Below are positions 1 to 64,000 of a stretch of DNA of 64,000 nucleotides, one piece after another. Origin of the DNA: Isoetes taiwanensis (lineage: Eukaryota > Streptophyta > Lycopodiopsida > Isoetales > Isoetaceae); NCBI GenBank assembly GCA_021234155.1, contig JAJEKV010000104.1, forward strand, positions 2,839,985-2,903,984. Reading direction: 5' to 3'. The notes below the pieces were generated by a model, which did not search any database, had not been told where the DNA came from, and saw only the letters and a program-made list of their open reading frames with translations. The number at the start of each line of letters is the position of its first letter. The stretch's first letter is position 1. Position numbers and translations under genes: made by a program.

Positions 1-195
1 TATTGCATTCACTTCCACATGAAAGTCCATCTGAAGATTTGGTTGCTCTTATGATGCTTCTTTTAAACATTATGTCATATTTTGTATCTACTGTACAACT
101 CTGCCTTTAAGTCATAACTAATGGGGATGTTTCTACACCCATTAGTGACACTATGTATGGTTTTTATTAATTAATGGAAAAAACAATCTTAACTT

Positions 196-217
196 AAAAA
201 AAAAAAAAAAAAAAAAA
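196..217 (+). repeat. A22 tract at start of the copy A 5' exon
   Basis: A pure A run lies directly before the Ser/Pro-rich 5' exon or leader of the DUF7869-like gene. Copy B has the same arrangement (A26 at 60706-60731). The position could mark an old retroposed junction or the 3' tail of a short element inserted before the gene. Confidence 0.7.
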
Positions 218-2484
218 GCTCGTCTAGTTCTGAGGAAACGCTTGGGAACAACGTCTTTTCTTCTGAAGACCGGCATTCTCCGACTCCTACCTCTACTTCA
301 TCGTTGTTGCTTCTCGAAGACACTTCGAGTCCAGCACTTAACAGACTTCCACCACCCTTCCAACCGTCACCAAGTCCGATTAGGCGATTACTGCTGGCAT
401 CTCCTTCAAAGCATCACCACCGGTTGAACATCTTTGCCACCACCCCTTCGTTCCATCCCGGACCTACGGATGCTCCACCACAGCGGGTGCTCAAGAACAA
501 GCTACCTCCCCTCCCCTCCCCCCCCCCCGTTTGTAGTTTTCGCCCCCTTCATGCAAACATACAAGGAACCTGAAAAGCGAGAGAAGGCGTGAGATTCACT
601 ACAATTTCTCTCACGGGACTTCACTACAAATGAGGGCGATCTTTGCGGCATGTACTCCTCTTCACCTAACAGTTGTGACACATGGATTTCTTGAGAATTC
701 CAGTCGGCTCTAAAAGAGATGTTTGCAAGAACTCCTTTTCGGGGATGGTACAAGAACGGTGATGCCACAACCTCTTATGGGCCATCACCATCCTTTAACA
801 ACGTGCTACGCCTTTTAGGGAACAACTTCGCGTGGTCTATTTTCCTCTACAAACACATCACTTTCGGAATGAGGAGGAAGTCACCCCTAGAGTAGAGGTT
901 TCATGGAAGATAAAGACACCAACGAGGAACAAGCGAGATTACATGTTCTCGACCAATCTTCAAAAGAAATTCAAAGTGGATTTTTGGTTTGAGAGCAGCT
1001 CCTCTGTAAGAAGAAGAAACCTTATAGATGAACACAAAATGAGAAGACTCGAGAACTAAATCTTTGCTCATTGGGTTGCATCAAGCAGATTTAACATGGC
1101 CAAATTACGGCGGTTAGAGACAACTTCTGGATCAATGATATTGGCGGACGAATGCCTACTTAGCTTATCATGTAAGACCGGACCCCGCAACACCGTCTTG
1201 CATTACATTTAACCGTGAACAAGTCTTAAAAAAATGCTTCATGGTTGTCCACCGTTTAGGGTCCCACAAGAATGTCTCGAATACACAAAAGGCTGGACAA
1301 AAACCCGGCAATTGATGATCAGCGTGGTCCAAGAAGAGTTGTAACCATGCATGCCCAGGCTGCTTTGTTACATGGATGGAGAAATATTTTAGAGACATGT
1401 GAGAAGTTGCCTAATAGCAACATGTATCATCTCTGGAGACAATATTACAAAAAAAGGCGTCTTCAAAAGAATACAAAGAGACATGCATTCAATTTCAGCA
1501 CATCTCTTACTCACACTTCACGCAATTTGTGGAAAAGTGAATTTGGCCTTGTGAAAATTCAAGGAGACATAGAATGTCTGTTTTGCTCAAGATGTGCGAG
1601 AATTAAAAGTCAACGAAGCGCAAAAGAGAGATCGAAAGAAGTAAGCTCATGTCCTCCATCCTCTCACTTGCTTTGAAGAAAATATTTTAACCTGATTTCT
1701 TTTTCACGGATATTGTGCAATGAGAATCTTGCGGAACATCGTGAACAACAGCGTGAGAGAGAAGAAAGCTTCGTAAACCTGAAAAAAAAGCTCTCGAGCG
1801 TCCATTGCAATATATGTCTATTGTAATTGATGGAATGGAAAAAAAACAACTCTACCCCATTTCCTAAATATTCCAAAAGATGTGCGGAGGAATGTTTTTG
1901 TTAAAGTCCACCTTGTAGGAGCCATGGTCTTTAAAGGAAGTCTAAAGTGCAAAGTATTTTTGGCGTATCAAACTTGCATGGTGACCCAAACACGACAATT
2001 ACAATCCTTAACAAGGTCTTGTGCGAGCAAGAGCAACTACCACCGTGCTCTACTTGCAACTTGACAACACTACAAGAGAACAAGAATCAAACACTCTTTG
2101 CTTATTGTGCTATGCTAGTGGAGCTAAGGATCTTGAGAGAAAAGTAAAAGCTTCGGATTTTTTCTTGTAGGGCACCCCATGATCCAGGATTGACCCGGAT
2201 GTTCAGCCAGTTTTAAATTGCGCCTTAGAAGGAAGGAAGCTTTTTGTCTTCCTACTTTAGTTCGAATCATTGAAGATTCTTACACTCCTATTCGGTGGTC
2301 AAGCTTCTTAAAAGGCTACTTGAGACTTTAGAGTTTGTTTTTCCTCAGCGTTCGGATAGAGAACTAGCTGTGAACAAGTTGAATGATCTTACCTTTCAAC
2401 ATCACATCAAGTTCTACTTGAAGGATGGACAAAGCTTCTTACAAGGGAAGAAGTACACCACAACTAAGGACTGGAGTCTAGCAG

Positions 2485-3300
2485 ATGGGTTGCACTTCCT
2501 TAAATTTATTCGGACCATTTGCGGTGAGAAGAAAAAGTACCCCATTGACATCCTTAAAAGCCATTGAAAATGGCATTTCCTCGGGCTTCAAGTACTTCTC
2601 AGAAGAAGATCAAGTGTGGTGGACAAATTTCTTTCTTGACCAGAAAGATGTCTTGGAAAATCTAGCTCTAAGACAGTTGCAAGAACCGTTTCAATGGCCT
2701 GATACATTCCATCAACCCCAGAACCAAATAGGTCCAAGCAATGCTACATTAGCACCTGCAGCAAAGGAAGACGAGGACCGAGTCATGTACCTTGGACCAA
2801 GACGTAGGAATGAGCCTCAAGGCAATATCATAGAAATTGCCAAAGGTATGCTGATTGCTCTTCCAACTGAGGAAGATGACAAAGGTCGACTCTTTTGGAT
2901 AGCAAAAGTTCTTGATACAGTCAAGGAGGAAGGCTTAGTAACTAAACTCAAGATTCACTGGCTGGCGACACGTTCAGAAAATGCTTTTGAAGGTAGGTAT
3001 GAATTAGAAATGAGAAGTCAAGGAAAAGGGAGGAAGTCTAAGAAAGTGGGTTGTAGGGATGAGCTGAACTTGAGTGATGTGACTATATTATGCTATGATT
3101 TCAAATTGAAATCAGACAATCGTCTGCGCCAGAAAACTATCAATTTGCTTAAAAAGGCTTGTAATTACGAGGAAGAGGATGAAGAAGGGAGTGGTGGTGG
3201 CAATGCTTCACCATCTGTTGATAGTGACGAGGAAGACAACTCAAGCACTTCTTCGAGTGACAGTGAAAGAAGTGAAGGAGATGAGGAGTGGCATAAATGA
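2485..3300 (+). CDS. Intact C-terminal exon of DUF7869-like gene, copy A
   Basis: This is a 271-codon open stretch, the longest uninterrupted coding block of copy A. The first residues up to about 2560 are out of frame with the gene; the true protein joins from the frame at 2295-2560, which carries KLNDLTFQHHIKFYLKDGQS. The body holds FKYFSEEDQVWWTNFF, LGPRRRNEPQGNIIEIAKGM and FWIAKVL, and ends in an acidic Ser/Glu tail (EEEDEEGSGGGN...) before TGA. Most of it is base-for-base identical to copy B at 63050-63800, except for a few clustered differences. The tail suggests a nuclear, chromatin-facing protein, but that is inference. Confidence 0.6.
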   Translation: MGCTSLNLFGPFAVRRKSTPLTSLKAIENGISSGFKYFSEEDQVWWTNFFLDQKDVLENLALRQLQEPFQWPDTFHQPQNQIGPSNATLAPAAKEDEDRVMYLGPRRRNEPQGNIIEIAKGMLIALPTEEDDKGRLFWIAKVLDTVKEEGLVTKLKIHWLATRSENAFEGRYELEMRSQGKGRKSKKVGCRDELNLSDVTILCYDFKLKSDNRLRQKTINLLKKACNYEEEDEEGSGGGNASPSVDSDEEDNSSTSSSDSERSEGDEEWHK

Positions 3301-3929
3301 ACATGATGACGTCCTGGATCCCTCCTTCATCACTCCTCACACTTTTGCACATAACTGGGTCTTAGAAAAAGACTGTACATTTTGCATGTGAATATGAAGA
3401 TTTTTTCTTCAAATTTTGAGAATACTACAGTATCAGTTACAGACTTTACTTCAATTTTTTGTTAAATATTTTATCCTTTGAAATTAAAGAGTTTCTCTCT
3501 AAAAATATACTTCAAGAACATTCTATTTGCTAAGAAAAGTGTCACTTTAAAAAAGTCAATTCTTTCGTTCCACAAAAAAACTAGTCATTTGGGGGGGAGG
3601 GAGGGGGGGAGGGGTCAAAATTGAATTTTATGCAACTTTTTTTTTACCTCATTTTACCCCCTTTTTGTAAAAAAAAAAAGAAATCTTTAAGGAATGTTCC
3701 TTTTGCTCTCGTTTCGATGTGTTGCAAAATCAACAATCAAGATTGAGAGAGATGTATTCAGCACTTATGCAAACTTTTTCTTTTTGAAGGACGAAAGCCA
3801 AAAAGTTTATTAACCAGATAAAAAATACAAACTTTACATGTCTCATCTAACTGTGTAAGCACAAAAAGATGCCACAGGAGCACGAGCCTGGAGCACAATG
3901 TACTTACTCCAGAATAAGAGCCTAACGAT
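3301..3929. other. 3' flank and low-complexity DNA, no gene seen
   Basis: 3301-3490 is the 3' flank of copy A and is shared with copy B (63809-64000). It is followed by a G-rich tract (about 3592-3617), a T run and an A run (about 3670-3680). I see no coding signal. Confidence 0.6.
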
Positions 3930-4660
3930 AAGAATCAATTTGAAGATACTAAATCCAGATGCGTTCCATCATTTCTGATTCAAGGGAGGAACACATGTAA
4001 ACTGTCAGTATCTTTTTCTGGACCACCGTAATAACATCACATGCAGATGAATAAATGCCTTGAATGATGTGGTGTCTACGACGCTCCCATATCAACCATA
4101 GGAGCCAACCAGAACCAAGATGGAATGCCCTTTGTTCAGTTGGGGGCCATGATTGGGATAGGACACCAAGAGGATGCATCAGCAGTCCAATGTACGGTTA
4201 AACAAACCTTGTAGCCAGGATCACGCTGGCTAAACCTCTGGACAATCGGAGAGACAGTGCTCACGAGTCTCAACGCGCAAAGCGGGCATACTGCAGATAT
4301 GCGAGGATCATAGCGATGTTGGAAGGCATTAACACGTAGGAACCTATGGATAACCTGCTACCATAGTACAGAGACTTTAGGGTGGAGCAACCTATCCCAA
4401 AACCATCGCCATGTACGACACAAAGCGGCCTGTGGAACCTGTAGGTGCTACCCATCTGGCAACTGGAGGGGCTGTGGTGCTAAAAGACGGCAATATACTG
4501 ATCTGATAAAGTGCTTGCCTTTATATTGTCATGATAGTCCTACGACACCCGTTTAGTAATACCAACTTGCACTATAAGAGGCAAATTTTCTGCGACCTTC
4601 TCCCATAGAAACACATCCCAACAAGAGAGCAGGAACTTTGCCTGAAATTCAGGCCAAGAC
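3930..4660 (-). pseudogene. LINE reverse transcriptase C-terminal zinc-binding (zf-RVT) relic
   Basis: On the reverse strand, 4200-4416 reads WFWDRLLHPKVSVLW, then VIHRFLRVNAFQHRYDP and AVCPLCALR, interrupted by stops and shifts. The Trp-rich start, the CPLC pair and the following EHCLSDC-like stretch are the pattern of the zf-RVT domain at the end of plant non-LTR retrotransposon polyproteins. No reverse transcriptase core is visible next to it, so this is a decayed 3' fragment. Confidence 0.6.
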
Positions 4661-4754
4661 AGTAGGCGACCCACTTCATACCATTATGCAAACTTCTTTA
4701 GTGGGCTTGCATATATCTTCGGGATCCCCATTTTTGAAACGTGTTTTTGTTTTG

Positions 4755-5108
4755 CTAATTGATCATCCCAATATCTCCTGCGGCATTTACTAGCCCTTCC
4801 ATTGGCTTGATACCCTCTTCAAAACCATACAAAACGATTGGCGCATCAATGGCCAATGCAATATGTGGACTGCATGCTAATCTCTGCACTGCATGAAGTT
4901 TTTTTTTCTCCTTAATGTAGACAAAATTATGTTGGATCACCCACGAGGTAGAGAAATTAAAATGTTTTATCCCAATCATTTTTATCAAAATATAGACAAG
5001 ACCAGGTTTTAGTTTCTTAGACAATTGATAATCCCATAAATGTATAGCTCCCATGAGGAGGTTTCTATGGTCCAATATCACATGTTTCTTTATTTCGCCA
5101 CATAGCAT
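4755..5108 (-). CDS. Unrecognised 117-residue reading frame
   Basis: An open reverse-strand frame starting MLCGEIKKHVILDHRN and ending GLVNAAGDIGMIN. I recognise no family. The composition is protein-like, with no low complexity and a balanced residue mix. It lies just beyond a LINE relic and could be an exon or a piece of another decayed element. There is no start context or partner exon to support it as an independent gene. Confidence 0.25.
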   Translation of the reverse strand: MLCGEIKKHVILDHRNLLMGAIHLWDYQLSKKLKPGLVYILIKMIGIKHFNFSTSWVIQHNFVYIKEKKKLHAVQRLACSPHIALAIDAPIVLYGFEEGIKPMEGLVNAAGDIGMIN

Positions 5109-5495
5109 ATAAGCGCTTGGAATACATGCCTATGATGTATTTTGTCTACATCTTTCATGAATAGCCAATCATGCCTTGAAAACAACGTAACTTAGAGTTC
5201 TTTAGCACCTTGCAATATCATATAACCAATAGGCTTTACCATTCCCCATCCAAAGAATTGCTTCAAGATTATATTTATAGCAATTGCGTTCCGAGCAACT
5301 ATACTACATACGCACTAGCAATGTAAGTAGTCTATCTCGGCTCCACACTCAAGGCTCACACAGCTTGCCAAACACGTCTCTCTCACGAAATCACAAGTTT
5401 TATGCAAGAATTCAAGCTAAATATCTCTTCACTTGCACTTAAAGTAAGGTTAACATCAAGAAATTGACCCTCACCTAGATGGAATAATATGGCTT

Positions 5496-6059
5496 TTGTT
5501 CTCTCTTTCTTTTTGGCATGGCTGCACCCTTCCCCTGCATTTTCCTATGCCACCGGATTCTGCCTTTACTCTTTCTTTTCCCTGGCCGCCTTCTTTAATA
5601 CAGCCCCAACCAGGGACAACCATAACAAAAAGAACACAAAGAACAAAATCTAGAAGAGAAAGCCCGGCCAAGAATTCTATATCTCAAGAACAAACCACAA
5701 CTGCAAAATCCCATCAACAAGCCACAACTGCAAAATTGGTAGCAATAAAAAGCAAGGAAATATACAGCAAAAAGAACCAAATCGTCATTAACAAACTAAT
5801 CAAAAAACATTTGCCCACCAACAAACAAGCAATTAAATTGGCACTTGACCACAACTACAAAATTGGCAGCAACAAAAAGCAAGGAAAGCAAATTGTCACA
5901 AAGAAACTAATCAAGAAAATTTGCCCATCAATAAACAACCAACTAAAGCGACACTTGCAGAGCAATAAGAACACAAGAGAAAAAGCTTACCTAGCCGAAA
6001 TCACATTCCAGTTCCTCTTAGCTTCGTCTCTACCAAAATTGCACATGCTGCCATGTTAA
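5496..6059 (+). CDS. Lys/Asn/Gln-rich open frame, doubtful gene
   Basis: A 187-codon frame. The second half repeats a loose unit (ATTAKLVAIKSKE..., KIGSNKKQGKQ...) because the DNA at 5690-5950 is an imperfect repeat of CAAC/AAAGCAAG words. The openness is probably due to this A/C-rich composition. No domain is recognised. Confidence 0.15.
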   Translation: MFSLSFWHGCTLPLHFPMPPDSAFTLSFPWPPSLIQPQPGTTITKRTQRTKSRRESPAKNSISQEQTTTAKSHQQATTAKLVAIKSKEIYSKKNQIVINKLIKKHLPTNKQAIKLALDHNYKIGSNKKQGKQIVTKKLIKKICPSINNQLKRHLQSNKNTREKAYLAEITFQFLLASSLPKLHMLPC

Positions 6060-7471
6060 AAAAGGAACCATACAATGACAATGAAATTTGCCCCAGCCAA
6101 ATTTCCCCTGAAATCAAAATGCTAAATGGTAGTGTACAATCCTGAATATAACTACCATAAGATTTTTGTGCAAATTTGTCACAAAATAGCTACCCTATCA
6201 AATTATACAGCTCAAACCATTGGAAATTTAGGGCAACTCTACAACTCTTTCACCTTCTAAAAGAAGTTTATTGCTCTCCTCATGAAATCAGCATATACAA
6301 CCTTCTAAAAAAGGTCTATTGCTTTCATGAAATTATCAAGTGCCATTATTTTTTGGTATTAGTTGTGCCTTGTGTAATTATCTTTAGCATTTGCTTGCAA
6401 ACTTTGGTTATAAATGCATGTGTGAAATTATTTTCTAGTAAATACTACCACTAACTAAGAGATGAAATTCTAGCTAGTAGCTAAAGCAACCATTAGAAGT
6501 TGTCCATAGTCATTGATAAATATGAAGATGGTTTTAAATGCCTAGTGAAAATTCTATATCTAAACATATATAAGGCAGTTGTATTTTTTGTTTGAACCTA
6601 ATATTTTTAAGCCAAGAAAAGCTCACGAAAAAGACATGTGTAAAACCGTTAAAAAAATAACTAAAAAAAAAATGAAACAAAGCCATTAATAGTCGATCGA
6701 CTGTCAAATAATACTACGACAGGGATTGCATCTTTATGCTAAATGCTTTGCTGGTAGATCGGCCGCTGCTCTGCCTTTGCTTTGCTGGTAGATCGGCTAT
6801 GGCAGATCCAACTCCATCTCGACTCGACTCTTCTTCGGTCCATTAATAAGTAGATCGCAATCGTCTAATGCTAGAGATTTGAGCAGAAGAGGGGGATATG
6901 GTTCTTGATAACCATCGATTTTTTGCAGAGGAGATTAGCAACCTGCCGGATTGCTATAGCTAGATCTTCGGCATGATGTCCTCCAAGCTTTGGCGAATGA
7001 GAAAATTTGCCTAGCAATGTCGGTTCAGCTATGGCTTAGTCTGGCAATGCGCACATGTGAAGCTAAAAAATTGCTTGGGTGTTACGCCCTTTTCATTGGT
7101 ATTGCTTCACCGCGGTAGGTAGCGAGGACTCACGGGGATCTGTAGGCTAATGTCTTCCTAGCGATTCTCCCCTTTCACAAGCAGGGAAAAAAAAAATAGG
7201 GAAGGAAGGAAGAAAGGAAGGAAGTTTATTTTAGCGTCCACGGAGGCGAGGCCTATGAGGCCGGTAGATGAGAGAGCAGGGCAAAAAGCCAAAACCCCAA
7301 CACCAAAACAAACAATGTAACTATCTGGTAGATCCCTACTCTAGGGATGAAAAAATCCCCACTTGGGAGGAAAAACCCTAACGGTAGGCTCTCAAATACC
7401 ATGCCCCGAAGAGCAAGTCGGCGGCCAAAATCTGCGGGGATGTAAGCTCCCGGTCGCGCTACTATAGGTGA
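6060..7471. other. No gene seen
   Basis: AT-rich DNA without a convincing coding frame. A short doubled phrase, TTTGCTGGTAGATCGGC, occurs at about 6747 and 6780. A run of GGAA/GAAA units lies at 7200-7222. Confidence 0.5.
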
Positions 7472-7705
7472 TCACGAGTAAGCGATGTAGCGGTGTGTCG
7501 GAGCATCTAAGATCGGTGTGCAGCTCGGACATGGGCATATCTTTGGGCACCATTTGGAGGCATGGTGCTCATCCTCTATCACGTGCATCTCACAACAGCG
7601 ACATATCCTCTCCTCCCTGGGGATCCCGTGCCCGCCATTCAAGGACAAAAACAGGGGAAGGCTTTCTTTATATTTCTTGATCTTGAAGCTTTGATGCCTT
7701 GCCAT
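7472..7705 (-). pseudogene. LINE 3'-terminal fragment with Cys/His cluster
   Basis: The reverse strand reads GIPREERICRCCEMHVIEDE followed by HHAS. The spacing C-x-C-C...H...EDEHH is the conserved terminal Cys/His block of plant LINE polyproteins. It is preceded by LPLFLSLNGGHG, which normally leads into it. Only about 78 residues are open, so this is a truncated relic. Confidence 0.55.
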
Positions 7706-8055
7706 ATTTCTGAGAGCTGGAATTGTAGCACATCCATGAAGATGGATGATCCCTCTGATCTGCAGAGTCTATAAAATAGCAGGGAGGGACTTTGAAGTGG
7801 ATTTGAACTCGATTTTCAGCTCCGATGGAATGGAAGCGAGGAAAGTGGGAGCATGTCCCAAAATAGGGGATTTTCTCACGGTTTGTGGCGGGGCTCGGCT
7901 TGTGCATGTCATCAAACAGGGCTGCTTCTTGATCCGCTCTGCACCACTCTAGAACTCTTTCCTCTGCAAAAATAGGGGATTGCTCCCTTCTTTGCAACAA
8001 AACTTACCTTTGTGACCAGAAACACTGTTTCTGAGAAAAAAAAAAAAAATCACAT
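7706..8055. other. No supported gene
   Basis: Short overlapping frames exist on both strands, but none has a domain or consistent coding character. The sequence reads as spacer between the LINE fragment and the P450 fragment. Confidence 0.4.
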
Positions 8056-8079
8056 TCTTGAAAAGGCTCAATATTAGCT

Positions 8080-8523
8080 TTGAAGAAGCTGAAGGAAATG
8101 CATTTATGCATCTTTGCATCTTTATATGAATCAATGAGGCTATACCCTGCAATTCCAAGTGACACGAAGATTGCCTTGGGAGATGATGTTTGGGAAGATG
8201 GAACCGTAGTTAGAAAGGGTATGAGAGTAACTTACAGTCCATATGCAATGGGAAGATCAGAGAAAATATGGGGAGAGGATTGTTTGGAATTTAAACCAGA
8301 GAGATGGATTGTAGATGGACAATTTGTGCCCGTGGATCCTTACAAATATCCAGTATTCCAAGCAGGTCCTAGAATCTGTTTAGGGAAGGAGATGGCCACT
8401 ATACAAATGAAATATGTTGCAGCAGCATGTATATTAAACTATCAGTTCAAGGTTGCAGAGGGACTTATGTGGGATTCACATGAGGCCATTTTTGGCGGTG
8501 AATTTTGGGCAGTTTTCTTTTAG
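8080..8523 (+). pseudogene. Cytochrome P450 C-terminal fragment, CYP94-like
   Basis: The open frame carries the K-helix ExxR as ESMRLYP, the PERF-type motif as FKPERW, and the heme-binding loop FQAGPRICLGKEMA with the cysteine ligand. The linker (YSPYAMGRSEKIWG...FKPERW) fits the CYP86 clan and best the CYP94 family, whose members hydroxylate fatty acids or jasmonoyl conjugates at the ER. Only about 115 of some 500 P450 residues are present. The I-helix and membrane anchor are missing, and after YQFKVAEG the normal C-terminal beta sheet is replaced by unrelated residues. It is a captured or decayed exon, unlikely to be functional. Confidence 0.8.
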
Positions 8524-9570
8524 CGGTGCAGCAGGCTGCCTTCGCATTCACATGGGCCGACGAGGTTTCAGATTTGGTCATATACGAATATGAAGATATA
8601 CGAATATGATGGATGGATGCACCGCCACCAGGTCTGGTTTGCAGCAACTGTAGCAGCCAGCCCGCGTGCAGCAACACGCGTGGCGTCAAACAAATTTGCA
8701 GCAAATTTGCAGCGCAGGTGGATTCGGCGGGCAGCTGTTGATGCTGCTGCATTTTTTTAGCATCATGTGAACGGGCTATTAAACCACAATATATTTTGCG
8801 GGTTACCATGAGCATAAAACACACTCACCCCGCGTTTTGGTCCATTGTTGAAAAGTATAGTTTTCTTAGGTCCACATGTTCTTTATTCAGAGATTTCAAA
8901 AAAACCTACATGTAGATCTGTGGAGGTGTGGTTTTACTAACTAACGGTATTGTTTTTTAAGTGGACAAAGGCGTCCCTTTGTTATTTTAAAATTTTGTGG
9001 TTTTTTTTTTTTTTAGGGCCAGTGGTTTTAAAGAGGTATGTTTTTGTTAAAAAGCGTGGTTTTTTCTTTTGAGGCGATGGTGTTTTAAGGAGGTGTAGTT
9101 TTTTTGAGGTGTGGTTTATAAGTAAGTAGTTTTTTTTTTAAGGAGGCTGTTAGGGGCGTGTGATTTTTGAAGAAGGTATGTTTTTGTTAAAAGGCGTGGT
9201 TTTCTTTTGAGGTGGTGATGTTTCTAAGGAGGTGTAGTATTTGGAGGTGCAGTTTATAAGTAAGTGTAGTTTTTAAGAAGGTTTTTTCTAAAGGATGTAT
9301 GGTTCTCTAAAGGGGTGTGGTATTTTAAGGTTCTTTATAGCCAATTTTGTAAGCATCATTATACAATCATTGCACTGCTCCCATCCATATGACACCCCAT
9401 AAAGTATTCATGTTGTCATTACATGCCATGTGTAAAAATGCAATATCTCATCTATTGTCCCTCTACCCCTCATGCTTATAGAAAACTAGAATGCAAAGGC
9501 ATTATGAAGATCCCAAAATTGAATTGAACTGGATTTAACTTTAATATCCATGGGGACCAACAAGTCTATC
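8524..9570. repeat. Degenerate G/T-rich repeat tract (about 8925-9330), otherwise no gene
   Basis: Loose units such as AAGGAGGTGTAGTTTTT, GAGGTGTGGTTTATAAG and TTTTTGTTAAAAGGCGTGG recur several times between 8925 and 9330. The tandem repeats have decayed. No coding frame is supported. Confidence 0.5.
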
Positions 9571-9703
9571 AGATCCTCTGTGTGTGTGTGTGTGTGTGCG
9601 CCACTTCATATCATAGCAAAACATAACAAAACATAGCATGTAAATGCATAAGTTTGGATACGTTATGTTTTGCTAAGTTTGTGTGTGTGTGCCACTTCAT
9701 ATC
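9571..9703. repeat. (GT)n-bearing target site of element 1
   Basis: Short TG tracts (about 9580-9600 and 9681-9690) are interleaved with the phrase GCCACTTCATATC and a CATAGCAAAACATAAC-type sequence. The last five bases, ATATC (9699-9703), are repeated directly after element 1, so this is the left flank of the insertion. Confidence 0.75.
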
Positions 9704-11331
9704 TGTGACGGTCCAAGGGAATATACGCCATAAATACGTATATTCCTGGATCCGTCACCATACAAGTCTATCTTTATAGCCTTGTATACCATAGATTGTG
9801 GCACTAGGGGGCATGGCTAAGTTATTCTCATAACTTAGCCAACCATAGGTTAAGCCATTATCCACATGGCCTTAACCTATTGGGTGCCGCCACCTGAGGA
9901 CTCACCCAGATTGGTGCCGCGTGGCATCCTAGGTGGACCCTAACTTATATAGGCATAAACCCTAACCTAGACCTCTTTCCGGCCCCTAGCACCCGAGAGA
10001 CTCACCTACTTGTTTGAAACCCGTTTGAACATGGATTCGTTAATGGCATAGGCTGCAGTGCGGCAATGGCCGAGGGGTGGGCCCGTTCTTGGAGGAGGAA
10101 CAGCGGCTTGTGAGTCGAAGACTATGGAAGCCGGATCACGGAGGGAGGCGTCGGGAAGCGGTATGTAGGATAGTAGTTGTGATAGCTCATGCGGGATTAG
10201 CATTCGGATGTGCTAGTATTTTTTATCTAGAGTAGAGCCATCCTAGAACCCATATTCAACATCTTGAACCCTAATCAAGGAACCCTAACTATTGGTTAGT
10301 TGTATGATTAGGTTAAGATGTTCTTCTTATAATTATTCTCATGATGTGATGATTATGTGATGTTGGTTGATCATGTTTGCTCCTCTTGTATTGGGAAGGG
10401 GGTGCTTGAGAGACCTAGGGCCATATGTAGTATGTTCTAGAGTAGATCCCTTAGTTCCTATTAGTTGCGGCTTTTGTGCATAGGAGCCCACCCGGGCTAT
10501 TGAGGCTATGATATGACTCAGCACCCGGATACTTGAGGGCTAGAGGGAAAGTGGAGGAGGATCCTGTAGTGGGGGAGGGGGGATCCCATAGTGGGCTAGG
10601 CTTATGGTGGGTCGCCGTGTGGGCGAGGCATGGGAGAGAAGCACCTCTCGGGGCAATGGTGTTGCCACGCCTCGGGAGGCTGCAAGTGTTGGCTTGGCTC
10701 TTTCGTTTTGGGGGTTGGTCAGTGCGAATCGTGTGTCGTCGCGATTCTCTAGCCATACGGCACCTCTAGACCACAGGAAGGGGAGATGCAACCCTTCTGC
10801 CTCATCGGACAGGAGATGCAGCACAGGTAGTCGATGGGTGATGCCATGGGATTGCGTATCCAGGAAGGCTAGAGTCTGTCGAGCCTGATCTAGCCCATCT
10901 GCAAAGTATGCACGGAGAGGCGGATGGAGTGGTCAACCCTAGCCATTGTTCTTTGCCAGCCCTGCGCCATTGTCATGACTTCGGTGCGCTCTATCTTGAG
11001 GCCCTAGCGGTTAGGTCATCCTCCTTATGAGTGCGAGCGGGGTAGAGGCTCTACATTTTATGGTTTGTGATTATCATCTTTGCATTGGTTTTTAATGCGA
11101 TGCACTACCCTCAGGTAGTATTTGTATATGTTTTATGCTAGTTACGGCGTGTTATAAACTTCATTTGTTATAGGAGCCCATGGGGAAGGCCAAGACACAA
11201 CCGTGTTCCCTCCCCGCACTAAAGTCACCTCGAGTGCGGGGGTAGGCGAAGAACCCATCGCGATTCTTGTGGGATGGGGATTTCTGGGGAATTATCTCGG
11301 TGGGCCCCGTATGTTTAGGGAGGGCGTCACA
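9704..11331 (+). repeat. 5' LTR of element 1
   Basis: A 1,628-bp LTR starting TGTGACGGTCC and ending GGGCGTCACA, so its outermost bases (TGTGAC/GTCACA) are inverted repeats. It is paired with 21053-22673. A TATATAGG-type box lies near 9945 and the U3/R boundary probably just after it. Confidence 0.9.
9944..9953 (+). promoter_or_regulatory. TATA box of the 5' LTR
   Basis: CTTATATAGG lies about 240 bases into the LTR and is conserved in the 3' LTR near 21292. In plant LTRs this position marks U3 transcription start about 30 bases downstream. Confidence 0.5.
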
Positions 11332-11332
11332 A

Positions 11333-11343
11333 TGGTATCGAGC
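11333..11343 (+). promoter_or_regulatory. Primer binding site (initiator Met tRNA)
   Basis: TGGTATCGAGC starts two bases after the LTR end and matches the TGGTATCAGAGC complement of plant initiator tRNA-Met except for one small indel. It primes minus-strand synthesis. Element 2 has TGGTATCAGGC at the same place. Confidence 0.8.
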
Positions 11344-11809
11344 AATGTTCTTGGTTGACCAAGAACTAGCATGACCATAACCATGAAAGTAGTCTAACAG
11401 GCCTATAGGGGTGTGAAATAAACATTTCCACCATCGAACCCATGAAATGGGGAAAAATTTTTTCTCCTAGGTAGTGGAGTGGGACTTAGGTTAAATGTTA
11501 GATGAAGGTCACGGCGAGTCAAACGCACCTTCTAGTAAATTTGGAGTGAAAATCATGCATCGCATCAAATTTCACCTAAAATGTAAAGAAGAATCATGCC
11601 GGAGACCAGGTGAAAAAAAGCATAAATTCATTGATTGCACTTGAACCATTAGAAAAATTCGAAATTCAAGTATAATATCAATTAATATAGGTTTAATATA
11701 TTTTAAAAAATTAAATAACTATTAAATAGGATGTAATTAATAAGGGGGGCTAATAAATGGGGGTATTATGGTAGGAGAATATTCTCGGGGACCCTCCTCT
11801 TTAAATATC

Positions 11810-11818
11810 TCGACACCT
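11810..11818 (+). promoter_or_regulatory. TATA-like box upstream of the H3-like gene
   Basis: TTTAAATAT lies about 80 bases before the ATG at 11897, followed by a C/T-rich leader. Element 2 has TTTAAATAT at 34255-34263 at the same distance with the same kind of leader. Conservation and spacing suggest a gene-internal promoter independent of the LTR; this is inference. Confidence 0.45.
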
Positions 11819-11896
11819 CATTTTTTCCCTCAAACTTTCCTCCACCTTCTCTCTCTTGACCAGCCTATCCCCACCCGTTTTCCTGAACCGTTAAGT

Positions 11897-12881
11897 ATGG
11901 CAAGAACCAAACAAACCTCTGAGGGAAGCCGGGAGACGGCCCCACACTTTCGATGGCGAACCTAGCGGCGGGGCGCCATGTGAAAAGATCGGGAGCACCT
12001 CAGGCCAAGAAGGGGAAGAGGGCTTCCCCTACCGGCGGCGGCGGCGGCACCTATCACGATGCGAGAGCAGCCCTTCGTCGGCGAAGGGGCCCACAAAGAA
12101 GCCAGCGAAAGGAAGGAAAGCGATCCGCAACGGTGGACCCCGCCAAAAGAAGAAGAACAAGCCAAAGGAGCGCAAGGAGAAGAGGAGAAAGCCTTGAGGA
12201 GGAGGAGCACAAGCGGCGGGAAGCGAGGCGAAAAGAAGAAACAGCGGTCCCGCCGGGCCGTGTGATAGAAAGGAAACACTCCGGCAGGAGAACCTGGAAG
12301 AAGAGAGCAGGAGGAAGAAGATGAGCGAGGGGGAAGAGGCGGACCGGAGCCACCTTACGGTGTGGCCCAAGCCACTAAGGTGGTAAAGAAGCGGCGGTGG
12401 CGGGCCTTAGCCCTTGAAGAGGACCGTCTCTCTACGGCCCGCCTCAAAGGCATACCAAGAATACCAGCCGTCGGTGGACAAAGGTATAATGATTGGTACT
12501 TCTGGGCAAAGCGTCGGCCTTACTTGAGTGGAGGGGAGGCGCCAAAAAGAACCAGACCCAAGCGCGCCGCCCGGCCCAGAAGAAAGAAGGTCCACCATGG
12601 GCCCTAATCCGGTACCTCCACGTGTCTTCGGGAGATTAGACACTTTCAGCGGTGCACTAATCTCGATTAGGAAGGCACCTTTTGGCGACTCATCGCGGGG
12701 AGGTGATCGGCGATTCGTCCGCAGGCTTCTGGTGGCGTCGCTCACAACTTCGAGTGTTACAAGTAGCGCTGAGGCGAGCTCACCAGTTGTTTGAGGGAAG
12801 GGAACCCTCGCGATCCGCGAAGGGTGACTTTGATACTTAAGGATATATACTTGGCGTCGCATCCGCAAGGAATACCCTTGA
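11897..12881 (+). CDS. Histone H3-like (CENH3-like) protein carried by element 1, frame broken
   Basis: The start reads MARTKQTSEGS; its first seven residues equal those of histone H3. A long Lys/Arg/Glu-rich tail follows (to about 12580) in shifting frames. The core then appears in order: KKVHHGP (12584-12604), the position of H3 KKPHRYRPG; LREIRHFQRCTNL (12626-12664), the alphaN/alpha1 start; IRKAPF (about 12668-12685); an acidic-helix remnant with QLFEG (about 12785-12800); RRVTLILKDIYLA (12818-12856); and RRIRKEYP followed by TGA (12855-12881), the position of H3 RRIRGERA. Order and spacing match the histone fold. HFQ and TNL resemble CENH3 more than H3. At least four frame changes and one in-frame stop are present; several may be sequence errors. 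The tail (about 230 residues) is far longer than in H3. Confidence 0.8.
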
Positions 12882-13533
12882 GGATGCATTTTTTGTCAAA
12901 GTAATGTAATTATTAAGTCTCCCATAAATATAAAATTTTTGTTGTAAAGTGACTTCAATTTTTGTATAAAAATGTGTTTGGGTTGCTCAAATTCTAGTTT
13001 AGTTGTAGCCATCATGGTGTAAGCATCCAAATAGAATAATTTAGTAAAAGTACTATAGGCAAATTAGTCAAATTTAGGCCAAAATAGCCGAAATCGGAAG
13101 AAATGTCTTGAAAATAGCCTTTCAGCCCTTGACGGAAAGCCCAAATTAGCATAGCTATCGGTTTTCGCCATGTTTGCCAGATTTTGCCAAATTAGCCCAA
13201 GTAAACATCAAATTAGGTTAGAAAATCCTAATTAAGCATCTTTGGGACCTTCAAATTTCCCAAAGCTGTTAATAGAAGCGCTTAAGCGGCCGAAATCGGA
13301 AGGGTGTGCGAAAATAGCCTTTCATGGCCGGAAGCCCAAATTCGCATAACCACCGGTTTTCGTCCGTTTTGCCTAAATTACCAATTTTCACCCAACAAAC
13401 CGCCATGTAGTATTTCTTGCTTTGCTTTGTCTAGAATTGCACTTCATGGTAGCTCATTTGGACACCGAGGGGCCATAGATTTGGAGTCTTCCCCATCAAG
13501 AACCTTTTTGTTACCGGAACGGGGCACCCTAGT
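12882..13533. other. Spacer between the two extra genes of element 1
   Basis: AT-rich DNA with phrases like CAAATTAGCC and CCGAAATCGGAAG repeated loosely (13090 and 13290). No coding frame is supported. It ends in the TATA box of the next gene and so probably contains its upstream region. Confidence 0.5.
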
Positions 13534-13544
13534 CTATAAAAGGG
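13534..13544 (+). promoter_or_regulatory. TATA box of the second extra gene
   Basis: CTATAAAAGGG followed by CCCTCATTTGTCA lies about 115 bases before ATG 13651. The same block is conserved at 36128-36138 and, with one A lost, at 44983-44992. It is a strong plant TATA match inside a retrotransposon. Confidence 0.6.
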
Positions 13545-13650
13545 CCCTCATTTGTCATTTTCTCCCCATCGAGAACTGCTCCTAGCTCTCTTGGCGATTT
13601 TCTAGCTCCTTGCTTATTCTCTTTAGCCATTTTCATACTCCTTTGGCTCA

Positions 13651-15156
13651 ATGGCACCATCAAGCTTTGTCGGATGGTACAATGGGGCAAATCACATCGT
13701 GCATTCCTGTGAGCAAGCCTTCCATGTCTTGATCATCACTTTGACCTTCATGCCACCTTGACTAGAACTCCCTACTACGACATAATTTGCCGGTATGATC
13801 AGTGGTCTTACCACAGGAAGTTAGCTTGCCACCTAGGGAGGGAAATGGGTTTCTCTAGATTCTCTTGCTCAAGCCATAGGTGGGGATCGGGGGCAAGAAT
13901 AAGTTATGGGATAGAACCCGAAACATGCGGACTACATGACTGTAAGCATCATAGGCGCCGAGTGCGTCTCAAACCAAGCAGCCTTAGCTTTGTTCATGCG
14001 ATGCAGGCGGTTAACCAACCCGGAGAGCCGTCAATTCAACCTTTGGATTTGGCACCTCTCGACACTTTCGGGCGCTGAGATAAGCATCCGGAGATCCGGA
14101 CCCCGGCATCACGAACACTCGGCTCCACATCGAGAGACAAGCGTGTGGCGAGAGGAAGCGGGGATTATGAGGAGGAAGAAGAGGAGAACCCAAGTTGGGA
14201 GATAAAGGCGAGGGAAGGATGGAGAAGCCTAGCTGGAACAACGAGGAAGCAATGGCGAGACTTGAGCCACCAAGGGGGTATCCACGAGCCTCACTCCGGT
14301 GATCGAGGGTGAGGAGTACATATTAGCCAGCGACATCCTCAACCTCCCCTATTGTCAAAGAAGAAGGCCACCGGGACCGGCGAACTCCTAAGCCCTAATG
14401 GCAAAGGGCTTGAGGGCGGCGACTTCATCGACTATGATTATCAAGAAATTCCAAGGGAGGTGGGTGGCGACACTCTATCGCGGGGATACTATGTCAGACA
14501 TTCAAGCCTACCACGGATAAAGGCGGATGTACCAGCGGCGGCAACCCATCATCGAAGAGGAATTCGGGAGATACAAAAGCCCGAGGTTGTACAAGCCGGG
14601 GAAGGCCCAAGCTCAAAGCCCGAGCCGGTCGCTCTAGAAGCATCGCGGGGAAGCACACAGTAGCATCAATCTGGAACAGCGGCAACAATGTGGAGGGACC
14701 ACGAAGATCTCGTCGCACTAGATGTTTTCGGTGAAATTTGCTCGGAGGAGAAGTGCACGAGGCTGCGGTGAGGCAGGGATAAGTCACTTAGGTACTATCT
14801 CCCGGTCCTTAGCGAGGCGAGATGGTAGTTCTTCACAAGGAGTTCAGCCCAAGAGGGGAAGAATCCGTCGGCGCTCTGTCGCACTCTCGGGGTTCGGTCG
14901 GCCGCAGCTAAGATGGATTATGGGTAGACCATGTCATCCTCTTCAAAGAGATCAGTAGCACTTCGCGCTCTTGACCCATGAGGGGGCCACCTCGGGGGCG
15001 CGCTTGTCGATGGTGGCGGCAAGCGCACGGAGAACTCCGGCCCGCGGTAGCAAAAACATTGGAGGGGGAGGATCGGCGGCTAGAATCTGCCGAGAACATG
15101 GGCAGGGAGCCACGGGATTCAAGAAAATCAAGGACTTCTTCAAGCGACACCATTGA
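13651..15156 (+). CDS. Second extra gene of element 1, unknown protein, frame broken
   Basis: The ATG lies downstream of a TATA box. Conserved stretches with the copies at 36243 and 45097 include SRTPYYHGYH-like residues (here TRTPYYDI), LGREMG, ALALFM, EEYILASDILN-like residues (14309-14345), DFIDYDYQEIPREV (14424-14465), VVLHKEF-like residues near 14825 and a C-terminus reading KIKDFFKRHH before TGA at 15154. I recognise no family. It sits between the H3-like gene and gag, is in the same direction and has its own TATA box. An alternative is an extra gag-like or accessory protein. Frame shifts are frequent. Confidence 0.5.
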
Positions 15157-15366
15157 TGGAAGAGTTGTTTGCTAAGCAATTAAAGTACATTGTAACTCCT
15201 TTTTAAGTATTATCATGAAGTCCATTAAATGTATTTCTATATACTAATTAATGTATTACTATGATGTTGACTTGTAAAAAGAAATTTTCATATGATTTCT
15301 TTTGTACCTAACAACAATTTAATTGTAAGCAAAAATGATCATTGCCTAACCTAATAACATGTATTA
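15157..15366. other. AT-rich spacer before gag
   Basis: About 210 bases of AT-rich DNA (with TTTTAAGTATTATCATG and ATTTCTTTTGTACC phrases) are conserved at 37780-37975 and 46640-46835. No coding frame. It separates the second extra gene from gag and may hold transcription end and start signals. Confidence 0.5.
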
Positions 15367-16665
15367 ATGATCAATCCTTGCGACAAGGAACTCAAGTCAC
15401 GGGGATCTCAAGATCAGCCACCGACCACGCAATTGGGTACCAAGGAATCTGTTTGGGAGAACAAAGAAGATGTGGGCAGGATATGTCACGGAGGCGATCA
15501 GCGCAAGGTTGGTGCGAGATGAGGAATCGGATGCAACACCTCCTCATCCCCAGGCGACACCTCTCATGAATGCTGGGGAAGATGGTCACCCACCTCCACC
15601 TTGTTTTTCAGGGTGGTGGCCGAAGTCCCTCGGCCCGAGGGAAGGGAGGGCAACCCAGGGAACGTCGGGGGATAGAAGAAGGAAGAGGAGAACCAGGAGT
15701 CCATCATCATCAAGCTCCGGCTCATGGGGCTGACTCTTCCGGTGAGGACAGCTCTAGCTCAGATAGTGACTCACAGCACACCTAAGGCAAGGAAAAGGGC
15801 AAAGAAAAAGGCAGGGATGATTACGAGAAAAAGGTGGATAGTGCTATGAGCAATGTGTGGAAGACAAGGAAAGGCTGGGCGGTTCTCGGGGAAAGAGCAG
15901 ATCGGGCATGGAAGCTAAAGCATGGCTTGATGAAATGGAAAAGAATTTGGTAACTCTTACGGTATGAAAGACAAGGATATAGGGAAAGTTGCTACGGCTA
16001 ACCTTATTGGACCGGCAAGGATCTGGTGGAAGGGATATGCTAAGTCTAACAAATTTTGAAGAGGAACAATTGCAGATTTAAGACTTTTAGCAAGGCTTAA
16101 AGTAAGCACTATGTACCAGGTCCCATACTAGTAGGCAGAGATCGGTGAGTTTCTGAGGTTGAATCGGGGTAGCTTATCCGGTGGCTAAGTATGCGAAGAA
16201 TTCCTTGAGACTTAGACTTCATGGGGAATTATCGAGAAAAGGCAAGCAGTGGACACCTATATTGAGGGTTGAGCAGCCAATATCAAGAGGCTTGTTAGAA
16301 CAATCAACCCAAGGTCCGATTCTTGGGCGAAGATAAAGCTATAAGTTTGGAAGAAGCACCAACAACTCAGTGAGCGATCAACCAGGGGGTAAGAGTGCGA
16401 GGCGATGTCGGGGACAATACCAAGGTAAGCAATCAGTGGCTACACCATCGAGGAGTCAGCGACAAGGTAAGGGTCAGAACAAAGCTTTTGGGGACCGTAA
16501 GCCCACGAGAATGCATCGGGGCGGTGCTCTCAAAGCGTCTTCTAGGCAGTCTGCTTAGAAGGAAAAGAGGCGGGGAATGCATTGAGAAAAGTTATGCTTG
16601 GAGGTGCTTCCGGCGAGGGCACGAACACATGATTGTCCATTAGTCATGCGAGTCAGCCTTGGCGG
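15367..16665 (+). pseudogene. gag: gag of element 1
   Basis: The ATG at 15367 opens a frame starting MINPCDKEL; this is also the start preserved in element 2. Further on, ATRIWWKGYAKSN-like residues (about 16010-16045), EFYRLN-like and LHGELSRKG-like stretches, and NIKRLVRTINP-like residues match the Retrotrans_gag capsid region. A broken CCHC zinc knuckle lies at 16575-16645; element 2 has the same knuckle at 39195-39250. The protein would coat the RNA in cytoplasmic particles. Several shifts break it. Confidence 0.7.
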
Positions 16666-16779
16666 AGAACTCTTGGATTAGGACTCCCCATGAGAAGCCG
16701 GGCGGGGCGATGACCAGCGAGGCCGGGACTTCATAGATGGTGAGTGTCACATATGTGCAAACATTGGAGTCGGATGATA

Positions 16780-16890
16780 TAGAGAATCAGATCAAGCTGT
16801 CATCGCTGGCTGATGGGATCATAGATAGTAATCCTTATGTAGTCCTCATAGATCTGAGGAAGCTCTCATAATTTTGCATCTCCTAGATTG
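16780..16890 (+). pseudogene. Retroviral-type aspartic protease of element 1
   Basis: The frame reads NPYVVLID followed by a damaged TGSS and SHNFAS. The intact counterpart in element 2 has DTGSSHNF, the catalytic Asp-Thr-Gly of the pepsin-like retroelement protease. The Thr-Gly pair is altered here by an indel cluster, which may be a sequence error. The enzyme would process the polyprotein. Confidence 0.6.
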
Positions 16891-17329
16891 GGCTGCTCTA
16901 ATGAAGAACAAAGTATTGAAGTCTAAGCCAAGGCGATGTAGCTATGGCAAATGGCCATTCGGCACACTAAGGGAGGAGGATCACCTTTGACATAGACCTT
17001 AGTGGGGCTAAGTGGCCGATGGGGGGCGAAGTCATGGACATGGAAGATATGATCGATAGTGGGAATGGAATTTTTGAAGCCAGCCAAAGCCATGATTGAT
17101 TGCGGCCGGAATGAAGTCACCATGGCGACACCGGGGCGGCACCAAGTTGGTAGTGAAAGGTAAAAGCTAGATTCTCCTATGCGGTGTATTTCTTTGAAGC
17201 GACTAAGGAAAGAGTATAGAAAGGAATAAGGTGGATTACATCTTGAGGATGGAATCGAGTTGAGCGAAGCAAGCGGGATGGAAGTGACACAAAGGGAAAT
17301 CATTTACCCAGGCGGATGCAAGGCTTATT

Positions 17330-18600
17330 TGAGTTCAAGGATGTATTTCGGATGAAATCCGGCATTTACTCCTATAGGGGTGTGGAATGTGAGATCACAT
17401 TGGCTCGGGATCTGAAGCCTACGATGAAGCCATATAGAATGAGCATCCAGGGGTGGTGAGCTCAAGAAGCAGCTGCGGGAACTTTCGAGCTTGGATTTAT
17501 AAGAGCAAGTGTGTCTCCTTTCCGGAGCACCTATACTCTTTGTCAAGAAGAAAGATGGGAGCTTAAGAATGTGCATAGACTATCGCCCGACTCAATAAGC
17601 GGGGCGATAAAGAATAAGTATGCATTCTTAGAGGCGGAGATGACCTAATGGATCAGCTACAAGGAGCAAAGGTATTCTCTAAGATTGATTTGAGATCGAG
17701 GATACCATCGGATAAGAATAAAAGAAGAGGACATCCATAAAATTTGCTTTGAGCAGCGGTATGGTCATTTTGAGTTCTGATAATGCCCTTTGGATTGTCG
17801 AGCGCTCCATAACATTTATCGCCTTATGAGCGACATCTTGAGACTTCTTGGATGAATTTGTTATTGTCTTCTTGACGACATCCTAATCTACAGACAAGTC
17901 CCTTGAAGAGCATTGTCGACATCTCGGGGAAAGTGTTGGAGAAGTTGAGGCGTCATCGGTTGTATGGGAAGCTCTCTAAGTGCCACTTTACCTTGGTAGG
18001 GTGGAGTACTTGGGGCATGTAGTAACATCAGAGGAATCTCCCGAGATCCATCTAAGATTGAAGCAATAGTTGATTGGCCAGCCCCAAGGAATGTAGCGAA
18101 GTAAGCTTTCTCGGGTTGGCGGGATACTCTGAGAAAGTTCGTGAAGGACTTTGCTAAGTGGGCGTCCCCTACATGGGGGACCTCACTAAGGCCAAGAAGA
18201 TTAAGGATTGGGCTAGCCATTGGCTAGAAAGTCCAAGCTTCTTTTGAGAAGCTTAAAGAGGCCTTGCTGTGACACCGGTGCTTGTTCTCCCCGGATCAGT
18301 AAGGATAAGTTGGTAGCAAGAGATGCAAGCAAGATAGCAGGGGCAGTCTTGATGCAAGAAGGAAGGGTAGTCGCCCTACGACTCAAAGAAGATGAGCGGC
18401 CGCCAGAACAGCTACCCAACCCATGATGGGAGCTGCTAGCCATTGCCGGGGCATTGAGGATATGGAGGCATTATCTACTTTGGGAAGGAAGTTTCAGTTG
18501 GATCTTTGATCACGAGCCTTGGTATCTTTTCACCCGACCCACTCCTCAACTTAAAGGCAAAGGAGGTGGATGGAATTCCTTGAGGAATATGATTTTGATA
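17330..18600 (+). pseudogene. pol: Reverse transcriptase and RNase H of element 1
   Basis: Readable blocks are YRGVECEITLA (about 17378), [11 protein letters not shown]-like residues, [18 protein letters not shown] (17530-17585), YGHFEF, PFGLSSAP-like residues and the catalytic FLDDILIY with one missing base (17866-17892). RNase H follows with DASKIAGAVLMQEGRV (18322-18370) and SYPTHDGELLAI-like residues near 18410. The order RT then RNase H then integrase is that of Ty3/gypsy. More than ten shifts are present. Confidence 0.85.
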
Positions 18601-18859
18601 TTATATATAAGCTGGTAAGCTTAATGTTGTACTTGAGATGCCCTCTCAGGGAGACCATTTGGGACAAGGGCGCATTGTAATGCGATTTCCCTCTTCAGTG
18701 AGTTTGGCAAGAAGATTGAGAGTCCTTGCCAGCCGATGTGGACTTCAAGGAGGTGTGGGAAAGCCTCTCGGGGAAGCGAGCGAGATAAGGGGCGGGAAGC
18801 CTTCAAGCATTTTAAGAAGGAAGGCAACTTTGTTGTACCACAAGCATAAGTTGTGTGTG

Positions 18860-19500
18860 CCAGAATCTTAGGGGGTAAGGAAGTTAATTCTTCATGACAC
18901 ACATAACAGCCCAATAAGCGGGGGCATGCGGGCTTCATGAAGACCTATTTCAAGATTGAAGTAGTTACCGGCGAGGGAATGAAGAAGGCGGATAGCTGCA
19001 TATATTCGGGATTGCGGTTATGTCGTGAGACCAAAGCGGAACAAACCGGATTAGGGTGCTTTAGAGCCATTGGGGGTGCCAAATGCAAAGTGGGAGGTCA
19101 TAAGCATGGATTTCATCACGGGACTCTCTAGAACTCTTGAGGCAAGGATGCATTGATGGTTGTCGTAGATAAGTTATCTAAGATGGCACATTTAAATTGC
19201 CTTGCAAGGCAACAGACACCGCATTAGACAACTTTGCCAAGTTATTTGTAAGGAGATTTTTTAGACTCCATGGCATGCCTCGGGGAGATAATATCGATAG
19301 AGATTCTAAGTTCATGAGTGCCTTTTGGCGGGGATCTCTTTAGCACCATCGAGACGAAGCTCTCCATGAGCGGCATATCATCCCCAAGCAGGATGGCGGG
19401 CGGAAAGGACCAATCGGATCATTGAAGACATGCTTGTAGCTATGTGTGGAACAAAGCGGTCAAGTGGGATGAGTACATTCACTTGGTGGAATTGCGCCTA
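18860..19500 (+). pseudogene. Integrase of element 1
   Basis: The zinc-binding start reads HDTHNSPI...AGFMKTYFKIE (18892-18960) with a later Cys pair. The catalytic core holds MDFITGL (first Asp, about 19107), LMVVVDKLSKMAHL (19152-19195), a damaged SDRDSKFMSAF (second Asp, about 19300) and the RTNRIIEDML segment with its Glu nearby (about 19405). This is the D,D-35-E layout of the Ty3/gypsy integrase. It would insert the cDNA in the nucleus. Confidence 0.85.
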
Positions 19501-19745
19501 CAAGCGATTGCCAAAGCGAGGAGTCATCTCGGATGTCTCCTTTTTATGGTGGTCAGGGTGCCGGTGCTTAACCAGGATACGGCACAATCATTGTCCAAGG
19601 TAGAAGTGTCAGCGAATGTTAGGGGATATCACGGCGACTAGTAGGAAGTAAGGGGTTATTTATTGGCAGCAAAAGTCGGTGAAGAAAAGTGTAGCCCGAC
19701 AAGCCCGGGACCGTAAGGGGAGTTTAAGGTGGCGATACCGTTTGG

Positions 19746-20145
19746 TTGAAGATCAAGGTGAAGCAAGCCAAGGCTGCGGTTGGGGGCTGCAAGAAGCTGC
19801 CCCTAGGTGGGGCTGGACCATTCAAGATTTTGGAGAGAGTGGGCTCTCAAGCCTACAAGTTGGATCTTCAGCCCATCTTAAGGTCCCACAAGGTCTTCCA
19901 CGTAAGTTTATTAAAAAGGCACAATCCTAACCACGAGGAGGTTTTGGATACTCCAACCTTGTTGGAAATGGCGGAGGAGCAAGTAGAAATAGTGCTGAGT
20001 TACTTCTTGATAAGTCATTCAAGAAGACTAGGAGGTCTCAGTTCCTCAATATTTGGTTAAGTGGAAGCACTTGCCGTGGAAGATGCGACATGGGTATTGA
20101 AGCAAGATTTGGAGAAGCAATACCCGGAGTTTATGAAGGAGTTTG
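19746..20145 (+). pseudogene. Integrase C-terminus with chromodomain, element 1
   Basis: LKIKVKQAK, GPFKILERVGSQAYKLDL and KVFHVSLLKRHNPNHEE form the usual GPF/Y region. Then EMAEEQVEIV (19968-19996), PQYLVKWKHLP (20045-20075) and EDATWVLKQDLEKQYPEF (about 20078-20132) form a chromodomain with the VKWK tryptophan. Chromodomains in these elements steer integration to chromatin carrying histone marks. The first cage aromatic is not evident, as in group II chromodomains. It is split by two shifts. Confidence 0.8.
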
Positions 20146-20149
20146 ATGG

Positions 20150-21042
20150 GCGAGTCGTCTGGAGCTTGGTGGAGCCCGACTTGCCGGTGGTTAGCTAGTA
20201 TGTTGTTAGTTAACTTTGAGCACGCATGCATTCTAGTTAGGAGGGTGCATGTGCGGAACCTTGGATCGTGTGGGCGATGATGGGATGCCTTTAGGGCATT
20301 CTCTGAAGCCACCGCGCACCGGGGAAGAATGCGCATGACCATTAGGGTCATGTGAGTGAGAATGAGGCATGGTGGGTGATGATGGGACATCGATCGGATG
20401 ATCTCTATGCCCACGATGCGAGAATGCCTTACACCTGGCAGTAGGAGGGTCATGGTGAAGCTTAAGTGATCATCTTGTGATGATGGGATCGTGAGGCGTT
20501 CCCTAGCTGAAACCCTCGGGGCATGATGCTTGGGGTGTACTCGATCCGGGGGATCGTGTACAAAGGTAGCACTTCGATCATGGGCAATGATGGGGCATCT
20601 TAAATGATCCTAAGCTCAAATCGAAGGGCCATGATCTTGGGCAAGGTAGTAGGACAACCTTGAGCCCGGTGGTTCGGCTCAAGGAGGTAAAGAGGTGGTC
20701 CCCTAAAACCACAAATTATTAACTAAACTAGCGTAATGTGCTCCTTTTTGCGGGCAAGTAGAAGGAGGACTTCAGCGAGGAGGCGTTACGAGAAGATCGG
20801 GGAGCCATAATTAGATTATGAACCCTAATAACTCTTATAATAGTATTTTGAATTATTATAAGAAATAGCGATGTTAAGGCTATATAATTTTGTATAAGTA
20901 CAAATATGGCCTAAAATTTTTGACTTGAACTAATAAAACTTGATTGCTAAACTAAACTAAAGATTATGACATGTTGTTGATATGTTGCGGGCATAAGGTA
21001 GGTTCGTCACCTTAAGCGCAATCTTGAGGACGACATTGTCCT
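20150..21042. other. 3' non-coding region of element 1
   Basis: No coding frame. GATGATGGG(A/C)-type phrases recur (about 20276, 20377, 20479, 20587), alternating with CATGATC words. The same layout occurs in element 2 (42810-43160). The 3' part is AT-rich and ends at the polypurine tract. Confidence 0.5.
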
Positions 21043-21052
21043 AAGGGGAGAA
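21043..21052 (+). promoter_or_regulatory. Polypurine tract
   Basis: AAGGGGAGAA abuts the 3' LTR and is the expected plus-strand primer. Element 2 has AAGGGGGGAGAA at 43541-43552. Confidence 0.8.
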
Positions 21053-22673
21053 TGTGGCGGTCCAAGGGAATATCGCCATAAATACGTATATTCTGGATCA
21101 AATCACCATACAAATCTATCTTTATAGCCTTGTATACCATAGATTTGTGGCACTAGGGGCATGGCTAAGTTATTCTCATAACTTAGCCAACCATAGGATT
21201 AAGCCATTATCCACATGGCCTTAACCTATTGGGGGCCACCCGCCACAGGACTCACCGATTGGTGCCACGTGGCATCCTAGGTCGACCTAACTTATATAGG
21301 CATAAACCCTAACCCTAGACCTCTTTCGGCCCTAGCACCCGGAGACTCACCTACTTGTTTGAAACCCCGTTTGAACATGTTCGTTAATGGCATAGGCTGG
21401 TGCAGCGGCTGTGAGGGGTAGACCCGTTCTTGGAGGAGGAGCGGCGGCTTGTGAGTGGTGAAGACTATGGGCGCTTGGGATCTGGAGGGAGGCGTCGGGG
21501 AGCGGGTATGTAGGATAGTAGTTGTGATAGCTCATGCGGGATTAGCATTCGGATGTGCTAGTATTTTGTATCTAGAGTAGAGCCATCCTAGAACCCATAT
21601 TCAACATCTTGAACCCTAATCAAAGAACCCTAACTATTGGTTAGTTGTATGATTAGGTTAAGATGTTCTTCTTATGATTATTCTCATGATGTGATGATTA
21701 TGTGATGTTGGTTGATCATGTTTGCTCCTCTTGTATTGGGAAGGGGGTGAGACCTAGGGCCATATGTAGTATGTTCCTAGAGTAGATCCCTTAGTTCCTA
21801 TTAGTTGCGGCCTGTGCATAGGAGCCCACCCCGGGCTATTGAGGCTATGATATGACTCAGCACCCGGATAACAGGGCTAGAGGGAAAGTGGGAGGAGGAT
21901 CCTGTAGAGTGGGGAGCTTGGGGGATCCCATAGTGGGCTAGGCTTATGGTGGTCACGCCCGTGTGGGCGAGCATGGGTGGAAACACCTCACAGGGCAATG
22001 GTGTTGCCCTGCCTCGGGGGCTGCAAGTGTTGGCTTGGCTCGTTTTGGGGGGTTCGGTCAGTGAAATGGGTGTGTGCCGTCACGATTCTCTAGCCGCCAC
22101 GGCACCTCTAGACCACAGGAAGGGAGATGCAACCCTTCTGCCTCACCGGACGGGGAGATGCAACACTGGAGTAGTCCCAGATGGGTGATGCCATGGGATT
22201 GTGTATCAGGAAGGCTAGAGTCTGTCGAGCCTGATCTAGCCCATGCAGCAAAGTATGCACGGGGGGGGGCGGATGGAGTGGTCAACCCTAGCCATTGTTC
22301 TTTGCCGACCGCCGCCATTGTCATGACTCGGTGCGCTCTATCTTGAGGCCTAGCCGGGTCGGTCATCCTCCTTATGGTGCGGCGAGGGAGTAGGAGCTCT
22401 CTCTGTTTTATGGTTTGTGATTATCATCTTTGCATTGGTTTTATGCGATGCACTACCCTCGAGTAGTATTTGTATATGTTTTATGCTAGTTCGGCGTGTT
22501 ATCGCTTCCCATTTGTTATAGGAGCCCATAGGGGGAAGGGCGCATAAAGACACAACCGTGTTCCCTCCCGCACTAGAGTCACCTCGAGTGGGGGGTGGGC
22601 GAAGCCCATCACGGGGTTGCTGAGCGGATGGGGGAGATTATCTGGCTGGGGGTATGTTGCGGGGGGCGTCACA
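21053..22673 (+). repeat. 3' LTR of element 1
   Basis: A 1,621-bp LTR from TGTGGCGGTCC to GGCGTCACA, collinear with 9704-11331. Differences are mostly small indels in GC-rich words. Followed by ATATC, the target duplication. Confidence 0.9.
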
Positions 22674-22706
22674 ATATCATAACAAAACATAGCATGTAAA
22701 TGCATA

Positions 22707-22815
<109 letters not shown>

Positions 22816-22839
22816 AGAGATGAAATGAAATGAAAAAAT

Positions 22840-23900
22840 CTATTATTAAAATCTTGAGACCACTAGGTCTATAAGGCGTTTATAGTTACATTCAAAATTA
22901 TAAAACAAGTCATCGGTCGTCTTAAGGGTAACACCTTTGGGCTCCTCTATCTCAATCTGTACCTTGATTTTCAAACAAGCATCTCTATGTTTAAGAATGT
23001 CAACAATATATCCCCAATGGATGCCCCGGGTGCCGAAAGAACTCCTCAAGGGAGGTATGCACTGATCCCATGTATGACTCTTAAGTCTGAATAAGCACGG
23101 CAACAAAAGTAAGATATGAGCCTCATCCTCCACACCACCGTCACTACACAAGTTACAATGTCTAAGATCATGAAGCGATGTCGCCCATCTCCCTACCTCC
23201 ACACCAAGATGGTGCGAGCTTAACAGGATCCCGCAATTGCTTGCCTATGCTTCATAGATATGGGTTCACTAAGATCTTGTCTTTGCCTTCAATGTGGGAT
23301 TCATCGTAAAGTCCGATGGTACTCTTTCTTCCGGCTGGCGTACTCCATGTCTTAGTGAGAACACTCTTCGAACCCATCCTCAATATCTTCACGATTCATC
23401 GCAATTCGTGAATATCCATCCCCCATTTCACCAGCCATCTACTAATATCTATATACCAACCTTTGTCACTACTTTTCTGCTGCGGCAATTCTTGGCAAGC
23501 TATTCACGGGCATATCATATAAAACCTTATGCGAGATAGCGTAAGGTTTGCAAAAACTTAAAGCTTCAAGGGGTATCATCGCACTCTCCTAACATCATAT
23601 CATATGGCGTTTGCATTTTAGTGCCGGTTCAGGTGTGAAAAATTTCTTTTGTATCTTTTCCACCTTTTCCACCCATCATTAGCGGGCTGGCCCCAAGCTT
23701 CACAACCATATAGTACTAGTAATGGTGCCCGGCGTTCTTTGGTATAAGTTGAAACCCATAATTTATAGCCCAACAATGCTTCCAACTTCGAAGATAACCC
23801 TACTTATCTTCTAAAATTTTTCTTCAATTTGCTTTTTAAAGCTAAACAATTAGTATTTCTCAAAGGATGGAACTAATCAATCTTCATTTGGCATGGCCAT
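22840..23900 (-). pseudogene. LINE polyprotein C-terminal relic
   Basis: The reverse strand carries VLYGCEAWG-like residues near 23700, later RHCNLCSDGGVEDEAHILL (about 23125-23175) and LKSHTWDQCIP. The CNLC...EDEAH cluster is the terminal Cys/His block of plant LINEs. A 118-residue frame (22846-23202) is open; the remainder is broken. Confidence 0.55.
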
Positions 23901-25290
23901 TATAGAAAGATTGGTTTATTCATATTTGGTTATTTAGTGCCCCAAGTGGACAAAGTTTGCTTCCCCTCAATATGAGACAATTTTAAAAGCGTTATTTAGT
24001 GCCCCACGTGGACAAAGTTTGCTACCCTTAATATGAGACAATTTTAAAAGCGTAACACTATAATTTTAAACCTGTGTGTAATTTTTAAACTGTGTGTATT
24101 AAGGTTTGTGAAGAGGAAGCATGATTGGAAAAAGCGAAGGCGGATTATTTCTTGCGAAATCAAAGATCCCATAAACAAATGGATTATATGTTTTAAGCTT
24201 GGTTTAAAGGGTTTTTATTCTCTTATTGTCTATTTTCTTATTGTCAAGCGCACATCTTTGAAACACCAAAGGCGGTTGGTAAGCATATACTTTTTATTTC
24301 ATTAGATAATTTTTGATGTTATCCCTTTGCCGCTTTAAGCATTATTGATGTTATCTCTTTAAGCATTATTGATGTTATCTCTTTACCGCTTTAAGCAAAG
24401 ATTTTGATATATTTTTGAGGAAGATTGAAGTCTGAGATGCATTTTTCGATTATCTTATTCACGAACATTTGTCCATATCATCCATAGTAAATGCATAACA
24501 ATTTTAGAGAACCACTGTGTCAAAATTATAATACCTCCAAATTGGGTAGTATGATCCACGAACTTTAAATGTTGCATTTGTTTGTCATATATCTAAAGAT
24601 AAACTACATTCGGATAATAATAGATGTGCAAGAACTCTTGAAAAGCATTCACCAAAATGAATGCCTTCCTATGAAGCATGTTCTGACACATTGAGTACAA
24701 GCTGCATAAATCATTTGTTGGATAAAGGGATGTATCTTGAGAAATATAATAGTAGATGTCGAAGCTATTGAAAAGCAGGAATTTTCGGAACATAATATGT
24801 TATATTCATGAAAATGAATGAATTTTTATGATGCATGTTTCAAAGCATTTGACTACTTTCTTTGGATCAAGTGGTAATATATCTTAAGAATAGCTAATGG
24901 ATATGAACAATACATTGTCATACATCCTTTAAGATTTATGATGGCTATATAAAAACCTCATAGTAACGAGAAAAGATTTTCTTCACATAAAAGTTGTACA
25001 CTGTAACATCAAATGATTTTGAAAGATCTGCCACGGTGAGGAATGCACAACCAATCGCTCTAAGTTGATGGAGGTCTCAAACTTTAATCTGCAATCTACA
25101 ATGGCAAAGGGATACCACGGTCAATGTAAGATTGGATTATCATCGATCATGAACATATGAATCTTCAAGCTGCAAATATTTGGAAAGGAATTCCTTTGAC
25201 TACTTTTGCAAACTACTTTCTTTTCTGGTCATCTTCCCCACATCATGAGCAGCTGGAAATCTTGGTGGCGCATGGGCTATAACTCCATGG
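23901..25290. other. No gene seen; small tandem duplications
   Basis: A unit of about 61 bp starting TTATTTAGTGCCCC is present twice head to tail (23930-23991 and 23992-24052). A 23-bp unit with AAGCATTATTGATG is doubled near 24336-24380. The rest is AT-rich without a supported frame. Confidence 0.5.
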
Positions 25291-25297
25291 AGACTCA

Positions 25298-26115
25298 GGA
25301 AGCATAAATAACACCAAAATTTTGTTCATAATCGTTGAAGATTTCAGCACCATGAGGAAAGATAGGCTGAAGCGGATATCTGTTGAAAACCGCGAAATCA
25401 TAAAGGTACCACTATTTGCGGATGCAACCAAGAGAAATTTCTAGCGACCTCGAACTTAATGAAATGAGAAAAAATATAACACACCTCTCTTTAAAGCTTG
25501 AAGAAGACTCCATAACCAACCTAACTTGATTTCACATCATGTGTTGGCGGTGCGAGAACTTACGACCAAGCTCTTTGAGGCCATCTTTGATCAAGATTGA
25601 TGGTATCTTACGGAGCTATCGTCTCTAAGCGATCACGGGGCCTTTTAACAATCTTGAAGACTTATCAAGAAGTTCCCATAAAATTTCAAAGATGGGAAAC
25701 CCACTGTGGAAGCATAAATAACACCTTAAAAAATTTTTGTTCATAATCGTTGAAGATTTCGGCACCATGAGGAAAGATAGAAGCTGACGGATATACATTT
25801 GAAGCCGAGAAATCATAAGGTACCACTATTTGCGGATGCAACCAAGAGAAATTTCTAGCAGCCTCAGAACTTAATTAAATGAGAAAAAATATTCCACACC
25901 TCTCTTTAAAAGCTTGAAGAAGACTCCATAACCAACCTAGCAGTTCACATCATGTGTTGGCGGTCGTGAGGGAACTTCTGACCCAGCTACTTTGAGGCCA
26001 TCTTGATCAAGATTGATGGTATCTTACGGAGCTATCGTCTCTAGCGATGGGGTCTTTTAACAATCTTGAAGACTTATCAAAAGTTCCCATAAAATTTCAA
26101 AGATGGGAAACCCTG
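25298..26115. repeat. Direct tandem duplication of about 410 bp
   Basis: 25298-25705 and 25709-26115 are two copies that both start GGAAGCATAAATAACACC and end with AAGATGGGAAACCC. Within each, plus-strand frames show LADATKRN-like and LEEDSITNL-like pieces, so the unit may derive from a gene exon. I do not recognise the family. Confidence 0.75.
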
Positions 26116-26970
26116 TGCATTTAAATATCTTGCTTCAAAAGATCAAATTAGCCGCGGCATACATACATGGCTACTTTGCTCCAAATGGCTCGGGGAATGA
26201 ACTCAAACATGAATCCCTAAGTTTCAAACATGAACCCCAATCGTCAGCGACAAATAATGATACGTGAAGTCGCAAGAATTAGACTTGCAAAGCCAAAATC
26301 TTATAAATTTCTATCACGAACTCTGATTGAGCCATTTGATCTAGCCGACTTTCAACCTATTCATTGAACCCACAGTGGAAACCACGGGGGGGCAAAATTC
26401 TGGTATACGAAATCTGAAGAAGAAGGCTAATAATAAGGTTAAACTGAAGAATCGGCGTGACTTCGACGTCGGGGCTAAGCTTATTTCTATTGCTCAAGTC
26501 GATCCTCATTACCCCTGCTCAATCGAGGGTATTATCTGCGAAAATTCTGCGGCGTAGCTCTAGGTTAATGGCTATTTCCCAGATGACTGCTTCTGAATGA
26601 AGAATGTGAAGAAATTTCCTTCTGTTTTCTGTTTTCTGCGAGCTGTAAAAATGCCTCATCATAGATGCGATCAATATCAATTCTGTTTGCATTTTTCAAA
26701 ATCGGTTGGTTCACCAGGGATAATGTATCCCGCATATGAAGATGATGCGCCATGAGGAGATTACGCATCATCATATCTTTGCTTTCGTCCAGCCATAGCT
26801 AAAGGGACAGACGGACACTGTAAGCATCGAGGCGAGCCGAAGAAGAAAGCTAACGAAGCAAAAAAAAAACCTAAACCCTCGGATTTTAGCCCTCGGATCT
26901 ACGCCAAACAATCTGAACCATTGGATCTGAAAAATCGAATTCTCACCGTCGGATCTAGGGCGTGGTCCAT
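26116..26970. other. No confident gene; one small open frame
   Basis: A 60-codon frame at 26375-26557 (METTGGQNSG...GIICENSAA) continues the coding-like character of the duplicated unit before it and could be a last exon. Nothing is recognised. 26880-26960 contains repeated CTCGGATC/GTCGGATC words. Confidence 0.3.
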
Positions 26971-26974
26971 TACA

Positions 26975-29900
26975 CAACATTATAATATAAGATAACCGTT
27001 TGTACCAATACTTTAAAGAGCATGCGTTTCATTTCAAAGTTCCAAATGTCAGCATTCACACACCTTCTCTGCATTGCATGTAGTGCCTTTAAGCCCGCAC
27101 TCACTCTATGTTTGACCGCCTGATTCCAATTCGGACTTTTGTCTATAGTCAAACCCAGATACCTATAGCTTTCAACGACCTCAACTTGCTTACCCTTGTA
27201 AAATAGCCGCACATGATCTGTTTTATTGGCTCCAAAAACAATGACCTTAGTCTTTTTCAGATTCACTGCATACTTTTAGCATCACAAAAACCGGCAAGCA
27301 CATCCAAATGTCTTTGCATCCCTGTATGCTCGAGAGATAGCAACACAATATCATCGACATATAGCAAGAGCATAAGTACATACCCATTCAAGGATGTACC
27401 ATCCCCTCCATGTGCTCTTATCCACCCCTCCGGTGATCTATGAACAATCCAAACAAGGTAGGCGACAAAGGACACCCTGTTTGACTCCCATATTACTCTC
27501 TACTACATCATCACACATTCCAACAAAGGGAAAGAGAGTTGCCGCGAGTACTTTTTATAAAGAACACTTACGCATGCCTAAGCCCCATCGGGATGCCCAA
27601 ATCTACCATCCTATGCCCACAGTTTTTGCCTATTCACCATGTCAAAGGCCTTGCTGAAATCCACAAATATAGCATACAAAGGTTTCCTTTTTCCCACCCT
27701 TTGAATCCATCATATACGAAGGGTGACCAAATGGTCGGTTGTAGACTTTTTGGGTCTAAAGCCCGCTTGGCCTATTGCTCTAGCATTGTGACCCTCTGCC
27801 CGGTTGCTTATCTTGCCCTCAAGTATAGAGGCATACTGGTTTTGCGTAAGGCTGCCAACCATAATGATGCGGTAGTTACCGGATCAGATGCATCCCACGA
27901 CTTGTGGAATGGCACAACCCTATTAACTTTGCCATGCCCTAGAAACCCATCTCTCAAAGCCATATTGAACATGTCGGCCCGACCTATTCGTAACAGCTTC
28001 TCCAGCCCACTTAAGCATTTGGCCTTAAGGCCACAAGCATCTGTCGCTTTGCCATTAGCAAGTCTCTTGAGTCCCACCTGAACATCCTCGAGGTAAAGGT
28101 AAGCATATCATCCATCTCACATGTCTCTTGACCATCTTATCCTCAACTCCATGGACATGGTATAAATTGCGTACATGCTCCATTAGTGCCTCCGCTTGCA
28201 ACACATTACCCCCATGCTTCAAGGGTTTAAGCCTATTCCAAAATTTCTTTGGATCAACCAGTGAGTTCTTCCACCATTCGCCTATGTTTCACGATGTAAA
28301 TATGCCTTCTTCTTATTTTTGACCAGCTTGGTATACACTTTCCTTTCTGTACTTTAGGCTGCCTTGTGCTTGCTCTAAATTTTTACCTCTGTTGTTTACA
28401 TTCCATGTCAAACCATCCATTACATGGCAGCCCCTCCGATTGCCGATTGGGATACAAAACATTCATTATTTGATTCAAGCAAAACCCTGAACAACGCCTC
28501 ACTCATATCCCCTCTTGATGTGGGCCATGCAAAAGATGCCATTTTACGCTCGCATATCTCGCTATATTCATGAGCTTTATCATACTTGAGAGACATCCAT
28601 TTACCTTTATATGTATCTTCTTGCTGCCTATGATGCCCTTTGTACATGAAGTTCAATGAGCAAAAGGTACATGATCAGGAGCTTTCATTCTCATCTCAAT
28701 CGTAAGCTAATAACATGTTACGCAAAAGTAGGTTTGGCAATAACATAATCCACCACACTAGCATTTTTACAAGTCGCTTACGAGCCTGGGTACCTATCCG
28801 TGCCATTGAAGATCACCATCTCAAAACCACTACACATATGTAAGACATGGCGCCCTGCGGTGTCGGCCATTTCACATTGTCTTCGATGTTACGCTCCATC
28901 CAATTGTCTTATTTCGGTATCATCCGGCATTTCCAACCATTACGCTTCTCCATCTAGGCCTACCAAAGCTGCTTGATGGTTTCCCGTCAGCCCATTAAAG
29001 TCTCTAACAATAGCACTTCCCACCGCAAACCCAAAGCTAGTATATCCTGCTCTAAGTGAAAGAATGGGTCATCCTTATCGGATCTCCTTTGTTATACGGG
29101 TGATTCCTTGGGGAAATAACAACCGACTACATATATCTTGTTGCCCCTACACGGCAATTCAATCCAAATGTATTGTGCGGTTGCCTTATGTGTCAAAACA
29201 CACCTTTGCATGCACAATTTCATTCGCGAGCATAGCATGCAATACCACTGTACCTTTGAGATTCCAGCCCTTCTTATTCCATCTTGAATGCAATAGCGTA
29301 AAACCAGAAAATGCGGAAGAGCCTTTTCCTCATGCCCACACGTTTCCAAAAAAAACTATGTCTACATTTGCTAGCAAGTCATCCATAGCATATATCTTAC
29401 TACTTTTTAACGTATTTACATTCCGACCAAACTAACTTTGGCGGTCGCTACTTCCTATGCATCGTCCACAATCACTTTTCCGCCTCTCCGATTAAAGCCG
29501 TTGTCCAGCCGCTCTTGCCTCCTTCATCCTCTTAAGATCTTCTCTTTTTTCTGCTGAAATTGGGTCTTAGTTAAGTCGTCATTGACCCATATATATTTGC
29601 CCTTAAGCAATGTTAAACTACGCATAACCCGAGCCTTCGGCTTCCTTGGATCGCACTTCCAACACATTCCGTGTTCCTTCCCCTTCCTTCCAACCCAGTG
29701 CGCCTCCAAAATATCCACCTGCACTGCATATTCTCTGCAAGAAATGTTTGAACAGCCATGCTTGTATCCTCATTCTCCTTTTACGGTAGGCGAAATTCTG
29801 AAATTATTAGCCTTGATTCCCTTTCATGCATATCAGCCAAGTGCTCCATTTTCTCATTCAAAGCATCAATTGCTCCTTGAAAACCATCATTTGAGCCCCT

Positions 29901-30240
29901 ATTGAAGTCTCGGCTTGATCCATGACCTGCTTTGTCTACGTCGCTTTGCTAGGCTCTTTGCTTTAGCTCTATATTTTCACTCTTTAAAGAACACAAAGAC
30001 TCATTCATACCTTGCAAAAGCTTAAGCATTTGTGCACGATGGGCTGCCGCCTCCTTCCTTGCACCTTTCTGCTTCCTTCTGGACTGCTCCATGGATTCTA
30101 GTAGCTTCATCATCACCGTAAGCAATTGACCCATTAGCATCTCTCCTCCCAAGAATCGAGGAAGCGCCATAGCTGCGGTTTACCAAAATCCCCAAAACAG
30201 GCCCAAGCCCTCGGGATATGTCGACCTTCAGCCCCAAATC
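26975..30240 (-). mobile_element. Non-LTR retrotransposon (LINE), reverse strand, decayed
   Basis: Read from right to left: a coiled-coil start rich in Gln, Lys and Glu (30170-29949); a basic segment with KYIWVNDDLTKTQF (about 29600); an apurinic endonuclease-like domain (29349-28690) with NGTDRYPG and VVDYVIAKP; then reverse transcriptase with GLKRLANGKATDACGLKAK (about 28075-28015), GFRPKKSTTDHLVTL (27764-27718), AFDMVNRQKLW (27652-27616), the catalytic YVDDIVLLS (about 27366-27337) and YRYLGLTIDKS. Element type and order fit a plant LINE with endonuclease and RT in one polyprotein. It stops at a VLYxxEVWG-like position near 26975, so the 3' part is missing. Frames are broken throughout. 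Confidence 0.8.
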
Positions 30241-30446
30241 AATTGCCTCTGCCTCCGGAGATTCCAGAGAAGTACCATAGTCCCCATCCAGGGTGTCATC
30301 GAGATGTCTTCTGTAAGAACTTCCTTGCCCTGCCTTTTTACATTCATTTTTACCTTCTTGACATTGCCTACCGCAGTTTATTTGCCCCGAGGGGCGGAAT
30401 CGACCTTGGAGCTCAAGCGTGGTTTGATAATGTCGGGGGCGGACGC

Positions 30447-31523
30447 AGCGAAATTACCTTAGGGACCAAGTAACACGGTCATTTTTGCCTTGAAAAAAAC
30501 ATGAGCCCTCTACATGGCGAGTGATGCGCAGCCACCTCTTAGACCAATTGACTACGAACATGTTGGACATGAGCTACTTTGGCGCTTCTTGGAAAGGGGT
30601 AGTCTTACGCCCACGAAACTTGGTCTCGAGGGGGTAATGTCAGCGTTTTGAGTCCATTGGCGGTCGGTTCACAGTTCGGGTGGGAAAGTTGCCCGTCCGT
30701 GGCGGGGTTCTTTGGGAGAGGACCTTTGGGGGGTGCGCCTCGGGAAGGTTTTAAAGGTCCATCTTCGGCATCAACACCCTCCCTCTACGTGATGACATTG
30801 TGCAAGATTTTGGTCGAATCGACTAAGATATAGCCTCGAAATGTAAACCACGTGTGTGTTGCTAGGTTATTGAAGGGTTTACGTTATGGGGTCGAGTTTT
30901 AGTCGGTTGCACTTGGGACATGGTTGAAGCTGCAATTGAAAACATGAAGCAATAGGGCTGATGGAATGGGGTTTGGAGTTATCCTCCTCGGTGTGGCAAT
31001 TAGAAGTCAAGGCGCCTTTTGTTGCTTCACATTTTTCAAGCTGCGGCTTCTCGACCATGTGCCAAGTGCAACCGACTAAAACTCGACCCCCATAATGCAA
31101 ATCTTTCAATAACCTAGCAACACGGCAGGGTTTACATTTCGGAGGCCGTATCCTAGTCAGATTCGACCAGGATCTTGCACAATGTCATCATGTAGAGGGA
31201 GGGTGTTGATGCGGAAGGCGGACCCTTAAAACCTTAGGAGCGGTTAAGCCCCAAAGGTCCTCTCGAAGGCCTAGCCGCGGACGGGCAAATCTCCCACTCT
31301 AAAGCGTGGTGACTGCGCCAATGGACTCAAAATGTCGACTTTACCCTGGGGACCATGTTTCGTGGGCAGAAGACCACCCCTTCTCCAAGAAGCACCAAAG
31401 TAGCTCATGTCCAACATGTTCGTAGTCAATTGGCCTAGGAGATGGTTGCGGAATACCGCTATGTAGGGGTTCGTGTTTCTTTTGTTGCCAAAAATGACCA
31501 TGTAACTTAGTCCCTAGGGTAAT
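30447..31523. repeat. Compact inverted repeat with arms of about 510 bp
   Basis: The left arm (about 30447-30953) is matched in reverse complement by about 31014-31523, leaving a loop of about 60 bp. Shared words include CAATTGACTACGAACATG, ATGATGACATTGTGCAAG and TTGCTAGGTTATTGAA. The right arm has an open reverse-strand frame of 76 residues (31271-31501, TNMLDMSYFGASW...) that I do not recognise. The arms differ by many small changes. Confidence 0.8.
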
Positions 31524-31829
31524 TTAAGCCATTCGGGCGACATAGCGAAAGTCGAATCTCCATTCGAGCCTTTGTATGCTTGCCCGACGACAAAACACTT
31601 GGTTTTCTCAGCGGTCAACCCGCGGGGCGCTTGATGGTTTGATAATTTCTCGGGCCGGATCTTGGATTTTTTGAGCTGGCTGATTCAGCGGTCGGATAGG
31701 AATATTGAGCTCGGATTGGCATTTCCCTCCGGAGGAGGGCGCTAATAGGAAAGGCTGCCTCGACAACCTTTTCGAGGTTCATCTCTGGGAGTGCGGCCTC
31801 TCCCCTCACGGTGAAAGCTGCGCAAAGTC

Positions 31830-32185
31830 CTGGCCTGGTTCGATTTGGGGAAGGGTGTCAGCGCTTTAAGTTCTTCAAGATCTCTCTATTCTATCCCTTG
31901 CCAAACTCCTCTACAAAAATTTCAAAAGTTATCATATTTCTTGCATAAAGTCATAGTCATCATATCCATGTCACCATCATCTAGCAATGTCACCTAAAAT
32001 TTGCCAACATCACCCAATGAAAAGACCAAAGATGGACATCTTTTCATTTTTGGGCTAGTCAAAACTTGACCTTGCTTACTTGACATGCCATGTCACCACG
32101 TGGGGGTGCCTAGGTGGCATGCTTGAGCCTAGGTGGCATGCCTGAGCCACCTTGGCATGTTGGAGCCTGCGTGGCAAGTTGGAGC
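31830..32185. repeat. Large inverted repeat, left arm, outer part
   Basis: This segment is the reverse complement of about 54400-54740. Shared words include AACATCACCCAA, CCATATCCATGTCACC (here CATATCCATGTCACC) and GCCAAACTCCTCT. It ends with the first units of the 19-bp minisatellite (from about 32110), into which element 2 is inserted. Confidence 0.75.
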
Positions 32186-33772
32186 TGTGACGTTCCAGGG
32201 GAATATACGCCATAAATACGTATATTCCTGGACCCGTCACCATACAAGTCTACCTAGGTAGCCTTGTATGCCTTGGATAAGTGGCAAGGGGTGCACATCT
32301 AAGTTAATTATTTAACTTAGATAACCTTAGGATAAGGCCCATTTCCACATGGCCTTATCCTGTTGAACAACCACGGCCTTATCTTAGTGGTGCCCGTGGC
32401 ATCCCATGTGGACCCACACCTATATTAGCTCTAACCCTAACCCTAGACCCATTTCCTTGACCTAGCACCTGAACTCTCATCTACGTGCTCGAGAAACCCG
32501 TTTGAGCATGGTTCGATATAACCTAGCACGGGCGGCACCCACGGAAGGTGTGTAGGATCGTGGGGAGCAAGTCTTGAGCCACTCCAAGGAGCATGGAGGC
32601 GCCCGGGGATGGGAGGAAGCTTAGGAGCAGGTAGGTTGAGTAGAGTTCATATTAGTTCATGCGGGAGTTAGTACTCGGATGGGTTAGTATTCGTATTAGC
32701 TAGAGTAGAGCCACCCTAGAACACTGTGTTGAACATCTTGAACCCTAATCCGGGAACCCTAACTAATAGTTAGACATGTATGATTAGGTTAAGATGTTCA
32801 TATGAATGTTCATGATGATTATGTGATGATGGTTGATCTTGTGTTGGGAAGGGGTAGAGACCTAGAGCCATATGTAGTATGCTCTAGTGTAGATCCCTTA
32901 GTTCCTATTAGATGCGGCTTTGTGCATAGGAACCCAGGGCTATGGAAGCTATGATGTGACTCGGCACCACACAGCGGGGCTAGAGGCAAGATGGAGGTGG
33001 ATCCCTGCCCAGAAGTGGGGGCTTGGGGATCCCACGGTCGCTAGGCTTATGGTCGATCACTTAGGTGTGGGCGAGCATGGGTCCGAGCACCTCACAGGGG
33101 CAATGGTGTCAGCCCTGCCTCTCAAGAGTTGCAAGTGTCGGCTTGGCTCTTGTTTTGGGGGGTTGATCAGTGCAGTCGTGTGTCGCCCGCGATTCTCTAG
33201 CCGCCGTGGAGCCTCTAGACCCGGGAAGGGGAGATGCAACCCTTCCTACCTCGGCGGACGGGGAGATGCAACACTTTGGGTAGTCACGATGGGTGATGCC
33301 ATGGGATTGCGTGTCAGGAAGGTTAGAGTCATGCGGCTGATCTAGCCCATGCGCAAAGTATGCCGCAGGGAGGCGGATGGAGTGGTCAACCTAGCCATTA
33401 TCTTATGCCAGCCCGCCATTGTTATGACTCGGTGCGCTCTATCTTGAGGCCTATCGGTCGGTCGACCTCCTTATATGCCGGACCCACGGGTAGGAGCTCT
33501 CTGTTTTATGGTATGTGATTATGTTCTTTACACTTGTGGATATGGGATGGACTACCCTTGAGGTAGTATTTGTATTCTTGATGCTAGTTACGACATGTTT
33601 ATCGCTTCATTTGTTATAGGAGCCCATAGGGGAAGGGCCGCCAAGACACCTTCGTGTCCCCTCCCCGCACTAGGGTCACCTTAGAGTGCGGGGGTAGGCG
33701 AAGGAGGCCGGATGGGGGATTTCTGCCCAGTATCTGGCAGCGGCGGTATGCGTATGTTTGAGGGGCGTCACA
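32186..33772 (+). repeat. 5' LTR of element 2
   Basis: A 1,587-bp LTR from TGTGACGTTCC to GGGCGTCACA. It is alignable to the LTR of element 1 over its length but clearly diverged, so the two belong to different subfamilies. The primer site TGGTATCAGGC follows at 33774. Confidence 0.9.
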
Positions 33773-33773
33773 A

Positions 33774-33784
33774 TGGTATCAGGC
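33774..33784 (+). promoter_or_regulatory. Primer binding site of element 2
   Basis: TGGTATCAGGC, close to the initiator Met tRNA complement, begins two bases after the LTR. Confidence 0.75.
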
Positions 33785-34254
33785 GATGTTCTTGGTTGAC
33801 CGAGGAACTAGCAGCGACCATAACCATGAAAGTAGTCTAACAGGCCTATAGGGTGTGAAATAAAAATTTCCACCATCGAACCCGAAAATAAAAAAAAAAA
33901 ATTTTTTCTCTTAGGTAGTGGGTCGGGAGTAAGGTTAAGTGTTAGGCGAAGGAATGAGTGAGTCAATTCATCTTCTAGTAAAATTGGAGTGAAAATTATG
34001 CATCTGCACCAAATTTCACCTAAAATGGAATTGAAGAATCATGCCAATCGGGACCACCAGTGAAAAATGGCGCAAATCCATAATTAACACTTCAAACCAT
34101 TAGAAAATTCGAAAAATATAAGGTATAATACGAATTAATACAGGGTTAATACACACATTAATAATTAAATAATTACTAAATAGGGTGTAATTAATAAGGG
34201 AGGTTAATAAATAGGGGTAATTATGGTGGGAGAATATTCCTAGGGACCCTCCTT

Positions 34255-34263
34255 TTTAAATAT
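34255..34263 (+). promoter_or_regulatory. TATA-like box of the element 2 H3-like gene
   Basis: TTTAAATAT about 90 bases before ATG 34350, followed by a C/T-rich leader, equivalent to 11810-11818 in element 1. Confidence 0.45.
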
Positions 34264-34349
34264 CGACACCTCATTCTCTCTCTCCAACCTTTCCCCACCA
34301 CCACCTCCCTCTTGCTCACTTTCGTCATCCATTTCTTGAACCATAAGAT

Positions 34350-35454
34350 ATGGCCCGAACCAAACAAGCAGCAGGAAGTATAGCGGCCCACCCTCTCCAT
34401 GGCCATGGCTTGGCCAGGGCGACATGTCAAGAAGGTTCTGAGCACCACCGGTAGGAACCCGGGGAGAGGAGGAACTTCCCTCCGGCCCGGCGGTGACACC
34501 TATCATGGCCCAAGAAGAGGGCACCACCCTAGCCCAGCAGCTCTTCATGGCGGGCACCCGAAGAACAGCGAGTCCCGCCACTTTGGGCCCTCGGCGGACA
34601 CCGGTAGAAGAAGCGAGGTTGAAGAAGCGGGGGGGGCGGCAGCGGCGGCAAAAACTCAAGAAGGCCGGGCCTTTGGCACCAAAGAAGAAGGGGCAAGGAG
34701 AAAGTTGCCGAGTGGCGGGAGGGAGGAGAGGCTGCTAGGAAGAAAGAGGGCCTTGAGAGGAGCTGAGGCGGCGAGGGAGAGAAGGACCAAGAGAAGAAGC
34801 AGCCGGACCTCGCCCGGTCACATGCGTTATTGAAAAACCTCGTGAAGAGGAGGAGAGTCTGAAGGGGAGGCAGCGAGGAGGAGGGAGGAGCAGCGAGGGC
34901 CAGGCCGAGACCGCCTACCCTAAGTGGCGGAGCCACGAAGGTGGTCAAGCTTGAAGGTGGGAGAACGGGAATTCATGCTCCGTCGGGATCGTGAATTCAT
35001 GCGCAAAATGGCGGCATACAAAATTACCTCCGTGGATTGGGCCGAGGTACAATGGCTGTGCTGCCGTCGGGGCCCGTCTGGCCCGGAGCGTGGAAGGCCG
35101 AGCCGAAGAAAAACCAGCTAAGCCACCCCCACCTAGACGGAGAAAACCCAAAAGGTTCCCCGCGGGCGAGCGGTGTATGCGCCGGGTGTTTAGGGAGATA
35201 AAGCACTTTCAAATGCACCAATCTCCTTATAAGGAAGCGCCCTTGGCGTCTCCTTAGGGAAATTATGCGAGGAGTTGGGACCCGATTATAGGGTTACCCC
35301 TCTAATGACCGGGGGCCTGCAAGAAGGCCGCTGAAAGCGGCTGGTGCAGCTCTTTGAGGAAGGGAACCTGCAATGCGATCCATGCTAAGAGAGTTACCCT
35401 CATGCTTAGAAGGACATTCACTTTCGGCCACGGAGAATTGGGGGGAGGCTCTAG
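34350..35454 (+). CDS. Histone H3-like (CENH3-like) protein carried by element 2, frame broken
   Basis: The start reads MARTKQAAGS. A basic, Ala/Arg/Glu-rich tail of about 270 residues follows. The core is clearer than in element 1: VFREIKHFQ (35186-35212), CTNLLIRKRPWRLLREIM (35214-35267, one frame), a TPLMTGGLQEG stretch (about 35296-35330), LVQLFEEGNLQC (35341-35376), NAIHAKRVTLM (about 35372-35406 in another frame), KDIHFRPRRIGGRL and TAG (35410-35454). The order equals H3 from alphaN to the C-terminal helix, and the distance from REI to LQE is the same as in H3. HFQ, TNLL and RRIGGR are plant CENH3-like residues, while MARTKQ and IRK are H3-like. Frame shifts and two stops interrupt it. 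Confidence 0.85.
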
Positions 35455-36127
35455 GCCCTCAATTTTTGTAAATTTTGTTAGAGGATTAAAATTTTCATGT
35501 AATTGTAATATAAAAGTTATTTTCCTCTGTAGGTAGAAAAATGTTAGATGCTTGAAATCTAGGAAATTAAACCCAATTGTAGTAGAATTCTTTATAGCAT
35601 GCTTAGGAATACCCTAGAAATCATGGCTACAACGAAAATTTTAGCAAAAAAATCATCCAAAAAGCAAAAAATTGGGGCAACCGGGTGAGACCGCGCCAAT
35701 GGCCTCTGCGTCCATGACCGTGCGGCGTTCAGCAGCGGATTCACCGGGTGCTTGAGAAGAAATTATGCTTTTAGGTGTGGGTTTTGTTCAAAATAAGTTG
35801 CTAGTTAGGTTAGAATTGATCAATTAGCCATGTTAGCATCTTCAAACTCTCAAATTTGACCAAAATTGGCTCCAAAATCAACCAACCGGGTGAGACCGCG
35901 CCAAAGCAGCGTCTGCGTTCTTGACGGAGGGCCCTTGTATGATTCACCGGGTCAGCCATTTTCGACCCAAATTAGCCAAATTCAGCCAAATAAAGCGCCA
36001 TGTAGTGTTTCTTGCTTTGTTTTGCTTAGATTTGCACTTCATGGTAGCTCATTTGGACACCCATAGCCATAGAACCAAGGCTTTCCTATGTAAGTACCTT
36101 TTTTGCGAATCCAGGGTCAACCATAGT
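35455..36127. other. Spacer between the extra genes of element 2
   Basis: AT-rich non-coding DNA with loosely doubled blocks (ACCGGGTGAGACCGCGCC at about 35679 and 35886). It is copied at 44300-44980. It leads into the TATA box at 36128. Confidence 0.5.
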
Positions 36128-36138
36128 CTATAAAAGGG
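36128..36138 (+). promoter_or_regulatory. TATA box of the second extra gene, element 2
   Basis: CTATAAAAGGG, then CCTCATTTGTCA, about 115 bases before ATG 36243, as in element 1. Confidence 0.6.
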
Positions 36139-36242
36139 CCTCATTTGTCATTTTTTTCAGCGGAGAACTACTCCCGACCACTTAGGCGATTTTCGACTCC
36201 TCGCGATCTTTGCAAGCCATTTTACGCACCTTTCCTTGCTTA

Positions 36243-37765
36243 ATGGGCCCGGCAACTTTGAGAGATGGTACAATCTTTGCCAAGCCATATCCATCGACTC
36301 CACTTTGAGCAAGCCTTCTCGTGTTTGACCACTTGTTTGATCTTCATGCAACTCATCTAGAACACCATACTACCACGGATATCATGTGCCAATCGACCAG
36401 AGGTCCTACCTTGGGAAGTTAGACTATCCCCTAGGGGAGGGAATTGGGTTCCTCTTGAGACACTCACCCAAGCCTTAGGTCGAGAGATGGGAGGATCCAA
36501 AGGCAAGAAGCAGCTATGGGATAGGACTAGGACCATGCCCGATTACATGACCTGCAGACACAATAGGCATAGGTACCTTTCATCTCGGGCGGCCCTTGCC
36601 CTCTTCATGCACTATAAGTCAATCAGCAAAGTAGGGAACCTTCTGTTCAGCCTTAGACTTAGCACCACTTGATACCCGTAGGGGCCAGGATCAAATCCTC
36701 AACATAGATTCCTCTGCGTATGAATACCATGGCTCGACGTCGGGGGCACCGGTCCTGCGGTCGGCGAAGACTACGGCGATTGGGGAGCAAAACCCGAATG
36801 GGAGAGCATGGGGCAACAAGAATGCAGAGGTACATGTCAAGGTACGGCGGCGACATCGAAGAGCCAAGGAGCCACCGGTGCGGCATCCGCAGCTCTGTGG
36901 CCGATAGTCATCGGAGGAGAGGAGTACATTCTAGCAAATGACATCCTCAACTTGTCATCTTGCCGAGGGGAACATGGACTTGGTCGGCGAGCTTCTAGGC
37001 ATGATGGCGCATGGGAAAGCCGCGGACCTCATCGACTATTCATACGGGGAGATCCCAAAGGGGGTGAGAGAGACACTCTTATCTTTGGGGAGACAATGTG
37101 GAGATAGCTGGCCCTATCAGTGAGATAAAGGGAGATCTATCGGCAATGAGGAACCTATCATTTCAGAGGAGGAGTTCGGCGAATCTGAGCACCTTTGTAC
37201 AAGTTAGGGAGGGCCCAAGCTCAAGCGGGACAGTTCGAGCCGAGGAGCATGAGGAAGGGTCGGTAGCATCAACTTGGACAATGCAACCCGACATGTGGAG
37301 AGATCATGAAGATCTTATGGGCTGTGGGCGCCCTACGGTGGAAGCGGCTCAAAGGAAGAAGAACGCGGGTTCGCGAGGCGCGGGTAAAGGTGCGACGCCG
37401 GCTACTACCTTCCAGCCCTCGGTCAAGGGCAAATGGTAGTCTTCCACAAGGAGTTCAGTCAAGGGGAAGAATCGGTGGCACTTCTCATAGCACTCTCGGG
37501 CCGGGCGGCACTTTCGAAGATATCGCCCCATGCAGATCATGTCATCCCTTTTCAAAGAGGTCCGTGGCGCTCCATTGCCTTGACCGCTGGGGGCCACCTT
37601 AGGGATGCATCACTTTCGATGTGTAACAAGCGCACGAGAACTCCGGAACGGAAATGGCTCGAGCACTCGGGGAGGATCGACAAAGGAACATCTGCGCAAC
37701 CTCGGCAAAAGGCCTCCAATTTAGGGATGTGAAGAATTTCTTTAAGCTTTCGGGGAGGCCATTGA
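36243..37765 (+). CDS. Second extra gene of element 2, unknown protein, frame broken
   Basis: Shared residues with 13651-15156 include RTPYYHGYHVPI-type residues, LGREMG, ALALFMHYKSI (about 36592-36630), GEEYILANDILNLSS (36916-36962), LIDYSYGEIPKG (about 37029-37064) and a C-terminus FRDVKNFFKLSG (about 37722-37752). No known domain is recognised. The Glu/Ser-rich middle (EEHEEGSVASTW) suggests a disordered linker. Retention in both elements and in the partial third copy suggests a role in the element. Confidence 0.5.
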
Positions 37766-37976
37766 TCAGCTATAAGATTTCCTTTCAAGTTTTAAATTGT
37801 ATTAAGTAATCTTCTTTTGATATTATCATGTATTTCATAAAATGTACTTCTATATATTAATGACTTATTATGATCTTGACTTGTAAGTGGAATTCTCACA
37901 TGATTTCTTTTGTATCTAACAACAAACTAATTGTAAAGCGAATATAATTCATGTAAACTAAATAACAAGTATTGAT

Positions 37977-39290
37977 GATCAATCCTTGCGACAAGGAACA
38001 TCGGCTCGAGGTTCCCAAGGCGGGGCCCCCGGCTGACATCGATGGGTACCAAGGAACCTATTTGGGCGTAATCAAGATGACAACGAGGAAATGACACAGG
38101 GAGCAATCAGCGCAAAGGCTCGTCGGATGAGGAATCAGATGCAACAGCTGATCCATTGGGCCACCCCATTGATGAATGCCCAAGGATATGCGCCTGCACC
38201 ACCTCCACCTCCACCACTACCTCAGCAAGGCATTGAGGAAGGCCCACAACGGGGAGGCGGGACAACCAAGGAAATGGACAGGAGCAGGGGAAAAGGAAAA
38301 GGAGAAATAGAAGAGTCCAACACCACCTAGCTCGGTTCGCCGGACACCCCGCACACCAAAGGCAGTTCTAGCTTTCGAGAAAGTGGAGTGACGACCTCCA
38401 TAGGTAGAGCGAGGGGCAAGGAAGGCGGATGACTATCGGAAAAGAAGGTTGGCGGTGCTATGAGCAATGTGTGGAAGACTAGGAAGTTGGGTGGGTTCTC
38501 GGGGAAAGGATGCGTCGGGGGCATGGAAGCGAGAAGCATGGCTTGTGAAATGGAGGAATTTGGCAACTCTTATAGCATGAAGGACAAGGACATAGGGAAA
38601 GTTGCTACAGCAAAACTTGATAGGGCAACTAGAATCTGGTGGAAAGGCTATGCCAAGTCTAACAAGCTCAAAAAAGCAGTTCTGATTCAAGACCTTAACC
38701 GACAAAGCTTTCCACTTAAGCACTATGTGCCAAGATCGCACACTAGCAGGCAAATCCAGCCCAGTTCTATAGGTTGAACCAGGGTACATTGTCAGTAGCA
38801 AAGTATACAGAGGAATTTATGCGGCTCAGGCTCCATGTTCCGAATTATCGAAAGGCAAGCGGTTGATACCTACATTGAGGGTTGAGCAGTAATATCAAAG
38901 AGCTTGTTAGAGCAATCAACCCAAGGTCCGATTCTGCGAGAGGCGAACAAAGCGATAAGTTTGGAGGAAGCACCATCAACTCCAGCCGAGAAAGATCGAC
39001 CTTGAGGGTAAAGCTTGAGCGGTACAAAGGCGATACCGAGTAAGCAATCGGCCTTCACGCCATCAGGGAGTCCAGCCCGGCGAGGAAAGAGCTCAGGGTA
39101 AGACCTTTGGGGACCGTAAGCAGCAGAATGCATCGGGGAGGCGGTGTGCTAAAGCGTATCCTAAACGGCTTGCGAAAAGAGGCGAGGAGTGTATCGAGAA
39201 GAAGCTATGTTTAGTGCTTCGGCCGGGCACGAACACATGATTGCCCATTAGGTCATGCGAGGCAGCTTTGGCGAGCTTATGGATTAGGAT
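37977..39290 (+). pseudogene. gag: gag of element 2
   Basis: The start MINPCDKE (about 37977) is followed by DGYQGTYLGVIK and a Pro-rich run (APAPPPPPPLPQQG, about 38188). Then AMSNVWKTRKLGG (about 38457), EEFGNSYSMKDKDIGKVATA and ATRIWWKGYAKSNKLKK (about 38625-38675) form the capsid-like Retrotrans_gag block. EFMRLRL-like and NIKELVRAINPRSDS residues follow. A CCHC knuckle (CFRC-type, GHEH, C) lies at 39195-39250 with one shift. Confidence 0.75.
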
Positions 39291-39429
39291 TCCTAAGCCC
39301 AGGCGGATGAGGGCGGCGACCAGCATGAGGCCGAGGACTTCATAGATGGTGAGTGCCACATATGTGCAAACATTGAATCGGGGTGATATTGAAAATCGTC
39401 GGCGGTCATTGCGGCTGATGGAATCATAG

Positions 39430-39500
39430 ATAGCGATCCATATGTAGTCCTCATAGACACGGGTAGTTCTCATAACTTTGCCTCTCTAGGCTGGCTGCCT
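39430..39500 (+). pseudogene. Aspartic protease core of element 2
   Basis: The frame YVVLIDTGSSHNFASLGWLP (about 39439-39499) holds the catalytic DTG in an intact state. It precedes RT as in all Ty3/gypsy elements. Confidence 0.8.
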
Positions 39501-39944
39501 TAATGAAGAATAAAGGTATTGAAGTCTAAGCCAAGGCAGTTGCTGGCAAGCGGCGCCATTCGGCACACCAAGGGGAGGAGGATCACGTTAGACATAGACC
39601 TTAGTGGAAGTAAGTGGCGATGGGAGGCGGAAGTCATGGAAATTGGAAGGTATGACCTTATAGTGGGAATGGAATTCTTGAAGCCCAGCCAAAGCCATGA
39701 TTGATTGTGACCGCAGCAATGAAGTCGCCATGGCGACCTTGGGGCGGCACCAAATTCATAGTGAAAGGTAAGAAGGCAGCCTCTTCTATGCGGTGTATTT
39801 CTTTGAAGCGACTAAGGAAAAGTATAGAAAAAATAAGGTGGATTATATTTTGAGGTTAGAGGCAATTGAGCCCATTAGAGAATGGAAGCGATCAAAGGGG
39901 AATCGGTTTCCCAAGCGGTGCACAAGGCTCATCTCGGGAATTTA

Positions 39945-41170
39945 AGGATGTATTCGGATGAAATCCGGCTACCTATAGAGGTGTGGAATGTGAGATCACA
40001 TTAGCTCAGATGCTAAGCCTACCAGCAAGGCACCATCGGGATGAGCACACGGGTTGATTGAGCTCAAAAGCAACTCAGGAATTACTTGAACTTGGTTTTA
40101 TTAGAGCAAGTGTGTCTCCCTTTGGAGCACCCATACTCTTAGTGAAGAAGAAAGATGGCAGCTTAAGAATGTGCATAGACTATCGCCAGACTCAACAAGC
40201 GGGGCGATAAAGAATAAGTATGCTTTGCCAAGGCGGAGATGATTTGATGGACCAGCTCCAAGGAGCAAAGGTATTCTCTAAAATTGACTTAAGGTCGGGG
40301 ATACCACCAAATAAGGATAAAGGAAGAAGATATCCATAAGACCGCCTTTAGAGCGGTATGGTCACTTTGAGTTCTGATGTGCCCTTTGGATTGTCAATGC
40401 TCCAGCAACTTTTATCGCCTCATGAATGGCGTCTTGGGGATTTTCTAGATGAGTTTGTCATTGTCTTCTTGACGACATTTTAGTCTCTGACAAGTCCATT
40501 GAAGATCATAGTCGGCATTTGAGAAGGGTGTTAGAAAAGTTGAGGCGACATCGTTTGTATGGAAAGCTCTCCAAATGCCACTTTGCTACGGAAGAGTGGA
40601 GTACTTGGGCCATGTCATATCGGTGGAAGGGATCTCCACCGATCCATAAAAGATCGGCCCGGTAGTAGATTAGCCAGCTCAAAGAATGTGGCGGAGTAAG
40701 AAGCTTCCTAGGTCTGGCGAGGTTATTACTGAAAGTTCGTGAAGGACTTAGCTAAGTGGGCGTCCCCTTTGAAGGACCTCACTAAGGCGTTAAGGTGAAA
40801 AGATTGGAAACACATTGGTTGAAAATGTCAAGCTTCATTTGAAAAGCTTAAGGAGGCCTTAACAACAGCACCGGTGCTAGTTATTCGGATCGGACAAGGA
40901 CAAGATAGTAGCAATGGATGCAAGTAAGATATGAGTTGGAGTCCTTATGCAAGAAGGAAGAGTAATAGCTTATGATTCCAAGAAGTTGAGCGACAGAAGC
41001 AGCTACCCAACCCATGATCGGGAACTTCTAGCTATTGTCGAGCTCTTAGGTATTTGGAGGCATTATTTGCTCGGGGAGGAAGTTTCAGTTAGATACTGAT
41101 CACCAGAGCCTCCAATACATCTTTACCCAACCACTCCTTAATCTAAGGCAAAGGAGGTGGACCAGGAGAC
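39945..41170 (+). pseudogene. pol: Reverse transcriptase and RNase H of element 2
   Basis: YRGVECEITLA (about 39976-40010), [20 protein letters not shown] (about 40095-40150), [11 protein letters not shown] (40152-40185), PFGLSMLQ-type residues and a FLDDI-type catalytic site with one missing base (about 40460-40485) are readable. RNase H includes SSYPTHDRELLAIV (about 41000-41040) and QLDTDH-like residues. Frames are broken many times. Confidence 0.85.
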
Positions 41171-41394
41171 CGTTTGAGACAAGAACGCATTGTAATGTGA
41201 TTTCCACTCTTTCGAGTGAGTTTGGTAAGAAGATTGAAGAAACCACCTGCCGTTAGATGGGGATTTCAAGGAAGTATGGGAAAGCCTTTCTAGGGGAGGC
41301 TAGAGCGAGATAAGGAGCAGGAGGCCTTCAAGCATTATAAGAAGGAAGGCAACCTGTTGTATCATAAACATAAGTTGTGTGTGCCCGAATCATC

Positions 41395-42080
41395 AAGGAT
41401 AAGGAAGCTAATTCTTCATGACACACACAACAGCCCAATTGCAGGGCATGCAGGGTTTATGAAGACCTACTTCAAGATTCGAAGTAGTTATTTACGGCGA
41501 GGGATGAAAAGCGGATAGCTTGGTATATTCGGGAATGCGGTTGTGTGTCGTGAGACAAAAGCGAGCGACTTGAATTCCGGGTGCCTTAGAGCCATTGGGA
41601 GTGCCAAATGCTAAGTGGGAGGTCATAAGTATGGATTTTATCATGGGACTCCCTAGAACTCTTTGAGGGCAAGGATGCATTGATGGTTATCGTAGACAAG
41701 TTATCTAAGATGGCACATTTTGTGCCTTGTAGAACTCTTGACCACGACATTAATCTTGCCAAGCTATTTGTGAAGGAAATTTTTAGGCTCCATGGCATGC
41801 CTCGGGAGATAATATCGGATAGAGATTCTAAGTTTATGAGTGCTTTTGGCGGGACCTCTTTAGCACCATTGGGCCGAAGCTCTCCATGAGCACGGCATAT
41901 CACCCCCAAGCGGATGGTGGGACGGAGAGGGGCCGAATCGAATCATTGAAGATATGCTTAGAAGCTTTGTGTGGAATAAGCGGTCCAAGTGGGATGAGTA
42001 TATCCACTTGGTGAATTTGCCTACAATAGTGCCAAGCGGGGAGTCATCTCGGATGTCTCCTTTCATGGTAAATTACGGTA
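41395..42080 (+). pseudogene. Integrase of element 2
   Basis: HDTHNSPI.GHAGFMKTYFKI (about 41418-41480) is the zinc-binding start. The core contains MVIVDKLSKMAHFVPCRTLD, AKLFVKEIFRLHGMPREI and SDRDSKFMSAF (41815-41850) in one 69-codon open frame (41680-41889). AYHPQADGG-like residues and RIIEDML follow. D and D of the D,D-35-E triad are visible, and the Glu region is just downstream. Confidence 0.85.
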
Positions 42081-42279
42081 CCGGTGCTTAACCTCGGACA
42101 CTTGGCACAATCCGTGTCAAAGGTTGAAGTGTCCCGGCGGATGCTAGGAGATATCACGTGATTGGTGAAAGAAGTGAGGGTTACCTCCTAGCGGCAAGAA
42201 GTCAAAGGGAAGAGTATGGCCGGCAAACACGGAACCATAAGGGGAGTTCAAGGTAGGCGATAAGCGTGTGGTTGAAGAT

Positions 42280-42690
42280 CAAGGTTAAGCAAGCTAAGCT
42301 AAGCAGTTGGGAGTTGTAAGAAGCTTGCCCCTAGGTGGGCTGGTCCGTTCAAGATTTTAGAGAGAGTGGGCTCCCAAGCTTACAAGTTGGATCTTAGGCC
42401 CATCTTAAGGTTCACAAAGGTTTTTCCCGTAAGTTTATTAAAAAGGCACAATCCTAACCACGAGGAGGTTTTGGATACTCCAACTTTGTTGGAAATAGCG
42501 GAAGAACAAGTGGAAATTGTGCTGAATTACTTCTTGATAAGTCATTCAAAGAAGACTAGGAGGTCTCAGTTCCTCAATATTTGGTCAAGTGGAAGCACTT
42601 GCCCGTGGAAAAAGCAACACTGGGTATTGAAGCGAGTTTGGAGAAGCAATACCGGAGTTTATGAAGGAGTTTGATGGGTAAGTCGTCTCA
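42280..42690 (+). pseudogene. Integrase C-terminus with chromodomain, element 2
   Basis: GSQAYKLDLRPIL, SLLKRHNPNHEEVLDTP and EIAEEQVEIVLN lead into a chromodomain whose VPQYLVKWKHLP strand lies at about 42566-42600 in another frame. It is collinear with element 1 and ends near the EKQYRSL-like helix at 42640-42665. Confidence 0.75.
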
Positions 42691-43540
42691 GGCTTGGTGG
42701 ACCCGACTTCGCCGGGAGGTTAGCAGTATGCTTCTTAGTTAGCCTCAAAGTCGGCTCATGTCTTCTAGTTAGTGGAGCACATGCGCGAGAATCTTGGAGC
42801 GATGTGGCGATGATGGGATAAGCCTTTAAAGCGTTCTCTAGGCCAACATGCACCAAAGAGGTGCGCATGACCCGATAGGGTCATGCGAGAGAAAAGGAAA
42901 GGCATGGTCTTGTGATGATGGGACATCGATCGGATGCTCCCTATGCCACGATGTGGGGAGGCACACCTGACCATAGGGGGTCATGGTGAAGGTCAAAAGT
43001 GATCATGTGCGATGATGGGATCGTGAGGCGTTCCTAGCTTAAAACCCTTGGGGCATGATGCACTAGGGAATTTTCGACTACCGGGTAGCAAAGTACAAAG
43101 GTAGCACTTGATCATGGCGATGATGGGATCATCTTAAATGGTCCTTAGCTCAAATCAAGAAAGGGCCATGATCGAATGCAAGGTATTGGTAAGGGGGTGG
43201 TCCCCTAAAACCACAAACTTATTAATTAAACTAGCGTAATGTGCTCCATGGAGGCAAGTGAGGAGCTTGAGGTGGGGCGCATGCGAGAGAAGATGGGGAA
43301 CCATAATTTAGATTATGAACCCTAATAACTCTTATAATAATGTTTTGAATTATTGTAAGAAGTAACTTTGTTAAGGCTATATAATTTTGTATAAGTACAA
43401 ATATGGCCTAAATTTTGACATTTAACTTTTAATAGGAAGTTGATCGTTTAAACTTAACTTAAAGAGTATGTTTTGATGTGTTTTCTTGGGATAGTTAGGT
43501 TCGTCACCTTAAGCGCAATCTTTGAGGGACAGCATTGTCT

Positions 43541-43552
43541 AAGGGGGGAGAA
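43541..43552 (+). promoter_or_regulatory. Polypurine tract of element 2
   Basis: AAGGGGGGAGAA directly before the first 3' LTR segment. Confidence 0.8.
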
Positions 43553-44283
43553 TGTGACATTCGGGGAATATCGCCATAAATCATTATATTCTGGACCCGT
43601 CACCATACAAGTCTACATAGGTAGCCTTGTATGCCTTGGATAAGTGGCAAGGGGTGCACATCTAAGTTAATTATTTAACTTAGATAACCTTAGGATAAGG
43701 CCCATTTCCACATGGCCTTATCCTATTGAACTAACCACCACGGCCTTATCTTAGTGGTGCCACGTGGCATCCCATGTGGACCCACACCTATATTAGCTCT
43801 AACCCCTAACCCTAGACCCATTTCCTTGACCTAGCACTGAACTCTCATCTCGTGCTCGAAACCCCGTTTGAGCATCGTTCGTTATAACCTAGCTTGGAGG
43901 CGGCAGCCCGGAAGGTGTGTAGGATCGTGGGGAGCAAGTCTTGAGCCACTCCAAGGAGCATGGAGGCGCCCAGGGGATGGGAGGAAGCTTACGGAGGAGG
44001 TAGGTTGAGTAGAGTTCATATTAGTTCATCTGGGAATTAGTACTCCAGATGGGTTAGTATTTCGTAGCTAGAGTAGAGCCACCCTAGAACCTGTGTTGAA
44101 CATCTTGAACCCTAATCCGGGAACCCTAACTAATAGTTAGACATGTATGATTAGGTTAAGATGTTCATATAAAGTTATTCATGATGATTATGTGATGATG
44201 GTTGATCATGTTTGTTCCTCTTGTGTTGGGAAGGGGTAGAGACCTAGAGCCATATGTAGTATGCTCCTAGTGTAGATCCTTAG
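43553..44283 (+). repeat. Partial 3' LTR of element 2, first segment
   Basis: TGTGACATTCGGGG... corresponds to the first 715 or so bases of the 5' LTR (32186-32900) and breaks off after GTAGATCCTTAG, where internal DNA begins. Confidence 0.85.
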
Positions 44284-47200
44284 CACGAGGAGAATTCGGG
44301 GGAGGCCCTAGGCCCTCAATTTTTGTAAATTTTGTTAGAGGATTAAAATTTTCATGTAATTGTGTTTTCTTATTAATATAAAAGTTATTTTCCTCTGTAA
44401 AAGTAGAAAAATGTTAGATGCTTGAAATCTAGGAAATTAAACCCAATTGTAGTAGAATTCTTTATAGCATGCTTAGGAATACCCTAGAAATCATGGCTAC
44501 TTGAAAATTTTAGCAAAAAAATCATCCAAAAAGCAAAAAATCGGAACAGAGGGTGAGACCAGCCAATGGCCTCTGCGTCATGACTTGTGGCCGTTGCGGC
44601 GGATTCACCGGTCTTAAATATCTTTAGGTGTCGGTTTTGTTCAAAATAAGTTGCTAGTTAGGTTAGAATTGATCCAATTAGCCATGTTAGCATCTTCAAA
44701 CTCTCAAATTTGACCAAAATTGGCTCCAAAATCGACCAGCCAGGGTGAGGCTGCGCAAGCAGCGTCTGCGTTCATGACGGAGGACGCTTTCTTGTGGATT
44801 CACCGGGTCAGCCATTTTCGACCAAATTAGCCAAATTCACCAAACAAACTGCCATGTAGTGTTTCTTGCTTTGTTTTGCTTAGATTTGCACTTCATGATA
44901 GCTCATTTGGACACCCATAGCCATAGAACCAAGGCTTTCCTATGTGGGTACCTTTTGCACGAATCCAGAGGTCAACCATAGTCTATAAAGGGCCTCATTT
45001 GTCATTTTTTCTTTCCATGAACTACTCCGGCCACTTAGGCGATTTTTCGACTCCTCTTGATCTTTGCAAGCCATTTTTCGCACCTTTCCTTGCTTAATGG
45101 CCCGGCAACTTTGAGAGATGGTACAATGCTGCAAGCCATATCCATCGGCTCCCCTGCTGAGCAAGCCTTCTCGTGTTTGACCACTTGTTTTGATCTTCAT
45201 GCAACTCTGTCTAGAACACCATACTACCACGGATATCATGTGCCAATCGACCAGCAGGTCCTACCTTGGGAAGTTAGACTACCCCTATGGGAGGAATTGG
45301 GTTTCTCTTGAGACACTCACCCAAGCCTTAGGTCGAGAGATGGGAGGATCCAAAGGCAAGAAGCAGCTATGGGATAGGACTAGGACCATGCCGATTACAT
45401 GACCTGCGGACACAATAGGCATAGGTACCTTTCATCTCGGGACAGCCCTTGCCCTCTTCATGCACTATAAGTCAATCAACAAAGTAGGGAACCTTCATTT
45501 CAGCCCTTAGACTTAGCACCACTTGATACCCGTAGAGACGGGATCAAATCCTCAACATAGATTCCTCGGCGTATGAATACCATGAAAACGGCTTCGGGGG
45601 CACAGTCCTGCGGATCGGCCGAAGACTACTGGCGGTTGGGGAGCAAAACCCGAATGGGGGAAGCGGGGAGGCAACAAGAATCTGAGGTACATGTCAAGGC
45701 GGCGGCGACATCAGAAAGAACCACCGACCCGCCGATTACGGCATCCGACTCTGTCGTAGATGATAGTCATCGGCGGAGGAGTACATTCTAGCAAATGACA
45801 TCCTCAACTTGTCATCTTGCCCGAGAGCGGGGGACTTGAATCGACGAGCTTCTAGGCATGATAAGCGCATGGGAAAAGCATGGACCTCATCGACTATTCA
45901 TACCGGGAGATCCCAAGGGGGCTGGCGGATAGACACTCTTATCTTTGGGAGACAATGTCGGAACATAGCGGCCTATCAGCGGATAAAGGAGATCTATCGA
46001 TAGCGGAACCTATCATTTCGAGGAGGAGGAGTTCAGCCCGGTCTGAGCACTTTAGTACAAGCCGAGGGAGGGCCCAAGCTCAAAGCGGACGGATTCGAGC
46101 CGAGAAGCATGAGGAAGGGTCAGTAGCATCAACTTGGACAATGCAACCCGGCATGTGGAGAGATCATGAAAGATCTTATGGCTGTGGGCGCCCTACGGTG
46201 GGCGGCTCAAAGGAAGAACGCGGGTTCGCGAGGCTGCGGGTAAAGATGCGACGCCGCTACTACCTTCCAGACCCTCGGTCAAAAGAGCAAATGGTAGTCT
46301 TCCACAAGGAGTTCAGTCCAAGGGGGGAAGAATCAGTGGCACTTCTCATAGCACTCTCGGGCTTCGGGCAGCACTCGAAGATATATGCCCATGCAGATCA
46401 TGTCATCCTTTTCAAGAGGTCCGTAGCGCTCCATTGCCTTGACTTCGCTAGGGGCCACCTCAGGGATGCATCACTTCGATTGTAGCGGCAAGCGCACGGA
46501 ACTCCGGAGCGGAAATGGCTCGAGCACTCGAGGGAGGATCGACAAGGAACATCCTGCGTAACCTCGGCAAAGGCCTCCGATTTAGGGATGTGAAGAATTT
46601 CTTTAAGCTTTCAGGAGGCCATTGATCAGCTATAAGATTTCCTTTCAAGTTTTAAATTGTATTAAGTAATCTTCTTTTGATATTATCATGTATTTCATAA
46701 AATGTACTTCTATATATTAATGACTTATTATGATCTTGACTTGTAAGTGGAATTCTCACATGATTTCTTTTGTATCTAACAACAAACTAATTGTAAACGA
46801 ATATAATTCATGTGTAAACTAAATAACAAGTATTGATGATCAATCCTTGCGACAAGGAACATCATTTCGGGTTCCCAAGGCCGGGGCACTGACATCGATG
46901 GGTACCAAGGAACCTATTTGGGCGTAATCAAGATGACAACGAGGAAATGACAGGAAGCAATCAGCATGAGGCTCGTCGGATGAGGAATCGAGATGCAACG
47001 ACTGATCCATTGGGCCACCCATTGATGAATGCCCAGAATATCTTTGCACCACCTCCACCTCCACCACTACCTCAGCAAGGCATTGAGGAAGGCCCCGGCA
47101 AAGAGGCGGGACAACCAAGGAAATAGCGGGGAGCAGGGAAAGGAAAAGGAGAAATAGAAGGAGTCCAACACCACCTAGCTCAGTTCGCCGGACACCGCAC

Positions 47201-47640
47201 ACCCAAAAGACAGTTCTAGCTTCGAGAAAGTGAGTCGACCTCCACAGAGGTAAGAGCCAGGGCAAGGAAAGGCGGATGACTATCGGAAGAAGGTTAGCGG
47301 TGCTATGAGCAATGTGTGGAAGACTAGGAAGTTGGGTGGAGTTCGAGGAAAGGATAGATCAGGCATGGAAGCTGAAGCATGGCTTGGCGAAATGGAGAAT
47401 TTGGCAACTCTTAGCATGAAGGACAAGGACATAGGGAAAGTTACTCACAGCAAACTTGATGAGCGACTAGAATCTGGTGGAAAGGCTATGCCAAGTCTAA
47501 CAAGCTCAAAAAAGCGATTCTGATTCAAGACCAACCAAAGCTTTCCGCAAGCACTATGTGCCAAAGATCGCACACTAGCGGATCAGATCTGAGTTCTATA
47601 GGTTGAACCGGGGTACATTGTCCTAGGTAGCAAAAGTATC
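44284..47640 (+). repeat. Extra copy of internal DNA (second extra gene and gag start) within the 3' end
   Basis: Collinear with 35429 to about 38812. It starts within the last codons of the H3-like gene, runs through the spacer, the TATA box (44983-44992), the second extra gene (45097-46625), the AT spacer and gag up to about 47640. SRTPYYHGYHVPIDQQVLPW (45205-45265) is the best preserved N-terminal part of the unknown protein. The end joins LTR DNA at a GAGGAGG microhomology. Confidence 0.85.
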
Positions 47641-48825
47641 TGAGGAGGAGGTAGGTTGAGTAGAGTTCATATTAGTTCATCGGGAGTTAGTACTCGGATG
47701 GGTTAGTATTTTCGTAGCTAGAGTAGAGCCACCCTAGAACACTGTGTTGAACATCTTGAACCCTAATCCGGAACCCTAACTAATAGTTAGACATGTATGA
47801 TTAGGTTAAGATGTTCATATGGTATTCATGATGATTATGTGATGATGGTTGATCATGTTTGTTCCTCTTGTGTTGGGAAGGGGGTAGAGACCTAGAGCCA
47901 TATGTAGTATGCTCTAGTGTAGATCCCTTAGTTCCTATTAGATGCGACTTTGTGCATAGGAACCCATAGGGCTATGGAAGCTATGATGTGACTCGGCACC
48001 ACACAGCGGGGCTAGAGGCAAGATGGAGGTGGATCCCTGTAGAGTGGGGGCGGGGGGGATCCCACGGTGGGGCTAGGTTTATAATTGGGTCACCGTGTGG
48101 GGCGAGCATGGGTCAGGAACACCTCACGAGGCAATGGTGTAGCCCTGCCTCTCAAAGAGTTGCAAGTGTCGGCTTGGCTCTTGTTTTGGGGGATTGGTCA
48201 GTGCGAATCGTGTGTCGCCACGATTCTCTAGCCGCTCCGTGGAGCCTCTAGACCCGGGAAGGGGAGATGCAACCCTTCCTACCTCGGCCGGACCAGGGAG
48301 ATGCAGCCTGGAGTAGTCCCGATGGGTGATGCCATGGGATTGCGTGTCTGGAAGGTTAAGTCATGCGAGGCTGATCTGGCCCATGCACCAAAGTATGCTG
48401 GGAGGAGAGGATGGAGTGGTCAACCCTAGCCATTATCTTATGCCAGCCCGCCATTGTTATGACTCGGTCTGCTCTATCTTGAGGCCTATCGGTCGATTCG
48501 ACCTCCTTATATGCCGAACCCGGGTAGGAGCTCTCTGTTTTTATGGTATGTGATTATGTTCTTTACACTTGTGGATATGGGATGGACTACCCCTTGGTAG
48601 TATTTGTATTCTTGATGCTAGTTACGACATGTTTATCGCTTCCCATTTGTTATAGGAGCCCATAGGGAAGGGCCGCCAAGACACCTTCGTGTCCCCTCCC
48701 ATACTAGGGTCACCTTAGAGTCTTGGGGGGCAGCGAAAAGAACTTTGTGTGGTGATGAGCGGATGGGGGATTTCTGCCAGAAGTATCTGGTAGAAGCCCG
48801 TATATGTTTAGCGGGGGGCGTCCAC
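47641..48825 (+). repeat. Partial 3' LTR of element 2, second segment
   Basis: Corresponds to the LTR from about base 442 to its end. It therefore overlaps the first segment by some 290 bases, so the pair is not a simple split LTR. It ends GGGGCGTCCAC, then minisatellite resumes. Confidence 0.8.
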
Positions 48826-50575
48826 GAGAGCCACCTTGGCATGTTTGAGCCTAGGTGGCATGTTTGGCCAGCGTGGCATGTTGGAGCCGCATTGGCATTA
48901 TGGAGTCCGCGTGGCATGTTTGAGCCACCTTGGCATGTTGGAGCCTAGGTGGCATGTTTGAGCCACCTTGGCATATTTGAGCCTAGGTGGCATGTTGGAA
49001 ACCTAGGTGGCATGTTTGAGCCACCCTTGGCATGTTTGAGCCTAGGTGGCATGTTGGAGCCACCTTGGCATGTTTGAGCCTAGGTGGCATGTTGGAGCCA
49101 CCTTGACATGTTGGAGCCACCTTGGCATGTTTGAGCCTAGGTGGCATGTTTTAACCACCTTGGCATGTTGGAGCCCCATGGCATGTTGGAGCCTATGTGG
49201 CATGTTGGAGCCGCGTGGCATGTTTGAGCCACCTTGGCATGTTTGAGCCGCGTTGGAGCCGACGGCATGTTTGAACCACCTTGGCATGTTGGAGCCACCT
49301 TGGCATGTTGGAGCCACCTTGGCATGTTGGAGCCTAGGTGCCATGTTTGAGCCTAGATGGCATGTTTGAGCCCTAGGTGGCATGTTGGAGCCTAGGTGGC
49401 ATGTTGGAACTGCGTGGCATTTGAGCCACCTTGGCATGTTGGAGCCCATGTGGCATATTTGAGCCTCCTTGGCAAGTTGGAGCATAGGTGGCATGTTGGA
49501 GCCAGCGTGGCATGTTTGAGCATGATCGAGGAGCCTGGGTGGCATGTTGGAGCCACCTTGGCATTTTTTAGCCCTAGGTGGCATGTTTGAGCCACCTTGG
49601 CATGTTGGAACCCTAGAAGGCACGTTGGAGCCAGGTGGCTGAACCACCTTGGCATGTTGGAGCCTAAAGTGAGCACGCATGGCATGTTTGAACCACCTAG
49701 GAATGTTGGAGCCCTGGGTGGCATGTTGGAGCACCCATTGGCATGTTTTGAGCCACCTTGGCAAGTTGGAGCATAGGTGGCATGTTGGAGTCTGGGTGTG
49801 TACGTTTGAGCACGTTGGAGCCTAGGTGGCATGTTTGAGCCATTTTGTCATGTTGGAGCCTAGGTGGCATGTTGGAGCCCGTGGCATATTTGAGCCACCT
49901 TGGCAAGTTGGAGCATAGGTGGCATGTTGGAGCAGGTGTGCTTGCGTTTGAGAACGTTGGAGCCTAGGTGGCATGTTTGAGCCATTTTGTCATGTTGGAG
50001 CCTAGGTGGCATGTTGGAGCCACCTTGGCATGTTTGAGCCCGTGGCATGTTGGAGCCATTGGCATGTTTGAAACCACCTTGGCATGTTGGAGCCTAGGTG
50101 GCATGTTGAAACCCATGTGGCATGTTTGAGCCACCTTGTCATGTTGGACCTAGGTGGCATGTTTGAGCCACCTTGGCATGTTGGAGCCTAGGTGGCATGT
50201 TGGAGCCTTCGTGGCATGTTTGAGCCACCTTGGCATGTTTGAGCCCTGGGTGGCATGTTAGTTTCCACGGTGGCATGTTGAACCTAGGTGGCATGTTTGA
50301 GCCAACTTGGCATATTTAAGCCTAGGTGGCATGTTGTGAGCCACCTTGGCATGTTGGAACCCTAGGTGGCATGGTGGAGCCCATGTGGCATGTTTGTGCC
50401 ACCTTGGCATATTAGACTGCATGGCATGTTAGAGCCAGCGTGGCATGTTGGAGCCACCTTGGCATGTTGGAGCCACCTTGATGGCATGTTTGAGCCACCT
50501 TGTGTATGTTTGAGCCACCTTGGTGGCATGTTTGGCGACCTTGGCATTTTTGAGCCTAGGTGGCATGTTTGAACC
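48826..50575. repeat. 19-bp minisatellite array, left arm of the large inverted repeat
   Basis: Units alternate between TTGGAGCCACCTTGGCATG and TTTGAGCCTAGGTGGCATG, about 90 copies with small variants. 19 is not a multiple of 3, so all three frames of the reverse strand read as a 19-residue periodic peptide without stops. This explains the long frames seen there. Confidence 0.9.
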
Positions 50576-51072
<497 letters not shown>

Positions 51073-51079
51073 AAATCAT

Positions 51080-52497
51080 CATCAAAAAGTAGATGAGTTT
51101 CAGAATCCTCATCTAAGTTGTCACTCTCACTCAACATATTATCATCCTCTATAATGTTATTCAATCTCTTGGACAATTCTCTCTACATCTCATCAATTCT
51201 AATATATATGCCCCAACCTTATCTCCTCCCAAGGTAAAGAAGGTACAAAGATCTTGGGCATTAATCCCATGTTGTGCTCTTAATGCATGATAAAGCACTA
51301 CAATGAAGCAATGCATGTTCTTCATCTTCTATTTGTTCTTCCTAAAATCTTACAATATCTCTCCATCCTAGGGATAACATGTCCCCATCTACCGGTTCCA
51401 CTCCCAAATGATGCGAGCTAAAGGCATTATTCGTCCTATTGCATGCCTTTTCTTTATAGAGATGTTCTCATGTAGGTACTTGGCTATTCCCAAACTAGGA
51501 TTCATGCTTTGCCTGTATAGAATCATTTTTGTTTTTAGGTTGAGACCACATCTTCTTGTACCTTACCAAAACCCATTGTCTCAAGTTATTGCCTACGGGA
51601 AGTGCCTCCTGCGGTCAATATCCCACTTCCTTAGCCATCTTACAACATCTTGAAACCATCCTTTATCCTTGCCTCACCAAAGGGCCTTGTGAGGAGTCTT
51701 GTGGCATCCATGGTATCCACTTTTTCGGTGTCTAATGCATCGACTAGCGCTTCTCCTTCTAAAGGGCATAAGCCCACATTTGGTTAACATCATTTGATAT
51801 GAATCGAGCTTTTTACCCTATCTCAAAGGCGTATGAATTTCTTTAGAATTTGCTCTAAATCATCCCATAATCCCTTTGTGAGAGCTGGGCCCCATATCTC
51901 CTTTGCCATATAATGCTTACACACTTGTACTAGTGAAACAAAAAGTTTACGCTTAAGTGACCAAGACCATAAATTGCTTCTAAATAGGCTAAACCATAGC
52001 ATAAAGCCTTATAACTCCCATCGATTCTCTACATTTGTATGCACATGTTCCATCTATGGTTCTGTGGAAAATCAACCCCAAGTCTTTATAGGAATCATAG
52101 GTATTCACGAGCTCCCTTATATTGAAATAATTCTGTTTAAGATTGCCCTCATCATGATATTTGTCTTATCCAGTTCACTTGCATTCAGTGGTATCCTGCG
52201 AATGACATCTAAATGTTTACGCATGCAATGATGCAGTGATCACGGCAGAAACTAACTTCGTCATCGACATACATTAGTATCTGTACCACATAGTAGTAAA
52301 TATCGTCCCCTGGAGCGGTGTCATGTAACCGACCCTCAAAATTGTCAATGAACAATCCAAGCAGTGGGAGACGTTAAGGCACTGCTTGACCCCCATATTG
52401 CTTTATCAATATATTACGGGTTTTCACAGAGAGGGAAAGGAAGGCATGTCAAATACTGCCGTATAATACTTTGCCCAGCTGCTTAGTAATTAGATGA

Positions 52498-52498
<1 letters not shown>
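51080..52498 (-). pseudogene. LINE relic forming the spacer of the large inverted repeat
   Basis: The reverse strand shows RT residues with ILMYVDDEVSF (about 52290-52253), then KTNIMMRAILNRIIS, HYMAKEIWGPALTKGLWDD (about 51910-51855) and the terminal block with QIEDEEHALLHCSAL (about 51310-51268) and KSTTWD. The catalytic YVDD and EDEEH clusters identify a LINE RT and its tail. Frames are broken. Confidence 0.65.

Positions 52499-52558
<60 letters not shown>
52499..52558. repeat. (GA)n microsatellite
   Basis: 60 bases of AG/GA at the inner edge of the right inverted-repeat arm, mirroring (CT)n at 50920-51071. Confidence 0.95.
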
Positions 52559-52563
<5 letters not shown>

Positions 52564-54740
52564 GCTTTTTATGCCTCAAATCCACTTTTGAGGCATGCAC
52601 ATGATCCTCGAGTCTCATTGAACTTGTAGGAGTTAAAAACATCGAAGGGGATTCAAAGTATTTCTTTAGTTTTCTTACATTTCATTGAGAGAAAATATAT
52701 CCAATTTCTCTCATCACCTTGGATTCCAAATCAAGCCATTCTTTCCACATGTTCTATAAGTTCCACGATGATCATTTCAAAAATATCAACCCGAGGAAAT
52801 GTTGGCTACTCAAGATATTATCATTTGAGTGTACGCCTCTTTTTTTGCCGCGGGATGTGCAATGGACAATTTCTATCACTTGGCTCAAACATGCCACTTT
52901 AGGCTCAGCATGCCAAGGTAAATCAAACAATACCACCAAGGTGAAGCTCAAACATACACAAATTGGCTCAAACATGCCATCAAAGGTATTTCCAGCATGG
53001 CGGGCTCTGGCGCATGGGCTCCAATATGCCCGGGTTAGCACAAACATGCCACATGAACCGCAAACACTGGAAACCAACATGCCGGGTGGCTCACAGCATG
53101 CCACCTGGGCCCAAATATGCCAGGATTACGACCGAGCACCTGGCGTCGGCGTGCCAGGTGAAACTCTAACATGCCTGAAACCAGGCGGTGACTCAGGCGT
53201 ATAGCGAGGAAGCTCAACATGCCACTGGAGCCAACGTGCCAGGAATTGGCAACACTAGGCTTTCAATAACGGGTAACTCAAACTGCTCACCACATGAATA
53301 ACGTAGGCTCTTGTCGTGTCAAAGCCGTAGAATATGCCAAACTCAACATGCCGTGGGCTCAAACGTACCAGGTGGTAACGTGCCACTAGGCTCCGGCGAT
53401 AAATGTCAAAATTTCCGAACCGGCGTTAACTCAACGTTGCTACGGGCCAGCAATACCTATCTGGCGATAACCATCTGCGTGAATATTTATCTACCTAAAA
53501 TGTTGAAATGACTTCGAAACATGCCACCTGGAAGCTCCAGCGTGCTCAAACGTGCCGCAGGGCTCAACGTGCCGCCTGTGCTCCCGGCACTTGAATTGAC
53601 TCAAATATGCCGTGGAATAAGGCCTGACTCCGTTTCTCGTTGGTCAAACGTGCCCGGGGACTCCATAATGCCAGGTGGTTCGGCAAGGGGCTCCAGCGTG
53701 CACCTACAGGCCCAAAAATGCCAGGTGGCTCCAACATGCCAACTAGGCTCCAGGTGGCTCCAAACATGCCCACTTGAGGGCTCAACATGCCACCCTGTCT
53801 CCAACTTTGCCAGGGTGGCTCAAAATGTCTCACGGGCTGGGCTCAACATGCCAAACCTAGCGGGCTCAACATTTCTGGGTTGCTCAAAACATGCCACCTG
53901 GGCTCAAACATGCCATCTGGAGCAAACATGGCACTGGGCTCCAACATTACAGGTGGCTCCAGCATCACCGGGTGACCAGCATGCCAAGGTGGTTCAAACA
54001 TGCCAAGGGTGGCTCAGCGTTAACTCCAAACATGCCAAGGTGGCTCAAACGTACCCGTGGGCTCAACATACCACGCAGACCTGACATGCCATGTGGGCTC
54101 AACGTCTTAAGGTGGCCAAACGTACCACCTGGGCTCAAGACTTTGTCTGAATTGGCTCCAGCATGTGAGGTGGCTCCAACGCGGCACTTGCCCTGGGCTC
54201 AAGCTTTATGCCAAGGTGGCTCAACATGCCACCTGAGCTCAAACATGCCAAGATTGAATCAAACGTGCCGCCTGAAACCAACATGCCAAGATTGGCTCAA
54301 ACATGCCAGGTGGGACTCCATGTCACCCGCGTGGGCTCAGCATTACTACGGTGGAAGCTCCAAAGCGTTGCCACCCTGGGCTCAAACGTAGGGGTGACTT
54401 CAATATCTGCAACGATCCAACGCGGGTGACGGGCATGCTACCTAGGCTCGAGCAATGCCCTAGGCACCCAGGTGAAGCGTATGTCCGGTAAAACAGGTCC
54501 GGTTTTGTTATTTGGGCGAAGATGTCAAATCTATTTACGGATTCTTTTCGTTGGGTGATGTTCAACCGGAATTACAGGGTGGGCTTGGCTGCTGGAATGA
54601 TCAGGTGACATGGATATGGTGATACAGGACTTTATTAAAGGAAAATATGATGAAAAGATTTTTTGCAGAGGAGTTTGGCCAGGGATGAATGAGATGGCGA
54701 AGGGGCTTAATGGCGACACCCTTCTAAAATTCAGACTGGA
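52559..54740. repeat. Right arm of the large inverted repeat, with inverted minisatellite
   Basis: 52559-52885 mirrors the unique segment. 52886-54480 is the 19-bp minisatellite in the opposite orientation (CATGCCAAGGTGGCTCAAA, CATGCCACCTGGGCTCAAA), much more diverged than the left array. 54400-54740 mirrors 31830-32120. There is no retrotransposon in this arm. Confidence 0.8.
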
Positions 54741-56471
54741 GATGGGACTTTCTTGTGACTTCTCACGAGGAGAAAAACTTAGTAGTAATAATAGGCTTGC
54801 TAATAAACAATATATTTGTACATGATTGTGTGATGTTCAGGACATAATTTGGTCCGGTGATGTCCAATATCTTGAATGTAAGATTCAGCTTCATCGCAAG
54901 TGTGTTCATTATCACATGTAGTGCCTAGATAGAAGTAACCAACCCCACATAACATGTCAAGGTAGGTGCAAATGCGGCAATGTTTGATAGTGTGGCCCTC
55001 ACCTTCATTAACTCCTAGTCGGGCAAGATAAGGCGCACCTTCGCGTTTCCGCTTCTTTTCTGGCCCATCTCCGCCTATCTCAATTTTGAGGTGGTGTACC
55101 CATGAGAATGGAGGCAATCGCCTATGCTTTTTTCATATTTTAGAAGTCGTGAATATTACCTAAAGGTATTGAGCTTCGGCAATCAACCAAAGAATGTACT
55201 TAGCATAAGAAAATCCCAATTTAACAAGAGTAAAGTAAAAAAAAATAAAGAAGAGAGATTCTATTGTTTATAAAAGACACACATCGTGCAAAACATGATT
55301 AGAATTAAATCCGAGTGTTGCAAAGACTCGCTTTTCGACGTGATTCTCAAAAAAAAAAAAACAAATGGGCTCTAGAAAATGACACTTTTTTCCCTTCTAA
55401 TTGGGAATTCCAATAGGCTTAATTTTTTTTACCTCCCTTTTGGCCCCTTAGTGCAAAAAAGAACTTGATTTTGCCAAAAGCAAAGACTTGAAAAGGGAAG
55501 AATTTTAGACATGCTTTGTATTCTCTAAAGTATTTTCTTGAAAAACACCGTAATGTAGTGAATAAAATAATCATTATATAATTAAAGTGTTTCAATGACA
55601 TCAATTTGTAAATGCAACACATGAAGGTGAGTAATAAATATCTTTGTATGAGATTGCACTAAAGGTCCAATTGTAGTCTTCATCATTCTTTTTGCTTGTT
55701 TCATTGCTGTGCTTCAGAGTTCACTTTTCTTTGTGCTTACCTTGTTTACTTCAACAAGAACCGAGGGAACTGGGCTCTCATAACTAGAAGCTTGCAATCG
55801 GGATCCAAAATGAGTTTTGAACTTGGACCTACAAGGCCGGATTGCATGCTTGAATGAAACACGTAAGACGCCAAAGCTTGGCCGCTAGATTTGTTTAATA
55901 CCGGCTTTATCGGCGCGTAAATTTGAATTTTTAAAAGGCTGATCGTCAACGGCCGTCCTTTAGTTTAAAGCCATAAGGAAGGTCCGCTATACCGACCGGT
56001 AAAATCCCGTGGGTTTTACCGTTCAACCGCTTTAGTGCAGTCCTCGGTGGATGATAGAAAACAAATTGTTTTGGTCATATAAACTTTTCATATTCGTGGC
56101 TCCACTCTAGAGTCCTCCTATCCGGCAATGTTCTTTCTTCGCGTACAAATTCACGAGGTGCATGAAACCTTCCGGCAGTCCATATTTTTCTTCTTGTTCG
56201 GCTAACAAAGGAGAGATTAGATTACAGACAAGTCAAGTGTCATGTGTTTAGTCAGCAGATACCCATCCTTCAAAAATTTGAGCCGCATCGAACAAATACG
56301 CCCGGATGTAGCAATGGGATAAAGCTCCTTGCACCTCCCCACGCCTCCACGCTAAGTTGCTCCATCGACATGTCCGTGATGACATTTTTGGCTTGAAAGA
56401 AAACCACAACCGTTTTAGGGGTAGCTTTGAAAGTGCAAAAAGTAAAGTAAACTAACTTCCCACACGAAACT
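54741..56471. other. No confident gene
   Basis: A reverse-strand frame at 54800-55117 (105 residues) has clustered Cys and His (HCRICTYLDMLCG, TCDNEHTCDEAE) that could be a small zinc-binding piece, but I recognise no family. The rest is AT-rich with poly-A/T runs. Confidence 0.35.
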
Positions 56472-56912
56472 TTATTCTAGAAAACAAGTGCCTTTAGACA
56501 ATTTTTTTTGTTGCAGTGAAGTTGTATTCGTATCACACTTTAATCTAGCAACTGGGAGCCGAAAGTGTATTCCCGAATACACTTTACACATCACTGTTGA
56601 GAGTGTATTCCGTATCACGCTACGCCTCGATGGGATCGAAAAGTGTATTCTAGAATACACTTTTCCACTACATGAAGGCTTAAAGTGTATTCTCGAATAC
56701 ACTTTCATCCCTCGAGGGGCGCAGCATTTTCGTGAGTACCCGCTTGCTGTTTTATTTTGAGGTTCTTGTAGTATTCTAGAAATGAAAAGGCAACAATGAT
56801 AGTAAAGCTTACTTGTGCAACTCCTTCTAGAGTGAACTCCTTGTCCACCACCTTCTCGCAGGAGCCGCTCTAGTAACCTCCAGTTAGTGAACCCCCGCAT
56901 CTCCCTCCGCAT
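56472..56912 (-). CDS. Reading frame made largely of palindrome units
   Basis: The 146-residue frame repeats KVYSRIHF/KVYSGIHF because the DNA at 56565-56705 carries four copies of an AAAGTGTATTC...GAATACACTTT palindrome. The N-terminal part (RREMRGFTNWRLLERLLREG) is not repeated. It could be an exon tail invaded by the palindromes, or chance. Confidence 0.25.
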   Translation of the reverse strand: MRREMRGFTNWRLLERLLREGGGQGVHSRRSCTSKLYYHCCLFISRILQEPQNKTASGYSRKCCAPRGMKVYSRIHFKPSCSGKVYSRIHFSIPSRRSVIRNTLSTVMCKVYSGIHFRLPVARLKCDTNTTSLQQKKLSKGTCFLE

Positions 56913-58300
56913 GTGATAATCATTTTTTTTTTTGGCACGCCGAGCCTTTCTTCTTCTCGAGACCTTGCCCTTACTTTTAGTTCACCACGCCAAACATATT
57001 AAATATTTCGCTTTGGAGCTCCCAGATCCGCAAACAAAACAAGAAACTCATCACTAGTTGTTGACAAGGAATGTTTTTGTACACTAAATCTTATTCGAAT
57101 ACGCCGTAACGCACCCGCCATCCCCTCGAACGCTAGTTGAAACCAGTTGTCATGACCAATGAGTGATGCCCGCTTGTTCACCTCGTCGTATTTAAGGCAA
57201 CACCAATGGCACAAGCTTTTTTAATTCAAGTGAGTACTGTGGGTTTTTCAAATCCTCCCCATACTTTTTTCTTTGAAGATGACATATCTCTCCGCATAAA
57301 TCTAATTTTGTCGACAAAGCTCATTTTAACTTGTACTGCTGTCGGGCCAAGCAGAGTGTTGGCAACGATTTTGGCTTCTTCGCGGGTCAATCCACAAAGA
57401 CTGCAGACAGAGAATGTATAAGTACCTAGGATTTTTTTTTTTTGTACAATTTCCTCCTTGCCTTGAAGTCAGGTTCCCACCCAAAAACATAATGCGATAT
57501 GTGTCCTCATTTTCTATCGTATCAGCAGACTTGTGCACTCGCTTCTCTATCAACAAGAACCACTATAGGAGCAACATGGGCATTTGATTGCTCCGAATTC
57601 TATCTTTGAGGTTCCTTAGATGATCTACATAGATCTTCCTAACCCGCAAAGGGTCGCTTCTCCGCCATTTTTTTTCTGAGGAAGCTTCATTGATGTGACG
57701 GGCAGTAAATGACACCTTGCACAAACTTGTGCAAAGTTAATCTCTTCCATCTTTTCTCGATGTTTTATCAACCTTCTTCTCCTTAATGGCAACACCAGTG
57801 CTTTGCCCTTCCCCTTCCTCTTCTTGGTGCTTCCTCAGAGCATCTTCTATGGCAATTGAGTCGCTTTTTCTTTTTTAGGCACCTTAGCAGAATGGTCAAG
57901 ATGTACTTTTGGTGGTGGTGGTGCCGGGTCGCTCTCTAACTCTCCCGTGCCATTATCTTCTTCCCTCCCCGATGGACCGCTTTTGCTCCGTGGTTCTTCC
58001 CTCTTCCCCTTCCTCGACTCGCAGGGCTTAAATCTTCGCCTCAGGTGCTTCAACGCCGTTGATGATGGCACTAAGGTTTCTTGTTGATGTAGTGAGAAAC
58101 ATATTTGTAAAGTGCCGGGTTCACTTTGACAAGTCTAAAAAGGCTTCATCAACATGAATAAAACCTTTGGGATGTCCGAAAAGATAATCTCCTTGTCCCG
58201 ACTCCCCAAATTACTTCACTCACAAATTTATATGGTGCCCATGCATAAAATTCTCCGCCATCGCACCTTTTGCACCAGGACCGGACAGATTATGTAAGAA
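56913..58300 (-). pseudogene. Unrecognised coding-like segment, reverse strand
   Basis: Several adjacent reverse-strand frames have protein-like content: a charged Pro/Lys-rich stretch (58071-57847, SRKGKREEPRSKSGPSGREE...), then YTFSVCSLCGLTREEAKIVA (about 57425-57365) and FVDKIRFMRRDMSSSKKK (about 57325-57270). They could be parts of one broken gene or element protein. I cannot name it. Confidence 0.3.
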
Positions 58301-58684
58301 AGTAAGGGTGCTGTACTTTCCAAATTGCACTCTTTGTGAAAAACCATTGGGTTTGAAGTTCTCGATATCGCAGCGCAGTAATCATCGCTTCACCCTTCTC
58401 TGGGGTGTGCTTTCCGAAAGTGATTTTAATGGCCTTTTCTGTTGTTTTTGCTACCGCCTTGCCTGCATTTATATTGTGTGTGAACACGCCTTTTAGAGAA
58501 AAACACTGCAAAAAACTATTCCGTATCACAAAATATCTAAAAAAAAGGATAAAAAGAGGACAAAAAGACCAAAAAAACACTGCGCAGTTGACAAAAAAAC
58601 AAGGCTAAACAAGTCTGAAATGCAAAAAAAAAACCTAAAATTACCGAAAAATTTTAACAAATTAGACCTTTTAAAACTTAAACA

Positions 58685-58985
58685 GACGAAAGTGTATTAC
58701 GGAATACACTTTCGCCTTCCGGAATACACTTTCGGGCGAAGGCGAAAGTGTATTGGAATACACTTTCGCCTCGATCACACGCCTTTTGTTCAAGGCGAAA
58801 GTGTATTCGAATACACTTTCGCGAGGCGATAGTGAGGCGAAAGTGTATTTCGAATACACTTTCGCCACTTTCATGCTAAAGTGTATTCCGGAATACACTT
58901 CCGCCTCAGTGTGTAAGCCAATGTGTATTCCGGAATACACTTTGGCTTACACACGAAAGCCAAAACCTATTCCGGAATAAGAAAC
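58685..58985. repeat. Array of a perfect palindrome related to AGTGTATTCCGGAATACACT
   Basis: Eight or so copies in 300 bases, often extended by GGCGAA on the left and TTCGCC on the right. Copies differ mainly at the central CCGG (ACGG, GG, CG, TCG), while the arms stay constant. Additional copies lie at 56565-56705, and half sites up to about 59310. Confidence 0.85.
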
Positions 58986-59401
58986 AGACTTGAAAATGAT
59001 TGTACGTTGTACTTTGTTACTCACCTGTCCATGTCTTTTCTATGCAAATCGAATACGCCTCTAATATTATATTCATACCGGCGCCGGGCGAATTGAGCTC
59101 AGAGACTGGAATACACAACTGAGGATGCCAAAATTTCCTTTTAAAGGTATCCATTTTGTCTTCTCGTATTCTATGTGAAGTGGAATACGCTTAGCTTTAC
59201 CGCCTTTACCCAAAGGTATTCTCGAATAGCTTTAGTTTACCTTTCACTTAATTGGTACAGGAACTTATACTTGACTACGTGGGCTTGTATTCGGGAATAA
59301 GAAAAGCTCTGCATTAGAGAAAGTTTTTCAAATCTCTTCACTATTTTGCAAGCTTGTTAAGATGACGAATCGCATCGTGAACAAACTTCCACCACCTTAA
59401 T

Positions 59402-59860
59402 TGCTCTCGTGATGAATCCATGGAACATATTTTTTATTGCCCCAAGATTGCAAGCTTCTGGTCATGGTTCTACAATAAATTTAACAACCTTTTCCCTGGC
59501 CAGCCTCAGGATAACTTGCTCCAGTTATTACAGAATAATGATGCCTTTCTGAACACTATAATTTTTACTGCTTTATGGAACATTTGGAAAGCTAGAAACA
59601 GGATTGTTCATGGTAAGAAAAATGTCTCTATTTTTTGGATCAAGATGAACTTTCAGTTAGATTTGGAAGGTTATGTGACTGCTCACAGGAGTAAATTGGG
59701 AGACAATTATGACAAGAAATGGGATTCTGTTGGTAAATTTACAGGGGTTTTTAATTTATATATTTTCTGTCTCAATGTCATTAATTCTAATGCTCCCTTC
59801 TCTGATTTTCCTGATAGAGTACCTGGAATTCCTGAAGGGGGAGGGCAACAACAAATTTGA
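59402..59860 (+). pseudogene. zf-RVT tail of a LINE, forward strand
   Basis: The 146-residue frame begins MEHIFYCPKIASFWSWFYNK and continues with TALWNIWKARNRIVHGKK. The C...EHIFYCP cluster and WNIWKARNRIV are hallmarks of the zf-RVT end of plant LINE polyproteins. A Cys just upstream (NCSRDE-like, in another frame) completes the motif. Only the 3' end is present. Confidence 0.75.
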
Positions 59861-60510
59861 CACAATGTTGACATATCAAGAGGTCGCTTTTTTTCGCAAT
59901 AGCACACCGGCAATAAGTTTGACACCACCAGTGGCCACAAGCAAGCCTCGATGACATCCTCGTCAGATAAAAGTCAAGCACCAAGAATGAGAACACTTGG
60001 GCAAAAATCTATTGCGTGGAAGTGGTGCAAATGTAATCGTCTGCTCAGATTCCTATTTATGTATCACTTCTCTCACACTGAATCCATTACTTTTAGCGTA
60101 TACAAGAGAATTATACTACTCCCACAAAATGCCGCCCCGATCTCTATGGCACTTTGCTCACCGATGGCTACGTAAGATATTCACAAGTCGCCATGGACAA
60201 TGGTTCTCGAGCATAACAGCCTATAAGTTTGGTAATCGACTCAGTTTCTATTGGGTTTATAATCATATCTTTGACCAAGTCATGGGATCCTTATAATCTC
60301 CATCTCAGCCTACATTCACCCTCACTTCTTACTCTTGATCTGCACTTTCATCCTCTTGCCATAACAACTGTTGCTCATATTTAAACTTGCTCTTGTCTAA
60401 CACTTTACACATGTGCTTGATTTCAATTTTGTCTTTGTGCTTTGATACTTGATTGATCCAAGATCATTTTTGCCAAAGAACCTAGCTCCAAATAACTTCG
60501 ACAAAGTTTT
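59861..60510. other. No gene seen
   Basis: AT-rich flank before copy B. Short frames on both strands lack domains. Confidence 0.5.
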
Positions 60511-63500
60511 ATTGCATTCACTTCCACATGAAAGTCCATCTCAAGATTTGGTTGTTTTATGATGCTTCTTTAAACATTATGTCATATTTTGTATCTATCA
60601 GACAAACCTCGCTTTTTAAGTCATAACTAATGGGGATGTTTCTACACCCATTAGTGACACTATGTATGGTTTTTATTAATTAATGGAAAAAACAATCTTA
60701 ACTTCAAAAAAAAAAAAAAAAAAAAAAAAAAGCTCGCCTAGTTCTCGAGGAAACGCTTTGGGAACAACGCTTTTCTTCCTAAGACCGCATTCTCCGACTC
60801 CTACCTCTACTTCATCGTTGTTGCTTCTCAAGACACTTCGAGTCCAAAGACTTAATGTATCTTCCACCACCCTTCCAACCGCCACCAAGTCCAAGAGACA
60901 AGACAATCGCATCTCCTTCCAAAGCATCACCACCAGTTCGGAGCATGCTGCCACCACCCTTCGTTCCATCCCCCGGACCTACAGATGCTCCACCACAACG
61001 GGTGCTCAAGAACAAGCTACCTCCCCTCTCCCCTCCCCCCCTCCCCCTGTTTGTAGTTTCGCCTCCTTCATGCAAAACATACAAGGAACACAGAAAACGA
61101 GAAGACCGTGGAGATTCACTACAATTTCTCTCACCAGACTTCACTACAAATGAGGACGATGTCAAAAGATGTACTCCTCTTCACACAACAGCTTGACACA
61201 TGGATTTGCGTAATTCCAAATCATTTAAAAGAGATGTTTGCAAGAACTCCTTTTCGTGATGGTACAAGAACAAATTGGATGCCACAACCTCTTATGGGCC
61301 ATCACCATCCTTTAACACCGTATACCGCCTTTTCCGAACAACTTCACGGGTCTGCTTTTCCTCTACAAACACATCACTCAGACAGGAAGTCACCCCTAGA
61401 GTAGAGGTTTCATCGAAGATAAAGACACCAACGAGGAACAACGAGATTACATGTTCTCCAAACCCAATCTTCAAAGAAATTCAAAGTGGATTTTGGTTTG
61501 AGAGCACGCCCTCCTCAAGAAGAAGAAACCTTATAGATGAACACAAAATGAGAAGACTCGAGAACTAAATGCTGCCATTGGGTTGCATCAACAGATTTAA
61601 CATGGCCAAATTACGAAGCGCTAGAGACAACTATACAGATCAATGATATTGGCGCACTGTAATGCCTACTTAGCTTATCATGTAAGACCGCATCAAGCAA
61701 CACCGCCTTGCATTACATTAACCGTGAAACAAGTCCGCCAAAAAATGCTTCATGGTTGTCCACCGCTTAGGGTCCACAAGAATGTCTCAATACACAAAAA
61801 GATCGACAAAACCCAAAGAATTGATGATCACCGGTGGGTCCAAGAAGAGTTGTAACCATGCATGCCCCGTCTGCCGTTACATGGATGGAGAAATATTTTA
61901 GAGAGACATGTGAGAAGTTGCCTAATAGCAACATGTATCATCTCACGCATAATATTACAAAAAAAAGACGCCTTCAAAGAATACAAAGAGACATGCATTC
62001 AATTTCAAAGACATCTCTTTACTCACACTTCACCGTGACCAGGGAAAAGTGAATTTGGCCTTGTGAAAATTCCAAGGAGACATAGAATGTCCGCTTTTGC
62101 TCAAGATGTGCGTAATTAAAAGTCAACGAAACCAGAAAGACAGAGATCGAAAGAAGTAAGCTCATGTCCTCCATCCTCTCACTTGCTTTGAAGAAAATAT
62201 TTTAACCTGATTTCTTTTACAGATATTGTGCAACAGAATCTTGCCAGACATCGTGAACAACAAGCAGCAGAGAGAAGAAAGCTCGCCAAGCACAGAAAAA
62301 AAGCTCTCGAACGTCCATTGCAATATATGTCTATTGTAATTGATGGAATGGATAAAAAAAAAACAACTCTACCCCATTTCCTAAATATTCCAAAAGATGT
62401 GCCAGAGGAATGTTTTGTTAAAGTCCACCTTGTAGGAGCCATGGTCTTTAAAGGAAGTCTAAAGTGCAAAGTATTTTTGACGTATCCAAACTTGCATGGT
62501 GACCCAAACCTGACAATTACAATCCTTAACAAGGTCTTGTGCGAGCAAGAGCAACTACCAACGCGGCTCTTACTTGCAACTTGACAACACTACAAGAGAG
62601 AACAAGAATCAAACACTTTTTGCTTATTGTGCTATGCTAGTGGAGCTAAGGATCTTCTAAAAGTAAAGCTCGATTTTTCTTGTAGGGCACCCCCATGATC
62701 GATTGACCAGATGTTCAATGATTTTCTCAGGCTTTAGAAGGAAGGAAGCTTTTTGTCTTCCTACTTTAGTTCGAATCATTGAAGATTCTTACACTCCTAT
62801 TCCAGTGGTCAAGCTTCTTAAAGAGACTGCAGACTTTAGAGAGTTTGTTTTTCCTCAACGTTCAGATAGAGAACTAGCTGTGAACAAGTTGAATGATCTT
62901 ACCTTTCAACATCACATCAAGTTCTACTTGAAGGATGGACAAAGCTTCTTACAAGGGAAGAAGTACACCACAACTAAGGACTGGAGTCTAGCAGATGGGT
63001 TGCACTTCCTTAAATTTATTCCAGACCATTGCAGCAGAAGAAAAGTACCCCATTGACATCCTTAAAAGCCATTGAAAATGGCATTTCCTCGGGCTTCAAG
63101 TACTTCTCAGAAGAAGATCAAGTGTGGTGGACAAATTTCTTTCTTGACCAGAAAGATGTCTTGGAAAATCTAGCTCTAAGACAGTTGCAAGAACCGTTTC
63201 AATGGCCTGATACATTCCATCAACCCCAGAACCAAATAGGTCCAAGCAATGCTACATTAGCACCTGCAGCAAAGGAAGACGAGGACCGAGTCATGTACCT
63301 TGGACCAAGACGTAGGAATGAGCCTCAAGGCAATATCATAGAAATTGCCAAAGGTATGCTGATTGCTCTTCCAACTGAGGAAGATGACAAAGGTCGACTC
63401 TTTTGGATAGCAAAAGTTCTTGATACAGTCAAGGAGGAAGGCTTAGTAACTAAACTCAAGATTCACCGGGTCAAGGCACGCTCGTAAAATGCTTTTGAAG

Positions 63501-63808
63501 GTAGGTATGAATTAGAAATGAGAAGTCAAGGAAAAGGGAGGAAGTCTAAGAAAGTGGGTTGTAGGGATGAGCTGAACTTGAGTGATGTGACTATATTATG
63601 CTATGATTTCAAATTGAAATCGCATATCGTCAAGCGCCTTAAAACTATCAATTTGCTTAAAAAGGCTTGTAATTACGAGGAAGAGGATGAAGAAGGGAGT
63701 GGTGGTGGCAATGCTTCACCATCTGTTGATAGTGACGAGGAAGACAACTCAAGCACTTCTTCGAGTGACAGTGAAAGAAGTGAAGGAGATGAGGAGTGGC
63801 ATAAATGA
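60511..63808 (+). pseudogene. DUF7869-like transposase-type gene, copy B (frame broken)
   Basis: Direct copy of 1-3300, starting with the same TATTGCATTCACTTCC. After an A26 tract (60706-60731) comes a Ser/Pro/Thr-rich exon. A likely intron has a GTAAGC donor near 62156 and a TTTTACAG acceptor at 62215-62222. The exon at 62228-62584 is open and reads ARHREQQAAERRKLAKH, YMSIVIDGMDKKKTTLPHF, VHLVGAMVFKGSLKCKVFLT and LTITILNKVLCEQEQLP. Next come an LDNTTRENKNQTLFAY-like run, the damaged VGHxHD region (about 62680-62720), LVRIIEDSYTPIPVVKLL, KLNDLTFQHHIKFYLKDGQS and the shared C-terminal block (63029-63808). Copy B preserves more of the frame than copy A. The family is transposase-like as far as I know; activity is unproven. 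Confidence 0.65.
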
Positions 63809-64000
63809 ACATGATGACGCCCCGATCCCTCCTTCATCACTCCTCACACTTTTGCACATAATCGGGTCTTAGAAAAGACTCAGACATTTTGCATGTGAAT
63901 ATGAAGATTTTTTCTTCAAATTTTGAGAATACTACAGTATCAGTTACAGACTTTACTTCAATTTTTTGTTAAATATTTTATCCTTTGAAATTAAAGAGTT
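63809..64000. other. 3' flank of copy B
   Basis: Matches 3301-3490 of copy A closely. The homology runs to the window edge. Confidence 0.7.

Follow-up and report, generated by a model that had tools for sequence, protein, structure and literature searches.

A broken histone H3-like gene at an equivalent place in two diverged Ty3/gypsy LTR retrotransposons of Isoetes taiwanensis

Mobile elements that carry a histone H3-like gene are known among fungal hAT DNA transposons, which have been described, in the available portions of the reports, from Pyrenophora (PMC3538342) and from Pseudocercospora and its relatives (PMC6710886). Plant LTR retrotransposons have been surveyed for extra open reading frames (ORFs), and the available portions of these surveys name other domains and no histone (PMC6317226, PMC7264820). 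The share of extra ORF proteins resembling a known domain is given in one of these partial texts as 21.4% (PMC6317226), and a review devoted to how plant transposable elements capture genes has, in its main text, no word beginning with "histone" (PMC13317346). Some of the domains gained by plant Ty3/gypsy elements act on RNA or DNA, as far as the available sections go (PMC6317226, PMC7264820, PMC9289625), and an AlkB-type RNA demethylase carried by an orchid Gypsy element is described in such a section as active in vitro, so that gained domains can be functional (PMC9289625). To the sequence-only reading of the present DNA, no described retrotransposon family was known to possess its own H3-type histone. 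This stands for the literature surveyed, namely titles and the beginnings of abstracts among the papers listed, with most subscription journals and preprints outside the scope, where an H3 gene was not found in any LTR retrotransposon; it has to be qualified by the H3-carrying hAT DNA transposons of fungi.

The window, the whole stretch of 64,000 nucleotides that was analysed, contains two related elements, the features of which are all given here on the + strand. Element 1 (9704-22673) is a full-length Ty3/gypsy LTR retrotransposon with an H3-like gene, delimited by an LTR pair with TG...CA ends and flanked by an ATATC target duplication (9699-9703 and 22674-22678). Its 5' LTR occupies 9704-11331, where the repeat continues to GTCACA ahead of the primer site, while its 3' LTR occupies 21053-22673 and is directly preceded by a purine tract (21043-21052); the two LTRs show 9.9% mismatch over the 1522 columns compared (9703-11262). 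The primer binding site at 11333-11345, in direct reading, is of the TGGTATC... type, which we take to be initiator tRNA-Met-like. Element 2 (32186-48825, the right end being approximate) is a diverged relative, with about 22% mismatch to element 1 in LTR, leader and pol. The end of the 5' LTR at 33772 is followed by a primer site at 33774, a place matching that of element 1; the target duplication is not clean, and a 3.36-kb piece resembling the interior of element 2 interrupts the 3' LTR. This piece (44289-47646) has 89-90% identity to 35432-38814 of element 2 and opens with the final bases of the H3 gene.

Several other repeats occupy the window. A direct repeat of about 3.5 kb with 91% identity lies at its two ends (1-3493 and 60510-64000), and an ORF in the right-hand copy (62667-63053) matches DUF7869 (E 1.6e-06). 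A tandem duplication of about 405 bp (25298-25702 and 25708-26113, 89% identity) and an inverted repeat of about 500 bp with a short spacer (30451-30952 and 31022-31525, 82% identity) were also observed, and element 2 is followed by a short-unit repeat array (48828-50586) with inverted similarity to 53684-54321.

The pol type is Ty3/gypsy. In element 2, a reverse transcriptase piece (40453-40662; RVT_1, E=8.6e-07, 29.3 bits, just below the cut-off of 29.6) precedes the integrase, as in the Ty3/gypsy order, and the integrase is represented by a zinc-binding domain (41294-41515; Integrase_H2C2, E=3.2e-07, above cut-off), an rve match from 41629 (E 0.0028, 18.3 bits, below the cut-off of 32.6) and a C-terminal SH3_Tf2-1 domain (42303-42671; Pfam E=6.4e-15, above cut-off). 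Element 1 has the same C-terminal integrase domain (19728-20057; SH3_Tf2-1, Pfam E=3.5e-18) and, as a motif only, an LLDDI resembling a reverse transcriptase active site (17868-17882), to which the RVT_1 piece of element 2 corresponds. Retroelement Pfam matches were obtained from 6 of the 10 stop-free fragments of a first set, and retroelement domains were absent from 10 further stop-free fragments in the Pfam scan; gag was located by its position rather than by a domain match. A possible C-terminal part of a chromodomain directly follows the integrase in a single fragment of element 1 (20061-20195), as a weak match below the Pfam cut-off (Chromo, E=0.011, 16.0 bits, cut-off 25.1). The element had earlier been labelled a Ty3/gypsy chromovirus: the Ty3/gypsy part holds, with reverse transcriptase ahead of integrase, and the chromodomain part leans on this weak match. 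Both elements are most likely chromoviruses, possibly of a Tekay/Del-like clade judging from size. A hAT DNA transposon with an H3 gene, which would have a hAT transposase and terminal inverted repeats, does not fit the direct LTRs, the integrase and the reverse transcriptase.

The H3-like gene of element 1 extends over 11897-12881 and is broken; it consists of an ARTKQ start, a basic tail of about 230 residues and an H3 core (12617-12871). As the sequence-only reading had claimed, six H3 blocks are present there in the right order, distributed over two frames, with MARTKQT, KKVHH, LREIRHFQ and RRVTLILKDIYLA in one frame and IRKAPF and RRIRKEYP-stop in the next. A canonical H3 core was used as the query of a frameshift-aware local alignment, in which element 1 (12500-12950) scored 88, compared with a mean of 27.7, a standard deviation of 4.6 and a maximum of 48 in 200 dinucleotide shuffles. 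The same alignment revealed a second copy, absent from the earlier reading, in element 2 (34350-35454), likewise broken, with an ARTKQ start, a basic tail of about 260 residues and an H3 core (35141-35445) scoring 145 against a shuffle maximum of 39 (200 shuffles). This comparison is a fair test, as real and shuffled DNA were handled alike. When 424 windows from the two strands of the 64-kb sequence were scored, the H3 sites ranked first and second (145 and 88); among the best 12 of the 424, the third and fourth (52 and 51) overlap the same H3 genes and the best unrelated window reached 44. The negative controls H4 and H2A scored 30-41 on both H3 stretches, while ten H3-type proteins scored 58-165.

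Single-frame pieces of both copies produced no Pfam match (0 of 6), and a single-frame piece of element 1 reached at best E=0.03 in the PDB (H3.8). With the frames read through, element 2 matched Pfam Histone at 54.3 bits (E=2.1e-14; cut-off 26.4), and a profile of both copies matched H3 in the PDB at E 2.8e-25. The frameshift-tolerant check that had been proposed for element 1 itself gave 25.6 bits (E=1.6e-5), just under the cut-off of 26.4, so that the histone profile is borne out by element 2 and narrowly missed by element 1. Since Pfam significance appears only when the frame breaks are crossed, in frames that were picked by eye under the guidance of H3 and of the other copy, these E-values flatter the match. 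The single-frame failures and the abundance of small indels could be taken to mean that chance likeness or sequencing noise explains the H3 match, but both loci far exceed their 200 shuffles and the 424 control windows, and now that this test has detected a second copy, chance is no longer tenable; the probability left to this explanation is negligible. The H3-like gene in element 1 is thus confirmed as genuine, its block order lies beyond chance, and the claim that a Ty3/gypsy element carries an H3-fold gene is upheld, the gene lying within the mobile unit in two elements.

Neither copy has the intact reading frame of a histone H3 gene, each being interrupted by several frame breaks. The aligned cores contain 6 breaks in about 0.26 kb (element 1) and 7 in about 0.30 kb (element 2), exceeding the roughly 3-4 each expected at the LTR rate. 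Frame-breaking gaps occur at 24-28 per kb in the LTR pairs, which differ by 4-10% mismatch, and at 26 (LTR) and 22 (leader) per kb in the comparisons between the two elements, at 22% mismatch. Since this rate does not rise with age, the gaps look partly like sequencing noise, and since the rates are alike in LTR pairs and in older comparisons, the breaks need not predate insertion. The pattern suggests indel errors of unpolished long-read sequence, and the breaks, as noise or decay that is common in this DNA, are no strong argument against a gene.

In both elements the H3 gene lies at an equivalent place between the primer site and gag, directly downstream of homologous LTR and leader sequence. 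DNA similarity, assessed without regard to the code, amounts to 68% in a stretch of 266 nt that spans the start and reaches into the tail, and to 60% in another of 723 nt farther downstream; both copies have the ARTKQ start as well as PTLSMA and GRHVK in the tail (frames by eye). When the copies are aligned by codons from about 11971, 123 of the 284 aligned codons are identities; the first part of the tail is out of register in this alignment and is covered by a separate one. Two separate captures of H3 are excluded by the common start, tail and place, and a nested insertion in one copy is excluded by the homologous place of the gene in both elements.

The basic tail is very rich in lysine, arginine and glutamate and, to our knowledge, exceeds the tails of known H3 proteins in length. 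Since it is long and common to both copies, the H3-like gene is not a plain H3 copy. No Pfam match was found in the tail with the frames read through, and the tail with a short core piece had no match at E<=1 among 8000 candidates scored from 5.8 billion proteins. In a protein search with the profile of both copies, all 10 matches examined from the best 120 of 3038 have two or more H3 domains, and the tail was found in none of these 10; a genuine single-core relative may rank lower among the 3038. A search with the core only returned generic H3 and grass CENH3 in the 12 matches examined from the best 120 of 919, again with the tail found in none of the 12, and a pattern scan of IMG/VR gave 25 matching stretches, none of which encodes a relative. 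As a homologue of the tail was not found in the protein searches, no other genome supports the family.

Signals compatible with separate expression precede the gene. A TATA-like TTTAAATA lies at 11800-11807 in element 1, 97 nt ahead of the H3 start, and the same TTTAAATA lies at 34255 in element 2, 95 nt ahead of the start at 34350. From this box to the H3 start, ATG is absent in both elements; the 14 leader ATGs of element 1 and the 9 of element 2 are all upstream of the box. With so many leader ATGs, ribosomes that scan the full-length RNA are unlikely to translate H3, and the arrangement of the sequence looks like a private promoter for the H3 gene. The 200 nt past the H3 stop are 73% A+T in element 1 and 71% in element 2, and A+T-rich sequence is typical of many plant 3' UTRs. 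A scan with bacterial promoter and terminator models, which are unsuited to a eukaryote, gave background level.

These observations are probably best explained by a host gene of the H3 family that was captured by a chromovirus family and kept as an accessory gene for a chromatin protein. The accessory-gene reading is supported by the common place, start, tail and core in two diverged elements, inside their LTRs, and it is weakened by the fact that both copies are broken and that no intact copy was found in the 64-kb window. The divergence of the two elements bears on how long the gene has been kept. Mismatch between elements 1 and 2, about 22% in LTR, leader and pol, rises to 38% in the gag region and to 44-49% in the H3 gene. 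The H3 and gag module (11800-15800 versus 34255-38420) is thus about twice as diverged as LTR, leader and pol; it either entered in an already diverged form by recombination or evolved fast. Judging from this excess over LTR and pol, the gene predates the split of the two versions and is old in the family.

Selection was assessed through the differences between the two copies, in which the third-position bias is 1.54. The frameshift-aware aligner itself generates such a bias, and only the contrast with simulations was therefore counted. In neutral simulations of similar divergence (rate 0.45, giving 0.46 differences per site, against 0.48 observed), the bias was 1.33 +/- 0.09, none of 50 reached 1.54, and the read-through protein identity was 0.38 +/- 0.02 compared with 0.43 observed. 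At a rate of 0.40, which gives 0.41 differences per site, 5 of 50 simulations reached the observed bias and the protein identity equalled the observed 0.43; a first, smaller set (n=12) at 0.30 showed a bias of up to 1.58. The core alone has a bias of 1.65, inside the neutral range. In a code-blind alignment three-base periodicity is absent (H3 ORF z -0.2, core z 0.6), by a measure of such low power that pol attains just z 1.6. Overall, the H3 gene shows modest evidence of selective constraint.

The gene might instead be a passenger of no use to the element, having arisen by transduction of an H3 gene or as a processed pseudogene and being merely copied along. Plant LTR retrotransposons commonly capture genes, by the available portions of two sources (PMC13317346, PMC7264820), and a passenger would fit the broken state of both H3 copies as well as the weak selection test with its non-significant core. 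The start, tail and core are, however, still recognisable at about twice the LTR divergence, and the protein identity of 0.43 against the neutral 0.38 +/- 0.02, together with the bias that 0 of 50 simulations reached, points away from a useless sequence; a passenger is rather unlikely. Still less probable, and distinctly so, is a nucleocapsid-like packer of the RNA or cDNA of the element, built from a basic tail and a histone fold, instead of a chromatin component. The H3-like gene does adjoin the gag region, shares the diverged module with it and has a tail rich in K, R and E, but the best-kept parts are the C-terminal RVTL..KDI and the REI/RK.P motifs, and a protein that simply packs nucleic acid by its basic charge could do without these.

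The kind of H3 from which the gene derives can be narrowed less. The sequence-only reading leaned towards plant CENH3 on the residues HFQ and TNL; these are present, and a tree with H3 and CENH3 does not discriminate between the two groups. A source in CENH3 specifically, with a protein that steers the element to centromeric chromatin, is therefore put forward tentatively, as somewhat doubtful. HFQ, TNL(L) and RVTLM, plus RRIGG in element 2, occur as in plant CENH3, the Arabidopsis sequence having been used for the residue comparison. The best of 123 H3-type proteins for both copies is an H3-fold protein of Glomus cerebriforme (scores 124 and 171), which, with its long loop 1, is taken to be of CENP-A type, and three grass CENH3s with a MARTKH start rank 3, 10 and 13 of the 123. 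Grass CENH3s also give the top identity in the tree set (60% over 93 columns for element 2, 48% over 90 for element 1). CENH3 and CENP-A are distinguished by a loop 1 longer than that of canonical H3; loop 1 of element 1 seems longer, whereas that of element 2, with 17-18 residues, is near canonical H3.

Against such a source, both copies have the canonical IRK.P and not the IPFAPF of grass CENH3. In the core protein tree, elements 1 and 2 pair at 85/70; their branches are long and belong to neither group, and the tree program warns of long branches meeting at this node. Canonical plant H3 scores 88 against 70-85 for grass CENH3 in element 1 and 145 against 144-148 in element 2, while Arabidopsis CENH3 and human CENP-A are lower (58 and 80 in element 1, 103 and 102 in element 2). 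The best 60 of 173 PDB matches are canonical H3 and close variants.

For the accessory gene, we infer from the sequence the steps that go beyond its presence. A chromovirus family would have taken up a histone H3-family gene from its host, probably via RNA or from an intronless gene, since the H3 core is intronless, and would have kept it as an accessory between the primer site and gag. Its own promoter, formed by the TATA-like box and the short ATG-free leader, may give a separate H3 mRNA, and the H3-like protein may pair with host H4 through the H3 fold and join chromatin or coat the DNA of the element. The tail, with ARTKQ and the long lysine-, arginine- and glutamate-rich stretch, could mark chromatin or dock the integration complex, and its action would steer integration or silencing to the benefit of the element. 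The chromodomain of chromoviruses is regarded as a reader of histone marks. With an H3 variant of its own, possibly centromeric, and a chromodomain integrase, the family might set a chromatin mark private to it and later read that mark: the element would deposit its own histone, and the integrase would be drawn to such nucleosomes, or copies would be sheltered in them. The possible chromodomain of the same element makes this self-reading loop conceivable, at a low probability.

If the accessory-gene reading is true, an element with its own H3 could alter the chromatin that its chromodomain reads, and the family would offer an example from nature in which a core histone has evolved a new tail within a mobile element. 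Whether retrotransposons can put marks on the chromatin of their own copies could then be tested directly, and the finding would be relevant to the arms race over centromeric histones.

Elements 1 and 2 share with plant chromoviruses the order of reverse transcriptase and integrase, a possible chromodomain-like end and a tRNA-Met-like primer site, and differ from them in having an additional H3 gene downstream of the primer site and ahead of gag. Plant Ty3/gypsy elements with extra ORFs resemble them in a captured or extra ORF beside gag-pol, kept there in many copies, as the available sections describe it (PMC6317226, PMC7264820), while the orchid Gypsy element with a gained demethylase is, by the available portion of its description, Tat-like and not a chromovirus (PMC9289625). 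Giant DNA viruses likewise represent selfish genomes with their own core-histone genes, but, in the available parts of the reports, they are large DNA viruses with other histone sets and not retroelements (PMC11500106, PMC9145170). Fungal hAT elements, within the available portions of their descriptions, resemble elements 1 and 2 in that a transposable element carries and multiplies an H3-like gene; they are cut-and-paste transposons with terminal inverted repeats, whereas elements 1 and 2 are LTR retrotransposons, the histone of which has a long new tail and a fixed place before gag (PMC3538342, PMC6710886).
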